Below, piece by piece: positions 1 to 64,000 of a stretch of DNA of 64,000 nucleotides (positions are counted from its first letter, which is position 1; every line of letters begins with the position of its first letter). The notes beneath the pieces are model-generated. The model had not been told where the DNA came from and searched no databases. It saw nothing but the letters and a program-made list of their open reading frames with translations. A program made the translations under genes and the position numbers. The DNA comes from Methanofollis sp. W23 (GTDB lineage Archaea; Halobacteriota; Methanomicrobia; Methanomicrobiales; Methanofollaceae): positions 930,001 to 994,000 of the forward strand of contig NZ_JAGGMN010000001.1 of NCBI RefSeq assembly GCF_017875325.1, in the 5' to 3' direction.

Positions 1-594
1 ATGCTGTTTGAATCTGAAGATGAAAAATTTTACATAAACTCTCAAACAAAATCCATTGAAGGAGCAATATTCTACAAATCGCTCGAAAATTCAACTGAAG
101 TGCAGGTGAATGAAGAAAATGCGCGAAAGATCGCAGAAGAGTATGCGAGGTCCAAATACAGAGCATTTGCCCACAAAAAAATGCACCTTCTCCGGTCCGA
201 TCTTCTGGATCATGGAGACGCAGGAAAAGAGTACCTTTTTGTCTGGGATGAGATTGTCGACGGCGTTTTGACTCCCAATTATGTCTCAGTCTCGATCAAC
301 CCAAACACCGGTGGAGTTATTTCCTACCATGGGACCGAAAGGGCACTGGAGGTCGATCTCAGACCCAAGATCTTCAGACATGATGCAATTAAAACGGCAA
401 TCGCCCAATTTAAAGAGATTGAAGTATCCAATGTGGATGTGCAGCTGGCAGTCATGTATCCTGAACAGGATGAGCAGCGCCTCACGTGGGTTGTTGACCT
501 GGATGGAAAGAGGAAGGACAACTATGCGCAGGGTGGACAGGTACTTGTTGATGCGATGACCGGCGAAGTCATGCTGGTGGACCCGTATCTCTGA
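1..594 (+). CDS. PepSY/YcdB-like domain protein, probably 5'-truncated by the window edge
   Basis: The reading frame is open from the first base, so the true start probably lies outside the window; no signal peptide is visible in the 197 residues present. Two repeats of a PepSY/YcdB-like fold can be seen. Each has a helix beginning near residues 38-50 and 127-137 (EENARKIAEEYARSK; HDAIKTAIAQF) followed by strands ending in a product-like turn (SINPNTGGVISY near 98-109; VDAMTGEVMLVDPYL at the C-terminus). Such domains are usually extracytoplasmic and thought to inhibit or regulate proteases. The product ends in a classic PepSY terminal strand, so the 3' end is intact. It is followed after 25 bp by the membrane-protein pseudogene. 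The family assignment rests on motif pattern only. Confidence 0.6.
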   Translation: MLFESEDEKFYINSQTKSIEGAIFYKSLENSTEVQVNEENARKIAEEYARSKYRAFAHKKMHLLRSDLLDHGDAGKEYLFVWDEIVDGVLTPNYVSVSINPNTGGVISYHGTERALEVDLRPKIFRHDAIKTAIAQFKEIEVSNVDVQLAVMYPEQDEQRLTWVVDLDGKRKDNYAQGGQVLVDAMTGEVMLVDPYL

Positions 595-619
595 CCTTTC
601 TTTTTGAGACGGTACAATT

Positions 620-1593
620 ATGAACTCCGAGACTCACATGGCGCTCCAGGACCTCACACGTCTCCTCCCCGCCTCGCTCCTTGCCGGACTTCTCGGCGGC
701 GGACTGTTCGTATTCCTGAGTTCGTATGCCGATACGTGGTGCTGGCATGACATCATCTGTCTCAACCACAGCATTTTCGACATCAGCAGCACCCTCCAGG
801 CCTTCGTGCTTTGCATCCTGGCCCTCTTCTTTACCGGGATGCTCGCGGTCGCGCTGCAACGGGGCGAGGTAGGGAGCAAGGCGCAGGCTGCCTTTGCGGG
901 CGGGATTTCTGGGTGTATGGTCTTCCCCGTTAATATGGTCCATATTGAGGTCTCAGATCTCCTCAGACTCGGGAGCACCGACCCGATCGGGTTCCTCATC
1001 GACAGCATCTCCTACGTCATTATAAATCTCCCCTCCATCCTGTTTCTGGACCTGATATTGGCGGCCCTTGTCGTCCTCGGCGCCCTCATCCTCTTCTCCT
1101 CCCTGGAAAAGGCGGCCACCCCTGAAGAAAACACCCGGACATCACGGCTGGTCCTCGGCTCGACTGTCCTCATCATCCTCGTCTGTATGATCATCCCGCC
1201 GCTCGTCGCCCGCCTGATGATCGGTGCCGGGATGATCAGGGTTCATTCCTCAGCGGCGTTGATGGGGACCTTCATCTCACTCGAACACACCGTCCCGGAC
1301 ACCATCGTCCTCACCGCCCGCGAGGTGCCTCCCACCTTCACTCTCGCCGACCCCCCTACTCGGTCTATATCGACGGGATCAAGGTCTCGAATGCCTCTGC
1401 CGCTGCCGCGAGCGGCCTTGTCGTGACGGTCGAGCCAGCCGACGGACTGCAGGCCGTCGAGGGGTCGCAGGCCACCTGGAGGGGGACCGTGTTCGAGAAT
1501 AACACTACACCGGTGACCCTCACCGTCATCGCCCACGGGACCGATGGTTCTGACTCTGAGTTAGTGGTCCTGGACCGTAGTGTCCGGGATTGA
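620..1593 (+). pseudogene. membrane protein gene, frameshifted paralog of the gene at 6357
   Basis: This gene shares its whole plan with the intact gene at 6357-7295: an N-terminal membrane segment rich in Leu/Ala/Gly, several further membrane segments, a PPLVA-containing segment, then an outside domain with a SNASAAAASGL stretch. Here the frame opens at ATG 620 and runs correctly to about residue 245, then breaks in a run of six C at 1351-1356. The intact-frame continuation (YIDGIKVSNASAA) resumes in the next frame from 1357 and ends at TGA 1591-1593. Restoring one C would join the two parts into about 325 residues. As read, translation ends at 1426 with an unrelated tail. A homopolymer sequencing error remains possible. 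The function is unknown; it looks like an integral membrane protein with a small exposed C-terminal domain. Confidence 0.75.
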
Positions 1594-1990
1594 TGACATC
1601 GATGAGTTGAATGAAACCGGCACCGACCCAATGTCAAGAGATTCAGACCACGACGGTCTGACCGATTCCTACGAACTACGCAACGGTACCGATCCCACCA
1701 ACCCTGATTCCGATGGTGACGGGTGGGTCGACGGTGCCGATAGCGAACCGTAAGATGCTACTGTGCACAAATTCGGCACGAAGCATATCGCTAAGGAGTT
1801 CGTGCTTGGATTTACTCTTGGCAGTTATGCCGCCGAGAATCATAACAACCCCTATTATGATCTGGGCTCGGTGCTCAGTGGTGTGGCGGTTTTTGGTGAC
1901 ATCCGCGATGCAAGTGTAGCCATCTCCCGTGGTGAGAAGCAGGAGGCAATTATCTGCATCGTCGGCGTCTGCCCGGTCGGCGCCACCGTC
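1580..1990 (+). pseudogene. remnant of a calcium-repeat (TSP3-type) exported protein
   Basis: In a single frame the sequence encodes a thrombospondin type 3-like calcium-binding stretch (DSDHDGLTDSYELRNGTDP and then NPDSDGDGWVDGADSEP, coding 1640-1750). An in-frame TAA follows at 1751-1753, and then, still in the same frame, a conserved-looking hydrophobic block (KEFVLGFTLGSYAAENHNN, SGVAVFGDIRDASVAISRG) to about 1990. Proteins with this order, calcium repeats followed by a GDIRD-type block, are large surface or exported proteins in methanogens. Here only a middle piece survives. It has no start, one nonsense codon, and a 3' end that dissolves into unrelated sequence; an open frame continues to 2176 but the translation after about 1990 looks random. 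It overlaps the end of the frameshifted gene upstream. Confidence 0.6.
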
Positions 1991-2366
1991 ACCCGGCCAT
2001 ATTTCGGTTTATCTCTCCTTCCCGAAACATTCCCAAACATTCCCCCATCTCCGAAAAGAATTCGGGCCTGGTTCATTGCAACCAAATTGCATAATTTCCC
2101 TGTAAGAGTCCGTGTGACCGATATATCCCTCCACTCGCACACCCGCGTCGATGCACATGGCCGCGGGCCTGCCTGAGGGCCTGGTGGACGCGAACTCTGC
2201 AGTAAAATTCCAGGAAAGAAGGTACACCCCCGTGAAAACGATCACTCAAAGAACACCATTGCATGTCCTGAGCCAAATGGGCCCCCGGTGCCCTGCGACA
2301 CCGTGCCCAGGACACCTGGACAGATCAAGAGACCATCGCATATAACCCAATGTTGGAGCAATTATT
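1991..2366. other. intergenic, no gene recognised
   Basis: This stretch lies between the surface-protein remnant and the ABC exporter operon. Open frames exist on both strands but none has a recognisable domain, and their codon choice looks like shadow reading. It should contain the promoter for the ABC pair; an AT-rich patch (gcatataaccc, about 2338-2348) about 20-29 bp before the GTG start at 2367 is a possible TATA box. Confidence 0.4.
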
Positions 2367-4157
2367 GTGAAAAAAAATGATAAAAAAGGGATCCCATGGC
2401 TCTTTGAACTTGCAGGCGGCCATCGCATCCTGATCCTGATGGCATGCATCCTCTCAGCGATCAGTGCCATCCTCTCTTTCGCCCCCTATATCTGTATCTG
2501 GTATGTGGTTCGAGACGTCTTTGCTGCATGGCCAGACCTCTCCGCCGCCACAGGCGTCACCTGGTATGGATGGCTGGCAGTCGGGTTTGCCGTCCTCAGC
2601 GTTGTGCTCTACTTTGCCGCGCTGATATGCTCCCACCTGGCGGCGTTCCGCGTCGAGAAGAACATGAGAAAAGAGGCGATGCACAAAATCGTCACCCTGC
2701 CTCTCGGGTTCTTCGACCAGCACACCAGCGGGCGCATGAGAAAGATCATCGACGACAATGCCTCGGTCACCCACACCTTCATGGCACACCTCCTGCCCGA
2801 CCTTGCCGGTGCAGTGGTGATGCCGGTCGCCATCCTGGCCCTGCTCTTTGTCTTCGACTGGAGACTGGGGCTTGTGAGTCTCATCCCGGTGGCCCTGAGC
2901 ATCTATTACCTCAAACAGATGATGGGAGGCGATCGGGTCGGCTCGATCCAGAAATACATGGACGCCCTCGAAGAGATGAACACCGAGGCCGTCGAATATG
3001 TGCGCGGCGTCCCGGTGGTCAAAGTCTTCCAGCAGACAGTATACTCGTTCAAAAATTTCCACCAGGCCATCCTGGACTATAAAGACTGGACGCTGGACTA
3101 TGCCCTCAATTGCCGCGCCCCGATGACGAAGTACACCATCGCCCTCAACGGAACCTTCGTCCTGCTGATCCCGGCCGGGTTGCTGCTCATCGCCCACGCC
3201 CCCGACTACCAGGGCTTTCTCCTGAACCTGATCTTCTACATCCTCTTCACCCCGGTCTGTGCGGTGATGATGAACAAGGTCATGCGCCTGGCAGAAGGGT
3301 ATTTTGTCGCGATGGAGGCAGTCACCCGTGTCACCGAACTCCTGGACGACGACCCTCTCCCTGAACCTGCCCGCCCTGAGCAGCCCAAAGACCATTCGGT
3401 CGCCTTTAAGAACGTCTCGTTTGCCTATCCTGGAAGCAAGGACTACGCGGTCAGGGACCTCAGGTTCGAGATCCCTGAAGGGAAGACCTATGCGCTGGTC
3501 GGGCCCTCAGGCGGAGGAAAAACCACCATTGCAAGTCTGATCCCCCGCTTCTGGGACGTGCAGGAGGGGTCGGTCGAAGTGGGCGGCGTGGACGTGAGGC
3601 AGATGGCCTCGGCTCACCTGATGGACCAGGTCGCGTTCGTGTTCCAGCATGCCCACCTCTTCAAGGCAAGCATCCTGGAAAATATCAGGTTTGCCAGACC
3701 TGGTGCCGACCGCGAGGAGGTACTCAGGGCGGCAGAACTGGCCCAGTGCACCGAGATCCTCGACAAATTTCCGCAAGGCCTGGACACGGTCGTCGGGACA
3801 GACGGGGTATATTTCTCAGGCGGCGAACAGCAGCGTATCGCCCTGGCCCGTGCGATCCTCAAGGACGCCCCCATCATCGTCCTGGACGAAGCGACGGCAT
3901 TTGCGGATCCAGAGAACGAATACCAGATCCAGCGTGCATTTGAAAAATTGACTGCGAACAAGACCGTGCTGATGATCGCCCACCGGCTCTCGTCTGTGCG
4001 CAACGTCGACTGCATCCTGGTCATCCAGGACGGTATGGTGAAAGAACAGGGAACCCACGACGCACTCCTTGCACAGGAGGGGCTGTATGCAGAGATGTGG
4101 CAGGAATACCAGCGCTCTGTAGAATGGAAAGTGGGAAAGGAGGAGAATCATGTATAA
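2367..4157 (+). CDS. ABC exporter half-transporter A (membrane domain plus ATPase)
   Basis: This is a 596-residue ABC transporter with a six-helix exporter membrane domain in the first ~330 residues and a C-terminal ATPase. The Walker A is GPSGGGKTT (near 379-387), the signature is FSGGEQQRIALARAI, and the Walker B is IIVLDEATAFADPENE followed by an H-loop (MIAHRLSSVRNVD). The start is GTG 2367, which gives a lysine-rich cytoplasmic N-terminus. It forms an operon with the next gene, which starts 8 bp before this one ends, so the two should form a heterodimer. The GPSGGGKTT motif and the pairing resemble the YbtPQ/IrtAB group of siderophore-linked transporters that have an exporter fold. That substrate is inferred only; a drug or lipid exporter is also possible. 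Confidence 0.88.
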   Translation: MKKNDKKGIPWLFELAGGHRILILMACILSAISAILSFAPYICIWYVVRDVFAAWPDLSAATGVTWYGWLAVGFAVLSVVLYFAALICSHLAAFRVEKNMRKEAMHKIVTLPLGFFDQHTSGRMRKIIDDNASVTHTFMAHLLPDLAGAVVMPVAILALLFVFDWRLGLVSLIPVALSIYYLKQMMGGDRVGSIQKYMDALEEMNTEAVEYVRGVPVVKVFQQTVYSFKNFHQAILDYKDWTLDYALNCRAPMTKYTIALNGTFVLLIPAGLLLIAHAPDYQGFLLNLIFYILFTPVCAVMMNKVMRLAEGYFVAMEAVTRVTELLDDDPLPEPARPEQPKDHSVAFKNVSFAYPGSKDYAVRDLRFEIPEGKTYALVGPSGGGKTTIASLIPRFWDVQEGSVEVGGVDVRQMASAHLMDQVAFVFQHAHLFKASILENIRFARPGADREEVLRAAELAQCTEILDKFPQGLDTVVGTDGVYFSGGEQQRIALARAILKDAPIIVLDEATAFADPENEYQIQRAFEKLTANKTVLMIAHRLSSVRNVDCILVIQDGMVKEQGTHDALLAQEGLYAEMWQEYQRSVEWKVGKEENHV

Positions 4158-5895
4158 GTATCTGCAGAATAGGTTCGCGCTCAGTGAACAGGGGGCGAAG
4201 GACTTCGTCAAAGGGAGCCTGTACTGCGCCCTCGCCGACATCAGCCTGATGGTGCCCCTGGGCCTGGTGGTCCTCCTGCTCGACGCCCTCCTGGAACCGC
4301 TCCTCGGCGTGCCGACCGGTAAGCCCCCAGACCTTCTCCTGTACACCGTGCTCGGCCTGCTCATCCTCGGGTTTATGTTTGTCTGCCACTGGTACCAGTA
4401 TGCCAGCGTCTTCATCTCCACCTATCGCGAGAGTGCGACGCGTCGTATCTCTCTTGCAGAGAAACTGCGCCACCTGCCGTTGTCGTACTTCGGGGAGAAA
4501 GACCTCTCTGACCTGACAAACACCATCATGGGCGACTGTACCACCCTGGAGACGGCCTTCTCCCACGCGATCCCGCAGCTGGTCGGGGCAAGCATCTCGA
4601 CGGTCCTGGTCGGGATCGGGCTGCTGGTCTTTGACTGGCAGATGGGAGTGGCCCTGCTCTGGGTGATCCCTGTCGCCCTGGTGATCATTCTCGGCTCAAA
4701 AAAGATTCACCAGCGAGGGGTCCAGAAGCATTATGACGCGAAACGTGCCTGTGCGGACGGGATCCAGGAGTGCCTGGAGACGGTGCAGGACATCAAGGCC
4801 TATCACCAGGAAGAGGCTTACCTGGCCGGGCTGGACCAGAAACTGGATGAGGCCGAGCGGCTCCAGATCTCGTCAGAGTTCACCGCCGGGATCTTTGTCA
4901 AGAGTGCGGAGATGGTGTTGAAACTGGGACTGGCAACCGTGATCCTGGTCGGGAGCAGTCTGCTGATCGCCGGCCAGACCGACTTGCTGGTCTTTCTGGT
5001 CTTCTTAATCGCGGCGTCCAGGATCTATGACCCCCTCACCGGGATCCTTGCCAACATCGCACAGATCATTCATACCGATGTCCCCATCAACCGGATGAAC
5101 GAGATCATGCGTCATCCGGTGCAGGAGGGTGCCACCGAGTATGCAACGGACGGTTACGACATCGTCTTCGATCATGTGGGGTTCTCCTATAACGAGGGCG
5201 AGACGGTCCTGAACGACGTCTCGTTCACCGCGAAGCAGGGCGAAGTGACGGCGCTGGTCGGGCCCTCGGGCGGCGGGAAGACTACGGCGACAAAACTCGC
5301 GGCCCGCTTCTGGGATATCGACCGCGGGACGGTCACGCTCGGCGGCGTGGACATCTCGACGGTCGATCCCGAGGCCTTGCTGAGAAATTATGCCATCGTC
5401 TTCCAGGACGTCGTGCTCTTCAACGATACGGTGATGGAAAATATCAGGCTCGGGAGAAAGAACGCGACCGACGACGAGGTGAGGGCGGCGGCGCAGGCGG
5501 CGATGTGCGACGAGTTCGTCTCTCGCCTGCCTCAGGGCTACCAGACGGTCATCGGCGAGAATGGTTCGACATTGTCGGGCGGTGAGCGCCAGCGGATCTC
5601 CATTGCACGGGCACTGCTCAAGGACGCACCGGTCGTCCTCCTGGACGAGGCGACGGCGTCTCTTGATGTCGAGAACGAGACGAAGATCCAGACCGCCATC
5701 TCGCAGTTGATCAAGGACAAGACCGTGCTGGTCATCGCCCACCGGATGCGGACGGTCGCGAATGCCGACAAGATCGTCGTGCTGGACGGGGGATATGTGG
5801 CACAGCAGGGCACTTCTGATGAGTTGCTCAAGGAAGGAGGGCTGTATACACACATGAGCACCCTCCAGCGCCAGAGTATGGAATGGTCGATATAA
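4150..5895 (+). CDS. ABC exporter half-transporter B
   Basis: This 581-residue partner of the preceding gene overlaps it by 8 bp. It has an N-terminal membrane domain with long hydrophobic stretches (for example LVFDWQMGVALLWVIPVALV), then an ATPase with Walker A GPSGGGKTT (near 374-382), signature LSGGERQRISIARALL, Walker B VVLLDEATASLDVENE and an H-loop (IAHRMRTVANAD). Both nucleotide sites in the pair look catalytically complete, unlike many heterodimeric exporters that have one degenerate site. The DWQMG and DWRLG membrane motifs in the two proteins correspond, so they are paralogs. Transcription probably ends in the double hairpin just downstream. The substrate is unknown; metal-siderophore import or general export are the leading options. 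Confidence 0.88.
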   Translation: MYKYLQNRFALSEQGAKDFVKGSLYCALADISLMVPLGLVVLLLDALLEPLLGVPTGKPPDLLLYTVLGLLILGFMFVCHWYQYASVFISTYRESATRRISLAEKLRHLPLSYFGEKDLSDLTNTIMGDCTTLETAFSHAIPQLVGASISTVLVGIGLLVFDWQMGVALLWVIPVALVIILGSKKIHQRGVQKHYDAKRACADGIQECLETVQDIKAYHQEEAYLAGLDQKLDEAERLQISSEFTAGIFVKSAEMVLKLGLATVILVGSSLLIAGQTDLLVFLVFLIAASRIYDPLTGILANIAQIIHTDVPINRMNEIMRHPVQEGATEYATDGYDIVFDHVGFSYNEGETVLNDVSFTAKQGEVTALVGPSGGGKTTATKLAARFWDIDRGTVTLGGVDISTVDPEALLRNYAIVFQDVVLFNDTVMENIRLGRKNATDDEVRAAAQAAMCDEFVSRLPQGYQTVIGENGSTLSGGERQRISIARALLKDAPVVLLDEATASLDVENETKIQTAISQLIKDKTVLVIAHRMRTVANADKIVVLDGGYVAQQGTSDELLKEGGLYTHMSTLQRQSMEWSI

Positions 5896-5942
5896 GACTG
5901 ATGTGCGATGCAACCGGATTGGATTTCCCACACACGATTATA

Positions 5943-6012
5943 CTGATCCTGGAACAGGATCAGAGCGTCTCCCCCCCTCTCGACAGAGATGGTGGGGGAT
6001 CCCTTCTTTTTT
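5943..6012 (+). terminator. double hairpin with T-tract after the ABC exporter operon
   Basis: The first hairpin is a perfect 9-bp stem, CTGATCCTG (5943-5951) and CAGGATCAG (5955-5963), around a 3-base loop. A second imperfect C-rich/G-rich hairpin spans roughly 5970-5999 and is followed by a T-rich tract (about 6004-6013). It sits 48 bp after the last ABC gene and fits a transcription end for that operon. Confidence 0.55.
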
Positions 6013-6356
6013 TGACGGCTGGACTCGACTGCCATGACTGAGATCCGTGAGGTTTGCCACTCTTCGTCCCCGATACCAGTTGTTGAAGATCCTTTTTGCT
6101 GGCCATGTCCCGATATCTCCGCAGGGCGCATTTAATCCCTGTGATTATATCAGAATGTATATCAAAGAATAAATTATATCTTGAATAATCATAGGAGTTC
6201 GATTCTCATTTCCCTCTCTGGCGAACTCTTCCTCATCCGGGGGCATGTTGAGGCCTTACATGCTCTCTGAACTCCGGGCAATACAGGGAGAGGTGTCCGG
6301 CATGGCCGTGCCGGTGAACCCTCTCCCCGACCTTTCGACTTTCAACTGGTGGTATC
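6013..6356. other. intergenic, promoter region of the membrane protein gene
   Basis: No gene is recognised here. An AT-rich section (about 6135-6190) contains several TATA-like tracts that could serve the gene at 6357. A short stretch at 6193-6208 resembles a tRNA T-arm, but no tRNA body precedes it. Confidence 0.35.
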
Positions 6357-7295
6357 ATGAACACAGAACAGACACTCCAGAACCTCACGCGTCTCCTCCT
6401 CGCCTCGCTCCTTGCCGGGCTTCTCGGCGGCGGGATGATTGTATTCCTGAGATCGTATGTGTATGACTGGTGCTGGTATGATCTCCTCAGTTTCGAACAT
6501 GGCATTTTTTTCACCATCGGCTGCGCCCATACCCTCGTGCTCTGCTTCCTGACCCTCTTCCTTGCCGGGATGCTCGCGGTCGCGCTGTACCCCGGGAAGA
6601 GCCGGGCGCAGGCTGCCTTTGCGGGCGGTGTTTCGGGGTGTATGGCCTGCCTCGTCTTCGTGGTCCATACTCTGGTCTCAGATCTCCTCAGTCACGGGAG
6701 CGTCGACCTGGTCGGGGATCTCATCTTCCATGCCTCCTTAATTCTCAGTCATGCTCTCTCCCTCATGTTCCTGACCCTGACCATGGTGGTCTTTGCTGCC
6801 CTTGGGGCCCTCATCCTCTTCTCCTCTCTGGAAAAGGCAACCACCCCCGAAGAGAATGCCCGGGCATCGCGGTTGGTCCTCGGTTCGACCGTCCTCATCA
6901 TCCTTGTCTTTATGGTTCTCCCACCACTCGTCGCCCATGCGATGCCTGGCACGGAGAATACCGGGGCGGCGATCGGCCGGACCGTCATCTCACTCGAACG
7001 CACCGCACCCGACACCATCGTCCTCACCGCTCAGGAAGTGCCCGTCGCCTCCGCCCTCGCCGACCCGCACTTCATGGTCTATATCGACGGTATCGAGGTT
7101 TCGAATGCCTCTGCCGCTGCCGCAAGCGGTCTTGCCGTGACCGTCGAGCCAGCCGACGGATTGCAGGCGGTTCAGGGGTCGCAGGCAACCTGGAAGGGGA
7201 CGGCGGTCATGAACAACGGCACGCCGGTGAGTGTCGCCGTCGCCGCCCACGGGGCAGACGGCTCAAAGCAGTTCGTCTTTGACCGTCAGGCCTGA
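6357..7295 (+). CDS. integral membrane protein of unknown family, intact paralog of the 620 gene
   Basis: This 312-residue protein has hydrophobic segments near residues 10-32, 55-80, 85-110, 120-160 and 175-200, then an exposed C-terminal domain of about 100 residues (ISLERTAPDTIVLTAQEVP, VYIDGIEVSNASAAAASGL). The end of the protein looks like a small beta domain that may face outside the cell. I do not recognise the family. The paralog at 620-1593 is about two-thirds identical by eye and is broken by a frameshift, so this copy may be the functional one. Its 3' neighbour, a methyltransferase, follows in the same direction 37 bp later, which is close enough for cotranscription. Confidence 0.75.
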   Translation: MNTEQTLQNLTRLLLASLLAGLLGGGMIVFLRSYVYDWCWYDLLSFEHGIFFTIGCAHTLVLCFLTLFLAGMLAVALYPGKSRAQAAFAGGVSGCMACLVFVVHTLVSDLLSHGSVDLVGDLIFHASLILSHALSLMFLTLTMVVFAALGALILFSSLEKATTPEENARASRLVLGSTVLIILVFMVLPPLVAHAMPGTENTGAAIGRTVISLERTAPDTIVLTAQEVPVASALADPHFMVYIDGIEVSNASAAAASGLAVTVEPADGLQAVQGSQATWKGTAVMNNGTPVSVAVAAHGADGSKQFVFDRQA

Positions 7296-7332
7296 CCACA
7301 AAACGTTTGGACGAGGGGGTGTCATCCTCTCC

Positions 7333-8076
7333 ATGGATATTTCACTGATCTGCCGCCTCTTCGAGACCCTGCCACGGCAGGGTCCAGGTAACGACGAGAG
7401 CACAGCCCGCGCCTTCCATATGATCCCCAAACTCCCGGAGAACCCCGAGGTTCTCGACGTCGGGTGTGGTTCAGGGATGCAGACCCTCGCCCTCGCACGC
7501 CTCTGCCCTGACGCAAGGATCACGGCCGTCGACGTCCACCGTCCTGTCCTCGACGCCCTTGAGGAGCGGGCCGCGGCGGCCGGGCTTGCCGACCGGGTCA
7601 GGACGGTCCAGGCCTCGATGGACGACCTCCCCTTCGAGAAAGATTCTTTCGACCTCATCTGGGCAGAGGGATCGATCTTTATCATGGGGTTCGAGGAGGG
7701 GCTCTCGTACTGGCAGGAATACCTTAAAGACGGCGGATATATGGCAGTCTCCGAGTCGGCCTGGTTCACCGCCGCCCCCTCGCCCGAGGCAAAGGGGTTC
7801 TGGGCAGAGGAATACCCCGCGATCAGGACCGAAGAAGAGTACAGGGCGGTCATCAAAGCGTGCGGCCTCGACCTCGTCGGCTCGTTCAGGCTCCCTGACG
7901 CGGCCTGGTGGGATGACTTCTACCGCCCGCTTGAAACGAGGCTCGAAGAGTTTGCGGCGGAATACGCCGGCGACTCCGAGGCGATGGAACTCGTCGAGGG
8001 AGTGAAGAGGGAGATCGCGGTGTACCAGGACCACGCGGCAGAGTATGGATATGTCTTTTTTGTGATGCGGAAGTAG
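7333..8076 (+). CDS. class I SAM-dependent methyltransferase
   Basis: This 247-residue Rossmann-fold methyltransferase has motif I VLDVGCGSGMQTLALA (near residues 37-52), an acidic motif II end (ITAVDVHRPVLDALEERA), motif III-like QASMDDLPFEKDSFDLIWAEG and the LKDGGYMAVSE strand after it. The frame is open upstream to 7231, overlapping the preceding gene. ATG 7333 is preferred because it begins just before the first conserved helix (MDISLICRLFETLP) and avoids overlap. The C-terminal part (residues 150-247) is rich in aromatic and acidic residues, as in small-molecule methyltransferases. The substrate is unknown. Confidence 0.85.
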   Translation: MDISLICRLFETLPRQGPGNDESTARAFHMIPKLPENPEVLDVGCGSGMQTLALARLCPDARITAVDVHRPVLDALEERAAAAGLADRVRTVQASMDDLPFEKDSFDLIWAEGSIFIMGFEEGLSYWQEYLKDGGYMAVSESAWFTAAPSPEAKGFWAEEYPAIRTEEEYRAVIKACGLDLVGSFRLPDAAWWDDFYRPLETRLEEFAAEYAGDSEAMELVEGVKREIAVYQDHAAEYGYVFFVMRK

Positions 8077-8474
8077 GGAGGAGATTTTACTGTTAACTGC
8101 CGTCAAGGGCAAAAACGTAACGGTAAATCGGTTTGTGTAAAATCTTCCGGGGAAGTGGAGACGATCGATCCCTCCTCAATAAAATATAGAGGTCATCCCA
8201 GAACTCTCTGGGCCTCTCTCCCAGAAGATGGGATGTGCCTCCGCTTTTCGGTGTGCCCCCATGCGTTCATGCCTTCCCACACCGCCGCGCCGGGGGCGGC
8301 ACGCCCCCCAGTGGAGGAGAGGGCGTCGCACTCCAGGAAGGAAAGCCTTCAGTTCAAGGCGATGATCAAACCACAGGGAGTTTTAGGATATGCTCATGGA
8401 AAAGAAGGTAAACAGTCTTGAAGTCTAAGACCTGGACAATATAAAATTCGGGGTCGGAAGCCACAGCCATACAT
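8077..8474. other. intergenic with inverted repeats; convergent gene ends
   Basis: The methyltransferase and the toxin-antitoxin pair converge on this stretch. AGATTTTAC at 8082-8090 is matched exactly by its inverse at 8137-8145, and TTACTGTTA (8087-8095) is matched with one mismatch at 8117-8125, so alternative stems can form. A GC-rich hairpin repeat follows (listed separately). The open frame at 8155-8421 crosses that hairpin and has no protein-like character. Confidence 0.45.
8191..8313 (+). repeat. dispersed hairpin element, copy A
   Basis: The element opens with GGTCATCCCAGAACTCTCT and about 100 bp later has the hairpin GGGGGCG (8292-8298), a 3-base loop, CGCCCCC (8302-8308), followed by cAGTGGA. 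The same three landmarks in the same order occur at 34741-34885. It may be a mobile-element remnant or a transcription-end structure. Confidence 0.45.
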
Positions 8475-8747
8475 TCAGTAACTTTTGTAGATGTTTCGTC
8501 GGTCTCCGATCTCGATCACGATGATCACCAGAGTGTCATCTTCCAGGGCGAGGAGTATACGAAAACGCCCAACCCTGAGGGAATACAATGGGGAGTCCTG
8601 GTGTCCTTTCAATTTCTTGAGGTGCCTTCGTGGGTGCGGTTCCTCTGCAAGTTGGTAGAGTCTGTTTTTTATCCGCTGCTTTTCATGGAGCTGGAACCGG
8701 GTAAAATCTCGCTCCGCACCCGGCGTGATAACGATCCGCCAGATCAT
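8475..8747 (-). CDS. RelE/ParE-family toxin
   Basis: This 90-residue basic protein has the compact RelE/ParE layout: an N-terminal strand (MIWRIVITPGAERDF), a helical pair (EKQRIKNRLYQLAEEP), then the conserved LKGHQDSPLYSLRVGRFRI turn and a closing strand (DDTLVIIVIEIGDRRNIY). RelE relatives cut mRNA on the ribosome; the SLRVGRFRI and IGDRRNIY stretches carry the expected basic residues. The ATG overlaps the last 4 bases of the antitoxin gene upstream on the same strand, the usual antitoxin-first order. The length is normal for the family. Confidence 0.88.
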   Translation of the reverse strand: MIWRIVITPGAERDFTRFQLHEKQRIKNRLYQLAEEPHPRRHLKKLKGHQDSPLYSLRVGRFRILLALEDDTLVIIVIEIGDRRNIYKSY

Positions 8748-8974
8748 TCAAGGCCCTGTTCCCTGACGACATCTTCAAACGGGCGGCACCGACCTGCACG
8801 AATATCGGCGACTGCTTCTTCGATCTTCTGCAGCGTCTCGTCGCTCAGGGGTTCAGGGTCATATGCCATATCCAGAAGACGGTTCAGCGCCTCATCATAA
8901 CTCTCCCGAGGGTGTACCTTTATGGCATCCAGACGGGCCTTGGTCTCTGGCTGCAACTGAATCGTCGTAACCAT
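8744..8974 (-). CDS. antitoxin partner of the RelE-type toxin
   Basis: This 76-residue acidic protein starts at ATG 8974 (MVTTIQLQPETKARLDAIKV). An upstream in-frame ATG at 9040 would add 22 unconserved residues and run into the region of the next promoter. The N-terminal strand followed by a helix (TIQLQPETKARLDAIK) is typical of ribbon-helix-helix style archaeal antitoxins (DUF7557-like), and the C-terminal half (DETLQKIEEAVADIRAGRC) is the likely toxin-binding arm. It overlaps the toxin gene by 4 bp. Autoregulation by the antitoxin at its own promoter, between 8975 and about 9080, is expected for the family but no operator is obvious. Confidence 0.82.
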   Translation of the reverse strand: MVTTIQLQPETKARLDAIKVHPRESYDEALNRLLDMAYDPEPLSDETLQKIEEAVADIRAGRCRPFEDVVREQGLE

Positions 8975-9082
8975 AGATCCCCATAGGTAGCCATGGGATA
9001 AAGTAGTTGTTCCATTTCTTCGGATCCGTTCACGCACCATGAAGAGGGTAATCTCTCTCCCCTTTTCTTCCCTCGAAAAACC

Positions 9083-9130
9083 CTCTATAGAATATAGTCC
9101 CGCCCATAAGATCTTTCGAGAAGTTTTATC
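9083..9130 (+). promoter_or_regulatory. shared promoter module, copy 1
   Basis: CTCTATA (9083-9089) lies exactly 29 bp before TCTTTCGAG (9112-9120), which runs straight into AAGTTTTATCC. The second block looks like an archaeal BRE plus TATA box; the first is a candidate regulator site. The same arrangement precedes the next two paralogs. Its position requires the gene to start downstream, at 9171 rather than 9039. Confidence 0.7.
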
Positions 9131-9170
9131 CTCGATCTCGGACCCCAGAAAAGTACTGAGGACCTTTCCG

Positions 9171-10382
9171 ATGACCGCGTTGCCGGGTGCGACGTCCTGC
9201 CCCTACTGCGGCGCCCCGCTTCCACCTGAAGAGCGGCAGGCCTCCCCCCTCTGCGAGGCCTGTCTTGCAAAGATCGAGAGAGAGGCTCGACCGGTCCACT
9301 ATGCGAGCAGGATCTCGCGGGACCGGGGGCTCGACATTGTCAGGACCTGGTGGGAAGACCCGTTGATCGCCGGCGACCTCTCGACGAAGGCGCAGGTGAC
9401 GGAGTGCCGACTGAACCATCTTCCCTTCTGGAAACTCACGGCCCACGTCGTCGGCCATGCGGCCGGCTACAGGACCGATTATGATGAGGCCCCTGACGGG
9501 AAAGTGCCGATGGACGTCGCCCTCGACGACGATTTTGTCTGGACCGGGGGGGCCGCAGGCGATATGGGCGGGCTCGGGATCTTTTATCTCCCCAATTTGA
9601 TCGGTGAAGCGGTGTCTTCAGGTGCCTGCACCGGCCGAGTCGAGGAGGCGACCGTCCCGCTGGCAGAGGGGATCGCAGAAGGGTTGAGAGCACTCGAATA
9701 CGGGGCGCTGAGATATTCTCGTGTACCCCACATCACCGCACACGAGGTGCGCCTCCGGCATCTGGAGAGTGCTCTGCTCGTCTATCCGTTCTGGACCGTG
9801 CGCTACACCTATGCCGGCCACACCTATTTCGCCGCGGTCGACGGGGTGACCGGTACCCTCGTCGCTGGCCGGGCGCCGGGAAATATGTTCAGGAGAATCT
9901 TTGCGCTCATCAAAGCCCTGGCCGTCAGCGCCCTCGCCGTCCTGATCGGGATCGTGTACCTTAAATTAATGTTCGGTTCGGACATTCACGGCTTCAGGGA
10001 GGGGCTTGCTATTCTTACCCTGGCTATTTATCCAGCATTCTTAATTTTCATCTGCGTCAGAATTGCCTGTGACGCCTTCGCCCACTCCCGGTACGGCGCT
10101 GAAATCACCTGCGGCGAGGTGGACGGCGGGTACCGCTCTTCCCTGGAAGAGGTAGCTTCAAAGAACACCGTAAAGATCGCCGGCATCGTTCTTGGGGTCT
10201 GCTCCATGGTCATCGGCGGGTTTGTTTTTTACCGCTGGGGAGAATGGCAGGCACTGGTCCCGGCCGGCGCAGGACTGGTCGCGTATATCATCGCGTGTAT
10301 GTCGCTGTACAATCCGAGATGGGGAACGGCCAGCAGGCGGTGGGTGCATGAGGACTATCATCCCCTGGAGGAGGAAGCGTGA
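9171..10382 (+). CDS. zinc-ribbon membrane protein, array paralog 1
   Basis: This 403-residue protein begins with a zinc ribbon (CPYCGAPLPP... CEACLAKI, residues about 9-35). A soluble region of about 200 residues follows, with recurrent WW and PFW motifs (RTWWED, HLPFWKL, VYPFWTVRYTYAGHTYF) and the sequence AAVDGVTGTLVAGRAPG. Four membrane segments end the protein (about 248-270, 283-305, 338-358, 363-385). The frame is open to 9039, but ATG 9171 is chosen because the conserved promoter module lies inside that extension and the length then matches paralog 2 (406). A GAGGA ribosome site precedes it. I do not know the function; the ribbon suggests a cytoplasmic metal-binding head on a membrane anchor. 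Confidence 0.75.
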   Translation: MTALPGATSCPYCGAPLPPEERQASPLCEACLAKIEREARPVHYASRISRDRGLDIVRTWWEDPLIAGDLSTKAQVTECRLNHLPFWKLTAHVVGHAAGYRTDYDEAPDGKVPMDVALDDDFVWTGGAAGDMGGLGIFYLPNLIGEAVSSGACTGRVEEATVPLAEGIAEGLRALEYGALRYSRVPHITAHEVRLRHLESALLVYPFWTVRYTYAGHTYFAAVDGVTGTLVAGRAPGNMFRRIFALIKALAVSALAVLIGIVYLKLMFGSDIHGFREGLAILTLAIYPAFLIFICVRIACDAFAHSRYGAEITCGEVDGGYRSSLEEVASKNTVKIAGIVLGVCSMVIGGFVFYRWGEWQALVPAGAGLVAYIIACMSLYNPRWGTASRRWVHEDYHPLEEEA

Positions 10383-10411
10383 CCTCGCGTGGCGTCCGGC
10401 CTCGTGGCCCT

Positions 10412-10461
10412 CTCTATACTCTATGGTGCGGCATAGAAGATCTTTCGAGAGCTTTTATTAA
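10412..10461 (+). promoter_or_regulatory. shared promoter module, copy 2
   Basis: CTCTATA (10412-10418) and TCTTTCGAGAGCTTTTATTA (from 10441) are again 29 bp apart, start to start. The TATA-like CTTTTATTA lies about 30 bp before the ATG at 10491, so the transcript probably has almost no leader. Confidence 0.7.
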
Positions 10462-10490
10462 TCCAGGAGAATGTCTCAAATCATCCCGTG

Positions 10491-11711
10491 ATGATAGACG
10501 AGTTTGAGGAGACGGCGGCCTGCCCGCACTGCGGCGGTCCCCTCTCATCAGAGAGATACGAGGACCCCTCTGTATGCGACGCCTGTCTCTCAGAGATCGG
10601 AGCGCGTACCAGGACCCTGCTCTTCACGCAGACGGTCACCAGAGACCAGGCACTCGAAGCGGTACGCACCTGGTGGGACGGGGTTCTGATGGCATGGGGC
10701 CTGCGGGACCGGGCGGAGGTCACCGACACCAGACTCCACTATTATCCCTTCTGGAAACTCTCGGCCCATATCGCCGCCGCGGTGAAGGGCCATAGAACCG
10801 AATCCCGCGAGGACTCTGAGATCGAAGTCCCGATGGAGGAGGCCGTCGACGACGACTTTGTCTGGACTGAAGCCGCCTGCGATGCGAGCGAGATCGGGGT
10901 GTACTATCTCCACAATCTCGGCGGTGAGACCAGGGCCTACGACATCACCACCTTCACCGGCCACGTCTCTGAGTCGACCGTCCCGCAGGCAGACGCCATC
11001 TCGGACGGCATCGCCGCCCTCGAATATGGGGTGCTGAAGCGTTCCAGGATCCCCACCATCACGGCGCATGAGGTATATTTCTCTGCGTGTGAGACCGCTC
11101 TCCTCATCTATCCTTTCTGGATCGTGCGCTACGACTATGCCGGCCGTCCCTATTTTGCCACCGTCGACGGGGTGACCGGCGACCTCGTCGCCGGGCGGGC
11201 GCCAGGCAGTCTGTGCTGGCGGGTCGCGGCATTCGTCGCCGCCCTGACCGCCACCCTCCTCGCGGTCCCGGTGTGGATCTACCTGATGGAAGTGGTGTTG
11301 CTGGGGTCTTCGGGCTATTTCTCTGGACTCTTTGGTGATGCCTGGTGGTTTGCCCTGGTCCTGGCGCTCCTGATGATCGTCGGCTGGGGCATTGTCCTCG
11401 ACGGCTTTGCCCTTGCACGCTACGGCGCCGAGGTCTCTGCCGGCGATCTCCATGGCGGCTACCGGTTCAGATATACTTCAGAGCATGCGCCTTTCAAAAA
11501 CACCCGGGCGATCGGCGGGATCCTCCTCGGGTTTGGGCTGATGGTCGTCGGCGGGTACGTGTATTGCAACGAAGGGCGCTGGCCAGGACTGGTCGTGGCG
11601 GCGGCAGGGCTGGTCGTCTATATGCTCTCGTGCGTCTCGGTGTACAACCCGGCATGGGAGTTGGTGGGCAGGATCTGGGCCAGGGACACCCGTCCTGCAG
11701 AGAAGGGGTGA
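10491..11711 (+). CDS. zinc-ribbon membrane protein, array paralog 2
   Basis: This 406-residue paralog of the preceding gene has the same plan: an intact ribbon CPHCGGPL...CDACLSEI, the RTWWDG motif, YYPFWKLSAHI, DDDFVWTEAACD, then YPFWIVRYDYAGRPYFATV and TVDGVTGDLVAGRAPG, and four C-terminal membrane segments. ATG 10491 is preferred over the GTG one codon earlier. The gene is separated from paralog 1 by 108 bp that carry its own promoter copy, so the array is not a simple operon. The two copies are roughly half identical by eye, so the duplication is old or the copies are diverging fast. Confidence 0.75.
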   Translation: MIDEFEETAACPHCGGPLSSERYEDPSVCDACLSEIGARTRTLLFTQTVTRDQALEAVRTWWDGVLMAWGLRDRAEVTDTRLHYYPFWKLSAHIAAAVKGHRTESREDSEIEVPMEEAVDDDFVWTEAACDASEIGVYYLHNLGGETRAYDITTFTGHVSESTVPQADAISDGIAALEYGVLKRSRIPTITAHEVYFSACETALLIYPFWIVRYDYAGRPYFATVDGVTGDLVAGRAPGSLCWRVAAFVAALTATLLAVPVWIYLMEVVLLGSSGYFSGLFGDAWWFALVLALLMIVGWGIVLDGFALARYGAEVSAGDLHGGYRFRYTSEHAPFKNTRAIGGILLGFGLMVVGGYVYCNEGRWPGLVVAAAGLVVYMLSCVSVYNPAWELVGRIWARDTRPAEKG

Positions 11712-11735
11712 CCAGCGTTCTTCTGCCTGAATTTT

Positions 11736-11783
11736 CTCTATAGTATATTGTGCCCCTCATACACTCTTTCGAGAACTTTTATC
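11736..11783 (+). promoter_or_regulatory. shared promoter module, copy 3
   Basis: CTCTATA (11736-11742) and TCTTTCGAGAACTTTTATCC (from 11765) keep the same 29-bp spacing. The TATA-like part is about 80 bp before the first usable start at 11864, further than in the other two copies, which fits an eroded 5' end of this paralog. Confidence 0.7.
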
Positions 11784-11863
11784 CTTCATGGTGAGCCCAC
11801 CCAGGTATGATGACAGGAGAGGGCGGGGGTCTGCGAGTACCCTGAGCATCATTTGGGGCGAAT

Positions 11864-13063
11864 ATGACAGACCGGTGGCCGACGATATCGTACCTCCCCT
11901 ATGGGGCTCTGATCTTTTCTGGGGAGCCCTGGCCCTCTCCTGACCGCAACACCTCCTCTCCAATGATTGAACCAGATACCCGGGCGCTGCTCTTCACTCG
12001 CAGGACCACCAGGAGTCAGGCGCTCGACGCGGTGCGTGCCTGGTGGGGCGGGCGGTTGATGGCCGGGGATCTGAGAGACCAGGCCGAGGTGATTGAATGC
12101 CGACTGAAATATGTCCCATTCTGGAGACTCACCGCTCGCGTCAAAGGCCGCGTGGAGGGCTACCGGATGGAATATGACGAATACTTACGTGAGAAAATAC
12201 CGATGAAGACGACCTTTGATAGAGATTTCGTCTGGACAGGGGCGGCCTGCGATACGAGCGCACTCGGGATTTTTTATCTCAGAAATCTCTTCGGCGAGAC
12301 GGTGCCCTCTGGTCTCTTCACCGGGCAGGTGACGGTCTCGCAGGACGAGGGGATCGCGGAGGGGAAGAGGGCGTTGAAATACGGGGCGCAGAGGTATTCA
12401 GGCATCCCCCATGTCACAGGGCACAGGATATTCCTCTGGCACCCTGAGATCGCCCTCCTCATCTATCCCTTCTGGACCGTGCGCTATCTCTATGCCGGCC
12501 GCCCCTATTTTGCCGCGGTCGACGGGGTGACCGGCACCCTCGTCGCTGGCCGGGCGCCTGGCAATCTATTCTGGAGAATCGTCGCCTTCGTCACTGCCAC
12601 GGGCGTCAGCGTCCTTGCGGTCGCGGCGTGGGTCGTGTTCCTGGAGAGATCGATCTTTCGTGACGGCGGACCAGTTTCTGATTCTGATCTCGGTCTTCTC
12701 ATTCTTCTGTTGCCCATGGTCATGCTGTGCGGTTGGGGGCTGGTCCTCGACGCCTTCGCCTTCTCCCGCCATGGCGCCGAGATCACCGCCGGCGATCTCT
12801 ATGGCGGCTACCGCCGTCATCCTGAGACTCCACCCCCTGAGCAGACCACCCTGACCGCCGGTGTCGTCCTCGGGTTCCTCTTCATGATCCTTGGAGTACT
12901 GCTCTTCTCCCACTGGGGGATGTGGCAGGGACTGGTCGTGGCCGTGGCAGGAGGCACCGGCTACCTCATCGCCTGCACCTCGCGGTACAACCCTGCATGG
13001 GAGACGGCGGGCAGGCGGGAGGGCAGGGATACTAGTCCCCTGCAGAGAGAGGAGGAGTGGTGA
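11864..13063 (+). CDS. membrane protein, array paralog 3, with vestigial ribbon
   Basis: This 399-residue paralog keeps the RAWWGG motif, YVPFWRLTARV, DRDFVWTGAACD, YPFWTVRYLYAGRPYFAAV and VDGVTGTLVAGRAPG, plus four membrane segments. The N-terminus aligns with the ribbon of its neighbours (LPYGALIFSGEP against CPYCGAPLPPEE), but all four Cys are gone, so it cannot bind zinc there. An earlier ATG (11807) nearer the promoter is in frame but is stopped after about 12 codons. The gene is probably expressed from 11864 with a leader. The loss looks like real change rather than a sequencing slip, because several codons differ. Confidence 0.72.
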   Translation: MTDRWPTISYLPYGALIFSGEPWPSPDRNTSSPMIEPDTRALLFTRRTTRSQALDAVRAWWGGRLMAGDLRDQAEVIECRLKYVPFWRLTARVKGRVEGYRMEYDEYLREKIPMKTTFDRDFVWTGAACDTSALGIFYLRNLFGETVPSGLFTGQVTVSQDEGIAEGKRALKYGAQRYSGIPHVTGHRIFLWHPEIALLIYPFWTVRYLYAGRPYFAAVDGVTGTLVAGRAPGNLFWRIVAFVTATGVSVLAVAAWVVFLERSIFRDGGPVSDSDLGLLILLLPMVMLCGWGLVLDAFAFSRHGAEITAGDLYGGYRRHPETPPPEQTTLTAGVVLGFLFMILGVLLFSHWGMWQGLVVAVAGGTGYLIACTSRYNPAWETAGRREGRDTSPLQREEEW

Positions 13064-13920
13064 TGATGGCCTCATGCCCCCCATCACGCAGGTTCAAGAG
13101 TGTCCTCGACCGTCCGGAGGCGGTCGAGGTGCTCCAGGACTGGTGGCAGGACGGCCCGAAGGCCCGCGGGCTTGAGGTGGCCGGGGAGATCGAGGCGTGC
13201 ACTCCCTATTATGTACCATTCTGGTGCACCGAATGGGAGGCGACCGTCTATGTCGATGTCTCTCTTGAAGAGACCTTCAGGCGTTCGCCGGTCAAGGTCG
13301 TCTATGGGCGCCGCCGTACCTGGACTGATGTCGCCTGCGATCCCGGCGAGGTCGGGGTCTCGTTCCTGCCCACTCTTCAGGGCGAGACCGTGCCAGACGA
13401 GAGGTGCGTGGTACGCGAACTCGGCGTGAGCGTCCCTGAAGACGAGAGCGTGGCCAGGCAGCGGAAGATGACCGAGGATGCGATCATCAAGGAAGTCGAT
13501 AAAGACTACAGTTCCGCCCCAAAACGGCTCGCCCTCGATCTCCTTGCGTGCACGCTCGTCTATTATCCGCTCTGGGTAGCCCGCTACACCTACCAGGGCC
13601 GTGCCTACCAGGCCACCATCGACGGGGTGACCGGCGAGGTGCTTGCAGGAAGGGCACCCGGCGACCTGCTCGTCCGCCTCTGCACCGGTGCCGGCGTGCT
13701 CCTCGTCTGTGCCGTGGGGGCGGCGATCTGGATCTGGCTCCTGCGCACCTTTGGGTGGATCGGCGCCCTGATGATCGGGAGCGTGGTCTTCCTCGTCTGC
13801 CTCGGGGTTGTGTGGTGGCAGTATTCATTCCTGCGGTACGGTTCGATGATCGTGACCGGGCAGGCCGAAGGGGGATATCGGTATGGTGAAGAATTGGCCA
13901 CTGAAGAGGAGGAGCCATAG
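13063..13920 (+). CDS. short membrane protein, array paralog 4, without ribbon
   Basis: This 285-residue member of the array lacks the N-terminal ribbon and the last two membrane segments. It begins directly at the conserved soluble domain (VLQDWWQDG, YYVPFWCTEW, RRTWTDVACDPGEVGVSF) and retains YYPLWVARYTYQGRAYQAT, IDGVTGEVLAGRAPG and two membrane helices (about 207-230 and 235-255). ATG 13063 shares bases with the stop codon of paralog 3 (TGATG) and has a GGAGG site 8 bp upstream. It is therefore translationally coupled to paralog 3 and has no promoter module of its own. The two products may work as a pair. Function unknown. Confidence 0.72.
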   Translation: MMASCPPSRRFKSVLDRPEAVEVLQDWWQDGPKARGLEVAGEIEACTPYYVPFWCTEWEATVYVDVSLEETFRRSPVKVVYGRRRTWTDVACDPGEVGVSFLPTLQGETVPDERCVVRELGVSVPEDESVARQRKMTEDAIIKEVDKDYSSAPKRLALDLLACTLVYYPLWVARYTYQGRAYQATIDGVTGEVLAGRAPGDLLVRLCTGAGVLLVCAVGAAIWIWLLRTFGWIGALMIGSVVFLVCLGVVWWQYSFLRYGSMIVTGQAEGGYRYGEELATEEEEP

Positions 13921-14200
13921 ATCCCAAAACGGCCATATCGGGTTTTAACCGGGAATAGCCCGAGGAAACCACCTCTCACAACGCCTCCAGATGGGCGCTT
14001 CCTGGAGGGGTGGGGGGATTCATCCTCCGGGAGATCGGGGCCGGAATCGTTGGGATGTAGTGGGAGTATCTGCCCGATTCTCTCGATCAGACGGAGATAT
14101 GCAGGGTTCTGGTATGGACAGACTCGGCCTCTGAAAAGAAGGAGAATTCCGGAAAAGAAGGGCAAATCAGGCGTATTCTGAGAGGGATTGGGGGCGTCTT
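13921..14200. repeat. intergenic module, copy 1 of 3
   Basis: This segment resembles 18418-18710 and 20576-20852. Shared landmarks are a gaccg/tccGGGAGA-rich middle, CAGACGGAGATATGC or its variants, and GGAGAATTCCGGAAAA-GGGCAAAT near the right end. The minus strand can be read as protein in copies 1 and 2 (with shared LPxFxGxLL and LPxxYxND-like stretches), but copy 3 has stops, so coding is doubtful. Confidence 0.5.
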
Positions 14201-14294
14201 CCCCTCGCCTGGGATCCCAGATCTCTCCCCTGAACCCCGCCTCCCTCCTCACCAGAACCAGAACGCCTCTCAAAGGATTCACGCCGCCATATGC

Positions 14295-15092
14295 TCAGCC
14301 TTCGTTCTCCGGCTGCAGGTGCGATTCAGGAGAGGTGTCGTCTTTCCCCTCGTGCACTGCCGCCATCTGGCACTCGATCTCGCGGTGGAGGTCCCTGATC
14401 GCCACCCAGGTATAGAGAGCCATCGGGAAGTGCCGCGTGCCCACGCCGGTCCCGAGTCTCACACCGACCACACTGAACGGCGGGATCGTCTGCGTCTTTG
14501 TATAATAGCCCTGCACCGCCCAGTAGACCCCGCGGACGATCACGCTGCTCCGCCTTCGGTTCAATTCACCTGGGTCTCTCTTCTGCGGAGGGTGGTGCTG
14601 CGGCAGGACACAGTGACTAACCTCTTCCAGTTGAGGAAAGGTCTCATCGATCTCGTCACTCTCCCACAGGTTTCTGCATATTTTCTTCTCTTCTACACCA
14701 AACATTGTGGTGCGATCGTTTTTGCATGTCTGTCCTGAGGGATATCGGGGCAGGAAGAGGGTGCGGTCGTGCTCCAGGAAGGCCTGGACGATCATCGAGA
14801 CCCTGGCCGACCATGCAGGATGGTCTTCCAGCGGGACCTTCCCTTCGGCCAGTGCGAGGTGCTCGACAAACTCGGCGGGGGTGCAGGCCGGCCATCTCCT
14901 GAGCATCTTTGTGACCCTGCAGTAGAGATCCCACTCCTCCCCCAGGTCGCGGCCAAGACCTTCAGGGAGGACGCCCCACTTCATGGTGTCCTCGAATGTA
15001 CCGTTTACCCTCTCAAAACACGGTACCTTCTTTTCAAGGATGATCTGGTCAAACGCATGCTTGAGGATCCTCCACCATCGCTGTCTATACAT
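14295..15092 (-). CDS. uncharacterised protein, duplicated (copy 1)
   Basis: This 265-residue soluble protein has no recognised domain. It is rich in Trp, Arg and acidic residues, with conserved blocks shared with the copy at 18913. Block 1 is LYCRVTKMLRRWPACTPAEF and the following HLALAEGKVP..DHPAWSARVS. Block 2 is VYWAVQGYYTKTQTIPPFSV and the TRHFPMALYTWVAIRDLHRE that follows. The regions outside these blocks differ strongly. It lies 171 bp downstream of the histidine kinase on the same strand, and the kinase remnant holds the same position relative to copy 2, so the pair is a unit. It could be an output or partner protein of the kinase. That is inference from neighbourhood only. Confidence 0.65.
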   Translation of the reverse strand: MYRQRWWRILKHAFDQIILEKKVPCFERVNGTFEDTMKWGVLPEGLGRDLGEEWDLYCRVTKMLRRWPACTPAEFVEHLALAEGKVPLEDHPAWSARVSMIVQAFLEHDRTLFLPRYPSGQTCKNDRTTMFGVEEKKICRNLWESDEIDETFPQLEEVSHCVLPQHHPPQKRDPGELNRRRSSVIVRGVYWAVQGYYTKTQTIPPFSVVGVRLGTGVGTRHFPMALYTWVAIRDLHREIECQMAAVHEGKDDTSPESHLQPENEG

Positions 15093-15263
15093 ATGCCCTC
15101 CTCATCGCTTCTCTTCTCTCTTCGTTTCGAGAGGCGTCGCCGCACCAGACGGCGGCTCCGCTCATCACATCACATTTTTCTATCATAATTTACCTCAGAT
15201 CAGGTTCTGTGCTCTTTGCTCGTGCTTGGTGCGTGCGTCCCTGCCGCCACCCGGACGATGTGA

Positions 15264-15980
15264 TCAGGTATTCCTGTTGGAATGATACCGCCCAGGAGGG
15301 ATCCTGATCTCGAAGCGTGCGCCATGCCCCTCTGTCCCCACTTCCGAGATCGAGAAGTTGAGGAGTTTCAGAGCTCGCCAGGTAAAGAAAAGGCCCATGC
15401 CCGTGTGGTCCCCGAAGCCGTACCTGAAGATCCGGGACTTGTGCTCTTCGGGGATTCCACAGCCGTTATCTTGAACGGCGATGACGCCCCCGTTCTCATC
15501 TTCAGAGAAGACGATCTGTAGAACTGAAACATTTCCGCCGCCATGGTGCAAGGCATTCTCGATCAGGTTGAAGAGTACCATTCTGATCAATGTGTCGGCA
15601 TAGATCTCGGCATCTCCGACATCGATGACAAGATCGACCCTCTCATGGGGGACCTCATCGGCGGCGACCAGGACCAGGTCGTGGAGATTGAGCCATCTCG
15701 AGGGCGGCACCTTCGGGGCCATATAGGACTCGGCGGTCTCCGCGTGCCACCGTATGCCGTCCACCGCCTTCCCCATGCATTCATAGGGCCGGTGAAGTTC
15801 AGGGTGTGTCTGCATCTCGCTGTCAAGAATCTCTCTGTATCCATCGACTGCAGAGAGCAGGTTGAGAATGTCGTGAAAGGTCATGCCACTCATCAATGTC
15901 ATCTTCTCATGTGCCACTCGAAGGCGGCCATACTCTTCCAGAACAGCGCCTTCGCTCTTCTTACCATCATTTTTCTTCAT
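15264..15980 (-). CDS. soluble histidine kinase
   Basis: This 238-residue kinase consists of little more than the catalytic core. The phospho-acceptor His is at residue 36 (MTFHDILNLLSAVDGYREIL), the N box is FNLIENALHH (about 137-146), the G1 box is DNGCGIPEEH (171-180), and the G2 region is GDHTGMGLFFTWRALKLL. There is no membrane segment and no sensor domain; the first 30 residues may form a short coiled coil. The H box with FHDILN matches the archaeal kinases with a truncated HATPase domain that often sit apart from a response regulator, and no regulator is encoded nearby. ATG 15980 is preceded by an AGAGGTGA ribosome site. A decayed second copy lies at about 19830-20490. Confidence 0.85.
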   Translation of the reverse strand: MKKNDGKKSEGAVLEEYGRLRVAHEKMTLMSGMTFHDILNLLSAVDGYREILDSEMQTHPELHRPYECMGKAVDGIRWHAETAESYMAPKVPPSRWLNLHDLVLVAADEVPHERVDLVIDVGDAEIYADTLIRMVLFNLIENALHHGGGNVSVLQIVFSEDENGGVIAVQDNGCGIPEEHKSRIFRYGFGDHTGMGLFFTWRALKLLNFSISEVGTEGHGARFEIRIPPGRYHSNRNT

Positions 15981-16087
15981 GATTCACCTCTAATCGGGTT
16001 TCTGTTTTCGTTTCTCCTGCCAGTGCCCCTCGAAGCGGCACCTCCGGTACTCCAGAGACCATAGTTCGCCTCGGGGTCTCTCCTGCT

Positions 16088-17578
16088 CTATCTCTGCTCG
16101 TGCGCCAGGCGCGTGACGCTCTCCAGGAACCGGTTCAGGGCGTCTTCTTTTCTTTCTCTGATCGTTTTGAGTTCGGCAATGGCCGCGTCGAGGTCGAACG
16201 GCTCGGCCTGTTCATCTGACCGCACCGGTTGGACATACCGCGAGACCTCGAGGTTGAAGTCCTGTGCCGCGATCTCGTCGATGGTCGCCACGGCGCTGAA
16301 GCCCTCGACCGTGGAAAAGGCGGTGTAGGCGTCGAGGATCGTCGTGATGTCTCGCTCCAAAATGCCCTGACCTATTACCCCGCCCTGCTCGAACAACCCT
16401 GAGGCGTCGATGAAGACGGTCTTCTCCTGCCGGTCCGCGGTCTTCCCTGCGGCGATGACGAGGACGGCATATTCCACTGTCCTCGAGGGAGATATCCGGG
16501 GCGGGAGGGCGATGACTCCCTCGACGCGGTCGCGGGTGATGATCCTCGCCCTGATATCCTTCTCTGTTCTCGCGCTCCTGTCGAGGACGCCAGTCGGGAC
16601 AAAGGCTACCAGCCTCCCGCCTCTGGCAAGGGAGGCGATGGCATGGACGAGGTACGCGTAGTCCCTGCTCGTCCGCGGCGGGACGCCGTACATGATGAAC
16701 CGGTCATAGGGGTCGCGGGGTTGGAGTGCCTCAGACCCCCAGTCCATGGCCCCTGCAGGGATGGTGCCGACCACACGGTCGAATACGGCGAGGCTTCTCC
16801 CCTCCGCAAACCCGGGCGTCAGGATGGGGTCGCCGGTCGCGATGTGCACGTCGGGGCAGTTGTGTGCCAGCAGGGTGAGGCCTGTGACCAGCCTGGTGTA
16901 GTCGTTGGGTGTCTGGGCATAGAGGGCGACCCCGCCATCCATTCCATCCCTCCTGGCGTACCGTGCCACCTCGTTCACAATGGTGCCGTCCTGGCAGAAG
17001 GGATCGAAGACCGCCATGTCTTCCCCGGGCGCCAGGAGGGGGACAAGGAGGGAGGGGAGAATCGGAGGGATGGCGAAGGTGTCGCCGCCTCTCCAGACCT
17101 CGTGCCTGATCCCGTTATATACCCGGGACTTGAGTCGTCTGCGGGCGGTGAGATCATCGTCGAGAAACGAGAGATTGGAGATCTTCTCGACGACCTCGGC
17201 CCAGAGGGTGTCCTGGTCGGGGCTGAAGACCAGGGCGTCGAACCATGTCTCCTCGCCGGGATGGGCCTGTTCGAGACGGGCGAAGGCCTCGGTCAGCGCA
17301 TTTCCGGGGCTTTCTGCGGCGCAGATCTCGTCCCACGCCGGGGCATAGGCGAGAAAGCCAGGAAGGTCGTCTGCCTGGTACTCCTGTCCTATCCTCATTA
17401 TGAGATGGGGGCGACGATGGTTCGCTGCCGCGTCTTCCCATTCTGCTCTCTGGTCGGCCACCATTTTGAGGGTGAGGAGGGAGGTGAAGAGAAGAGGCGA
17501 GTGTGCGGTGGCCGGGTCGGCATGCAGCATGCTCACGATCTGGTGCAGGTCGTCGTTGCGTGTCCGCGAGTCGGTCAC
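16088..17578 (-). CDS. type I methylase-like protein (HsdM fold) with lost catalytic motif
   Basis: This 496-residue protein has the layout of a type I modification subunit: an N-terminal helical domain (1-165), a SAM-domain-like core, and a C-terminal tail with coiled-coil character (DAAIAELKTIRERKEDALNR) that would contact a specificity subunit. The SAM motif reads FDPFCQDGTIVNE (about 191-203) in place of the usual DPxCGSGG. The catalytic Asn-Pro-Pro-Tyr/Phe is replaced by VVGTIPAG (269-276). Adenine methylation is therefore unlikely. Other HsdM features survive (YAYLVHAIASLARGGRLVAFVP, LDRSARTEKDIRARII, GVIALPPRI). The start overlaps the end of the specificity-like gene by 4 bp. No restriction subunit is nearby. 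It may be an enzyme-dead DNA-recognition complex or a decaying system. Confidence 0.7.
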   Translation of the reverse strand: MTDSRTRNDDLHQIVSMLHADPATAHSPLLFTSLLTLKMVADQRAEWEDAAANHRRPHLIMRIGQEYQADDLPGFLAYAPAWDEICAAESPGNALTEAFARLEQAHPGEETWFDALVFSPDQDTLWAEVVEKISNLSFLDDDLTARRRLKSRVYNGIRHEVWRGGDTFAIPPILPSLLVPLLAPGEDMAVFDPFCQDGTIVNEVARYARRDGMDGGVALYAQTPNDYTRLVTGLTLLAHNCPDVHIATGDPILTPGFAEGRSLAVFDRVVGTIPAGAMDWGSEALQPRDPYDRFIMYGVPPRTSRDYAYLVHAIASLARGGRLVAFVPTGVLDRSARTEKDIRARIITRDRVEGVIALPPRISPSRTVEYAVLVIAAGKTADRQEKTVFIDASGLFEQGGVIGQGILERDITTILDAYTAFSTVEGFSAVATIDEIAAQDFNLEVSRYVQPVRSDEQAEPFDLDAAIAELKTIRERKEDALNRFLESVTRLAHEQR

Positions 17579-18063
17579 CGCCGCACCCCCAGGTGTTCGG
17601 CGATCAACGCCTCTTTGATCGTGTCGACCAGGTCCGCCTCCGTGCGTGCGAGCGCCTCATACTCCCGGCAGGCGGCGAGGCACGCGGCCAGGCGGCCCTG
17701 GGCCTCTTCGCTGAGGACCGGGACTTCCAATGTTTCGAGGGCGGCGAGGGAGAGGACAGGTACCGCCCTCCCGCGGGCGAGAGGGGTGAGGGCGTCTCTC
17801 CCCTGTTGACTGGTGAGATACGCGGCCATCAGGCCGGGGTCGATGCCTTCCCTGAACCTGAGAAGTGCCAGATTCTGGGAGATGAGGAGGCTCTCGCATT
17901 TTTTGTCGGCAAGGGCCGCTCTGAAATTTCCTCGCATCGAGAGGAGGACGTCGCCGGCGTGGATGCGGGCGCGTTCGATGTCCCGTTCGTTCCTGGCCGC
18001 GAGTTCCTCGACGGCGTCGAAGTCGACGGTGCCGTCTTCCCTCAGTGCTTTGATGCCCACCAC
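17575..18063 (-). CDS. specificity-subunit-like protein (single recognition half), start uncertain
   Basis: The 162 residues read from GTG 18063 look like the second part of one HsdS target-recognition unit: GDVLLSMRGNFRAALADKK, ISQNLALLRFREGIDPGLMA, the SLAALETLEVPVLSEEAQGR hinge, then a helix (EALARTEADLVDTIKEAL). The same frame stays open upstream to 18228 and reads sensibly (IKDLLVGGKAIRGARTGAP then DDRLYPVVGIKAL), so the true N-terminus should be near 18213. A strong AGGAGG (minus strand, 18224-18219) sits there, but the triplets after it are ATC and ATA, with no ATG, GTG or TTG. The gene may use ATA, or its start may have been lost. It is cotranscribed with the methylase-like gene. Confidence 0.65.
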   Translation of the reverse strand: MVGIKALREDGTVDFDAVEELAARNERDIERARIHAGDVLLSMRGNFRAALADKKCESLLISQNLALLRFREGIDPGLMAAYLTSQQGRDALTPLARGRAVPVLSLAALETLEVPVLSEEAQGRLAACLAACREYEALARTEADLVDTIKEALIAEHLGVRR

Positions 18064-18252
18064 TGGATAGAGGCGGTCGTCCTCTGAGCGGGGTGCGCCG
18101 GTGCGGGCGCCGCGGATGGCTTTCCCTCCGACAAGGAGATCTTTTATCGGGCTGGTGCAGGGGCCCTCGTGGTGCCCTGGCCTGGCCCGGGTCTGGTGGT
18201 TGTGTGGTATGATTGGAACCTCCTGATATCATTACATGCGGCGTGGCCATTG

Positions 18253-18272
18253 TCCCTTACACGTGTAAGGGA
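18253..18272. promoter_or_regulatory. perfect 20-bp palindrome, candidate operator
   Basis: TCCCTTACACGTGTAAGGGA is its own reverse complement. It lies about 30 bp downstream of a TATA-like tract (18301-18310) and 29 bp before the AGGAGG of the specificity-like gene, all read on the minus strand. That places it at or just after the expected transcription start, where a dimeric repressor would block initiation. Confidence 0.65.
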
Positions 18273-18300
18273 TGGGCCGAAATAATGGTTGGCGTAGGAG

Positions 18301-18310
18301 AATATATACC
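18301..18310 (-). promoter_or_regulatory. TATA-like box of the methylase-like pair
   Basis: Read on the minus strand the sequence is GGTATATATT. It is the only good TATA tract upstream of the specificity-like gene and is placed correctly relative to the palindrome. Confidence 0.5.
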
Positions 18311-18417
18311 TTCTGATTGAACGGTTTGTTCTAAGGCCCCTGAAGTGGGGTATCGCCAGCGTGAAGGATCTTTCTCTCGAATGGATGGATCTTATCTGTT
18401 TATCAAGCATTCAGCCC

Positions 18418-18710
18418 GGTCGAGAACCCCTGAATGCCAGGAGAAGTGAAGCGTTTTGTTTCTCTATCCCATGGAAACCGCCTCTCTCGATGGCTTCTGG
18501 CGACCGTCCGTGAAGGTACCAGGGGTTTCCATCCTCTTGCGGATCCGACCCTGTATCATTGCGATAGAATGCGTGTATTCTCATGATTTTCAGGATCGAA
18601 CGGAGATGTGCCGATTCCCTGAGGGGACGATCTCGACCTCCAGAAATGAGGAGAACACCGGGAAATACGGGCAAATTGAGCACTTCTTGGGGCGGGTGGG
18701 ATGGGGCCCC
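18418..18710. repeat. intergenic module, copy 2 of 3
   Basis: This segment is clearly alignable with 20576-20852 over nearly its whole length: GACCGTCCGTGA, AGGGGTTTC, GTGTATTCT-ATGATTT, GATGTGCCGATT or variant, CTGAGGGGACGATCT. It is alignable more weakly with 13921-14200. A minus-strand frame of 115 residues (18411-18758) is open here, and its translation resembles that of copy 1. Confidence 0.6.
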
Positions 18711-18912
18711 TTCATGGCCATCCCGGTTCCTCCTCAGATCCATCCAGATAACCACCAAAAAAGAGATGTTCTTCTCGCCCTACCTTATGAGCCCCTCCTG
18801 ACTTGAGGACATGGAGCAGGACCTCATGGATAAAGGCTTAGAGCACAGAACCAACCAGGGGTATGAAGAAAAAACACAGCCATGTGCGTCTTCTCTCCCT
18901 TTACATGGATGC

Positions 18913-19767
18913 TCACCCGTCGTTCTCCTGCTGCAGGTGCGTTGCAGGGGTAGCGTCGTCTTTCCCCTCGTGCACTGCCGCCATCTGGCACTCGATCTCG
19001 CGGTGGAGGTCCCTGATCGCCACCCAGGTATAGAGAGCCATCGGGAAGTGCCGCGTGCCCACGCCGGTCCCGAGTCTTGCACCGACCACACTGAACGGCG
19101 GGATCGTCTGCGTCTTTGTATAATAGCCCTGCACCGCCCAGTAGACCCCGCGGACGATCACGGCGCTCTGCCTTCGGTTCAGACCGCTCGGGTCTCTCTT
19201 CTGTGGCAGGACATAGTGATAGACCTCTTTTAGTTGGGGGAAGATCTCATCGATCTCGTCACTCTCCCACAGATGTCTCCATTCTTTCTCCTCACTCGAA
19301 CCAGGAAATCTCTTGAGAGGTATTTTGCGTCTATGTCTTGGGGCCATCTGCGAGAGAAAGAAGGCGATGTGGTGCCGCGGGTCGGTGCTCTCGAACGGGA
19401 CCGGCATGCCATCTGCCTCGCCCTCCTGCAGGAAGAGGGTGCGGTCATGCTCCAGAAAGGCCTGGACGATCACCGACACCCTGGCCGACCATGCAGGATG
19501 GTCTTCCGGCGGGACCTTCCCTTCGGCCAGCGCGAGGTGCTCGACAAACTCGGCGGGGGTGCAGGCCGGCCATCTCCTGAGCATCTTTGTGACCCTGCAG
19601 TAGAGATCCCACTCCACCTCCAGGTCGCGGACGAAACCTTGAGGGAGGACGCCCCGCGTCATGGCGTCCTCGAGCGTGCTATTCACCTCCTCGAACCCAG
19701 GGACCTTCTTCCCAGGGACGATCAGGTCAAGCACATGCCTCCAGGCCTTCCTAAATTCTCTACACAT
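18913..19767 (-). CDS. uncharacterised protein, duplicated (copy 2)
   Basis: This 284-residue paralog of the gene at 14295-15092 starts at ATG 19767, which has GGAGGT 4 bp upstream and aligns with the start of copy 1; the frame stays open to 19812 but those residues have no counterpart. At DNA level two stretches are almost identical to copy 1 (about 18960-19155 against 14345-14540, and 19410-19610 against 14730-14930), while the section between them is different in length and sequence. Copy 2 has an extra basic/proline-rich insert of roughly 25 residues there (around 130-160). Unknown function; same context beside a kinase, which in this copy is dead. Confidence 0.65.
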   Translation of the reverse strand: MCREFRKAWRHVLDLIVPGKKVPGFEEVNSTLEDAMTRGVLPQGFVRDLEVEWDLYCRVTKMLRRWPACTPAEFVEHLALAEGKVPPEDHPAWSARVSVIVQAFLEHDRTLFLQEGEADGMPVPFESTDPRHHIAFFLSQMAPRHRRKIPLKRFPGSSEEKEWRHLWESDEIDEIFPQLKEVYHYVLPQKRDPSGLNRRQSAVIVRGVYWAVQGYYTKTQTIPPFSVVGARLGTGVGTRHFPMALYTWVAIRDLHREIECQMAAVHEGKDDATPATHLQQENDG

Positions 19768-19829
19768 TTTACCTCCGGGTTGCTTCTCTTCTCTCTTCGT
19801 TTCAAGGGGCATCGTTACGGATCATACCC

Positions 19830-20490
19830 CATTTTTCAATCATACTTCACCTCAGATCAGGTTCTGCGCTCTTTGCTCGTGTTCACGTGCGTGTGGTCCT
19901 CGCCGCCGTCTGCAAAATACGGATCAGGGGGTTCCTGTCAGGATGGTACCATCACGGAAGGGTCCTGATCTCGGACTTCTTCTTGGTGTGACCGTGCCCC
20001 AATTGCCTCCTCCCCTCTTTGGACCGGCGGCTCTCTCGAAGATCTTTGATCTTCAAGGGCCCCAGGGGTTGTGTCCCCCTCAGCCAGAGAGATTCATCCA
20101 GAGATATTCTACAAACCCTCTCCTCCAACGTCTGAGACTGAGAGGTTGAGGAGTTTCAGGGCGTGTCAGATGGAGATTGAGGCCCATACCTCTGTGGCCC
20201 CCCACGCCACACCTGATCCAGAACTTGTGCTCTTCATCTTGAACTGTGATGATGGTCTGGGGAGACGATCTCTCTCTATCTCTGGAATGTTCCCGCCATG
20301 AGAGAGCATATTATCGTCAATATTGAATAATATTGCCATGATTTATTTTCTGCACAGATCTCGACATTTCCAACATTGATGATCTATCTGATCGACCTTC
20401 TTATGGGGATCTCATCTGCAGTTACCTAGACCGAGTTGTGAAGGGTGAGGCATCTCGAGGGTGGCACCTCTAGTACTCCAGAGGTCTCCT
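19830..20490 (-). pseudogene. decayed second copy of the histidine kinase gene
   Basis: Patches align in order with the kinase gene at 15264-15980 and its flank. CCTCAGATCAGGTTCTG (about 19850) matches 15193-15209. AGGTTGAGGAGTTTCAGGG (about 20142) matches 15355. The stretch around 20215-20295 matches the region of the G1 box, and GGCATCTCGAGGGTGGCACCT (about 20450) matches 15695. No frame is open across it and several patches are missing or rearranged, so no kinase can be made. It occupies the place next to copy 2 of the unknown gene that the intact kinase has next to copy 1. Confidence 0.65.
20039..20055. repeat. 17-bp dyad, copy 2 of 2
   Basis: GAAGATC, TTT, GATCTTC. It lies in the decayed kinase region, at a place with no counterpart in the intact kinase copy, so it was inserted or arose after the duplication. 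Confidence 0.45.
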
Positions 20491-20575
20491 GATTGAGGTG
20501 TTTGTTCTCATAACCTATGTCGAGAGTTTCAGACGTTTTTAATAGGTATTATATATTCTTTACACGATCTATCTG

Positions 20576-20852
20576 GCGAAAAGTCCCAGAGTGCCAGAAA
20601 AAATGAAGATTTTGTCTTTCTCCCAGGAAATCCCCTCTCTCAATGCCTTCTAGTGACCGTCCGTGAGGGTGCTAGGGGTTTCTATCCTCCTGCGATCTGC
20701 CCTCATATATTTGCGATATAATATGTGTATTCTTATGATTTCTAGGATCTAACGAAGATATGCCGATTTCCTGAGGGGACGATCTTGGCCTTCAGGAACG
20801 AGGAGAATTCCGGAAAATACGGGTAAATTGGGTATTTCTTAGGTGTGAGGGG
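20576..20852. repeat. intergenic module, copy 3 of 3
   Basis: This is a diverged copy of the module at 18418-18710. It has become AT-richer, and the minus-strand frame that is open in copies 1 and 2 carries at least two TAG codons here. It lies upstream (minus strand) of the decayed kinase and directly before the helicase gene on the plus strand. The remaining 20853-21007 is AT-rich and should hold the helicase promoter. Confidence 0.6.
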
Positions 20853-21007
20853 GTGCTGTCTCTGCCACCCTCTGGCGAAGTATCAGGGATCTGGTCGATC
20901 ATCTCTCCTATCTTTGATTATTCCAATATTTTATTTTAGATTTACAGAATAATTTCGAAAGTGACATTAATAGTGAAATAATAATTGGAGATGTTCTTAA
21001 TTGCCAA

Positions 21008-23746
21008 ATGTCGACCAATGACTGCTATTTCAGGAGTCTGCAGATGAAGAAACTCTCAGCATATGAACTGGAATATCTTGAACACCCGGAACACTTCACC
21101 TTTGAATATTTCAGGGAGAAGAAACTCGATCCCCAGTCGGCGCCGGTCGCCCTGAGTCTTGCCGACGAAGAACTCCTCAACCACTATGACAACGACTACC
21201 ACAACCGCATTTATCATCACACCCTCTTTGCTCCCCAACTCGACACGGCGGGTTCTGCGTACCAGAACCTTGAGGAATATGTTGCAAAGATGTCTGTAGA
21301 AGTGCTCTCTGAGCGGATCACCGACGGACCTGACCAGGAATATTCCCTGGCAGAATATTCAGCATTCAGGAAACACCTGGTAACCGCCCTTCATACCTTC
21401 CCTGAGATCCAGAAGGCCCAGATCCTCAAAAAAATTTCTATAAAAAGTGGTCTGTCACCGACCGGGATCGACGAGAGTGCCCGGCTTTTTTCGGTGGGCA
21501 GTTCGCTCTTTGCCATGGAGTTCTATCTCGCCCTGAAGAAGGCGAAGAGGTGGGAGACCTTTCACCGGGCCTGGCCACGATCAGATCGAGACCTCCATGA
21601 GATCGCTGAAACGCCCGAGATCCTCCTCTCGCTCTGGGACCACCAGGTCAGGGCCCGTGACCGCTGGCTCGGTGCCGGCGGGAGAGGAGTGCTCGAGATG
21701 GCCACCGCCACCGGAAAGACCCTGGTCGGTCTTGCCTCGGCCTATCACCTCTTCAAAAAGTTCGGCTCTCTCCAGGTGCTGGTGCTCTGCCACTCGCGGG
21801 CGATCCTGAACCAGTGGCGCCGGGAGTCCATCGAAAAACTGGGGTTTGTAGGCGATCCCGACGACGATTATACCCACCCGGTCTCCTACCAGGGGAAGTT
21901 TGTGATCTCCTTTAACACCATCCAGAAGGTGATGAAAAATCCCGGAGGGTACCGGACCGACCTCCTCATCGTCGACGAGGTCCATCACGGCGCCGGCCTG
22001 AAGTTCAGGAGCGCCTTCGATGTTCCCTGCCGGTGGAAGATGGGGCTTTCGGCGACGGTGGAAGGACGGGAGCGGACCACGGTCCTGGACCGGTGCCTCG
22101 GAAAGACGGCCTTCACCTATACCCTGGCCGATGCACGGCGAGACGGGATCGTCCCTGAGTTCACCCTGACGATCCACAAGACCTTCCTCGACATCGCCGA
22201 GGAGGAAGAGTTTGTATCGATCACCGAGAGCATCAGAAAATCTCTGAACTTCATCAATGCCACCCAGACCAGGGAGATCCGTGCGCTCTCCGGCAACCGC
22301 CTGAACCGGTTCGAGAATCTCAGGGATTTTGTCCGCCTGATGACCGACCTCAGGTATCGCAGCAAAGATATCCCGGAAGAATGGCTCCAGTTGATCGGCC
22401 TGATAAACAAACGCCGGTGGGTCATCCACCGCTCGTCGCCCAAACTCGAAGAGGCGATCGCCCTCGCCCTGGACCTGGGCCGGACAAAGAAGTGCGTCCT
22501 CTTCGCGATGGATATTGCGACCTGCGAGACGATCTATGGACGGCTTTCTGGTTCGGTGCCGGCATTTCTCATTCATTCAAAATTAAAGGACATCGAGGTC
22601 AGGCATGCGCTCCAGAGGTTCAGGTCGGTCCAGAACGGCGTACTCATCGCCCCGAAAATGCTCGACGAGGGGATCGACATCCCGGACGCCGAGGTCGGGA
22701 TCAATGTGGCGTCCTCCAAGACCAAACTCCAACTCATCCAGCGCCTGGGCAGGATCCTGCGGAACCGGCCGAACAAGCGCCCGGTCTTCCACCATTTCGT
22801 CGCGGTCCCCCGCCAGTACATCGTCTCTGAGGACTCGTTCACATACCAGAACGACCTCGCCTGGATCACCGATGTGGCCCTGAAGATGGGCATCCCGATC
22901 ACAGAGACCGCCGACGAATCCGAGAACTTCTCCACATTTGAGCGCGAGTCAGAAGACGCCGTCCGCAACTACTATACTGGTCACGACCGCCTGGTGACCG
23001 ACGACTTCGGCGTGATCAAGGTCCGCACCATCGTCGACGCCATCCTCCCCGAGGCCCGGCACCGTCTGGTCCGCCTCCTCGGCGAGATGACCGGCCCTCT
23101 CACCGACGAGGAGTGGGCGCGGATGCTTAGGTCGGCGTACGGAGACGAGCAGATGCTTGAGATCCCGAGCCAGCGCTGGCTCTTGATCATCGCTGACCGC
23201 GACCCGGCCATGATCAGGGACCTGATCGTCAGATATGGGGGGGCTGATGAGGAGAGAACGGTGAAGGTGTCCTGTAGGACTCTTCAGGGTGAAAAGAAGA
23301 AATCAAAGCAGCAAAAATCCCGCAAGGGCGCTAAACGGTGTGTGTCATCAGGTTGTACACCTAAGGATCCTGTTGAACGAGCTATCATCTCGTTGAAAAG
23401 AAGTACTTCAGATAAGGAACAGAAAAAAGCAATGAAAACACTTCTCGAAATTGGTTCTCCTGCGGTCAATCTCTTGATTGACCTGATTAAGGATGAAAAT
23501 GTGGAAGTTCGGAAATGTGCGATTGCTGTCCTCAGTCAGATTGGTTCTCAAAGGGCTGTATCCCCTATACGTCCATACCTTCGGGATCCTGATCCCAATG
23601 TGCGGAAACAGGCTGTGTTGGCACTTGGCCGTCTGAATGATACTTATTCAAGGCGTATTCTAATGAAGATGCAGCGCGATCCTGCCAAACAGGTGAGAAA
23701 GGCAGCGGGAAGGGCGTTGAGGATGCTGCGGGGATATTATTGGTAA
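21008..23746 (+). CDS. XPB-like superfamily 2 helicase with C-terminal HEAT repeats
   Basis: This 912-residue protein has an N-terminal region of about 210 residues of unknown fold. A superfamily 2 helicase core follows: Walker A MATATGKTLVGLA near 232-238, DEVHH near 323-327, motif III GLSATVEGRERT, and in the second half LIAPKMLDEGIDIPDAEVG and QRLGRILRNRP. After a linker with acidic and Lys-rich segments, residues about 786-912 form HEAT-like repeats (VERAIISLKRS; PAVNLLIDLIKDENVEVRKC; VSPIRPYLRDPDPNVRKQAV). GC content falls abruptly at the repeat section (21 of 60 at 23401-23460 against 44 of 60 at 23041-23100 by hand count), so the tail was probably acquired separately. XPB-like helicases of this form are common in defence islands. 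Possible roles are DNA unwinding in repair or anti-phage defence. Confidence 0.8.
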   Translation: MSTNDCYFRSLQMKKLSAYELEYLEHPEHFTFEYFREKKLDPQSAPVALSLADEELLNHYDNDYHNRIYHHTLFAPQLDTAGSAYQNLEEYVAKMSVEVLSERITDGPDQEYSLAEYSAFRKHLVTALHTFPEIQKAQILKKISIKSGLSPTGIDESARLFSVGSSLFAMEFYLALKKAKRWETFHRAWPRSDRDLHEIAETPEILLSLWDHQVRARDRWLGAGGRGVLEMATATGKTLVGLASAYHLFKKFGSLQVLVLCHSRAILNQWRRESIEKLGFVGDPDDDYTHPVSYQGKFVISFNTIQKVMKNPGGYRTDLLIVDEVHHGAGLKFRSAFDVPCRWKMGLSATVEGRERTTVLDRCLGKTAFTYTLADARRDGIVPEFTLTIHKTFLDIAEEEEFVSITESIRKSLNFINATQTREIRALSGNRLNRFENLRDFVRLMTDLRYRSKDIPEEWLQLIGLINKRRWVIHRSSPKLEEAIALALDLGRTKKCVLFAMDIATCETIYGRLSGSVPAFLIHSKLKDIEVRHALQRFRSVQNGVLIAPKMLDEGIDIPDAEVGINVASSKTKLQLIQRLGRILRNRPNKRPVFHHFVAVPRQYIVSEDSFTYQNDLAWITDVALKMGIPITETADESENFSTFERESEDAVRNYYTGHDRLVTDDFGVIKVRTIVDAILPEARHRLVRLLGEMTGPLTDEEWARMLRSAYGDEQMLEIPSQRWLLIIADRDPAMIRDLIVRYGGADEERTVKVSCRTLQGEKKKSKQQKSRKGAKRCVSSGCTPKDPVERAIISLKRSTSDKEQKKAMKTLLEIGSPAVNLLIDLIKDENVEVRKCAIAVLSQIGSQRAVSPIRPYLRDPDPNVRKQAVLALGRLNDTYSRRILMKMQRDPAKQVRKAAGRALRMLRGYYW

Positions 23747-23794
23747 GAGAAAAAATTGAACCCAAATATTCCCAGGGTGCGAGATCCCTTTCTC

Positions 23795-24778
23795 TCAGGT
23801 CTCCCCAGGGCATCTCCCCTTCTGTACCGCCACTCTCTCCTCTCCCGAAGATCCATCCTCCTCAGACTTCCCCGTATCCAGTGACACCATCTGCCTCTCG
23901 ATCGCCACCTTCCCCTCCACGCAGAACGCACCCAGTTCGCATCTCGCCCTGAACGGGCAGCGACCGGCCTCTGGATCTCTCTTTGCGCACCCGAACCTGG
24001 AGAGGTGCCAGAGGGGCTCGTCCACGTCCAGGGCGATCATCGGCCGGTCGCCGGCCGCGTGTCCCATGACACTCTCTGCCCAGGCATGCCTGATTTCCTC
24101 AAAGATCGTCTTGAGCCTCCCCTCATACCGCCCGCGGACGATCCCGAGACAGAGCGAGGCCCTGGCGACGTGGATGTCCACCGGGATCGGGACCAGGTCC
24201 AGATTTTTCATGCAATCGATCCCGGCGTTGTCCCTGAGCATCCGCAGCCAGAGTGGCCCGATCTTCTTCCCTCGCAGGAAGGGGAAGTCCCAGGTCATGC
24301 GGCCGTTGGCAGGGTGCCGGTCCTCTTTCAACCGCCTGAGGATCGTCGGGCCGTCATACCCGCAGTCGGCCAGAAAATTTCGCGGGTCTCCGTCCCATTT
24401 TTTGTACAGCGAGATGCCCACCGTGCGCCAGATGGTGGTGTCCGCATGATGCTTTTTCGAGAGGTTGTACTTCTCCAGGTCTGCAAAGACCCGGGCATAG
24501 GACGCCTCGTGCAGTGCCCCGGGGTCGAAGAGGTACCTGGTCTCGGGGTCCTCGTAGGTGCGTCTGGCACTCTCCCAGAGGGCGTACGCGTCTCGCTGGT
24601 AATCGAGGGAGACGGCCAGGGTGAGAAAGAGCAGATGTTCCCGCGATCCCGTCTCGACCCTGGCCGGCGGCCGGTCCTCGGGCATGTCCACTCTCCCGTG
24701 AATCCCGGTTGTCCTGAATGCCTCGTACAGAATCGGGGCGACCTGTCGCCCTTTCTCGATGTCATAGGAGAGTATCAT
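23795..24778 (-). CDS. HhH-GPD DNA glycosylase-like protein with C-terminal cysteine cluster
   Basis: This 327-residue protein carries an HhH-like stretch GKKIGPLWLRMLRD (about 177-190) and then PIPVDIHVARASLCLGIV (about 205-222). The latter corresponds to the VDTHVxRVxxRL motif of endonuclease III, whose Asp is catalytic. A cluster of four Cys follows near the C-terminus (FGCAKRDPEAGRCPFRARC then ELGAFC), as for an iron-sulfur loop, although the spacing (9, 5, 5) is not that of endonuclease III (6, 2, 5). The basic and Gly residues in the HhH loop suggest DNA binding. It is divergent from the endonuclease IV-like gene across a 124-bp promoter region, and a glycosylase and AP endonuclease would act in one repair pathway. 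The family call comes from motifs only. Confidence 0.6.
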   Translation of the reverse strand: MILSYDIEKGRQVAPILYEAFRTTGIHGRVDMPEDRPPARVETGSREHLLFLTLAVSLDYQRDAYALWESARRTYEDPETRYLFDPGALHEASYARVFADLEKYNLSKKHHADTTIWRTVGISLYKKWDGDPRNFLADCGYDGPTILRRLKEDRHPANGRMTWDFPFLRGKKIGPLWLRMLRDNAGIDCMKNLDLVPIPVDIHVARASLCLGIVRGRYEGRLKTIFEEIRHAWAESVMGHAAGDRPMIALDVDEPLWHLSRFGCAKRDPEAGRCPFRARCELGAFCVEGKVAIERQMVSLDTGKSEEDGSSGEERVAVQKGRCPGET

Positions 24779-24866
24779 ATATCTGGATTGGATTGAGACC
24801 GATTAACGTTTACGACCTTAAAGCCAATCTATTTTTCAATAGAGAACTTGAAAAAATCTCATACGG

Positions 24867-24875
24867 TTAAATATT
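24867..24875 (+). promoter_or_regulatory. TATA box of the endonuclease IV-like gene
   Basis: TTAAATATT ends 27 bp before the ATG, so the mRNA should start within a few bases of the coding region. The minus-strand promoter of the divergent glycosylase-like gene must lie in the same 124-bp gap. Confidence 0.55.
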
Positions 24876-24902
24876 ATTTTTTACAGTTCCTTTCTCTACA
24901 TA

Positions 24903-25766
24903 ATGGCGAATATTTCCTATGTTTATCCCAACGTCTCAAGCCTGCAACAGCGGGGCGGATTTGACGAACGCTGGGAGCTGGCGCAGGAGCATGGCTGCAC
25001 CTACATCGAGGTCCCGGCTGATTTCATCAAGAACAAAACCGAGGTGAGCAGGACCGGGCTGGACCTCTGCGCCGTCCCCGACCAGGCCGCCATCAAGACA
25101 TTGTACGAGAACCATGCACGCTGCATCAAAGACGTCAGGTATATCCTCCACACCGAACCTTCCCTCCGGAGGACCGACGGCTACGGGATCTCCGCCCAGG
25201 CCCTTCTCAAGTGGTACGACCCGGAGTGGAGGGAGCGTTTTGTCCGGATGGTCCTCGAAGTCTCCGAGTTCCTCGGCAAACCTGCGGCCAGGATCGAGAT
25301 CCATCCCGGCGACCGCAGGAACCACAACCAGGACCTCATCGACTCGGTCATATTTCTCCAGGACGCCTATGAGAGTGCGTTCGGGACGCGGCCCGACGTC
25401 CTCCTTGAGAACCGGACCGGGCAGTGTATCCAGGACGGGAACACGATCAAAAACCTTGCCGACGAGGTGGCGAAGGAGTCCGACGACCTCCAGGCGTCAT
25501 TCGGGTGTGTGCTCGACGTCCAGCAGTTGTACACGGTGACGAAGGAGAGGTGCTTCGCCTCCTTCGATGAGATCCCGCCGGGCTTTCTCAAGGGCTTCCA
25601 CATCCACCGGAAACACGGCGCCCCTTCCCTCGACGATCCGATCCCGTGGGAGAAGATCTTCGCGAAGATCAGGACTTTTGATCAGGAGATGATCATCAAC
25701 CCCGAGATCCATCATAAGAACAGGGTCGGGGAGGTGATCGGGTTTTGTCGGGGGTTGGTGGGGTGA
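24903..25766 (+). CDS. endonuclease IV / xylose isomerase-type TIM barrel protein
   Basis: This 287-residue TIM barrel has metal-ligand positions resembling the Nfo family: IEIHPGDRRNHN (about 135-146), a Glu in VLLENRTGQ (about 167-175), an Asp in GCVLDVQQLY (about 203-212), His in GFHIHRKHG (about 232-240) and a late Glu-x-His (NPEIHHKN). Endonuclease IV cleaves AP sites; relatives isomerise sugars. The divergent glycosylase-like neighbour favours the DNA repair reading. The first residues (ANISYVYPNVSSLQQRG) differ from the bacterial Nfo start, so substrate specificity may differ. Confidence is good for the fold and moderate for the activity. Confidence 0.65.
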   Translation: MANISYVYPNVSSLQQRGGFDERWELAQEHGCTYIEVPADFIKNKTEVSRTGLDLCAVPDQAAIKTLYENHARCIKDVRYILHTEPSLRRTDGYGISAQALLKWYDPEWRERFVRMVLEVSEFLGKPAARIEIHPGDRRNHNQDLIDSVIFLQDAYESAFGTRPDVLLENRTGQCIQDGNTIKNLADEVAKESDDLQASFGCVLDVQQLYTVTKERCFASFDEIPPGFLKGFHIHRKHGAPSLDDPIPWEKIFAKIRTFDQEMIINPEIHHKNRVGEVIGFCRGLVG

Positions 25767-26487
25767 TGATGAGGGGGTTCACTTTTTTGGTAGCAGTGCC
25801 CCTTCTGAACGCTCACCTTCTCATATCAATCGCACAGGGGACGTTATAGAAAGTTCCTTCCGGTCGCATCCCCTGGATCCCCTGGATTGCGATTCGACGG
25901 AGAGAATTTGGAGAGTCTTTCTCCCCCTTTTTCACTTCAGGAGAGTCATTCTCCAGATCCAGCATTACCTCTTCTTATCTGATCCATGTCGAAAGATCTC
26001 CTCGCAATTTATTCGATATGGGGGTGGAAGGTTCGAAATCTGCTCTATTTGAAAGGAGATCTCAATGTTGCTGAAAACATCGGTATTCAAGCAAAGGTCG
26101 CATTTTCTTAATAATTGGCATACATATGGTCTGGGATCCAGACAATTATACGATAATTCCGAATTTAATCAAATCAAAAGTTTAAAAAGGAATTAATTCT
26201 AATTTTAATCGAAATTTAGGTAGATTAAATAAATAGTATATTCATATGATAGTTTGGCAATCCATGTGGCTCTACGATGGCGATTGCCTGATGTAGGAAT
26301 AATATAGTTTAAAAATCTGAAGATGAAGCGTTTTGAAAATTATATCCGAGAAATCCTTTCCGGAAAGACTCAAAGAAGGTAGAAAACACCTTAAAATTAT
26401 CAGTGGCAAATCTGAGAACTTGCAACAATTTGTATCTTACAGCATAGGTTAAGAGATACTCGATAATCATCGGAACGAGGAGAAAAT
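25767..26487. other. intergenic, AT-rich, promoter of the HEPN-helicase gene
   Basis: The first third (to about 26000) is GC-moderate with short inverted repeats (GGAGAG/CTCTCC type) and no coding character. From about 26090 the sequence is strongly AT-rich with several TATA-like tracts (for example about 26180-26250). No gene or RNA is recognised. It marks the boundary between the GC-rich flank and the low-GC two-gene block that follows. Confidence 0.4.
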
Positions 26488-29400
26488 TTGAACACACTTA
26501 TCCAGATGGCAACAGTGGAACTGGCTCAGTTTCTCGATTCAAAATTGCCGGATCAATCATCAGACTGGTGGCAGCAAAATGTTGTTGAGCGTCTCAGTTT
26601 TCAGCAGCAGAGGATTGTAGAGGAGCAGGGCTATACTTCTCTCCGACAACTTGACTTTGCAGCGCTCTTGAGGGTGCTGGACCAGAACTGGTACGAACTT
26701 TCCACCACACTTCTCCTGCCCCGTGAAGGTCGAAGTTGGGTAAAGGAACTTCAGACCGTACGTAATAAATGGGCTCATCTATCTTCAGAAGCGATAGAAG
26801 CGATGCCCGTAAGCGAGAGGTATCGAGATGCAGATACTCTGGATCACCTTCTGATGATGATTGAGGCATCGGAAGATTCCCTGAAAGCGGTAGAATCATT
26901 CAAAGCGGCGGCAGTCAGTGCAATGGCAAGAGCCAATTCTGGTGATACCCCGGCACCTGTCCCATCATCAAGCACACTGTCTTCGTGTGAACATCCTGAT
27001 GTTCCTGTACCTGATACGAATGTTCCTCTTCCTCTCGCTTCGAAGTTCCAGGTGGGTAATCTGGTCTCCTTGCGTTCGAACCCCGAAAAAGTGGTGCCAG
27101 TGATCGAAGTTATCCCTGGTGGCGGCGAGTGCCGTTATCGCGTTTTTCAGGATTCTAACGTGGCTACTTACTATGAAAGCCAGTTAGAAACAGTATCTAG
27201 CGCGAGTGATGATCGCAAGATTTTGACGGCCAGTGAAGTACACGCCTATCTGACAAGCATCCAGATCCTGTCACCTTCTACTGCCAACCTCTTTTCTCTG
27301 CGTGCGGGACGGGTTCAGTTTGTACCATACCAATATCGACCCGTCCTGAAGATGATCCGGGCCGACCGTCCTCGCCTCTTGATCGCTGATGAAGTAGGAG
27401 TTGGCAAAACCATTGAAGCGGGCCTTATTATTAAGGAACTGCAGGCAAGAATGGATCTGTCCTCTGTCCTGATCATCTGTCCCCGGGCACTTGTCGCTGA
27501 ACGAAAGTGGGATCTGGAGATGAAGCGTTTTGATGAAGACTTCACTACTCTCAACGGAGATCTTCTCAGACATTGTCTTCAGGAAACTTCTGTTGAAGGA
27601 GAGTGGCCTGAGAAGTACGCAAAGGCTATTTTGCCTTTTTCACTCTTCGACCAAAGACTTCTGTTCGGATCCCAGCGGTCGGGTCGGCAGAAGAAACAGG
27701 GTTTACTGGCTCTTGATCCCCCACCGAAATTCGATCTGGTCATCGTTGACGAAGCCCACCACATACGAAATCCAGAGACCTATCTGCATCAGGGAATACG
27801 TTACTTCTGCGACAATGCCGAGGCCGTTCTTTTCCTCACTGCCACACCTGTTCAACTGAGCAGCCAGGATCTCTACACCCTGCTCAATGTATTGAGACCC
27901 GACCTGGTAATTGACTCGGTCAGTTATGACCAGATGGCAGAGCCGAATTTTTATATTACAGAGGCGGCGCAGTTCTGTCGCAGAGGGGAGGAAGGCTGGC
28001 AGGAAAAAACCCTTTCCTCCCTCGACAAGACTGCCCAGACCACATGGGGTCGATGGTTTCTGCGAGAATCAGTTGAATTCCAGACAGTCTATGATCGTCT
28101 GCAGGAAAAAATGCTCACTGATACTGACAGGGTTCAACTGACCCGTTCTGTCGAAGAACTATATACATTCAGTTCGATGATCAACCGTACTCGCCGGCGT
28201 GATATCGGGGAATTTACCACACGTAAACCTGAAACAGTGATCGTCGAATTTACCCTTGCACAACAGGAGCTTCATGACAGTCTTCTCGACATAATCAAGC
28301 GGATCTTATCCTACAGCCACGACCAACAGAACGTAAAGTTTATGATGACGACTATTCGCCGGCAAGCGGCGAGTTGTCTCTATGGGCTGGCCCCACTCCT
28401 CGAAGACATCCTGAATGGTCACCTCGACAGACTTGAGTTTATGGAGGTGAGTGACAGTGATGATGAACCTGATCTAGGCTTCATTGACGTGTTGCGAGCA
28501 GACATTGAGGTTTTGCTGGAGAAAGCCCGGAATTTAGATGATCATGATCCCAAAATCGAGGCTTTTGTCAGGATCATCACAGAAAAGAATACCTTGCCAA
28601 ACAATAAAATTTTGGTTTTCAGCACATTCCGCCACACCCTGATCTACCTGACCGAATATGTGAAACACACGGAACTACGCTATGGACTGATTCATGGTGA
28701 TGTCCCTGATGAAGAACGTGCTGATCTGCGCCGCCGGTTTGCTTTACCCAAAGAAGACCCTCTGGCCATCGATATTCTCCTGTCTTCGGAGGTGGGTTGT
28801 GAAGGTCTTGACTTCCAGTTCTGTGATTTCCTCATCAATTATGATATCCCATGGAACCCTATGCGAATCGAACAGCGTATCGGCCGTATCGATCGCCACG
28901 GGCAGAAGAGCGAGACTATCGCCATTGTCAACTTTGTCACACCTGGTACCATTGATGCTGAGATCTACGTGCGTTGCTTATGGCGTATCGGTGTTTTTCA
29001 GCATTCTGTTGGGGGGAACGAGGAGATCCTTGGGGATATCACCCGAAAAATCCACGAAATTGCCGATCGGTTTTCCCTGACCGAGGAAGAACGCGAAAGC
29101 AGGCTTCGCCAGCTTGCAGACAACAGCATCCGCCGGATCCAGGAGGAACAGGAACTTGAAACAAGACAGTCCGAACTGATCGGACTGAATGTTCCAAATC
29201 ACACTTGGCTTCAGGAAATCGAGGAAGCTGAAAGTTACTGGTTATCTCCTGAAGGGATTCAGCAGTGTGTATCAAGTTATCTCGCAGCACGGGTTGGCAC
29301 TGAAACAGAGCACCTGCTTGGAGAAAAGGCAAACAAGACTTTACGGCTCAATATAGAGGCCAGATCTAGATTGCTCGATGATTACAAACGTCTGCCTCGC

Positions 29401-30084
29401 TCTTCAGAACCTGTCGCTCGAGAGTGGGAGAAGTGGCTCAAGGGCGATCAGCCTACATTGTCAGTAACCTTTGATCAAAAAGCAGCGGTGGAGGATACAA
29501 AAATTGTGTATCTCTCAGTAGTCCACCCGCTGGTCAGGCAGGCGGCCCATTTCCTACAACCCGGCCAGGTGGTCTACACTATGCTTTCTGCGCAGAGTGC
29601 AGAGGCCTCACCTGGCACCTATCGTTTCGGGATTTACCTCTGGAAAAAGCAGGGCGTGAAGCCCGATGAGGAACTCGTCCCGGTGGCTTCTGATCCAGCG
29701 ATTGAAGGAGTCATGCTTTCGATCCTGCGGTCTGCTACAGAACTCAAAGATGCCCAACTCCTTGACCCTGTTGAATTCGACGCTTTAGAGGCCAGACACT
29801 ACACCAAGTGGAATGCTGCACGGGCGGATCACATTGCCGAAAACCGTCAGCAGGTCGAGCACCGGATCCAGAGCTTGAATGTGAGTCATCAGGCACGATG
29901 TAAGACAATTAAGGACCAACTCGAGGGAACCTCGAATGAGAAGATCAGGTTGATGAAACAGGGCGAACTGACAAGAGCGAACGCTGATTTTGAGAGGCGT
30001 ATGAAGGATCTTCGACAAGCAGCAAGCAGCGGGGACATCCACGCCACTGCGGTGATGTTTGGGATCATTCAGATTCAGGAATGA
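26488..30084 (+). CDS. SNF2-type helicase with N-terminal Swt1-like HEPN domain
   Basis: This 1198-residue protein starts with an Swt1-type HEPN region: residues about 1-140 including VRNKWAHLSSEAI and RYRDADTLDHLLMMIEA, with the RxxxxH-like core RNKWAH at 92-97. A low-complexity Pro/Ser linker follows, then a RapA/DrmD-like SNF2 helicase: DEVGVGKT at 301-308, DEAHH near 421, LTATPVQLSSQD, and EQRIGRIDRHGQ near 794. The last ~250 residues form long helices. The start is TTG 26488 behind GAGGAG; ATG 26506 is an alternative. HEPN domains can be RNases, so the protein could couple DNA translocation to RNA cleavage or bind a partner through HEPN. It forms a low-GC block with the next gene. Confidence 0.82.
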   Translation: MNTLIQMATVELAQFLDSKLPDQSSDWWQQNVVERLSFQQQRIVEEQGYTSLRQLDFAALLRVLDQNWYELSTTLLLPREGRSWVKELQTVRNKWAHLSSEAIEAMPVSERYRDADTLDHLLMMIEASEDSLKAVESFKAAAVSAMARANSGDTPAPVPSSSTLSSCEHPDVPVPDTNVPLPLASKFQVGNLVSLRSNPEKVVPVIEVIPGGGECRYRVFQDSNVATYYESQLETVSSASDDRKILTASEVHAYLTSIQILSPSTANLFSLRAGRVQFVPYQYRPVLKMIRADRPRLLIADEVGVGKTIEAGLIIKELQARMDLSSVLIICPRALVAERKWDLEMKRFDEDFTTLNGDLLRHCLQETSVEGEWPEKYAKAILPFSLFDQRLLFGSQRSGRQKKQGLLALDPPPKFDLVIVDEAHHIRNPETYLHQGIRYFCDNAEAVLFLTATPVQLSSQDLYTLLNVLRPDLVIDSVSYDQMAEPNFYITEAAQFCRRGEEGWQEKTLSSLDKTAQTTWGRWFLRESVEFQTVYDRLQEKMLTDTDRVQLTRSVEELYTFSSMINRTRRRDIGEFTTRKPETVIVEFTLAQQELHDSLLDIIKRILSYSHDQQNVKFMMTTIRRQAASCLYGLAPLLEDILNGHLDRLEFMEVSDSDDEPDLGFIDVLRADIEVLLEKARNLDDHDPKIEAFVRIITEKNTLPNNKILVFSTFRHTLIYLTEYVKHTELRYGLIHGDVPDEERADLRRRFALPKEDPLAIDILLSSEVGCEGLDFQFCDFLINYDIPWNPMRIEQRIGRIDRHGQKSETIAIVNFVTPGTIDAEIYVRCLWRIGVFQHSVGGNEEILGDITRKIHEIADRFSLTEEERESRLRQLADNSIRRIQEEQELETRQSELIGLNVPNHTWLQEIEEAESYWLSPEGIQQCVSSYLAARVGTETEHLLGEKANKTLRLNIEARSRLLDDYKRLPRSSEPVAREWEKWLKGDQPTLSVTFDQKAAVEDTKIVYLSVVHPLVRQAAHFLQPGQVVYTMLSAQSAEASPGTYRFGIYLWKKQGVKPDEELVPVASDPAIEGVMLSILRSATELKDAQLLDPVEFDALEARHYTKWNAARADHIAENRQQVEHRIQSLNVSHQARCKTIKDQLEGTSNEKIRLMKQGELTRANADFERRMKDLRQAASSGDIHATAVMFGIIQIQE

Positions 30085-30087
30085 GAT

Positions 30088-30210
30088 ATGAGAGGGGAAA
30101 AACCGTATTACAGTTTTTACGTTTCAATCAGGGAGCCACGTACTGAGAATGAACATTTTGAATTCAGAGTCTTTCAGTTGACCCAGAGTGAAGAACATGA
30201 GAGTCAGTGA
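30088..30210 (+). CDS. possible 40-residue small protein between helicase and ATPase genes
   Basis: The ATG lies 4 bp after the helicase stop and the frame ends at TGA 30208-30210, overlapping the beginning of the ATPase gene. The translation looks protein-like (EKPYYSFYVSIREPRTENEH, then FEFRVFQLTQSEEHES) and is acidic at the end. It could be a small subunit or simply a coupling leader that brings ribosomes to the ATPase start. Support is limited to position, overlap and residue composition. Confidence 0.35.
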   Translation: MRGEKPYYSFYVSIREPRTENEHFEFRVFQLTQSEEHESQ

Positions 30211-33200
30211 TCAACAGAATTACATTACACAAATACGGAATGATTTTGAAGCAAGTCAGCGTGTCAAGGACAGCCTAAATTCTTCAATTCATGCCCTTGC
30301 TGACGATTTATACAGCAAGGATACCCATTTTATCTTTGAGTTAATCCAGAATGCAGAAGATAACTCATACAATGTATTGGAGCCATCTCTGTCCTTTCAA
30401 TTGGTGAGATCTGATCCGACCGGGACGCCGGTTTCAGATGGAGCGTTGATCATTCAAAATAACGAGGTCGGTTTTTCCTCAGAAAATGTGAGTGCGATCT
30501 GTAAGGTCGGTCAGTCCACAAAGACTGACAAGACCCAGGGATATATTGGAGAGAAGGGGATTGGTTTTAAATCCGTATTCAGGGTGACAACAGATCCTCA
30601 TATTTTTTCCAACGGCTACAGGTTCCGCCTGCCTGAGCATGACGAGAAAACAGAGTTGGGATATATCGTGCCCCTATGGGTCGATGAAATTCCTGACAGT
30701 CTCAATACATCCGGGACTACGATTATCCTGCCCCTCAACAAAAGTGATTTTTCTTATGAATCCATCGAGAAGATGCTCAGAGATATCGATCCGGTAACCG
30801 TTCTATTCCTGTCGAAACTGAAAAAAATAGTTATAGAAACAGAAACTGGGTACAGGCTCTCGATACGGAAAGATGATAGCAGAGCACCGTGTGTTCAGGT
30901 TATAGTCGAAGGAAATGATCAGGGAGATTCATTCCAGCGCACGCAAGAATTCATCGTGCACACCAGATTGTTTCATAAACCAGACAATATTTCCTCAGAA
31001 AAACGAAACCGGATTGATGAAAGAGACGTTTCAATTGCCCTCCCCCTTGATAACGAGGCCCGAAGTGCCGGCAAGGTTTTTGCCTATCTTCCCGTGCATG
31101 AAGATACTGGCCTGCCATTCCTGCTCAACGCCGATTTCTTGCTGTCAAGTTCCCGCGAGGCCATCCATGAGGGTGACCCATGGAACCAGTGGCTTCGAGA
31201 TTGTATTCCTGAAGTCTTTGTCGAGGCATTTGAGAGATGTCTGGATATCGATGAATTCCGCGAGAGAGCTTACGGTTTTATTCCCCTTGAATCCCATGCG
31301 ACATTCTTCGAGCCTGTCGTGAGCTCAATTCAGAACGCATTGAGTGATCGAGAAATTGTTCTGACTGAGCCTGAAGGGAAAAAGTGCAAGCCCTCGGAAG
31401 CATGGACTGCGGGAAAGAACTTCCGTTCTTTGCTTTCAGAACAGTCGTATCCAGAGGCATTATTAACTACCCGGCTTGTTCTGCAGGGAATTGAGAAATA
31501 TAAAAAACAACTTCAGTTTATCGGGGTCAGTGGTTACACAGTCGATATTGTCAGGCAGTGTTTTCTGGACAGAGAGTGGATAGAAGAGCACGATATTGAT
31601 TGGATAATCAAGAGTTACCAGTATCTCTCATCTCAAAAGAGCCTCTCAAAAGACACTTTGGCAGGTTGTCCAATTGTTCCGGTAGAGACAGAAAGCGGCA
31701 CACGCTTTTCCTGCGATAGCGAGCAGCCAATCTATTTTGAGTGCGATGATGAATGTGAGAAGATATTAGGCGATGTCCCCAAGTGTGCTCGGGTAAAACT
31801 GGCCTTTTTGCAGAAGGAGTTTTACACCAGAGTAAAGGATAACACAGAGATCTGTGAATGGATGAGTAAAACACTGGAGATTCATCCATTCTCAAAGCAA
31901 AATTATGCAATAGATGTCCTGCAGTGGTTAAAAAAGCATTATCAAGAGATATCTGATGATGACCTTGTATCTGCAACGATCTTTCTCTCGCAGTTCGCCA
32001 GCACTGATATTGATTTCACAGATATTCCTGTATTGCTCTCAGATAACAGGAAGATGCTGCTTTCACAGGCGAAAGCTCTGCATGAAATTCAGGTAGTGGT
32101 AACACCGGAAGCACTTGACCCTGAAACAGGATGGCAAAATATCTTTGCGACAGAAGAGGATAGGAAACATCTTGTCTCACTTTCGGACCATTACATTAAA
32201 AATAGCAATGATGGGGATTCATCTGCCGACCTTGAAAAATTATGGTCTAGAATTGGAGTTACATGCTATCCTTTACCTATAATACACGAGGACGATGAAT
32301 ATGGTACACTAACAAAATACGAAGATGAACATATTAATGATAATTATTCACTATATAAAAAATGGATATCCAATTGGCGGCCATTTGAATCCTTGAAATC
32401 ATTTCAAACGCTTGATGAAATTGCAAAGATCAGATTTTCACAGAGTTTAATCAACTGGTTGAAGCATCAAAATAAGAATACACCATGGTTGCAGACCATA
32501 GTAGAGTATTTCTACTATTCTCAGAGAGTATCAAGATACGATTCCGAAATTGTTTTCGCGCTAAAAAATACTTCCTGGCTACCCACAACAAAAGGTTATG
32601 TTCGTCCTGACCAGGCGTTCCTTCCTCTCCCGCAGATCCGAGAAATTTTCGGTGATACGGCCCCGTATTTTGAGGACGAACTTCCCGAACATGTTGTTCA
32701 ACTCCTTGGAATCAGGACACAGGCAACCGCCGGGGAATTGATCACCCTCCTGGAACAGAAGTCGCACGATGGATCTGGATCAAGAGATTTTGCAGAGAGG
32801 GTGTACCGATATCTTGCCTCTCTCAATCTTGATTTTGAGCTGACCCAACGATTCAAAAAAGGCAATCTCATCCTTATACCTCAGGAAGCAACAACTCCAA
32901 GATGGGCTTCAGTTGATCAAGTTATCTGGAATGATCACAGTGAGGTGCTGGGTGACGAGTTCTTCTACCTCAAAAAATACTATCCAGATCTCGAAAAATT
33001 CTTTGTAGAGACCCTCTCTGTCAAGAAGGATGTTGACACCGAATGTTTTGCCCGGCGGTGGTTGTGCCTTCAGAACGAATCGAACCGTGACAATCAGAGA
33101 ACCGAAAAGATTCTGACCACGATTTATCAGAGGATTCGTCATGTCTGCACAATGAGTAATCAGAAACGCCCGGCTTGGTGGGATGAATTCAAGCGCGAAG

Positions 33201-34645
33201 TGAAAGTATGGACCGAAAATTCAACTTTTGAACAACCGGCATCGGTTTATATCCCTGATGACGGCGAGTTGAAACAGATCTTTCAAAACAATGAGATCGA
33301 CCTGGTATGGTATCCCCACAGGGCCTCTCATTTAGATTGGGAAAATGTGTGTCAGACCCTTGGACTCAGATATCTTTCAGATGCATTAACCTGCTCAGTG
33401 GCGGGCAATGCAGAGTACGTACCCAGAACCAAACCTGAACTGCTGACCGATCCCGCAAAAATCCTCATTGCAACCTGGATCTTTGAGAAATATCAGAATG
33501 ATTACAAAAAATTGCTCGATAGAGATGTTCTTGGATCGCTCCTGAACACGACCGAGGCTCTGACCGATGACCTGAATGTGATCTATTGCTTAGAATATAC
33601 CAAGGTCAAAAAGTCTTGCGATGCATTCTGGGATGTCGATTCAGGCAGGCTACTAATTTCAAAGACCTCATGTGGGCGCACCAAAAACGCTGTTGCAAGG
33701 GCACTTGCTCGCGGGTTAATGCCGAACCATGCCTCCATGGAATTATCTAACTGGATCGAACTGGTTCTTGGAGAGGATGATTGGGAATTCAGAATTCAGG
33801 ATAATAATTGGAACATCCCAGATGAGATCAAGGAGTGGATGGATTCCCGGAGAGAAGATCAGATTGTCCTCGTTCCAGAACCCGAGACTCCCGGGATGAC
33901 CGATAGAGGTCAGGATGAAAATATACCCTGTCCCCCCCCTGCAGAGGCTGTATCCACAGGAATCCTTTCCAGCGAAGGGAGCGCCCCGACATATCATACC
34001 CCCAGCGACAGAACTGCAAACGATGACCTCAGCCAGAATTATGGTGATGGGAGTTATGAAGGAATGAAATCGCCGTCTTGCTCGGGGTCGGGGACGAATC
34101 AGCCCCTGGTGGAGCATCACAATCCTCTGGTAGTTGAACTTCCAGAACATGAGTCCCGTCATCCAGATTTCAGGGCCACACATGTTGAACAGATGGCTGC
34201 AAACGCTCCACTCCGGATCTCTGAAGTGCGAGAACGTTCAGTATCAGTAGGTCTGGATGACGTCAAACTGGAAGCTGAGCAATATCTCCGCGACCAATAT
34301 ACAAATGAAGACGGTGTGATGATCTGTCAGATCTGCAAAAACGTGCTTCCCTTCAAACTTGACGATGGATCCTACTATACAGAGAAGGTTGAATTTTTAA
34401 CCGATCTGAAGAAACGTCATTATCAGAACTATCTGGCGTTATGCCCCAACCACAGTGCGATGTTTCAACATGCGAACGCATCGCGTGATGTGATGGGGGA
34501 GTTGTTTGAAAAGATGCAGGGGAATGAAATGGAGATCGTTCTTGCGAAGAAACCCAGAAAACTCTATTTCACGAAAACCCATATTGCGGACCTAAAGGCT
34601 GTGATCGCCTCTGAAAAATCATCACATGGAGAGGAGCAAGATTGA
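30188..34645 (+). CDS. giant sacsin-type GHKL ATPase with C-terminal Cys/His domain
   Basis: This 1485-residue protein has an N-terminal HSP90-like (sacsin-type) ATPase: DTHFIFELIQNAEDNSY near 46-62, then GYIGEKGIGFKSVF near 118-131 and the YLPVHEDTGLPFLLNADFLL region near 300-320. The middle 900 residues have no motif I can name. A Ser/Pro/Asp-rich linker (about 1225-1340) leads to a terminal domain with CQICKNVLPF (about 1379) and ALCPNHSAMF (about 1417), giving C-x2-C and C-x2-H pairs like an HNH or zinc-finger nuclease module. Start candidates are GTG 30188 and ATG 30197. Large ATPases of this kind occur in archaeal and bacterial defence islands. Pairing with the HEPN helicase suggests one system. 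Confidence 0.8.
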   Translation: MKNMRVSDQQNYITQIRNDFEASQRVKDSLNSSIHALADDLYSKDTHFIFELIQNAEDNSYNVLEPSLSFQLVRSDPTGTPVSDGALIIQNNEVGFSSENVSAICKVGQSTKTDKTQGYIGEKGIGFKSVFRVTTDPHIFSNGYRFRLPEHDEKTELGYIVPLWVDEIPDSLNTSGTTIILPLNKSDFSYESIEKMLRDIDPVTVLFLSKLKKIVIETETGYRLSIRKDDSRAPCVQVIVEGNDQGDSFQRTQEFIVHTRLFHKPDNISSEKRNRIDERDVSIALPLDNEARSAGKVFAYLPVHEDTGLPFLLNADFLLSSSREAIHEGDPWNQWLRDCIPEVFVEAFERCLDIDEFRERAYGFIPLESHATFFEPVVSSIQNALSDREIVLTEPEGKKCKPSEAWTAGKNFRSLLSEQSYPEALLTTRLVLQGIEKYKKQLQFIGVSGYTVDIVRQCFLDREWIEEHDIDWIIKSYQYLSSQKSLSKDTLAGCPIVPVETESGTRFSCDSEQPIYFECDDECEKILGDVPKCARVKLAFLQKEFYTRVKDNTEICEWMSKTLEIHPFSKQNYAIDVLQWLKKHYQEISDDDLVSATIFLSQFASTDIDFTDIPVLLSDNRKMLLSQAKALHEIQVVVTPEALDPETGWQNIFATEEDRKHLVSLSDHYIKNSNDGDSSADLEKLWSRIGVTCYPLPIIHEDDEYGTLTKYEDEHINDNYSLYKKWISNWRPFESLKSFQTLDEIAKIRFSQSLINWLKHQNKNTPWLQTIVEYFYYSQRVSRYDSEIVFALKNTSWLPTTKGYVRPDQAFLPLPQIREIFGDTAPYFEDELPEHVVQLLGIRTQATAGELITLLEQKSHDGSGSRDFAERVYRYLASLNLDFELTQRFKKGNLILIPQEATTPRWASVDQVIWNDHSEVLGDEFFYLKKYYPDLEKFFVETLSVKKDVDTECFARRWLCLQNESNRDNQRTEKILTTIYQRIRHVCTMSNQKRPAWWDEFKREVKVWTENSTFEQPASVYIPDDGELKQIFQNNEIDLVWYPHRASHLDWENVCQTLGLRYLSDALTCSVAGNAEYVPRTKPELLTDPAKILIATWIFEKYQNDYKKLLDRDVLGSLLNTTEALTDDLNVIYCLEYTKVKKSCDAFWDVDSGRLLISKTSCGRTKNAVARALARGLMPNHASMELSNWIELVLGEDDWEFRIQDNNWNIPDEIKEWMDSRREDQIVLVPEPETPGMTDRGQDENIPCPPPAEAVSTGILSSEGSAPTYHTPSDRTANDDLSQNYGDGSYEGMKSPSCSGSGTNQPLVEHHNPLVVELPEHESRHPDFRATHVEQMAANAPLRISEVRERSVSVGLDDVKLEAEQYLRDQYTNEDGVMICQICKNVLPFKLDDGSYYTEKVEFLTDLKKRHYQNYLALCPNHSAMFQHANASRDVMGELFEKMQGNEMEIVLAKKPRKLYFTKTHIADLKAVIASEKSSHGEEQD

Positions 34646-34991
34646 ATCGTTCTCTCCCATAATTTTCTCTATAATTTTCCGTGATCTGAGCAAAATAGAC
34701 AATCTGGTTGTTTAAAAATCATATGATAATCTATCTTAAAGGTCATCCAGAAACTCTCTTTCCCACACCCACCACTGAAGATAGAGACAAATGATGGTGT
34801 AAAACCCTCAACTCTTCGCAGGTACTGTTTCTTACTAATCTTCATAGGTGGAGGGAGGCCGGGGGGCGCTCGCCCCCCGGTGGAAGACATGCGTTCAGAA
34901 TTCCTGGAATAAAGGTGTTTGATCAGGAAGATGATTCATATCCCCGATACTTTTGGATACCCGAAACTAAGATGACATCATCTTCTCCCGA
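34646..34991. other. intergenic with hairpin repeat; convergent ends of ATPase and jetC
   Basis: The ATPase gene (plus) and jetC (minus) converge here. The stretch holds copy B of the dispersed hairpin element (34741-34885). The remaining sequence has no coding character. Confidence 0.45.
34741..34885 (+). repeat. dispersed hairpin element, copy B
   Basis: The element opens with GGTCATCCAGAAACTCTCT and ends in a perfect 10-bp hairpin, CCGGGGGGCG (34859-34868), 2-base loop, CGCCCCCCGG (34871-34880), followed by TGGA. Order and landmarks match copy A at 8191-8313; the spacing is about 20 bp longer. Confidence 0.5.
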
Positions 34992-37900
34992 TCACCACCA
35001 CGCTGTAATATCTCCCCGCTTCTGCCGTTCCTTCTGGTCCAGTTCCTTCCCCACCCCTTCGAACCGGATCCCGATCCTGGTCCTGCCCGACGCCGACCTC
35101 TCCTCAGTGAGAATATGGTTGACCGGGAAGAACTCCCGCACATCTGCACCGATATTATGTCCAGAGCAGATGATCTGGACATTGTTGCGCTCAAGGATCG
35201 ACCCGATCTTCTCCCAGAGATAGTGTGCCCCCGTCGACCCAAAGGGATTGTCGATGATGAGCACCTTTGCGGTCTTCATATCATACCGGTCGACGACGAT
35301 ACTCCGGATCGCAGACATGAGGGTCACCAGGAAGATGATATACATCGTATTCTCCTGGCCGTCAGAGGCCTTGACCTGGTCCCACTGTTGAGGGCGGTGA
35401 GAGCTTACATCGACCTTGCGGATCTTGACGCGGATCTGCCCCATGTCCAGCACCCGACCCACCAGCTGGTCTGGCATGAGTGCCCTCTCCACCTCTTCTG
35501 GCCCGAGTTTCTCGGTCTGGATATGATGGGTGAGGTCCTGGATGTACTGGTGCATTCTTCCTTCTGCCACCTCACCGGTGTATGCGCATGTGTCGAAGTT
35601 TATCTGCACCATCTCGTACGTCCGCCCGTCGATCTCGATCTTCGAGGCTGCCGGGAACGTCTTCAGGTACTCCAGGTATTGCATCGCCATGCCAAGGGCC
35701 TGGACAACGATCTTGGTCTGGGCCGCGAGCAGCCCGTCCATCATCCTTGTGGTCATGGCGATCTCTGAGATGATCATCTCGGCACCATCGTCCAGGCCTT
35801 GCCGGATAGCGATCGCCTCCTCAATGGTCTCCGCCACCCTGAATTTTCTCTTTATCTCCTCTATGTGCCCTGAGACAGCCGTGACCCCGGTGAGGTCGTC
35901 GATGACCTGCTCCTTTGTGGCTCCCAGTTTTTTCTTGCGTTTTGTGATCTCTGTGTGGTGTGATGCAAGTTCCTCCTGGAGGGATTTGTAGGGGACCAGG
36001 GCGCCGGCCTGGAGAGGAACTCTCCCGGCAAAGTGGTAGGTGTCATTGAGCACCTCATAGCCCCGACACTGAGTCTCCAGCTCTCTCTGTCCGTTTTCCG
36101 CCTCTGTGTATGCAGCACGGAGGGCCGTGATCTCGTCATGGGTGTGCACACGTAGATCCTGCAGCCGGTTCAGTTCGGCCTGATATGGCGAGGCGTCGAG
36201 GAGAGCCAGGTCTCTGCTATAGGGCGTGGGTGCGTGGCTGTTGAAGTCGGTCTCCGCCTTCTCCATGTCGATGGACTTGAGGCGGTGCTCCCCCTTTGCA
36301 GCCTCATGCCGTTCGGCCGCCTCCTCAAGGTATTTTTTGAGGGTCTGCACCCTCTCTTTGAGTTCCTCGATGGTCCTTGAGGGGATGGGCTCGTGCGGAT
36401 CTTCTGCTTCGATCTCGGCGAGGGGGATCTCTACCTTCTTGATATCATCAAGAGCATCTTTGGCCTGTTTTCTCCATATGGCGATCGTATCCTGAACCTG
36501 GTTGAGATCTCCGGCAACGCGCTGGAGCACCTGCTCTGCCGCCTGGTACTCGGCCCTGAGCGGGAAAATTTCCACCCCATGGAGGACCTCGACCCCGTCA
36601 CGATCATATTTCTCGTATTCTTCGCACTCCTTCTTCACCGCACGGAGGTGCCCCTCCAGTTGCCGGATTGAAGCCTCTTTCTCTTTCAGTTCAAGGGTGC
36701 CCTCGTCGATCCTGGCCCGGGTCTGTTGCTGTGCCTCCTCGCACGTTTTCTTCTGCAAAATTCCCTGCTGTAGATGAGCCGAGACCTCCTTCATCTTCTC
36801 TGAGGTTGCAAGGATCTCTGTGAGCAGGAGACGCTTTTTTTCGAACTGATCGATATCCTCATTTTTCTTTTCCAGGCGTGCCTGCAGTTCGGGGAGGGCA
36901 TGGTGGTCTTCATCGATCTTTTTTCTGAGCGTGGCATGCCGTGAGACCTGTGCATCACGTGCCTGTACATCCTCCTGGAGTGCGGCCTCTCGTTCCTCCC
37001 GGTATCCTGGAGAGAACCGGGAGGTGAATTTTGCGAGGGCTTTTCTGTCGTGTTGCAGTCCTTCCACCCTCTCCTCGGTAAGAGTGCATTCCTCCTCGAC
37101 CCTGGCGATCTCTTTTTTGAGGTGTGCCGCCGCCCGGTCGCTCTCGAGGGCATGGAAGGTGTGTTCCGGTGGCCTTGACGGGATACAGACGTCTCCAGAG
37201 GTGAGCATTCTCTTCTCCCTGAGATGGTCGAAACTGGTGAGGATGACCCGGGCGTCCTGGACACGGGCAGGGAGAAGAGATGGATCCTTGGCAATGGCCT
37301 TGTAGTCCCCGTGAAGCAGGAGGATGGCCTTTGGGAGCCAGGGGGCGTTGGCCAGGTCTTCTTTTCTTCTCTCTTCAGGGGAACTCTTCAGGTACTTGGC
37401 CCCGCTCATGGCGGTCGGATAGTGCTCACGCAGACTTTCGAGGGCGTCCAGATATTCCTGCCCCGGGACGACACCATATTTCTCTGCGGCCTTCAGGTTC
37501 CCGATCAGGGAGGCATGATTTGACTTCAGGTCTGCGAGTGATTCCTGCAGCTGAACGACCTGCCCGTCGAGGTGAGTGATGCAGGGCTCGACCTCGCCCA
37601 TCTCATAGAGGCCGGCGATCTGGAGGGCTTCCTGTTCCATGTCAGTATAGGTCTCCAGGTCAACCTTCACCCGGGCGATCGCTCCCTCAAGAACTGTGAT
37701 CTGACCGTTCAACCCTTCTACCAGACCTTCGTTCCTGTGGAGCCGCTCTTTTCTCTCCTCGATCGCTGCAAAGAGATCAGCACACGCCGCACGCTCACGC
37801 TCGATCCGTCTCCCGGTGGCCTCGATGAGGCCAGGGACATGTACCGAGAGACCTGCGTCGACCCTGGGACACCCCTCATGGCGCTGGCGAAGGTCTGCCT

Positions 37901-39383
37901 CCCGCTCTTCGAGGTCGGTGACCTGCTGCCTGCGATCGGCAATGTCCTGTTCATATCCCTGTACCCGCTCCATGACGCGGCCAAGGTTCTGCGCAAGGAT
38001 TTTGTTTTTCTCTTTGAGGACGGCCGCCTCCTCTTCTTTCCTCTGCAGCCGTTCGACGACCTTCTGTTTTTCCTCTGCAGCATGGACATAGAGCGTCTTT
38101 CCAAGGAGACGGACCCTGGAAAAGATTTCCTCGTGGTCGCGTGCGGTGTTCTCGATGATCTTTTCGTTCCTTTGGATCTCTTCCAGGGCCTTCCTGTACC
38201 CGAGATATTTATTCACCGCCCATGAAAAGTCCACCTTCTTTTCCTGTTCTTTCACCGCCTCAGCACGTCGTGCCCTCTCCTCCTCAGCCCGCTTCTCGGC
38301 CTTCCTGAGGAGGTTGACCTCAACATTCAGGATGATGAGCCCGTTCCTCTCGATCTCGGTGTCCGTGGCCTGGAGTGCCGCCTCTTTTTCCGTGCACTTC
38401 TCCTTGAGTCCACAGATCTCCTCCTCCTTATGGACAAGGGCATCCTGGTGTGCAGCATACTGCGATGCGGCCGTCTGTTTCGAAGCCTCGAAGGCCTGGA
38501 ACGAATCGATCAACTCCTGGTTTGTCTCCTGCAGCGTGGTGACCCCGGCATGGAGGCGTTCAAAGTCGTGTAGTTGACTCTGCTTCTCCTGCAACTCTTT
38601 GAGCTGGTTCTGGGACTGGCAGAGTGCGTCGGCAAGCGCTTTCGTGCTCGACTCGTCTTTCTTCTCCCCGGTGATAAGAGCCTGCCTGTCCTGGAGGCAC
38701 CGGTCGACCGTCTGGATCAGGAGTTTTTCCACCAGTGACCGTGAGGTCTTGAACTCCCTGAAATATGATTTCAGGAAGTTTTCCTGCCTGTTGATCTCTT
38801 TGATAAATCTCCATTCAGATTCCAGGAGGCAGTATCTCTTGAGCCGTTCAAGATACTCTCTCCTGTTCCTGGCGATCCAGATGTCATGGTCTTTCTTCTC
38901 CTTGAGCATCTTCCTGGTGTCGGCATAGTCCCTGACCACAAACTCGCCTTTCTCTCTCCAGCAGAGGGGGATTTTTTCGAGGTCGAGATCGTTTGGCCCG
39001 TTATAGAGGTGGAGATATGAAAAATATTTGATCCCGTCGTCATTTCCCTCTTCGTCCGGGTCAGACTGCCGTTTCGCACAAAAACCGGTCAGAAGATATT
39101 TCTCATCTGCAATCTCCTTTTCCAGTTCCCACTCGGCAAGGATATGGGTGGTGCGGTTCGGGTCCCCGCCGCGGAACATGTCCTTGAACGGATGGTTTGG
39201 GTCGAGCGAGGCATTGGGGAGGACACACTGGAGCATGAGCATCAGCAGGACCGATTTTCCGCCACCGTTTCTCAGTTCGTAGGTGGCGTTCCTGCCAAAG
39301 AAGGGCATCCGAAAATCTTCGAATATGCTCTTCCCGTCGTCGAACTGGGCATTGATGATCCGTACCTGGCGGAGTTTAGGCAT
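34992..39383 (-). CDS. jetC: Wadjet JetC, SMC/MukB-like ATPase
   Basis: This 1463-residue SMC-like protein has Walker A NGGGKSVLL (about 39-47) in the N-terminal head and two long coiled-coil arms with a hinge region between (coiled coil roughly 220-470 and 800-1250). The C-terminal head carries Walker B KVLIIDNPFGSTGAHYLWEK (near 1370-1390). In Wadjet it is the motor that extrudes plasmid DNA for cleavage. ATG 39383 is chosen because it overlaps the jetB stop by 8 bp; an upstream in-frame ATG at 39407 adds 8 residues. It is the last gene of the operon. Head sequences resemble the type III-like branch by my reading; subtype is inference. Confidence 0.85.
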   Translation of the reverse strand: MPKLRQVRIINAQFDDGKSIFEDFRMPFFGRNATYELRNGGGKSVLLMLMLQCVLPNASLDPNHPFKDMFRGGDPNRTTHILAEWELEKEIADEKYLLTGFCAKRQSDPDEEGNDDGIKYFSYLHLYNGPNDLDLEKIPLCWREKGEFVVRDYADTRKMLKEKKDHDIWIARNRREYLERLKRYCLLESEWRFIKEINRQENFLKSYFREFKTSRSLVEKLLIQTVDRCLQDRQALITGEKKDESSTKALADALCQSQNQLKELQEKQSQLHDFERLHAGVTTLQETNQELIDSFQAFEASKQTAASQYAAHQDALVHKEEEICGLKEKCTEKEAALQATDTEIERNGLIILNVEVNLLRKAEKRAEEERARRAEAVKEQEKKVDFSWAVNKYLGYRKALEEIQRNEKIIENTARDHEEIFSRVRLLGKTLYVHAAEEKQKVVERLQRKEEEAAVLKEKNKILAQNLGRVMERVQGYEQDIADRRQQVTDLEEREADLRQRHEGCPRVDAGLSVHVPGLIEATGRRIERERAACADLFAAIEERKERLHRNEGLVEGLNGQITVLEGAIARVKVDLETYTDMEQEALQIAGLYEMGEVEPCITHLDGQVVQLQESLADLKSNHASLIGNLKAAEKYGVVPGQEYLDALESLREHYPTAMSGAKYLKSSPEERRKEDLANAPWLPKAILLLHGDYKAIAKDPSLLPARVQDARVILTSFDHLREKRMLTSGDVCIPSRPPEHTFHALESDRAAAHLKKEIARVEEECTLTEERVEGLQHDRKALAKFTSRFSPGYREEREAALQEDVQARDAQVSRHATLRKKIDEDHHALPELQARLEKKNEDIDQFEKKRLLLTEILATSEKMKEVSAHLQQGILQKKTCEEAQQQTRARIDEGTLELKEKEASIRQLEGHLRAVKKECEEYEKYDRDGVEVLHGVEIFPLRAEYQAAEQVLQRVAGDLNQVQDTIAIWRKQAKDALDDIKKVEIPLAEIEAEDPHEPIPSRTIEELKERVQTLKKYLEEAAERHEAAKGEHRLKSIDMEKAETDFNSHAPTPYSRDLALLDASPYQAELNRLQDLRVHTHDEITALRAAYTEAENGQRELETQCRGYEVLNDTYHFAGRVPLQAGALVPYKSLQEELASHHTEITKRKKKLGATKEQVIDDLTGVTAVSGHIEEIKRKFRVAETIEEAIAIRQGLDDGAEMIISEIAMTTRMMDGLLAAQTKIVVQALGMAMQYLEYLKTFPAASKIEIDGRTYEMVQINFDTCAYTGEVAEGRMHQYIQDLTHHIQTEKLGPEEVERALMPDQLVGRVLDMGQIRVKIRKVDVSSHRPQQWDQVKASDGQENTMYIIFLVTLMSAIRSIVVDRYDMKTAKVLIIDNPFGSTGAHYLWEKIGSILERNNVQIICSGHNIGADVREFFPVNHILTEERSASGRTRIGIRFEGVGKELDQKERQKRGDITAWW

Positions 39384-40125
39384 CGTCTCCCTCCCCGACC
39401 TCGCCAAGCCCCTCGATAAATGTCCTCAGGTCGGTCTGGACCTCCTCGTTGCTGTAGATCTCGGCGATGATCGCCTTGCACCGTGGGGTGAGGTAGACGG
39501 CGTCGTCGTGTTCCCTGACAAGCTGGTTCTTCTCCATGAACATGATGGTGCTGTTTACCAGGGCGTGCTTCGAGCCCGAGCCCCGCTGTTTGATCTTGTC
39601 GCTCTCGTCTGTTCTGAATTCAGACGGGGGAAGTCTGTCCCAGAGGTCGGCGATCACCTTGAAGTTAAACTGGTAGTCTTCGCTGGTTTTCTCCAGGTAT
39701 TCGAGCGCTTCCATTGCCTTCATCTTCTTCTCCACCACCTCGATGAGATGCTTTTTCGGCACCTTCTCCAGATAAGGCTCGTGGGCGGAGTCCTGGTAGA
39801 ACTCGGTGATGAGGACATGCATGATAAAAAAGACCGTGTACATCTCGGGGTTGTTGAACCCGCTCCCGAGAGCCTGTTTGATCTCGGTGTTTGAGAGGCC
39901 AAAGACCGGGTTATGTATCCCGGGACTGAGATAGAGGGCGTCGTGATGTCTGCACAGGACCAGTCGCTGTCCCTTTGCGCAGAAGGCCAGCGCCTCCCTC
40001 ACCTCGGCCTCCTGCTCGTACCGCAAAAATTCCCCTGGATGGTCGGAGCGTGTGAGCGACCCGTTCTCCAGGATGCAGTAGAAAATCTCCAGGGCGACCC
40101 CGAGGTTCTTTTCGTCAAACTTCAT
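39376..40125 (-). CDS. jetB: Wadjet JetB (MukE/ScpB-like kite subunit)
   Basis: This 249-residue protein is all-helical with winged-helix-like segments (MKFDEKNLGVALEIFYCILE, then EAEVREALAFCAKGQRLVLC) as in DUF6063-type JetB. It starts at ATG 40125, which lies inside the last codons of jetA (11-bp overlap), and ends 8 bp inside jetC, so translation of all four genes is coupled. The protein would bridge JetC and JetA. An upstream start at 40149 adds 8 residues that only read the jetA end in another frame. The length and place match the family. Confidence 0.78.
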   Translation of the reverse strand: MKFDEKNLGVALEIFYCILENGSLTRSDHPGEFLRYEQEAEVREALAFCAKGQRLVLCRHHDALYLSPGIHNPVFGLSNTEIKQALGSGFNNPEMYTVFFIMHVLITEFYQDSAHEPYLEKVPKKHLIEVVEKKMKAMEALEYLEKTSEDYQFNFKVIADLWDRLPPSEFRTDESDKIKQRGSGSKHALVNSTIMFMEKNQLVREHDDAVYLTPRCKAIIAEIYSNEEVQTDLRTFIEGLGEVGEGDDA

Positions 40126-41659
40126 TCTCTTGTTCTCCCATAAAGTCAAGATGAGAGACGTACACGTCTCTTTCGTCGGTGAGCCGCACCCTGACGTCGG
40201 GTCTGGACCGGACTCTGATCACGTCGATGGCCGCCTGCTTCTCGGCCGCGGCCGAGACCAGAACCTTCTCGATGGGGCTCAGTCGGTCTTCTGGTGCGTG
40301 GAGGTCGAAGACGGTCTCGTAGGCTTCTTTCTCTTCCTGCCGTACGCCCCGATTCAGTTCGATCAGGAAGGGGATGAGGTCGATGTGGTCCATTCCTTCG
40401 TCGCCGTACTGTTCCAGGATCAGGTCCAGGAACGCGGGCAGGTCGAGGGTTCCGCCGGCGGCCTCGAGCCCCTCCACCAGGACCGACGCATAGAGGGTGA
40501 AGGCCGTGCTCTGCCGTTCATGCACGATCTTGTCAGGGGACTTCGTGTCGCCCCAGTCTTCCTCTGCCACCCGCGTCTCTGTGGTCCCGGTCTTTTTCCC
40601 GATGATACTCTGGGGCTCAAAGAGCCTGTAGAGGCTGAAGGTTTTCCTTGCGTTTGGGAGGAGGAGGGGGAGCATCTCCACCACGTGCACGTCGTTTGGA
40701 AGGTTGGCCTGGACGTGGCTTTCAAGCATCTGTTGGAACTTGTAGCGGCGGTCAAAGAGCGAGTGCAACCTGATCTGTGTGATCCGTTTATATTCGGCAG
40801 GGATCCCGGTGTAGTCTTTGAGGAGGGTGTTGTGGAGTTTGTAGCCGTAGTCCAGTTCGTCTGCGAGTTTTTTGATGACGATGAAGTCCTCTTCTTCCCC
40901 AAATGACGCCGCATGATCGGTGACCTGCGTGGCATCGTCTGAGAGTTCCTGGAGGGTTGCCCTGACCTGCCTGAAGAGTTCATCTTCCTGTTCAAGCTGG
41001 GAGATGACGTCCCTGGTGTAGTCAGTGAATTTTTTCACGACGTCGGGGTCGCCGAAGATCATGCTGTCGAGCAATGCCTGTTTTTTCCCTTTTTTCCGGT
41101 GGACCTCGAGGTTGAGGTCACGCACCGTCTCAAGGGCGTTTCTGAATGCACCGCTCTCGATCTGCTTTTTAAAGAGGATGAGGGTGACCGTGACCCTGGA
41201 CTCTTCAGGGAGTTCTTTGATGGCGATCATGAACTCAAGCCCGGCGTCGGTGATCTCATATGCCCCTTCGTTCACGTCGTACCTCACATAGTGGACATAA
41301 CGGTCGACCTGCTGCTGTCTCACCGGGTCAAGGTACTGAAAGTCGTAGAGTTCTCCTCCAGGGGTGGTCTCAAGGATTCCGAGTACCGTCCGCGTCACTG
41401 CCCGGTCGTCAAATTTCCGCCTGGGGTACATCTCCTCCATCATCCCCATGACATATCCCTGGATCTCTTCGGGCGGTACCATGCGTCCCTGGAGCCGGCC
41501 CTTCTCGATGAGAAATGTCAGCACACCCAGGCCGAGGTAGAGGGCGTCATAGTCCAGGTTCCTGACCGAAGGCGAGGTAAAGGCCTTAAAGAATGGATAG
41601 AAGCACACCAGGTGCTCCATCCGTTCGTTGATCTCTTTACAATGTCTTTGATAGTCCAC
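40115..41659 (-). CDS. jetA: Wadjet JetA (MukF-like kleisin)
   Basis: This 514-residue protein has an N-terminal winged-helix region (PFFKAFTSPSVRNLDYDALY, LGVLTFLIEKGRL), a helical middle (EEDFIVIKKLADELDYGYKL) and a C-terminal domain (IDVIRVRSRPDVRVRLTDER). This fits DUF5716-type JetA, the kleisin that links the two JetC heads. It overlaps jetD upstream by 23 bp and jetB downstream by 11 bp. A second Met at position 14 is a possible start, but ATG 41659 gives the better N-terminal helix. Confidence 0.8.
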   Translation of the reverse strand: MDYQRHCKEINERMEHLVCFYPFFKAFTSPSVRNLDYDALYLGLGVLTFLIEKGRLQGRMVPPEEIQGYVMGMMEEMYPRRKFDDRAVTRTVLGILETTPGGELYDFQYLDPVRQQQVDRYVHYVRYDVNEGAYEITDAGLEFMIAIKELPEESRVTVTLILFKKQIESGAFRNALETVRDLNLEVHRKKGKKQALLDSMIFGDPDVVKKFTDYTRDVISQLEQEDELFRQVRATLQELSDDATQVTDHAASFGEEEDFIVIKKLADELDYGYKLHNTLLKDYTGIPAEYKRITQIRLHSLFDRRYKFQQMLESHVQANLPNDVHVVEMLPLLLPNARKTFSLYRLFEPQSIIGKKTGTTETRVAEEDWGDTKSPDKIVHERQSTAFTLYASVLVEGLEAAGGTLDLPAFLDLILEQYGDEGMDHIDLIPFLIELNRGVRQEEKEAYETVFDLHAPEDRLSPIEKVLVSAAAEKQAAIDVIRVRSRPDVRVRLTDERDVYVSHLDFMGEQENEV

Positions 41660-42731
41660 AGGCCTTCATCCTCCTGAGGTCGACGGCGGTGAGAACCTCC
41701 TGCGGGAGATATCTCTCCTCTGTGATGATCCACTCGATCGCCGCCCTGCTCTCGTCGTCGAAGGCGTCGATGAAGGGGGAGAGTGAAATCTGACCTCTCT
41801 TCTGGTCGTTCCTGAGAGGGCGTGCATTCCGGTATCCCGCCTTCTTCAGGACGGCGGTGTAGAGGGAGGTGGCTGGCCTGATGCCATAGTTGGGGTAGCG
41901 TGCCTGCAACCGGTTGAAGATGGCGATGCCCTCCCTGTCGATGTCTCCAAAATAGACGTACCTGTCGTCCAGGGTTCCGCCCACGGTCTCGATGTACTCG
42001 AATTTTTTCTGGATCGCGTTCCCCTCGCCGTAGATGACCAGGTTGATCCCGTCGACCTCGCCAGCGGTCACCGCCTGCTGCATGGTCCAGAAGGTGTCCT
42101 TGTTCTCGACGATCAGGACCGTCCTCTCTGTCGTCCCTTCCAGCGCGCCGAAGTCCTTCTCAAAATAGAAGAATGGTTCATACACCTTCTTCGCCCTGAT
42201 GTCTCCAAGCGTCAGACCGAGGTTCCTGAGCACCGCCTCGCCGTCGACCGCGGCGTGCCGGGGTGCATCGATCGCCTTCTCGTCGCCGAAGATCTCGTAG
42301 GAGCGTTCGTTGACGGTCAGCACCTCGTCGTCGTCATCTTCGATCATGTCCCTGATCCTGAGGATGGCGTCCCGATCCCTGCGGTAGTCGTCTGCGTGGT
42401 GTGCGTAGTAATCGATGGAGATCGGGGTGGGGAGGGAGAAGAGTTCGCTTCGGTGCTCTGCGGAGAGGGGTGCCTCCTCTTCGGTGAGCAGGTCCCGGCG
42501 GAGGGTATATTTTGCCGGCAGCCCTCCGTACTCGATGAGCGGCCGTGCGCTCTTGAGCGGGACCAGCACGCCGGCTTTGATGAGGTTTTGGACCGTGCGT
42601 ATGAACTGCTTCTGCTGTTCGGTGTCGGTGAAGAGGTGGATCCCTGCGTCTTTGAGGAGGATGTCCATGTCGTGGAGGGCGATTCGTTTGTTTTTATGGT
42701 GGAGGAGGAGCGTCCGGATCTGGTCGTGCAT
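41637..42731 (-). CDS. jetD: Wadjet JetD, Toprim nuclease subunit
   Basis: This 364-residue protein has an N-terminal winged-helix DNA-binding part (MHDQIRTLLLHHKNKRIALH) and a C-terminal topoisomerase VI-like Toprim domain. The acidic residues appear in TVLIVENKDTFWTM (near 205-215) and YVYFGDIDREGIAIFNRLQ (near 257-275), the Glu and Asp-x-Asp of the Toprim fold. In Wadjet it cuts looped plasmid DNA. ATG 42731 is chosen; the frame is open to 42872, but those 47 residues have no domain character. It is the first gene of the operon, giving the order D-A-B-C. Confidence 0.83.
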   Translation of the reverse strand: MHDQIRTLLLHHKNKRIALHDMDILLKDAGIHLFTDTEQQKQFIRTVQNLIKAGVLVPLKSARPLIEYGGLPAKYTLRRDLLTEEEAPLSAEHRSELFSLPTPISIDYYAHHADDYRRDRDAILRIRDMIEDDDDEVLTVNERSYEIFGDEKAIDAPRHAAVDGEAVLRNLGLTLGDIRAKKVYEPFFYFEKDFGALEGTTERTVLIVENKDTFWTMQQAVTAGEVDGINLVIYGEGNAIQKKFEYIETVGGTLDDRYVYFGDIDREGIAIFNRLQARYPNYGIRPATSLYTAVLKKAGYRNARPLRNDQKRGQISLSPFIDAFDDESRAAIEWIITEERYLPQEVLTAVDLRRMKACGLSKTL

Positions 42732-42894
42732 GCGATCATCTGGTTCTATCTGTTTTGCTTCTGATAAGGGGTTCGATCTGGGGTGGGGAAGTGATTTTGC
42801 TGGAGAGAGGGTTCTGGGATTCCTTGATGTAGAGTGCAGGTATGAGACCGTGCCTTGTCCACCTTCCCACATCGGTCACACTGGGTGTTCTATC

Positions 42895-42911
42895 GAAGAT
42901 CAAAGATCTTC
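42895..42911. repeat. 17-bp dyad, copy 1 of 2
   Basis: GAAGATC, AAA, GATCTTC: a 7-bp stem with a 3-base loop. The exact reverse complement of this 17-mer, which is the same hairpin in the other orientation, lies at 20039-20055. Confidence 0.5.
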
Positions 42912-43623
42912 TCAATCTCGCTGATGCTCGCATCCCCAGGTAGCCCTGGGTCCATGATGAGGCTGGGGGTGGCATAGACGATCATGAAGAGAGGGTGCTG
43001 TCCTTGATTTATTGTGAGATCAAGGTGGAGTGCGAGAGATGTGAGCTTGAGAAGACTCGCAGGACTTCGAGGGATCTTGGAGTGCGAGCGTGAATGAGTT
43101 TGAGTAAATTTCCAATTATTGGATGATACGTCTCCCGCGACAGAGAATCATCCAGAGGCTCTCTATATAGTGGAAAAATCTCTAAGAAATCTGTATGGTC
43201 GGGATCCACATCGTTGAGAAATAAAAATCGTTGGTATGAGATAGGGGGATGAGACGCTGGTGATCTCCGTCGATCTCGATCGCGTTGACTGGGCAAGGTG
43301 ATTTTGTGCTAGAATTCAAGGAAGTCATGATCAAGTATGGATATCGATCCGTGGCACCTGGCTATGTAGTTGATAATCTACATGCTGGCCAGATATATGG
43401 CCAGTTCAAGATCCACGAATTTTAATCAGACCAGAATGAATGAGACTCATATTATACACTCAGATATGGGTCAAATCAAAATTGGATCTTAATGGCATAC
43501 TTAATCTTTCTGGCACGGATGTCAACCAATATTTCAATTTTTCTGTATTTTTCAATTTATTAATGAATTAAGGCCTATTTATCAAATATATGGGAAATTA
43601 ATTCGTCGATAAACCACAAAATA

Positions 43624-43632
43624 ATTATATTA
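43624..43632 (+). promoter_or_regulatory. TATA box of the BREX operon
   Basis: TTATATTAT is centred about 24 bp upstream of ATG 43652 in an otherwise AT-rich tract, so the transcript is likely leaderless. Other TATA-like tracts lie further upstream, so the choice is provisional. Confidence 0.45.
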
Positions 43633-43651
43633 TGTATTATACTCTATATTG

Positions 43652-44122
43652 ATGCCTTCAAGGCGTTTGTTTACTTTCAACGGAAAAAATAACGGTTTAA
43701 TCATTGTATATGGCAAATATGGAAGTGGTAAAACGACTTTATTCCAAAAATGGACAGAGCAACATGGTATACCCTATCTCAATATCAACTCCCTGATCAG
43801 CGAACAGACAATTGGATCCCCCTCTGGAGATCGACCGGAGGCGGTCCAACGCGAATTTCGAGATACTATCGATGGCGCAGAGGGAGACGTGGCCCTCTGT
43901 GACAATCTCGAACTTCTGTTCGCCGCCGACCTCTCCCTCGATCCTCTCCGTCTTCTCAAACAGGCGGCTCGCACGAAGACGGTCGTTGCAGCGTGGGATG
44001 GGTCCTGGGATGGTTCAAATCTATCTTATGCCGTGCCAGGCCATGATGAATATCGGGTATATTCCCCCGCCGACCTCCGTGGCGTGACTATCTATTCAGT
44101 GAACGAGGCGAGTGCTCTATGA
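43652..44122 (+). CDS. brxF: BREX type 3 P-loop protein BrxF
   Basis: This 156-residue P-loop protein has Walker A GKYGSGKTTLF (residues 21-31) and a Walker B-like VALCDNLELLF (about 80-90). A TTG one codon upstream is open, but ATG 43652 is the natural start. Its small size, its place as the first gene before BrxC, and the ATGA overlap with brxC match BrxF, the marker of type 3 BREX. It probably works with the large BrxC ATPase. There is almost no 5' leader. Confidence 0.85.
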   Translation: MPSRRLFTFNGKNNGLIIVYGKYGSGKTTLFQKWTEQHGIPYLNINSLISEQTIGSPSGDRPEAVQREFRDTIDGAEGDVALCDNLELLFAADLSLDPLRLLKQAARTKTVVAAWDGSWDGSNLSYAVPGHDEYRVYSPADLRGVTIYSVNEASAL

Positions 44123-47100
44123 AGTACGGAGACCTCGTCCAGTTCGATCCGATCGAAGATATCGTGCAGTTGCGGGAGGCCGACGACAGGCGCGAGGCCG
44201 AGCGGCTCGTGCAGACCTATGTGATCTCAGACGGTATGGCCGAGAAGATCACCTCCAACCTGATCCCGTTTCTTGATCTCGATCCGACACTGGACAAAAA
44301 AGGACTCCTGATCGTCGGCAATTACGGCACCGGCAAATCGCATCTGATGTCGGTGATCAGTGCCGTTGCAGAGCATGCCGATCTGGTCTCCCAGGTCCAG
44401 AATGATGAGGTGCGAGAGGCGGCGCAGAGGATCGCCGGTCAGTTTGTCATTATCAGGACCGAGATCGGTGCGGTCAAGCAGTCGCTCCGGAATATCGTTT
44501 GCGGGGAACTCGAGCGCAATCTTGCAGCACTGGGAGTCTCCTATACTTTCCCGCCGGACGACCAGATTGTCAACCATAAGGATGCGCTCGTCGAAATGAT
44601 GCATGCCTTCGAGGAGAAGTATCCGAATAAGGGACTGCTTCTTATCGTGGACGAACTCCTGGATTATCTCCGTACCCGCCAGGAGACCGATCTGGTGCTT
44701 GACCTCAACTTCATGCGGGAGATCGGGGAGTCGTGCCGCCTGAGCAAGTTCCGTTTTATGGCCGGTGTCCAGGAAGCTCTCTTCGACAATCCGAGGTTTG
44801 AGTTTGTGGCCGATTCAATGCGGCGTGTGCAGAAGAGGTTTGAACCGGTCAGTATCTATGGCGAGGATATTGCTTATGTCGTCTCCGAGCGTCTGCTTAA
44901 AAAGACGCCTGAGCAGGAGGCAAAGATCCGTGCTCATCTGGAGAAGTTCGCACCTCTTTATGGGGATATGAACGAGCGTCTTGATGAGTACGTGGCGCTC
45001 TTCCCGGTGCATCCGCGTTATCTGGAGACGTTCGAGAGACTCTATATGGTGGAGAAGCGAGAGGTGCTCAAGACGGTCAGCCGCGATGTGAAACGCCTGA
45101 TCGATGTCGAGGTGCCTGCAGATAGCCCAGGGATCTTGTCCTATGATGGGTACTGGTACTCTCTCGCGGAGGACCGGTCTGTTCGGACAAATCAGGATAT
45201 CAGGAGAGTTCTTGAAAAAGGGCATATCCTTCAGAATATTCTGGAACGTTCTTTTGAGAAGAAAAAATACCTCGATGCGGCGGTCAGGATCATTCATGCC
45301 CTCTGTGTCCACCGCCTGACGACCGGCGATCTCAAGTCTCCAATCGGGCTGACGCCCGAGAACCTGAGGGACGATCTCTGCCTGTATCTGGATATTCCTG
45401 AGCAGGACTCTGAGTTCTTGCTTACGACGGTCGAGACGGCGCTCCGAGAGATCAGCAGGACGGTGAGTGGTCAATTCATCTCCCATAATGAGGGGAACGA
45501 CATGTACTATCTCGACGTCGAGAAGGACGTCGATTATGATGCCAAGATCGAGGAGAGAGCAGAGTCGCTCAACAAGTGGAAACTGGATTCCTATTATTTC
45601 GATGCCCTGGCCAGGGTGATGAAGGCCGCTGACGTCACCTATGTGAGCGGGTATCGGATCTGGCAGCATGAGGTGGTCTGGGCAGACCGGAAAGCAGGCC
45701 GGCCAGGGTATCTCTTCTTCGGTGCGCCGAACGAGCGTTCGACCGCACAGCCGCAACGAGAGTTCTATATCTATTTCATTCAGCCGTTTGCTCCGCCGGA
45801 GTACGATGACGAGCAGCGGCCTGATGAGGTCTTCTTCAGACTGATGAAGTGGGATGATGAATTCTATGAGGCCCTGAAACGATATGCAGGCGCTCGTGAG
45901 ATGGCGAGCACGGCGTCGGCGACAAACCGAGGGGTGTATGAGAAGAAGGCAAATGAACACCTGGCCGTGATGATGCGGTGGCTGCGGGACAATATGGTGA
46001 CGGCGTATCTTGTCACCTATGGCGGTGTCGAGAAGAACTTGCTTGAATGGGCGAAGGAAGGAGCGGTCCCGACGGGGGGCGATGTGATGGCGATGATCAA
46101 CGGCATCGCCGCCTACTGTCTGGCCCCGCATTTCGAGGACCTGGCGCCCGATTATCCGCAGTTTTCCCAGACGATCCGGGGTGCCGACCGCGAGGATGCG
46201 GTGAAGGATGCCCTGACTTATATCCGCGGTGGCCTGAAGACACAGCGGGGTGCGGCAGTGCTCGATGCTCTCGGTCTTCTGGAGGGCGATCAGATCAATC
46301 CGGAAGAGTCGATGTATGCCCAGCACATTGTGACACTCCTCAAAGAGAAGGCGTTCGGTCAGGTGCTGAACCGCAGCGAGATCATCAGCAGTGAGCATGG
46401 GGTTGAGTACGGACGTCGGTTCAGGCTTGAGCCCGAGTATGTCGGTCTGCTCCTGGCGGCGCTGGTCTATCACGGCGATGCGGTGGTAGCCTATCCGGAT
46501 GCGAAGATCACGGCCGCAAACCTTGACGAGATGACAAAGAAGAGCGGGTCAGACCTGGTAGGGTTCAAGCATGTGGAACTCCCGAAGGAGCCGCCTCTTG
46601 AGGTGCTTGCCGAGTTGTTCAAGACGATCGGTCTGACCCCCGGCCTGGTGAAGAACACGGCCACCCACCGCGAGGCGGTGAAGCAGCTCCAGGACCGGCT
46701 GAAAAAGCTGATCCCTGAGGTGGTGGAGGCAGAGCAGCGGCTGGATAATTCGCTTCTTCTGTGGGGTCGTGACCTCTATGATGAGCAGACGAAGGAGCAG
46801 AAGAAGCAGGACCTTGAGAGTCTGAAGGTGTTTCTAGAGTCGCTTCAACGGTTCAAGACTGAGGGGAAACTCAAGAACTACAGCGGGACGAAGGCTGATG
46901 TGCGGGGTCATGCGAAGCAACTGGCGTTGATGAAGGAGATCGATGACCTTGCGCAGTTCTGTTCTAACCTTGCGCCTCTGACGTCGTATCTCTCGCAGGC
47001 CGAGATGGTGCTCCCTGAGGGGAACGAGTGTCTGGATGCTCTTTCTGAGTTGAAGCGTTCGATATTTGTGCAGCTTGAGAAGGGGGAGGAGATCACGCCT

Positions 47101-47796
47101 TCCTTCCAGAATGATCTCAAGCGAGAACTTGAGAACCAGAAGAAGCGCTACATCGCCGAGTACCTCCGTCTCCACCGGCTGGCCAGGCTGGGCCATGAGG
47201 GGGACGAGCGGAAGAAGCGGTTGATGGCCGACCCGCGTCTTACGGCGCTGCGAGCCCTCTCCGGTATCGAGATCCTGCCGAAGCGTTCCCTGAACGAGTT
47301 TGAAGCGGTTCTTGCCACTCTGAAGCCGTGTTTTACTCTCACCGAGAAGGACCTTGAGAGAGATCCGGTCTGTTCGTGTAACTTCAGGCCGAAAGACGAG
47401 GAGGGCGCACCTTCGCCGGACGCCGTGCTGGACCACCTGGAGGATCAGCTTGATGCGATCTATACCGGGTGGACCGAGACGTTGGTCGAGAACCTGAGCG
47501 ATCCGACGGTGCAGGCGAACCTCGAACTGCTGAAGCCGAAGGACCGGGCTCTGGTGACCGATTTCCGCGAGCAGGGAGAGTTGCCGACGCCGGTGTCGGC
47601 GAACCTGGTGCGGGCGCTGCAGGAGGCGCTTTCCGGTCTGGTGAAGGTGACGATCAGGACTGACGATCTGCAGCATGCGCTGATGGCAAATGGGTCGGCG
47701 TGTTCGGTGGATGAGATCGAGACACGGTTTGACGAGTATGTTCAAGATCTGGTGAAAGACAAGGACGAGAGAAAGGTGCGTCTGGTGGTGGAATAA
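44119..47796 (+). CDS. brxC: BREX BrxC, large AAA-type ATPase
   Basis: This 1225-residue protein has Walker A GNYGTGKSHLM (about 67-77) and Walker B LLLIVDELLDYL (about 176-187), and a long helical C-terminal half with coiled coil (REAVKQLQDRLKKLIPEVVE). The N-terminal region MKYGDLVQFDPIEDIVQLRE matches the type 3 (DUF6079-like) form. BrxC is an essential ATPase of BREX, thought to drive the defence complex on DNA. Its start overlaps brxF by 4 bp and it ends 1 bp before pglX. Confidence 0.87.
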   Translation: MKYGDLVQFDPIEDIVQLREADDRREAERLVQTYVISDGMAEKITSNLIPFLDLDPTLDKKGLLIVGNYGTGKSHLMSVISAVAEHADLVSQVQNDEVREAAQRIAGQFVIIRTEIGAVKQSLRNIVCGELERNLAALGVSYTFPPDDQIVNHKDALVEMMHAFEEKYPNKGLLLIVDELLDYLRTRQETDLVLDLNFMREIGESCRLSKFRFMAGVQEALFDNPRFEFVADSMRRVQKRFEPVSIYGEDIAYVVSERLLKKTPEQEAKIRAHLEKFAPLYGDMNERLDEYVALFPVHPRYLETFERLYMVEKREVLKTVSRDVKRLIDVEVPADSPGILSYDGYWYSLAEDRSVRTNQDIRRVLEKGHILQNILERSFEKKKYLDAAVRIIHALCVHRLTTGDLKSPIGLTPENLRDDLCLYLDIPEQDSEFLLTTVETALREISRTVSGQFISHNEGNDMYYLDVEKDVDYDAKIEERAESLNKWKLDSYYFDALARVMKAADVTYVSGYRIWQHEVVWADRKAGRPGYLFFGAPNERSTAQPQREFYIYFIQPFAPPEYDDEQRPDEVFFRLMKWDDEFYEALKRYAGAREMASTASATNRGVYEKKANEHLAVMMRWLRDNMVTAYLVTYGGVEKNLLEWAKEGAVPTGGDVMAMINGIAAYCLAPHFEDLAPDYPQFSQTIRGADREDAVKDALTYIRGGLKTQRGAAVLDALGLLEGDQINPEESMYAQHIVTLLKEKAFGQVLNRSEIISSEHGVEYGRRFRLEPEYVGLLLAALVYHGDAVVAYPDAKITAANLDEMTKKSGSDLVGFKHVELPKEPPLEVLAELFKTIGLTPGLVKNTATHREAVKQLQDRLKKLIPEVVEAEQRLDNSLLLWGRDLYDEQTKEQKKQDLESLKVFLESLQRFKTEGKLKNYSGTKADVRGHAKQLALMKEIDDLAQFCSNLAPLTSYLSQAEMVLPEGNECLDALSELKRSIFVQLEKGEEITPSFQNDLKRELENQKKRYIAEYLRLHRLARLGHEGDERKKRLMADPRLTALRALSGIEILPKRSLNEFEAVLATLKPCFTLTEKDLERDPVCSCNFRPKDEEGAPSPDAVLDHLEDQLDAIYTGWTETLVENLSDPTVQANLELLKPKDRALVTDFREQGELPTPVSANLVRALQEALSGLVKVTIRTDDLQHALMANGSACSVDEIETRFDEYVQDLVKDKDERKVRLVVE

Positions 47797-47797
47797 G

Positions 47798-50437
47798 ATG
47801 ACTGACTATGAACTGACAGAGGAGCGGCTCGATGCCGTTCGCAGGATTGAGGGATTCCCTCAGGGAAAGGACAGGGACATCATCGCTCTTTCGGACCCTC
47901 CGTATTATACGGCATGTCCGAACCCGTGGATCGGGGAGTTTATCGAGAAGTACGGGCGGGAGTTCGATCCCGAGGAGAAGTACGACTGCGAACCGTTTGC
48001 GGCGGATGTGAGCGAGGGGAAGAACGATCCGATCTATAATGCCCATTCGTATCACACGAAGGTGCCGCACAAGGCGATCATGCGCTATATTCTCCACTAC
48101 ACGAAGCCGGGCGACATCGTCTTCGATGGGTTCTGCGGGACCGGGATGACCGGGGTAGCGGCGCAGATGTGCGGCAACCCGGACGCGGCGTACCGCAAGA
48201 AGGTCGAGACGGAGATGCCCGAGGTGGAGTGGGGCGCCCGCCGGGCAATCCTCTGCGACCTCTCACCGGCGGCGACCTTCATCGCCTACAATTACAACAA
48301 CCCGGTGGACCCCGCGGCCTTCGAGAAGGAGGCGAAGCACATCCTTGCCGAGGTGGAAGAGGAATGCGGCTGGATGTACGAGACCGATCACGTGGTGGAC
48401 GGCAAGGTGCAGGTGAAGAAGGACGTGCACGGCACCACGACGCCGGTGAAGGGGCGGATTAACTACACGGTCTGGAGCGATGTCTTCGTCTGCCCCTCGT
48501 GTTCAGAGGAGATCGTCTTCTGGGAGGCGGCGGTAGACCCGGCCGAGGGGAAGGTCCGCTCCGAGTTCCCCTGCCCGCACTGCGGCGCGGTGACGACGAA
48601 GCGCTCCCTTGACCGGGCATGGGAGTATGTCCATGACGACGCCCTGGGCGAGACGGTGCGGCGGGCAAAGCAGGTGCCGGTGCTGATCAACTACACCGTC
48701 ATGGTGAATGGGAAGAAAAAGCGGTTTGAAAAGAGGCCCGACGAGAAAGACCTCGCCCTGATCAGGCGGATCGAGGGGGAGCGGATCCCATACTGGTTCC
48801 CGACAGATGAGTTGCCTGATGGGGAAAAGATGTCAGACCCGAGAAATGCCGGCGTCACCCATGTGCATCAGTTCTACTATAAGCGTCCTCTCTACCTTTT
48901 ATCCAAGATATTTTCAATGCTTAATACTACTCAATCCCCAAACATAAGTTATCTGAAGTATACTTTCGACCAAACGATTTCAGGATTGAGCAGATTAAAC
49001 CGGTATGGCCCAACCCATTATTCTCAAGTCAACAGAATGTTAAGCGGAACGCTGTACATTGGATCTCAAATTGCTGAAGTGTCCCTCCCTTATCTAATTG
49101 ATGGGAAGATAAAGAGGCTGAAAAAGATCCTTGAGTCATACCAAAACTTCAGTTCACATATCTGCATTACGACCCAATCATCATCGAAAATAAACGATAT
49201 CCCTCAAAATTCCATCGACTACATCTTCACCGATCCCCCCTTCGGTGGCAACCTGATGTACTCCGAACTGAATTTCCTTCACGAAGCATGGTATAGAGTC
49301 TTCACGAACAACCACTCCGAGGCGATCGTTAATAAGGTCCAGCGCAAGGCACTCCCCGAGTATCAGGCGCTGATGGAGCAGTGCTTCAGTGAGAACTACC
49401 GGATCCTCAAGCCCGGGCGCTGGATGACGGTGGAGTTCCACAACTCCAGAAACAATGTCTGGATGGCGATCCAGCAGGCGCTGACGCGGGCCGGGTTCGT
49501 GATCGCCGACGTAAGGACGCTGGACAAGAAGCAGGGTACCTTCAACCAGATATCCAGTTCCAACCAATCGGTCAAACAGGACCTCATCATCTCCGCCTAC
49601 AAACCCAACGGCGGGCTTGAAGACCGGTTCAAACTCACCGCCGGCACCGAGGACGGCGTCTGGGACTTCGTCCGTCAGCACCTCAAACACCTGCCGCCCG
49701 CCCCTGAGAAGGACGGCGTCCTCCAGTACGTCCCGGAGAGGCAGAAACACCTCCTCTTCGACCGCATGGTCGCCTTCCATGTGCAGCGCGGGATCATCGT
49801 CCCCATTTCGGCCGCCGACTTCTACTTCGGGCTCTACCAGCGCTTCCCTGAACGCGACGGGATGTACTTCCTCCCCGAGCAGGTTCCCCTCTACGAGCAG
49901 AAACGCCTCGCCGCCGACCGCGTCGAACAGATGAGTTTCTTCGTCCACGACGAGAAGAGCGCCATCCAGTGGCTCAGGCAGGAACTCGACAACGCCCCCA
50001 AGACCTACCAGGAGATTCAGCCCGCGTTTATGATCGAGACCAGGAACACCGACAAACACGAGTCACTCCCGGAACTCGGCGACATCCTCGAACAAAACTT
50101 CCTCAAGGACAAAGACGGCCGGTGGTACGTCCCGGACCCCACCAAAGAGTCGGACCTCGAAAAAATCCGGGAGAAGGCCCTCCTCAAAGAGTTCACCGCA
50201 TACCTCACCACGAGCGGCAGACTCAAGACCTTCAGGACCGAGGCCGTCAGGGCAGGCTTCAAGAAATGCTGGTCAGAGCGTGACTACGCCACCATCATCA
50301 CGACCGGCAACCGCCTCCCGTCAAAGATCCTTCAGGAAGACGACGTCCTCCTGATGTACTACGACAACGCCCAGACACGGCAGGGGCACACCCAGCATGG
50401 ACCTGGTTCAGACCGGCAGGTGGCTCTGGAGCACTGA
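47798..50437 (+). CDS. pglX: BREX PglX, adenine methyltransferase (type 3 form)
   Basis: This 879-residue methyltransferase has DPPYYT at 33-38, a SAM motif DGFCGTGMTG at 110-119, a zinc-binding insert (CPSCSEE near 232, CPHCGAV near 259) and a second DPPFGG near 478. PglX methylates host DNA and marks self. A segment of about 330 bp (48890-49215, residues about 365-473) is much AT-richer than the rest: 18 of 60 GC at 48901-48960 against 41 of 60 at 48601-48660 by hand count. It may be an exchanged target-recognition domain. It overlaps brxHII by 41 bp. Confidence 0.87.
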   Translation: MTDYELTEERLDAVRRIEGFPQGKDRDIIALSDPPYYTACPNPWIGEFIEKYGREFDPEEKYDCEPFAADVSEGKNDPIYNAHSYHTKVPHKAIMRYILHYTKPGDIVFDGFCGTGMTGVAAQMCGNPDAAYRKKVETEMPEVEWGARRAILCDLSPAATFIAYNYNNPVDPAAFEKEAKHILAEVEEECGWMYETDHVVDGKVQVKKDVHGTTTPVKGRINYTVWSDVFVCPSCSEEIVFWEAAVDPAEGKVRSEFPCPHCGAVTTKRSLDRAWEYVHDDALGETVRRAKQVPVLINYTVMVNGKKKRFEKRPDEKDLALIRRIEGERIPYWFPTDELPDGEKMSDPRNAGVTHVHQFYYKRPLYLLSKIFSMLNTTQSPNISYLKYTFDQTISGLSRLNRYGPTHYSQVNRMLSGTLYIGSQIAEVSLPYLIDGKIKRLKKILESYQNFSSHICITTQSSSKINDIPQNSIDYIFTDPPFGGNLMYSELNFLHEAWYRVFTNNHSEAIVNKVQRKALPEYQALMEQCFSENYRILKPGRWMTVEFHNSRNNVWMAIQQALTRAGFVIADVRTLDKKQGTFNQISSSNQSVKQDLIISAYKPNGGLEDRFKLTAGTEDGVWDFVRQHLKHLPPAPEKDGVLQYVPERQKHLLFDRMVAFHVQRGIIVPISAADFYFGLYQRFPERDGMYFLPEQVPLYEQKRLAADRVEQMSFFVHDEKSAIQWLRQELDNAPKTYQEIQPAFMIETRNTDKHESLPELGDILEQNFLKDKDGRWYVPDPTKESDLEKIREKALLKEFTAYLTTSGRLKTFRTEAVRAGFKKCWSERDYATIITTGNRLPSKILQEDDVLLMYYDNAQTRQGHTQHGPGSDRQVALEH

Positions 50438-52979
50438 GTACGCCGAACCGGTTCAGGTGATCGACACCCAGCAGATCTGGGGCACCACCACCTGTCGGTT
50501 CTGGGTCCCGAGCGCGAACACCGTGGCCGTCGGAGATGCAGCGTCCTGCACCTCCCTCGACCAGGCCCCGCCCCTGGAGAAAGACGAGGTGATCGCCCGC
50601 GCCGCCGCCGGCCGGATCATCGACCACCTCGCCGGCACCCCGCTCCTCGCCCCCCTCTTCTCGCCGGTCACCCCCCTCCCCCACCAGGTCGCCGCCCTCG
50701 CCCAGGCCTGCGCCCGCGATCCGGTCCGCTGCCTCTTCGCCGACGAAGTCGGGCTCGGCAAGACCATCGAAGCCGGCCTTGTCATCAAAGAACTCAAACT
50801 CAGGAACAAAGCCGCCCGCGTCCTCATCGTCGCACCGCGGGGCCTTGTCACCCAATGGGTCGCCGAGATGCAGACCCACTTCAGCGAGACCTTCACCCTT
50901 GTCGACCCAGCCGGCACCGACCCCTCCCTCTGGCACCAGATCGACCATGCCATCGTCTCCATCGACGCCATCAAACCCCTCAGACAGCGGCGCGGCTGGA
51001 CCCCGGCCAGGATCCACCAGTACAACCAGGACCGCTTCCACGCCGTCACCCAGGCCGGATGGGATCTCATCATCGTCGACGAAGCCCACAAACTCGCCGG
51101 CACCAACCGACAGGTCGCCCGCCACACCCTCGGCCGCGGCCTCGCCCGCTCGGCCAGGCACCTCCTCCTCCTCTCCGCCACCCCCCACCAGGGCAAGACC
51201 GACGCCTTCCTCAGGCTCATGAGCCTCCTCGACCCGACAACCTTCCAGGAAAACGGCCAGATCAGCAGGGACGACCTCAGGCCCTACATCATCAGAACCG
51301 AGAAACGCACCGCCATCGGCACCGACGGCGCTCCCCTCTTCAGACCAAGGCAGACCAAGATCGTCGAAGTCGAATGGGACGAAGCACACCGCCTCCAGGC
51401 CGACCTCTACGACGGGGTCACCGCCTACGTCAGGACCGGCTATAACCGCGCCCTCACCGAGAAGAGAAACTACATCGGATTTCTGATGGTCCTCATGCAG
51501 CGCCTCGTCTCCAGCAGCACCCGCTCCATCAGGACCACCCTCGAAAAACGGCTTGCCGTCCTCGAAGGGAGTGCACCCCGAAGACCCCCCACTACCCTCA
51601 ACGACTGGTGGGACATGGAGACCGACGAACAGATCGACGAGGCCGTCCAGGCCGAACAATCCTCCCATCAGGCAGAAACAGAGCAGGTCCGCCTCCTCCT
51701 CGACCTCGCCCGCCGGTGCGAAGCCACCCGCCCCGACGCCAAGGCCGAACGCCTCGTCGACCTCATGTACTCCCGCCGCGGTGAAGAGAACAACCCCAAC
51801 CTCAAATTTCTCATCTTCACCGAATTCGTCCCGACCCAACAGATGCTCACCGACTACCTCACCACCCGCGGCTTCTCCGTCGTCTGCCTCAACGGCTCAA
51901 TGGACATGGACGAACGCCGCCGGGCCCAGCAGACCTTCGCAACTACCGCCCAGGTCATGATCTCCACCGAGGCGGGTGGTGAAGGTCTCAACCTCCAGTT
52001 CTGCCACATCGCTATCAACTACGACCTGCCCTGGAACCCCATGCGGATTGAACAGCGGATCGGTAGAGTCGACCGCATCGGCCAGACCCACGACGTCATG
52101 GTCTACAACATGGTCTTCTCCGGCACCGTCGAACAGCGGGTCCACGAAGTCCTCCTCGAAAAACTCCTCGTCATCCTCAACGACCTCGGCTTCGACAAAT
52201 TCAGCGACGTCCTCGACTCCAGCGAAGCAGAACGAGGCTTCGAAGACCTCTTCATCCATGCGATCCTCGACCCCGACCACACCGACCACTACCTCGACAC
52301 CTTCATCGCCGCCGTCCAGGAACAGGCACGAGAGGAAAAGCAGACCCTTTCATCCCTCCTCGACCACCCGGTCCTCTCAGTCGGAGACATCCAGGACTAC
52401 CTCCACTCGCCCCTCCCTGCCCTCACCGAACACCTCGTCACCTCAGCCTTCATGGCCCGCGGCGGAGAGATCACGCGCGGCCTCCAGGGCTTCGACCTCA
52501 CATGGCCCGACGGCCACCGCCAGACTGGCATCGTCTTCGACCCGCCCGGCAATGACCCCGATCTGAACCTCCTCACCGTCGCCGATCCCGCCGTCAGCGC
52601 CCTGCTCACCAGCACCCCCTATGCCTCCCCCGACCAGCCCATCCCCACCATCCATATTCCCGACCTTCCCGAAGAGGTCAGGGGGCTCTGGTCACTCTGG
52701 AAACTCTCCGTCTCCGGCACACCGACCACCTCCCTCTTCGCGATCCCCTCCTTCATCGACGACACCGGCCACTCCTTCCCCATCGCCGCCCGGCAGATCT
52801 GGGATACTATAGCCAGAGGAGCCTTCTCGATCACCGGGGCAACAACCGCCGATCCAGCACTCTACGATCAGAGCAGAGACGGCGCCGCCGAGACCAGCCA
52901 GGGCACACAGACCAGACAGAACGGCACCCCCGCCATCTACCCGGTCCTCTTTCTCCACATGGAAGGCGGCCGACCATGA
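50397..52979 (+). CDS. brxHII: BREX BrxHII, SNF2-type helicase
   Basis: This 860-residue helicase has Walker A DEVGLGKT at 116-123, DEAH at 228-231, SATPHQGKTD, and the second-half motifs STEAGGEGLNLQFCHIAINY and MRIEQRIGRVDRIGQ. ATG 50397 lies 41 bp inside pglX. In type 3 BREX the helicase sits at this place between pglX and pglZ. It shares the SNF2 core with the HEPN-helicase at 26488, but that protein lacks this context and carries the extra N-terminal domain. C-terminal low-complexity Thr/Pro stretches precede pglZ. Confidence 0.85.
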   Translation: MDLVQTGRWLWSTEYAEPVQVIDTQQIWGTTTCRFWVPSANTVAVGDAASCTSLDQAPPLEKDEVIARAAAGRIIDHLAGTPLLAPLFSPVTPLPHQVAALAQACARDPVRCLFADEVGLGKTIEAGLVIKELKLRNKAARVLIVAPRGLVTQWVAEMQTHFSETFTLVDPAGTDPSLWHQIDHAIVSIDAIKPLRQRRGWTPARIHQYNQDRFHAVTQAGWDLIIVDEAHKLAGTNRQVARHTLGRGLARSARHLLLLSATPHQGKTDAFLRLMSLLDPTTFQENGQISRDDLRPYIIRTEKRTAIGTDGAPLFRPRQTKIVEVEWDEAHRLQADLYDGVTAYVRTGYNRALTEKRNYIGFLMVLMQRLVSSSTRSIRTTLEKRLAVLEGSAPRRPPTTLNDWWDMETDEQIDEAVQAEQSSHQAETEQVRLLLDLARRCEATRPDAKAERLVDLMYSRRGEENNPNLKFLIFTEFVPTQQMLTDYLTTRGFSVVCLNGSMDMDERRRAQQTFATTAQVMISTEAGGEGLNLQFCHIAINYDLPWNPMRIEQRIGRVDRIGQTHDVMVYNMVFSGTVEQRVHEVLLEKLLVILNDLGFDKFSDVLDSSEAERGFEDLFIHAILDPDHTDHYLDTFIAAVQEQAREEKQTLSSLLDHPVLSVGDIQDYLHSPLPALTEHLVTSAFMARGGEITRGLQGFDLTWPDGHRQTGIVFDPPGNDPDLNLLTVADPAVSALLTSTPYASPDQPIPTIHIPDLPEEVRGLWSLWKLSVSGTPTTSLFAIPSFIDDTGHSFPIAARQIWDTIARGAFSITGATTADPALYDQSRDGAAETSQGTQTRQNGTPAIYPVLFLHMEGGRP

Positions 52980-54913
52980 CTGAATGGCAAGACCAGGTCC
53001 TCGCCACTCTCCTCTGCCAGGACTCCCCCCTCATCGTAGCACTCGACCCCGACCTCCTCCTCCTCGACGAGCAGATCTTCCAGACACTCCAGGCCAACCA
53101 CTTCGACCTGCTCACTTACACCGACCCCATCGCCTTCAGGCATGCATACGAACCCAACTACCGGGAACCCCGGGACAACGGCAGAGAAACACCCCGCCTT
53201 ATCGTCAGGTTCCCCCACACCCGCCGCGAATCAGTTCCCTACGACCTCCTCCAGCAGAGCGAATGTATCCAGATCTCTCTTTCCGAACTCTTCCCGGGCC
53301 TCGACTACAAGACCGTGCAGACCCTTGGCCCACAGTACTACGACGCTCTCTTCGAAGCAGCGCACAAGATCCGCGGCAAACGGTTTGGCAGGAAGCATAC
53401 GGCCGCCTTCATCCTCGATCAGATCTTCTCGATCCGGCCAGATGACATAAGAACATCCACCGACCTCATCGCCCTCTTCTGCCGCGTTCACTACCACCAC
53501 CAGACCATCCCCCCCATCCTCATCGACCACTGCCTGGAGATCTGGACTGATCGACATTTTGCCGGATTTTCTGAGATCAAAGACCTCTTTGATCACGACA
53601 CCTTCATGGCATACCTCCAGGACGAATGGGCCAAATACATCGGCGGGAACAGCCCGGCACCAACCGTTCCCTTCGACCACGACCAGATCAGACTCTATAT
53701 CGACACTTTCTTCATTGAAGGGGCGTTAAAACCCCTTCGTGCCCTTCCATCTGTCCAGGTTCCACAATGGGCACATTGCGGCATTGTCAATGACCAGGAG
53801 ACTGAACAGTTATACCGGTTAAATTCCCTCCTCGACCGTATCCAGGAGTTCCTCCCAGGCCCAGACACCAGACTCAACGACTGGAAACAGTACGCACGCC
53901 TCTGGGCCGAAGCGGTCGTGCTCGTCTCGGCACTCTCGCCAGCGACGACACCAGACCAGGTCAAGACCAGGTACCACACCCTCCACCAGACCCTTGAGAC
54001 CACGTTCAGGGACTGGCTCTTCAAGACCTTCCCCACCCTTCCTGACCGCCCATACCTCCCTGCACCGGTGATGGTACACCAGATCCCTCATTACCTTGCC
54101 CACCATGCAGGAGAACGGACCGCCCTCATCGTGATGGACGGCATGGCCCTCGATCAGTGGCTCATCATCAAGGAGATACTCGGTGACGGCTTTACCTATT
54201 CCGAAGATCTCGTCTGCGCCTGGGTCCCGACCCTCACCTCCATCTCGCGCCGGTCCCTCTTTGCCGGAGAAAAACCCTCTCTCGTCTCAGGAGTGAACAG
54301 AAAAACCTTGAGCGAAGAGAATCTCTGGCGCACATTCTGGCACAATCAGTCCAGACCAGAAAGAGACATCGGCTACTCACGGGGAAACACCCTTGTCTCT
54401 GACACAGAAGTGGACGAACTCGTTCACGATGCCACCCCCAGGATCGCCGGCTTTGTCATCAACACCATCGACAATCTCATGCATAGAAACATAATGGGCA
54501 TGCCTCAGATGCACCTCGACGTCAGACACTGGGTAGAAACCGGAACCCTCCGGCGATTCATCACCCGTCTCCTCGACCGGGGATATCAGGTCTATATCAC
54601 CGCCGATCACGGGAACATCTGTACTCCCGGCATGGGCGTTCCGCAACAGGGCGACCTTGTCGAAGAGACCAGCGCCAGAGCCCGCATCTACGATCACGCT
54701 TCATTCGCCGACGAGGGACACCAGGCGTTTCCGGAAGATTCCTGTGTATGGCCGTCGAACTATCTTGGTACCGGCCACACTGTCCTGCTTGCCGACGGGC
54801 TGAAGGCATTTTTCAAAAAAGATGAAGAGATCCTATCGCACGGCAGCATTTCAATGGAAGAAGTGTTTGTCCCATTTGTTCAGATCAGGAGCGCACAACA
54901 ATGTCACAGATGA
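52976..54913 (+). CDS. pglZ: BREX PglZ, alkaline phosphatase-superfamily protein
   Basis: This 645-residue protein has the alkaline-phosphatase metal-site motifs: ALIVMDGMALDQW (about 382-394), a nucleophile-region SISRRSLFAGEKPS (about 423-436) and YITADHGNICTPG (about 540-552). PglZ is the signature gene of BREX and occurs in all types. It overlaps brxHII by 4 bp and the last gene by 13 bp. The N-terminal 350 residues form the variable DNA/complex-binding part seen in the family. No obvious lesion in the metal ligands. Confidence 0.88.
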   Translation: MTEWQDQVLATLLCQDSPLIVALDPDLLLLDEQIFQTLQANHFDLLTYTDPIAFRHAYEPNYREPRDNGRETPRLIVRFPHTRRESVPYDLLQQSECIQISLSELFPGLDYKTVQTLGPQYYDALFEAAHKIRGKRFGRKHTAAFILDQIFSIRPDDIRTSTDLIALFCRVHYHHQTIPPILIDHCLEIWTDRHFAGFSEIKDLFDHDTFMAYLQDEWAKYIGGNSPAPTVPFDHDQIRLYIDTFFIEGALKPLRALPSVQVPQWAHCGIVNDQETEQLYRLNSLLDRIQEFLPGPDTRLNDWKQYARLWAEAVVLVSALSPATTPDQVKTRYHTLHQTLETTFRDWLFKTFPTLPDRPYLPAPVMVHQIPHYLAHHAGERTALIVMDGMALDQWLIIKEILGDGFTYSEDLVCAWVPTLTSISRRSLFAGEKPSLVSGVNRKTLSEENLWRTFWHNQSRPERDIGYSRGNTLVSDTEVDELVHDATPRIAGFVINTIDNLMHRNIMGMPQMHLDVRHWVETGTLRRFITRLLDRGYQVYITADHGNICTPGMGVPQQGDLVEETSARARIYDHASFADEGHQAFPEDSCVWPSNYLGTGHTVLLADGLKAFFKKDEEILSHGSISMEEVFVPFVQIRSAQQCHR

Positions 54914-55614
54914 TTGGATTTGACCGATCGATCACGCTGGACTGGCTTGACGCCACTGCCGGCATCTCCAGTGAAACCGATGATATCGAGCAGATCCGGA
55001 ACTATTTACATGCATATCTTGCCGAAGAGAGACCGCATTATACTGCACGCCAGAAGACTATCACCGTGCTGACACGGATATGGAGCCGTATCCCTGAATC
55101 AGATCGTCCCCTCAGGGACGAGGCCTTCGAGCTGTTGCCGACACTGAACCAAGATGATCGTATCTGGCTCCATTGGGGCATGTGTCTGCTTGCATACCCC
55201 TTTTTCAGAGATATAGTGCGAACCGTGGACCGCTCGCTCCGGTACTATGACGGATTCTCAAAAACTGAGATCATCCAGCAGATGAGCGAGACCTGGGGGG
55301 AACGGACCACTATGCCGCGGGCGGTGCAACGGGTGATCGAGTCGCTGAAGGAATGGGGCGTTGTTATCACGTGTGATCAGAAGGGCAGGTATGAGCGTGC
55401 GATTTCTCTTTCAACACAGAACAAAGATGTCGAGATCTGGCTATTGAAGGCAGTCGCACATGCAAACCCAAATGGATCTCTCCCGATGGATCGCATACAT
55501 ACGATCCCTGAAGTCTTCCCCTTCACATCCTCTCTCACGATCCCAGACATCCTTACATCGAAAGAATTTGAGGTGTCTCAAATGGGCACCAACCGATTTT
55601 TCATTCGCTACTGA
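54901..55614 (+). CDS. brxA: BREX BrxA-like protein, last gene of operon
   Basis: This 237-residue helical protein has winged-helix character (MLLAYPFFRDIVRTVDRSLR-like stretch, then MPRAVQRVIESLKEWGVVIT) and ends in strands and a FFIRY tail. Its place as the sixth gene, its size and the helical pattern match BrxA (DUF1819 type) of type 3 BREX, where it is thought to bind nucleic acid. Residue-level similarity to BrxA is weak by eye, so the symbol is given mainly on position. A T-rich tract about 25 bp after the stop may end transcription. Confidence 0.7.
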   Translation: MSQMIGFDRSITLDWLDATAGISSETDDIEQIRNYLHAYLAEERPHYTARQKTITVLTRIWSRIPESDRPLRDEAFELLPTLNQDDRIWLHWGMCLLAYPFFRDIVRTVDRSLRYYDGFSKTEIIQQMSETWGERTTMPRAVQRVIESLKEWGVVITCDQKGRYERAISLSTQNKDVEIWLLKAVAHANPNGSLPMDRIHTIPEVFPFTSSLTIPDILTSKEFEVSQMGTNRFFIRY

Positions 55615-55702
55615 GGAAAAATAAGGGGTTAAATAATTTTTTTCAGTTATGATACTGTCCTTGTGATCCAATATCAGAACCTCATGAATGAACTGATCCA
55701 GA

Positions 55703-56431
55703 TTAACCTGATGTCTGATCAATTGAGTTTAAATCGCGCAAGATGAGATCCTGTATCTCTTTTTTATTCTCTTTACCTAGACGACAGACCCCCTTTCTTG
55801 GAAGTACTCTGATATTGCCCTGTTGAGACTCCAGGTATGAGAACTCATTGCTCGTGATCATTACGATGTTTGTATCCTCGGGGATCTCCTCGAACCACCG
55901 GATCGAATTTAAGTATGAGATATAATGCTTTGGCAAACACAAAATCAGCATTGATCTATCAATACACAACTCTTGAATCTTAGTGCTGAAGTCCAAAGCA
56001 TCGTCCAGACCTTCTAACCTCTCGATCGTATTGATATGATATTTGTGAGGTATAATCTCATCATTCTGATTGATCAATCCATACCTTCCTGAGATGATAT
56101 AGAGATCGACATCACATCTCTTGCCTAACTCATCTACAAAAGAACGAACCTCAGAGAACATACCTGCATACATAAATTTCGCAGGTCGAATATATTCATA
56201 TAACAACTCTTGGTACTTCTTTTCATTATCCAGATCATTTGTTGGAATCTTTAATCCGTTCTTTCCTAAGATCTGGAGGATATGATCATGTTTTCGAATG
56301 TCGATGCCAGTCCCGAACGTTGATTTCCAGATATTTCTCGTTGGCAAGATAGTTCCAGAATCATCAGTGATGATTATAACTTGTTTGAACACATGAAAAC
56401 CCTTTCTTTGTGTAATAGTATGCTTAATCAA
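55703..56431 (-). CDS. YaaA/DUF6884-like protein beside BREX
   Basis: This protein is about 230-242 residues. The frame opens at TTG 56431; a GTG at 56392 (VFKQVIIITDDSG) gives a better start after an AAAGG-like site. The segment AKFMYAGMFSEVRSFVDEL followed by CDVDLYIISGRYGLINQND and PHKYHI has the layout of the YaaA/DUF6884 group, where SGRYGL or SAKYGL is the hallmark. Members occur in DNA-modification and phage clusters and may bind nucleobases or DNA. It is convergent with the BREX operon (88 bp between stops) and AT-richer than it, so it was probably acquired independently. Function unproven. Confidence 0.5.
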   Translation of the reverse strand: MIKHTITQRKGFHVFKQVIIITDDSGTILPTRNIWKSTFGTGIDIRKHDHILQILGKNGLKIPTNDLDNEKKYQELLYEYIRPAKFMYAGMFSEVRSFVDELGKRCDVDLYIISGRYGLINQNDEIIPHKYHINTIERLEGLDDALDFSTKIQELCIDRSMLILCLPKHYISYLNSIRWFEEIPEDTNIVMITSNEFSYLESQQGNIRVLPRKGVCRLGKENKKEIQDLILRDLNSIDQTSG

Positions 56432-56783
56432 AATTATTTTTATGATCCAAAGAGAGTATTGATCATATCAACGAATAAATGCAATATAAGATTCTGTTTT
56501 TTTAAGATGGACTTCTGTAGAAGCCCTCTGGATATTTCTCTCTGGCAGAGGGGTGGTCGCCCCTTGAATCCCGCGCCAAACCCTGCATCCCAGCGGATCT
56601 TTGTCGGGGTCATGCCTGACGATCTGGAACAGATCGTCTTCACCCACTGAACTCATCATCTCCCCAGGGCATCGGAGGCCCTTCCATGCATGCGTAACGC
56701 CGTCGCCCCAGGAGGTCTGGAATGCGGGCGTTGCGACTCAAGTATAAAAGAATTTAATGGGCCAAATAAAATAAAATCCCCAT
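56432..56783. other. intergenic, promoter of the acidic protein gene
   Basis: Short frames here are not convincing genes; one plus-strand stretch (about 56560-56650) ends RIFVGVMPDDLEQIVFTH and might be a fragment of something real, but it has no start or context. A TATA-like TATAAAAGAATTT (from about 56740) lies some 35 bp before ATG 56784. Confidence 0.4.
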
Positions 56784-57497
56784 ATGATCGTAGACGTCAT
56801 TTATATTCAAAACCACATTGATTGGATCTGTGATATCGTCGAGACCGGGAAAGAAATAGACCGCACCGTTCCCCCATCCATGCGCAAAGAACTCGCAGAG
56901 AAGATCCAGACCGACCTTCTGAACTATTTTGACGAGATCTCTTCTGGATCAGGGATCGACTCCATCGATTTTGACCTCGATTTTTTCGGGGTCGAAGATC
57001 TCATCGAGAGGATATTGGTCATCACCCAGAGGGCACTCGGCATGACAGACAGGGAATGCAGCGAGTCTGAAGATCTTCAGGATAAACTTTCAGATGCCCT
57101 GGACGAGGCGAACGCCTCCTGTTCATATGACGAGATCATCACCAGGATCTCTCAGGCAGGTTCCGCGTGTGTCAGGTCTCATTTTCATCTCTCTGAGGAC
57201 CAGGGACAGATTCTGTTCAGAATATTGGAGAAAGAGTTGGATGAGGGGTGTTATGAATCTGTTCGCGAGATCTATGGGGACGAAATCGAGAGTTCTTCGT
57301 CAGAATACTCTCTTGACATGGACTCCTTCGATGAAAATGAGTTGACCCAGATCATCGTGCGCGACATCGAGGAAAAATTTCATGGGACGACGGTCCCAGA
57401 AGACGATCAGGTGAGACTGAAGACACAGTGCACGCACGCACTGCAGATATTGTGTAGAGAACTGGACCGATTCGCGTGCTATGAAAACCTTGCCTGA
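56784..57497 (+). CDS. acidic protein of unknown function
   Basis: This 237-residue, strongly acidic protein is mostly helical by residue pattern, with no recognised domain. Cys residues are spread through it (for example DEANASCSYDEIITRISQAG). A Ser/Glu-rich patch near 165-175 may be a linker. It is transcribed on its own, away from the hypothetical gene upstream, with a TATA-like tract in place. Low-complexity acidic proteins at the edge of defence islands can be inhibitors or DNA mimics, but nothing in this sequence shows that. I do not recognise it. Confidence 0.6.
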   Translation: MIVDVIYIQNHIDWICDIVETGKEIDRTVPPSMRKELAEKIQTDLLNYFDEISSGSGIDSIDFDLDFFGVEDLIERILVITQRALGMTDRECSESEDLQDKLSDALDEANASCSYDEIITRISQAGSACVRSHFHLSEDQGQILFRILEKELDEGCYESVREIYGDEIESSSSEYSLDMDSFDENELTQIIVRDIEEKFHGTTVPEDDQVRLKTQCTHALQILCRELDRFACYENLA

Positions 57498-57960
57498 GGG
57501 TCTATGTGCCCAGAGAACCCCTATGGACGTCGGCCAGGGAGACGTTTACATCTTTTCAGCAGTTTACAGCAGTTCGCGGCAGGTGCCGACATTCAACAGG
57601 CCGCGTAATGCCGCCAGATCCAGCCAATCTCCCACATCCGGCGAGATCAGTGGATCAGTTACAACATTTCGGATCTCGCACACACACCCACCCACAGACC
57701 CATGAGGGCCCCGGCTACCGTGTGGGTGTTTGTTCTGCTGTACTTTAGTACTAAGAGAGAGACGCGTCTCTCTATCTGTACTAGTACTGTGAGATCAAAC
57801 GCTTCTCCTCACCGTTTGATCGTCGCGGCACCTGCTGGGAATCTGCTAAAAATCTGCTGGAAAGGTGTAAGTATCGTCAGGGCCGGGAGGGGCCTCACGG
57901 GATCATCGCCCCGCCCCCCTCATGACCGGAGCAAAAAAGAGGGAACGAGCCTCCGCTGAT
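57498..57960. other. intergenic with strong dyads, no gene recognised
   Basis: This region includes a long hairpin pair (57746-57821, listed separately), short direct repeats of CAGCAGTT and ATCTGCTGG type (about 57556-57580 and 57840-57860), and no frame with protein character. It separates the acidic protein gene from the broken hicAB pair. Confidence 0.4.
57746..57821. repeat. two adjacent hairpins
   Basis: Hairpin 1 (57746-57783) has TAGTAC outer arms and a perfect central palindrome AGAGAGACGCGTCTCTCT at 57756-57773; 16 of 19 arm positions pair. Hairpin 2 is GATCAAACG (57793-57801), 11-base loop, CGTTTGATC (57813-57821). Such a density of dyads is unusual here. A terminator pair, operator site or structured RNA are all possible. 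Confidence 0.6.
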
Positions 57961-58189
57961 TTATAGGAGATTCCTCAGTTCTTCGACACTTATATTGGCC
58001 TGCTTCAAAATAGGTAACCGCGTCGAAGCGTGACCGGCGTATGCATGGGCACGGTCAGTTTCAGGGTTGTATCGGGGAGGTGCTTATGGAGACGGAGATG
58101 GCTGCCCTGTTGCGCCGGACCACGACCCATCCATCTCTCTGAAGAGCCGGAACGATCCTGTCGTCATTCAGAACTGGCACCGTATTCAT
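57961..58189 (-). pseudogene. hicA: hicA toxin gene, frameshifted
   Basis: Read on the minus strand from ATG 58189, the sequence begins with VPVLNDDRIVPALQRDGWVV. After one frame change it continues with QQGSHLRLHKHLPDTTLKLT and then VPMHTP, the HicA GSHxR and VPxH motifs with the catalytic His. After a second change it ends ILKQANISVEELRNLL at TAA 57961-57963. All family landmarks are there, but the two shifts, at about 58110 and 58025, prevent a full-length product. It overlaps hicB by 4 bp in the usual ATGA manner, so an intact pair stood here once. Confidence 0.7.
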
Positions 58190-58391
58190 ACGGCGATCTC
58201 GATCTGCTCGGACTGGTCTGAAAAAACAGAATCGTCCTCGACCGTTTCGAGGGAGAGATCAATCGCTTCCCTGATATTTTTCTATTGCTTCTTCTTTGGT
58301 ATCCCCCTCACTGATGCAGCCCGGAAGGCTCGGTACAGAAATCGTGTATCTCCCCTTCTTCACTCGGCTCAAGCACAACCCGCAGTTTCAT
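58186..58391 (-). pseudogene. hicB: hicB antitoxin gene, frameshifted
   Basis: ATG 58391 (minus strand, after a GGTGG site) opens with MKLRVVLEPSEEG. An extra base near 58349 then breaks the frame. The continuation GYTISVPSLPGCISEGDTKE in the shifted frame is the HicB core motif, and an added A near 58280 breaks it again. The end NIREAIDLSLETVEDDSVFS reads in a third frame to the TGA that overlaps the hicA start. Four shifts in two genes make error unlikely as the sole cause and point to decay. Confidence 0.72.
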
Positions 58392-58636
58392 ACCACCACC
58401 TGGCAATGTGGGTGTTTATACTTGATCATCCGGTAATGCCATGGAACCCTCTGACAATGATCCTGTTTCTGGCTGTCAGAACCTGTGCACTCCAGAAGGA
58501 CATTCCAGAAATAAAAACCCGGGTGAGGTGGGTCCTTGATCCACTTCCACGTCACATCCGGCGGTTCCAGGAGAGAGAAGATGCCAATCCCCTCCTCAAG
58601 GAAGATACACGACTACATCTCCGATAATGCCTTGAA

Positions 58637-58662
58637 AATTCTATAAAATGCCCTATAGAATT
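58637..58662. promoter_or_regulatory. inverted-repeat operator of the iron-type ABC operon
   Basis: AATTCTATA (58637-58645), 8-base spacer, TATAGAATT (58654-58662): a perfect 9-bp inverted repeat abutting the TATA-like TTAAAAATA (58661-58669), about 35-45 bp before the start of the binding protein gene. The position is right for a metal-dependent repressor of the DtxR/Fur type. The identity of the regulator is inference. Confidence 0.6.
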
Positions 58663-58702
58663 AAAAATAAGAATCTTTTTCGCTTTTAGTTCCACATTCA
58701 TA

Positions 58703-59875
58703 ATGATGAAACAATTCAAACCCATATTCGGGTTGATAATCCTATCCCTGATTTTTGCCGCAATAGTGCTCGGTGCAGGCTGTACTGAAGCCGGTTCGAC
58801 GGAGCAAAACAACACCAATACCAAGGCAATCACCGACATGTCCGGGCATGAAGTGATGATTCCGGCCGACCCCCAGCACGTTGCAATCATTGATAAAGGG
58901 CTTGTTGTTCAGACCATGATTGCTCTGGGTGTCGATGACAGGATCGCAGCCACAGGAGGAGTCATCAATCCGAAATCATCTGATCCGACACGAAATCGGG
59001 ACACCCTCTATCTCAGGCCGGACCTTCTCACCCGATCCAACTTCGGGTATGCGTACTATGGCGGTTTTAACTTCGAGACATTGCTCGCCGCAGAACCCGA
59101 CCTGGTCATCTGGCATATGCTCGACAATACGGAAAAGAACGATGCCACCGGGGAATTCATCGAGAAGATAGAATCTGCAGGTATCCCGGTTGTCATCGTC
59201 AAATCGGCAGGAGTGAACGGGGCGGAGAACTCAATTGAAACCCAATATGAAGCCATCCGTCTCATAGGAGAGATCTTTGACGCACAGGACCGGGCAAATG
59301 CGATTGTCGGATATATCAACACCACAATCACGATGGTACAGGAACGTACGGCAAACATCCCGGACGATGAGAAACCCTCCGTGCTCATCGTCGGACTTGC
59401 AAAGGACGGTTCCGCCTATGTCTGGGGAGAGGACTACGGCTCTGCCAGATTCTCAACTGAGATCGCGCATCTGAAAAATGTTTATCTGGGCAACCAGACG
59501 CAGATCATGTCAAAAGAGCAGATCATTGCTTTCAAGCCGGACAAACTTGTAGTGGTAGACGGGCCGATCGCGATTCCAGCCCCTGAAGACTTCTATACCC
59601 TGGAAGGATTCGAGTCATGGAGTATACTCCCGGCAGTAGAAAACCACGACATTGTTACTGTAGGAATATGCCCCTGGTGGGGAGACTTCTGCCTCGAATT
59701 CCCGACCGTCATCCTCCTCGAAGCAAAGAGCACCTATCCAGATCAGTTTGAGGATGTAAAGGTCAATGAGTGGTTAACCGACTATCATACCATGCTGTAC
59801 GGGATCAACGCCACTCAGGCAACCGAACTCGCCGATAAACAATACCTCAAATGGACCTATGACTCCTCATACTAA
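58703..59875 (+). CDS. iron-type ABC transporter substrate-binding lipoprotein
   Basis: This 390-residue protein has a lipoprotein signal: a basic start, a hydrophobic stretch LIILSLIFAAIVLGAG, then Cys at 27, followed by a Thr/Asn/Gln-rich linker. The mature part is a FecB/BtuF-type two-lobed binding protein (ITDMSGHEVMIPADPQHVAI near 47-66, FNFETLLAAEPDLVIWHM near 124-141, and a late GDFCLEFPTVI). Substrates of the family are ferric siderophores, haem or cobalamin. It is the first of three genes with FecCD- and FecE-like partners. The start may be this ATG or the next codon. An operator lies just upstream. Confidence 0.85.
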   Translation: MMKQFKPIFGLIILSLIFAAIVLGAGCTEAGSTEQNNTNTKAITDMSGHEVMIPADPQHVAIIDKGLVVQTMIALGVDDRIAATGGVINPKSSDPTRNRDTLYLRPDLLTRSNFGYAYYGGFNFETLLAAEPDLVIWHMLDNTEKNDATGEFIEKIESAGIPVVIVKSAGVNGAENSIETQYEAIRLIGEIFDAQDRANAIVGYINTTITMVQERTANIPDDEKPSVLIVGLAKDGSAYVWGEDYGSARFSTEIAHLKNVYLGNQTQIMSKEQIIAFKPDKLVVVDGPIAIPAPEDFYTLEGFESWSILPAVENHDIVTVGICPWWGDFCLEFPTVILLEAKSTYPDQFEDVKVNEWLTDYHTMLYGINATQATELADKQYLKWTYDSSY

Positions 59876-59887
59876 CACTTTTAGAAA

Positions 59888-60913
59888 ATGAACACATCAT
59901 CCCCAAAAAAAGACAAAAATATATTGTATTTTGGCGGAGTGATCGTTTCACTCCTCGTTCTGATACTCATAGCTCTCTGTGCCGGTGCGTTCCCGGTAAC
60001 CCCGGGCAACATTCTCTCGGTTCTTTGCTCCGCACTTTTCGGGGAGGCCAGTGAGAACGTATTCCACTCGGTGGTGATACTGGACGTCAGAATTCCACGA
60101 ATACTCCTTGCCGTCAGCATCGGTGCAGGCCTCTCCGTCGCCGGGTGTGTTTATCAGGCCGTTTTCAGAAACCCTCTTGTAGAGCCGTATCTTCTCGGTG
60201 CATCGTCAGGAGCGGCCTTCGGGGCAGGGCTCGCAATCGTTCTCGGGTTTCAAATCTTTTCTCTCCAGGTCACGGCACTATTATTCTCGTTGTCCGCAGT
60301 ATTCCTGGTCTATTCTCTCGCAACGAAAGATGGAAAAACACAACTCCTCCACCTCATCCTGATTGGAATTGTGATAAATGCGTTATTTACCGCGGGACTA
60401 TCATTCCTCAAGACTATCGCTCATTCAGAGCAGTTGCGTGACCTGACGTTCTGGCTCATGGGAGGGATCTATGTTGCCGACTGGAAGGACGTACTGATCA
60501 TTGTGCCGGCAATTCTCATTGCATTTTTGATCCTATGGAGTATGGCCTGGCGAATGAACGTAATTACTCTTGGCGACGACGAGGCACAGACCCTCGGATT
60601 GGATGTTCAGAAGACACGAATCATTACCATATTCTTCTCTACCCTGATCGCGTCACTCGCAGTTGCTACTGTGGGGATCATTGCGTGGGTCGGACTCATT
60701 ATCCCGCATATCGCGAGAATGCTTGTGGGACCTGAACATCGGGCACTCGTCCCCTTCTCTGCACTCTTCGGGGGGGCCTTTCTCCTGCTCTGCGACACGC
60801 TCGCTCGAACCCTGACAGGGGGCGAGGTTCCGATCAGTATTCTGACCTCTGTTATCGCTGCACCATATATCATCTACCTTGTCCGGAGGAACAAAGCGAT
60901 CTTTGTCGGATGA
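59888..60913 (+). CDS. FecCD-family ABC transporter permease
   Basis: This 341-residue permease has about ten membrane segments and the FecCD hallmarks: DVRIPRILLAVSIGAGLSVA (about 58-77), NPLVEPYLLGASSGAAFGAG (about 91-110), a GIxxTxGEVPISILTSV-type end (GGEVPISILTSVIAAPYIIY), and the cytoplasmic loop before LGLDVQKTR that contacts the ATPase. A short lysine-rich N-terminus precedes the first helix. It starts 12 bp after the binding-protein gene and overlaps the ATPase gene by 4 bp. Two copies form the channel. Confidence 0.9.
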   Translation: MNTSSPKKDKNILYFGGVIVSLLVLILIALCAGAFPVTPGNILSVLCSALFGEASENVFHSVVILDVRIPRILLAVSIGAGLSVAGCVYQAVFRNPLVEPYLLGASSGAAFGAGLAIVLGFQIFSLQVTALLFSLSAVFLVYSLATKDGKTQLLHLILIGIVINALFTAGLSFLKTIAHSEQLRDLTFWLMGGIYVADWKDVLIIVPAILIAFLILWSMAWRMNVITLGDDEAQTLGLDVQKTRIITIFFSTLIASLAVATVGIIAWVGLIIPHIARMLVGPEHRALVPFSALFGGAFLLLCDTLARTLTGGEVPISILTSVIAAPYIIYLVRRNKAIFVG

Positions 60914-61695
60914 CCATGTTCACGATAGACAACCTTTCATTCAGGTATACCCGGAACAGAGTTCTTGAAGAGGTAACGGTTCATATCCCGAAAGGATCGC
61001 TCTGCGCACTGTATGGGCCGAATGGTTCGGGAAAATCAACACTCTTGAAGTGCTGTCTCGGGTTACTCAAAGAGTATACCGGCACCATTGCCTATGATGG
61101 TCAGCCCATGGAATCTTTGGACTCCAGAGAAAGGGCAAAGTTAATGGCGTACGTGCCGCAGAGTCAAACGCAGACATTCCCTTTTACCGCCTTTGAAATC
61201 GTTCTGATGGGACGCAACCCCTATATTTGCCACTACAGGCCGACGAAAACAGATGAAATCCTTGCCGACAGAGCGCTTGACGCCCTGGGAGTCTCCAGTC
61301 TCCGGGACCGCCCTATCACCGAATTAAGTGGGGGAGAGAAACAACTGGTGACCCTTGCTCGCGCCCTGAATCAGGACACCCCACTTCTGTTCCTCGACGA
61401 ACCATCTTCAGCCCTTGATTATTCCAATCAGTTGCTTGTCTGGAGTTGCATGAGGACATTGGCCAGTTCAGGCAAGACGGTAATTGTGACGACCCATGAT
61501 CCAAACCACGTACTCTGGTATTGTTCTCATGTGGCCATCCTGAAGAGAACGATCCTTGATTATGGAGATCCAGAGGAAGTTATCTCAGAAAAAAATCTTT
61601 CCAAACTCTACGGCCCGGTCTCGACCGTGATGAAATCTGAAGGGAGGCAGGTTGTTCTCCCCACTGAATATATGAATCATTTCAACCGAATATGA
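60910..61695 (+). CDS. FecE-type ABC transporter ATPase
   Basis: This 261-residue ATPase has Walker A GPNGSGKSTLLK (about 36-47), a Q loop at YVPQSQTQTF, signature LSGGEKQLVTLARAL (about 138-152), Walker B LLFLDEPSSALD and an H loop VTTHDPNH. The sequence between Walker A and signature matches the FecE/BtuD/FhuC branch. It energises uptake by the preceding permease and binding protein. ATG 60910 overlaps the permease stop by 4 bp. The following gene is on the other strand and ends 66 bp downstream. Confidence 0.9.
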   Translation: MTMFTIDNLSFRYTRNRVLEEVTVHIPKGSLCALYGPNGSGKSTLLKCCLGLLKEYTGTIAYDGQPMESLDSRERAKLMAYVPQSQTQTFPFTAFEIVLMGRNPYICHYRPTKTDEILADRALDALGVSSLRDRPITELSGGEKQLVTLARALNQDTPLLFLDEPSSALDYSNQLLVWSCMRTLASSGKTVIVTTHDPNHVLWYCSHVAILKRTILDYGDPEEVISEKNLSKLYGPVSTVMKSEGRQVVLPTEYMNHFNRI

Positions 61696-61760
61696 AGCGG
61701 TTCTGGTCTCCCACATACCTATCTATCCGGGGGATTACGATGCCATCTTCCAGGAACACT

Positions 61761-62672
61761 TCAGATCAATCCATCCGCAAGTTCCAAAATCCTCTCCCGC
61801 AGCGCGAGCCGCTCCACCCACGCCGCCGGGATCCCCTCCTCCCCATAATACGCCCCGGCGATCTGCCCATACACCGCGCCGGTGGTGTCGGCGTCGTCGC
61901 CGAGGTTCACCGCGAGCAGGCACCCCTCCCGGAAGGAGGTGCTCCGGTCAAAGGCCCAGAGGGCGGCCTCCAGGCAGGAGACGACATAGCCGCTCCCACG
62001 AATTTCGGGGGGCTCCTTCTCGCGGAATGACCCGGCCGCGACCGCGTCCACCTCAGGGCAGAGGGGATGGGCGTCCCGGTACCCCGGCACCGGACAGAAG
62101 CGCTCGGCCAGGAGATCCTCCTTTGAAGCGCCCTGCACCGCCCCGGCCAGCAGCCCGCCGAAGTACCGGCAGGCGTCCACCGCGGTCTGTGCCCCGTGGG
62201 TGGTCCGCGAACTCTCACCTGAGAGGGCGATCGCACGGACGGGGTCGGCGGCATAGAAGAGGGGGACCGGTGCGAGACGCATCAGCGAGCCGTTGCCCGC
62301 GGCATGAGGGCTGGTGGGGCCAGGGAAGGGTTCGCCAGAGAGCATGAAGCGCTGGAGCGCCTTTCGCGTCGTCGTCCCGATATCAAAGCAGGTCCCGTTG
62401 CTGGAGAGGTAGCCCTCCATGAACCACCGGCAGTAGCGCTCCAGCTGATCGACCGGGTCAAACCCCCTGCACTCGACCAGGCTCTCGGCAAGGCAGAGGG
62501 CCATGGAGGTGTCGTCGGTCCACTCCCCGGCCTCAAGGGCGAACGGCCCGCCGCCGACCATATCGGTGATCGGTTCGAACGAGCCCGGTAGTTTGAACTC
62601 CAGCGTGGTGCCGAGAGCGTCGCCGGCGGCCAGGCCGAGGAGAGCGCCGCGGACGCGGGAACGGTGGTCCAT
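61761..62672 (-). CDS. ADP-ribosylglycohydrolase (DraG-like)
   Basis: This protein is 303-304 residues. It has the ADP-ribosylglycohydrolase motifs: [19 protein letters not shown] at the N-terminus, [17 protein letters not shown] (metal-binding Thr-Asp-Asp) near 40-56, [11 protein letters not shown] near 118-128, and [20 protein letters not shown] near 262-281 with the two Asp that bind the second metal. It removes ADP-ribose from proteins; DraG reactivates nitrogenase reductase, but no nitrogenase gene is in the window. Start: two adjacent ATGs (62675 and 62672) follow GGAGG; the second gives the better spacing (7 bp). Confidence 0.88.
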
Positions 62673-62839
62673 CATGCACCCTCCATGCTCTTGCACAAAA
62701 TGTCCCTCTGCTCTCCCTGTTTACAGGGACACTGGATCCCTCCCGGTCCACACAATCCCTTATCACGATTCGTACTAATCGAGATTAGGCACAGGGAGTG
62801 TGAAACTACCTGTCTCTTTCCTGCCAGTTTTATATGATG

Positions 62840-64000
62840 CTACTCCCGCTCGAAGATCCTGAGGAGACAAGGACACTCTCCCTCCCTATCACACCCCTCA
62901 CACTCCACAAAGCAGAACCGCCCCGCCTCGATCGCCTCCACCGCCTGCACGGTCCGCGCACGCACCGCCTCCTCGTCGACCTCCACGGCCACGAAGCGGT
63001 CGAGGTGCGTGAAGTAGAGGAGGGGGCGCACCCTCTGCCCGAGGATTGCCTCGGCGGCGTCGCGGTACACCACCATCTGCATCGCATACTCGTCCACCTT
63101 TGCAGGCACCGCCTCCTCTCGCACCCGCCCGGTCTTGTAGTCGATGAGCACCCATTCGCCGCCCGCCGTCCTGACCAGGCGGTCGATCGCTCCCTTGAAG
63201 AGCACGCCGCCGAGCCTTACCCTGAAGGGGACCTCGCAGTGGTCGGCGAGCGCCCCGGCCATGAGCGGCGAGGCCATGAAACGGGTATAGATCTCCTCGC
63301 ATGCCGTGACGACCGCCTGGTCGTCGACGCCGTACCTGGCGCAGACCGCCGCCGGGTCCCGGCCGCGGAGGACCTCGTGGAGGATGAGCCCCTTTGTCGT
63401 CGCCCATCCCGGGGGTTGGGGTCCGCGGGCACGTCGGCCCGCCGCCTCCTTCCCCTCTTCATAGGCCCGAGGGCAGGCGAGGTAGCGCTCGATCTCGCTC
63501 ACCGAATAGGGGCGCTCCTCCTCGGCGACGACGATCGACGCCGGGCCTCCGGAGGGGAGGTCCCCGGAAGGCAGGACGATGGGCCCGGCGACCCCGGTCT
63601 CCTCGGCCTCGACCCCTGGGAGTGCAGCGGTGATCGTGAGGGTGACCCCGCCCACCTCGGTCCCGCCGGCTTCGACCTCCTCCTCAGAGAGCCCGACCGC
63701 CGAGCAGAGCCAGTCCATCCTGGTCGGAGATGAGGGGAGCGGCGTTCCGAGTTCTTCAGGCCTCACCCCTGAGAGGACGAGGTGGTCTCTTGCCCGCGTC
63801 ACTGCCACATAGAAGAGCCGGAGTCTCTCGGCCACGAGTTTCTGCTCATGCTCCATTTTGAGGAGGGTGTAGACCGGGGTCTCCTGGGGCGTGAAGTCGC
63901 GGGCAGGGTCGGGGATTTTTGCGCCCATCAGGAGCCTGTCCTCGATGAAGATCTTCTGAGAATTTGAAGGCGGTTCCTCGGCAAGCCCTGGCACGATGAC
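62840..64000 (-). CDS. UvrD/AddB-like helicase-nuclease, C-terminal part, runs off the window
   Basis: The frame is open through the end of the window, so only the C-terminal 386 or so codons are seen. They begin with a UvrD-type helicase end (KLVAERLRLFYVAVTRARDH, motif VI) and continue to a PD-(D/E)xK nuclease: FKGAIDRLVR and then EWVLIDYKTGR, with Asp and Asp-x-Lys. A Cys in YLACPRAYEEGK and a C-terminal cluster (CFVECEGCDREGECPCL) match the iron-sulfur staple of AddB-type nucleases. Double-strand break processing or defence are likely jobs. The rest of the helicase should lie just beyond base 64000. Confidence 0.8.
   Translation of the reverse strand, partial: VIVPGLAEEPPSNSQKIFIEDRLLMGAKIPDPARDFTPQETPVYTLLKMEHEQKLVAERLRLFYVAVTRARDHLVLSGVRPEELGTPLPSSPTRMDWLCSAVGLSEEEVEAGGTEVGGVTLTITAALPGVEAEETGVAGPIVLPSGDLPSGGPASIVVAEEERPYSVSEIERYLACPRAYEEGKEAAGRRARGPQPPGWATTKGLILHEVLRGRDPAAVCARYGVDDQAVVTACEEIYTRFMASPLMAGALADHCEVPFRVRLGGVLFKGAIDRLVRTAGGEWVLIDYKTGRVREEAVPAKVDEYAMQMVVYRDAAEAILGQRVRPLLYFTHLDRFVAVEVDEEAVRARTVQAVEAIEAGRFCFVECEGCDREGECPCLLRIFERE

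Follow-up and report, generated by a model that had tools for sequence, protein, structure and literature searches.

A Swt1-HEPN–SNF2 protein and a sacsin-type ATPase form a conserved two-gene unit that is probably an undescribed anti-virus system

Sacsin-type ATPases are found in bacterial defence, as in Tiamat, and in human disease (ARSACS). Tiamat is regarded as a single-gene system, whose protein TmtA is a sacsin-type GHKL ATPase. In other prokaryotic loci, GHKL ATPases occur with SF2 helicases in restriction operons, where they were proposed to act as DNA-looping engines (Iyer et al., 2008, PMC2292703). In one group of these MORC/paraMORC operons the helicase is of the SNF2 type, often with an HNH nuclease gene, and the operons spread laterally. 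In VcSduA, a Shedu protein, the GHKL domain is proposed to control the nuclease (PMC12137116). On the helicase side, DISARM DrmD and RapA-type SNF2 helicases combine an SNF2 core with a C-terminal extension, and a fusion of Swt1-HEPN to a SWI2/SNF2 ATPase, WQE_15321, was listed in 2013 (PMC3710099).

The window, a stretch of 64,000 nucleotides from the archaeon Methanofollis sp. W23, contains two neighbouring genes, hereafter A and B, that combine elements of these systems. The features of the locus are the following:

26488..30084, + strand: gene A, HEPN(Swt1)-SNF2 protein, 1198 aa, TTG start
26518..26862, + strand: Swt1-like HEPN RNase domain of A, aa 11-125, Pfam HEPN_Swt1 8.1e-15
27373..28902, + strand: SNF2 motor core of A, aa 296-805, Pfam SNF2-rel_dom and Helicase_C
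30188..34645, + strand: gene B, sacsin-type GHKL ATPase, 1485 aa, GTG start
30308..30637, + strand: GHKL/HSP90-like ATP-binding core of B, N-box E51..N55..D58, GxxGIGFK 121-128
34250..34621, + strand: C-terminal HNH-fold zinc domain of B, aa ~1355-1478, CQxC 1380-1383, CPNH 1419-1422, H1465
34992-42872, - strand: type III Wadjet JetABCD, downstream of the pair and on the opposite strand
43649-55614: type 3 BREX (BrxF, BrxC, PglXI, helicase, PglZ, BrxA), beyond Wadjet

The original prediction had described two co-directional open reading frames 103 bp apart, with a GC content below that of both flanks and with Wadjet and BREX as neighbours. All of this holds: A and B have GC contents of 49.8% and 44.7%, against 57.0% and 56.5% in the left and right flanks, and the neighbours are a type III JetABCD and a type 3 BREX. 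Upstream of the pair (window 21008-23746), a 912-aa protein partially matches PADLOC PbeA models.

Domains of the two proteins

Protein A joins a Swt1-type HEPN RNase domain to a RapA/DrmD-type SNF2 motor. Its HEPN motif, R92-N-K-W-A-H97, is an intact R-x4-H and agrees with the R-x4-6-H pattern of HEPN ribonucleases within the Pfam HEPN_Swt1 match. Among HEPN-bearing relatives, R92 and H97 are nearly invariant in a pattern R-N-x-W-A-H. The domain is present in 31/31 aligned full-length A proteins, and the start residue of A is common to full-length relatives. The motor contains a Walker A motif DEVGVGKT, a DEAH box and the motif RIEQRIGRIDR, and the SNF2 motifs are conserved in relatives. RapA is the nearest solved protein to this motor (PDB search, 3.6e-32), while the best defence models are those of DrmD (PADLOC, 1.3e-112; NCBIfam, 326 bits versus a cut-off of 610). 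With the DrmD and RapA-type helicases, A has in common both the SNF2 core and the extension C-terminal to it. The architecture of A is that of WQE_15321; the passage that lists this protein does not mention a sacsin partner (PMC3710099).

Protein B is a sacsin/HSP90-type GHKL ATPase with intact ATP-binding motifs. It matches Pfam SACS (5e-13), NCBIfam P_loop_sacsin and, over aa 10-1224, PADLOC TmtA (2.3e-150). The N-box E..N..D and the glycine-rich lid of GHKL ATPases are both found in B; across 82 B sequences, E51, N55, D58 and the GxxGxGFK lid show little or no variation. Structure prediction for a relative of 1024 aa (mean pLDDT 85) gave a model that matches HSP90, MutL, sacsin SR1 and GyrB, the search with this whole relative reporting the GHKL part only, since matches to that one domain fill the list.

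The last 141 residues of B were modelled alone, using 36 sequences (pLDDT 93). The resulting domain matches the HNH nucleases TagI (Z 7.1), EcoKMcrA (Z 6.8) and Cap5 with scores of intermediate strength, but almost all of the top rows are HNH enzymes. In addition, the sequence profile of the domain matches EcoKMcrA (6ghc) with E=5e-8. The HNH fold is retained, and so are its structural zinc ligands (CQxC and C..[CH]), whereas the general-base and metal-ligand histidines, whose roles have been described for TagI (PMC6212794), are absent: in the 36 aligned B sequences, these positions are mostly V/C/N/I and A/S. Because the catalytic histidine positions are mostly replaced, the C-terminal domain is most likely an inactive HNH of the McrA kind, used for binding; an active HNH nuclease in B was rejected on the same grounds. 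The archaeal relatives L029 and L030 retain one or more of these catalytic histidines. Hence, the terminal Cys/His domain first proposed for B keeps its conserved zinc pairs and is now identified as a catalytically dead HNH domain. The RNKWAH and DEVGVGKT motifs singled out together with these Cys/His pairs are also present, and all are kept in relatives. Beyond the dead HNH, H1465 (window 34580-34582), which is not an HNH catalytic position, is found in 36/36 aligned sequences.

Pairing of the two genes across genomes

Relatives of A were sought by scanning 84,980 genomes with a profile of the helicase only, which gave 80 loci. These belong to archaea, Pseudomonadota, Planctomycetota, Actinomycetota, Bacillota, Bacteroidota, Cloacimonadota, Thermodesulfobacteriota, Nitrospirota, Armatimonadota, Fibrobacterota and others; the pair occurs in twelve or more phyla of bacteria and archaea. 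Addition of archaeal and plasmid loci brought the set to 95 A copies (L052 is a duplicate of L028). B lies directly downstream of A, on the same strand, in 81 of these 95 copies, far above chance, and this adjacency is not built into the sampling, since the scan made no use of B. Elsewhere than in the window, most pairs overlap, the commonest gap being -4 bp (a 4-bp overlap). Among the 14 exceptions, six are at or near contig ends, five form a divergent plasmid clade (L053-L057) and three are split, broken or reordered: A is split, with no B, in L107; L116 is broken, with a fragment of B; and B is upstream of A in L132. The protein distances of A and B are correlated (0.605), the maximum over 500 permutations being 0.256. 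Overall, it is strongly supported that A and B are a conserved, co-inherited, near-obligate two-gene unit, as had been anticipated from the window. The converse case, that the genes would rarely be adjacent elsewhere, fails because the pair is near-obligate, co-inherited and widely spread.

The distribution is patchy within the genus: of 11 other genomes, only G233 carries a relative of A, and this relative is distant. Some A relatives are plasmid-borne; a plasmid search with B as query returned nothing at 1e-30. In Phycicoccus elongatus (L125), two identical helicase copies are found in tandem, with B coming after each of them, the second B being cut by the locus end.

These data bear on a first alternative, in which B would act by itself as the defence protein of Tiamat (TmtA), A being an accessory neighbour. 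TmtA models match all of the scanned B relatives (38/38), with little else matching, and the relationship between B and TmtA extends along most of B. However, Tiamat has no SNF2 partner, while copies of A without B are hardly ever seen. Moreover, only helicase-linked B proteins carry the HNH-type domain, a part of B that the TmtA match does not reach. The domain occurs in 67 of the 81 B ORFs linked to the helicase, most of the others being truncated, and is absent from 11/11 sacsin-type ORFs without helicase in the archaeal phylum of the window, as judged with a profile trained on bacterial B proteins linked to the helicase; these helicase-free proteins have different C-terminal ends. B is a relative of TmtA, not simply a copy, and we regard the single-gene explanation as rather unlikely. 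Our results suggest that tools labelling B “Tiamat” may overlook half of a two-gene unit.

Relation to described systems and proposed function

The pair resembles the MORC/paraMORC operons in associating a GHKL ATPase with an SF2 helicase (PMC2292703). There, the GHKL protein is MORC-like with an S5 domain, whereas the ATPase of the present pair is of the sacsin type and has a dead HNH fused to it; a methylase is not consistently present with A and B. HEPN-SNF2 fusions (2013) and GHKL+SNF2 restriction operons (2008) were already known, and the novelty initially claimed for the locus has to be narrowed to the specific pairing of a dead-HNH sacsin-type ATPase with an SNF2 motor, which we did not find described. 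As expected from the original prediction, no match to the pair as a two-gene system was found in PADLOC, NCBIfam or the literature searched, which covered few subscription papers.

The pair is probably an undescribed two-part anti-virus system, a role that we infer from its context and composition. More specifically, we favour, although with reserve, a reading in which A and B are subunits of one DNA-surveillance module, probably antiviral or anti-plasmid, working as a clamp and a motor with an optional HEPN RNase output. The pairing, the correlated A and B distances, the conserved motifs, the GHKL fold, the HNH fold with its lost catalytic positions and its link to helicase adjacency, the patchy distribution, the plasmid relatives and the adjoining Wadjet and BREX all point in this direction. 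On the other hand, the defence-island signal outside the window is modest: with PADLOC, few of 82 near neighbours at other loci were matched, and the commonest family matched three proteins. This neighbour test, modest and without a control set, is not taken as strong support. The defence role first proposed is therefore backed by the neighbours in the window and less by those elsewhere.

In the surveillance module, B would bind invading DNA, using its dead HNH for docking or sensing, and would close as an ATP-driven clamp. B may then load or license the SNF2 motor of A, which would track along double-stranded DNA. The motor-clamp complex could bring HEPN domains together, leading to RNA cleavage and to dormancy or abortive infection. 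DNA binding, clamp closure and HEPN activation are proposed here by analogy, the model following the reading of GHKL and SF2 helicase operons (PMC2292703) and the proposal made for VcSduA (PMC12137116). In the latter, a GHKL module is likewise proposed to govern nuclease output in phage defence; unlike the A-B pair, VcSduA is a single protein with a PD-(D/E)XK nuclease and no motor. More tentatively, the pair may be a widespread, undescribed immune system of two components. An SNF2 motor armed with an RNase would be licensed by a sacsin-type ATPase clamp whose dead HNH, of the McrA kind, serves as the reader, converting DNA sensing into RNA cleavage; in a sister clade, the motor would have exchanged its HSP90-like partner for an Hsp70/actin-like ATPase. 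For sacsin-type ATPases in general, a fixed partner that is a DNA motor, with an RNase domain in about two thirds of cases, offers a concrete and testable mechanism.

Alternatively, A and B could be a stress or transcription-recycling pair, made of a RapA-like motor and a chaperone, with no immune role. This would fit with RapA as the closest solved relative of the motor and with the HSP90-like nature of B. Yet the pair is patchy in the genus and has plasmid-borne relatives, an HEPN RNase is fused to the motor, and defence genes adjoin the pair in the window, so that such a role appears unlikely.

HEPN variation and accompanying genes

The HEPN domain is missing in 31 of 96 A sequences, about a third, a few of these being truncated, and its state changed on the A tree by at least eight gains or losses. 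HEPN is therefore an optional accessory, and RNA cleavage cannot be the sole output of the system. Consequently, the core of the system is the SNF2 motor plus the GHKL ATPase. The parts originally listed (HEPN, DNA translocase, HSP90-like ATPase) are all there, but HEPN is not obligatory and the parts are related to the known defence proteins DrmD and TmtA. A separate HEPN gene that would substitute for the fused domain in HEPN-less copies was seen in L107 only. According to the surveillance model, versions lacking HEPN would rely on their motor, either by itself or together with nucleases or helicases encoded as separate genes in the vicinity.

The persistence of pairs without any HEPN also weighs on the idea of a regulated toxin unit, with the HEPN-SNF2 protein as a toxin held inactive by B as a chaperone-like antitoxin. 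HEPN toxins with a partner gene are known (PMC3710099), B is HSP90-like and the genes overlap in most relatives, as if translationally coupled. Nevertheless, toxins and antitoxins seldom reach 1200 and 1500 aa, which, together with the HEPN-less pairs, makes a toxin unit quite improbable.

No third obligatory gene was found, since no cluster of the 889 neighbouring ORFs is present in more than about 10 loci; in the same clustering, neither a methyltransferase of a restriction-modification system nor any gene of the DrmA, DrmB or DrmC type is a recurrent neighbour. That the locus is a DISARM derivative or a degenerate DISARM, with DrmD represented by A, is very improbable and membership in DISARM is rejected: although DrmD models are the best for the helicase and the relative L029 adjoins a DrmA gene, A differs from DrmD by its N-terminal HEPN and by a score below the NCBIfam DrmD cut-off, and when the genome was searched with one DrmA model, the matches were weak and limited to short stretches.

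Several loci have additional genes next to the pair. A RecD-like SF1 helicase is found after or before it in several of them; in L064 (16797-20669), L124, L126, L128, L130 and L133, the pair is immediately followed by a RecD/Pif1-like SF1 helicase of 1200-1290 aa with a long N-terminal region. In a rhizobial/sphingomonad clade (L050:8286-8840, L051:8291-8821, L108, L109 and L114), a gene of 176-184 aa located immediately 5' of the helicase resembles, by eye and with no Pfam match, a small ECF-type sigma factor. In the archaeal loci L027 (1375-5813) and L030 (12690-17128), what appears by eye to be a gene pair for a phosphoesterase and an SbcC/YhaN-like ATPase is immediately 5' of the helicase. 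In L029 (G091:C1:831000-850900), the pair precedes a short UvrD-like protein and then a DrmA/YprA-type helicase, an arrangement that recalls an ARMADA/DISARM-like layout with a sacsin ATPase.

Finally, in the divergent plasmid clade, the sacsin-type ATPase is replaced by a protein of 513-744 aa (L053:11970-13733, L054:12227-13996, L055:6437-8671, L056:12043-13584 and L057:11900-13513). From its phosphate motifs alone (DFGTSS, DVGAST), Pfam having found no family, this partner looks like an Hsp70/actin-type ATPase.
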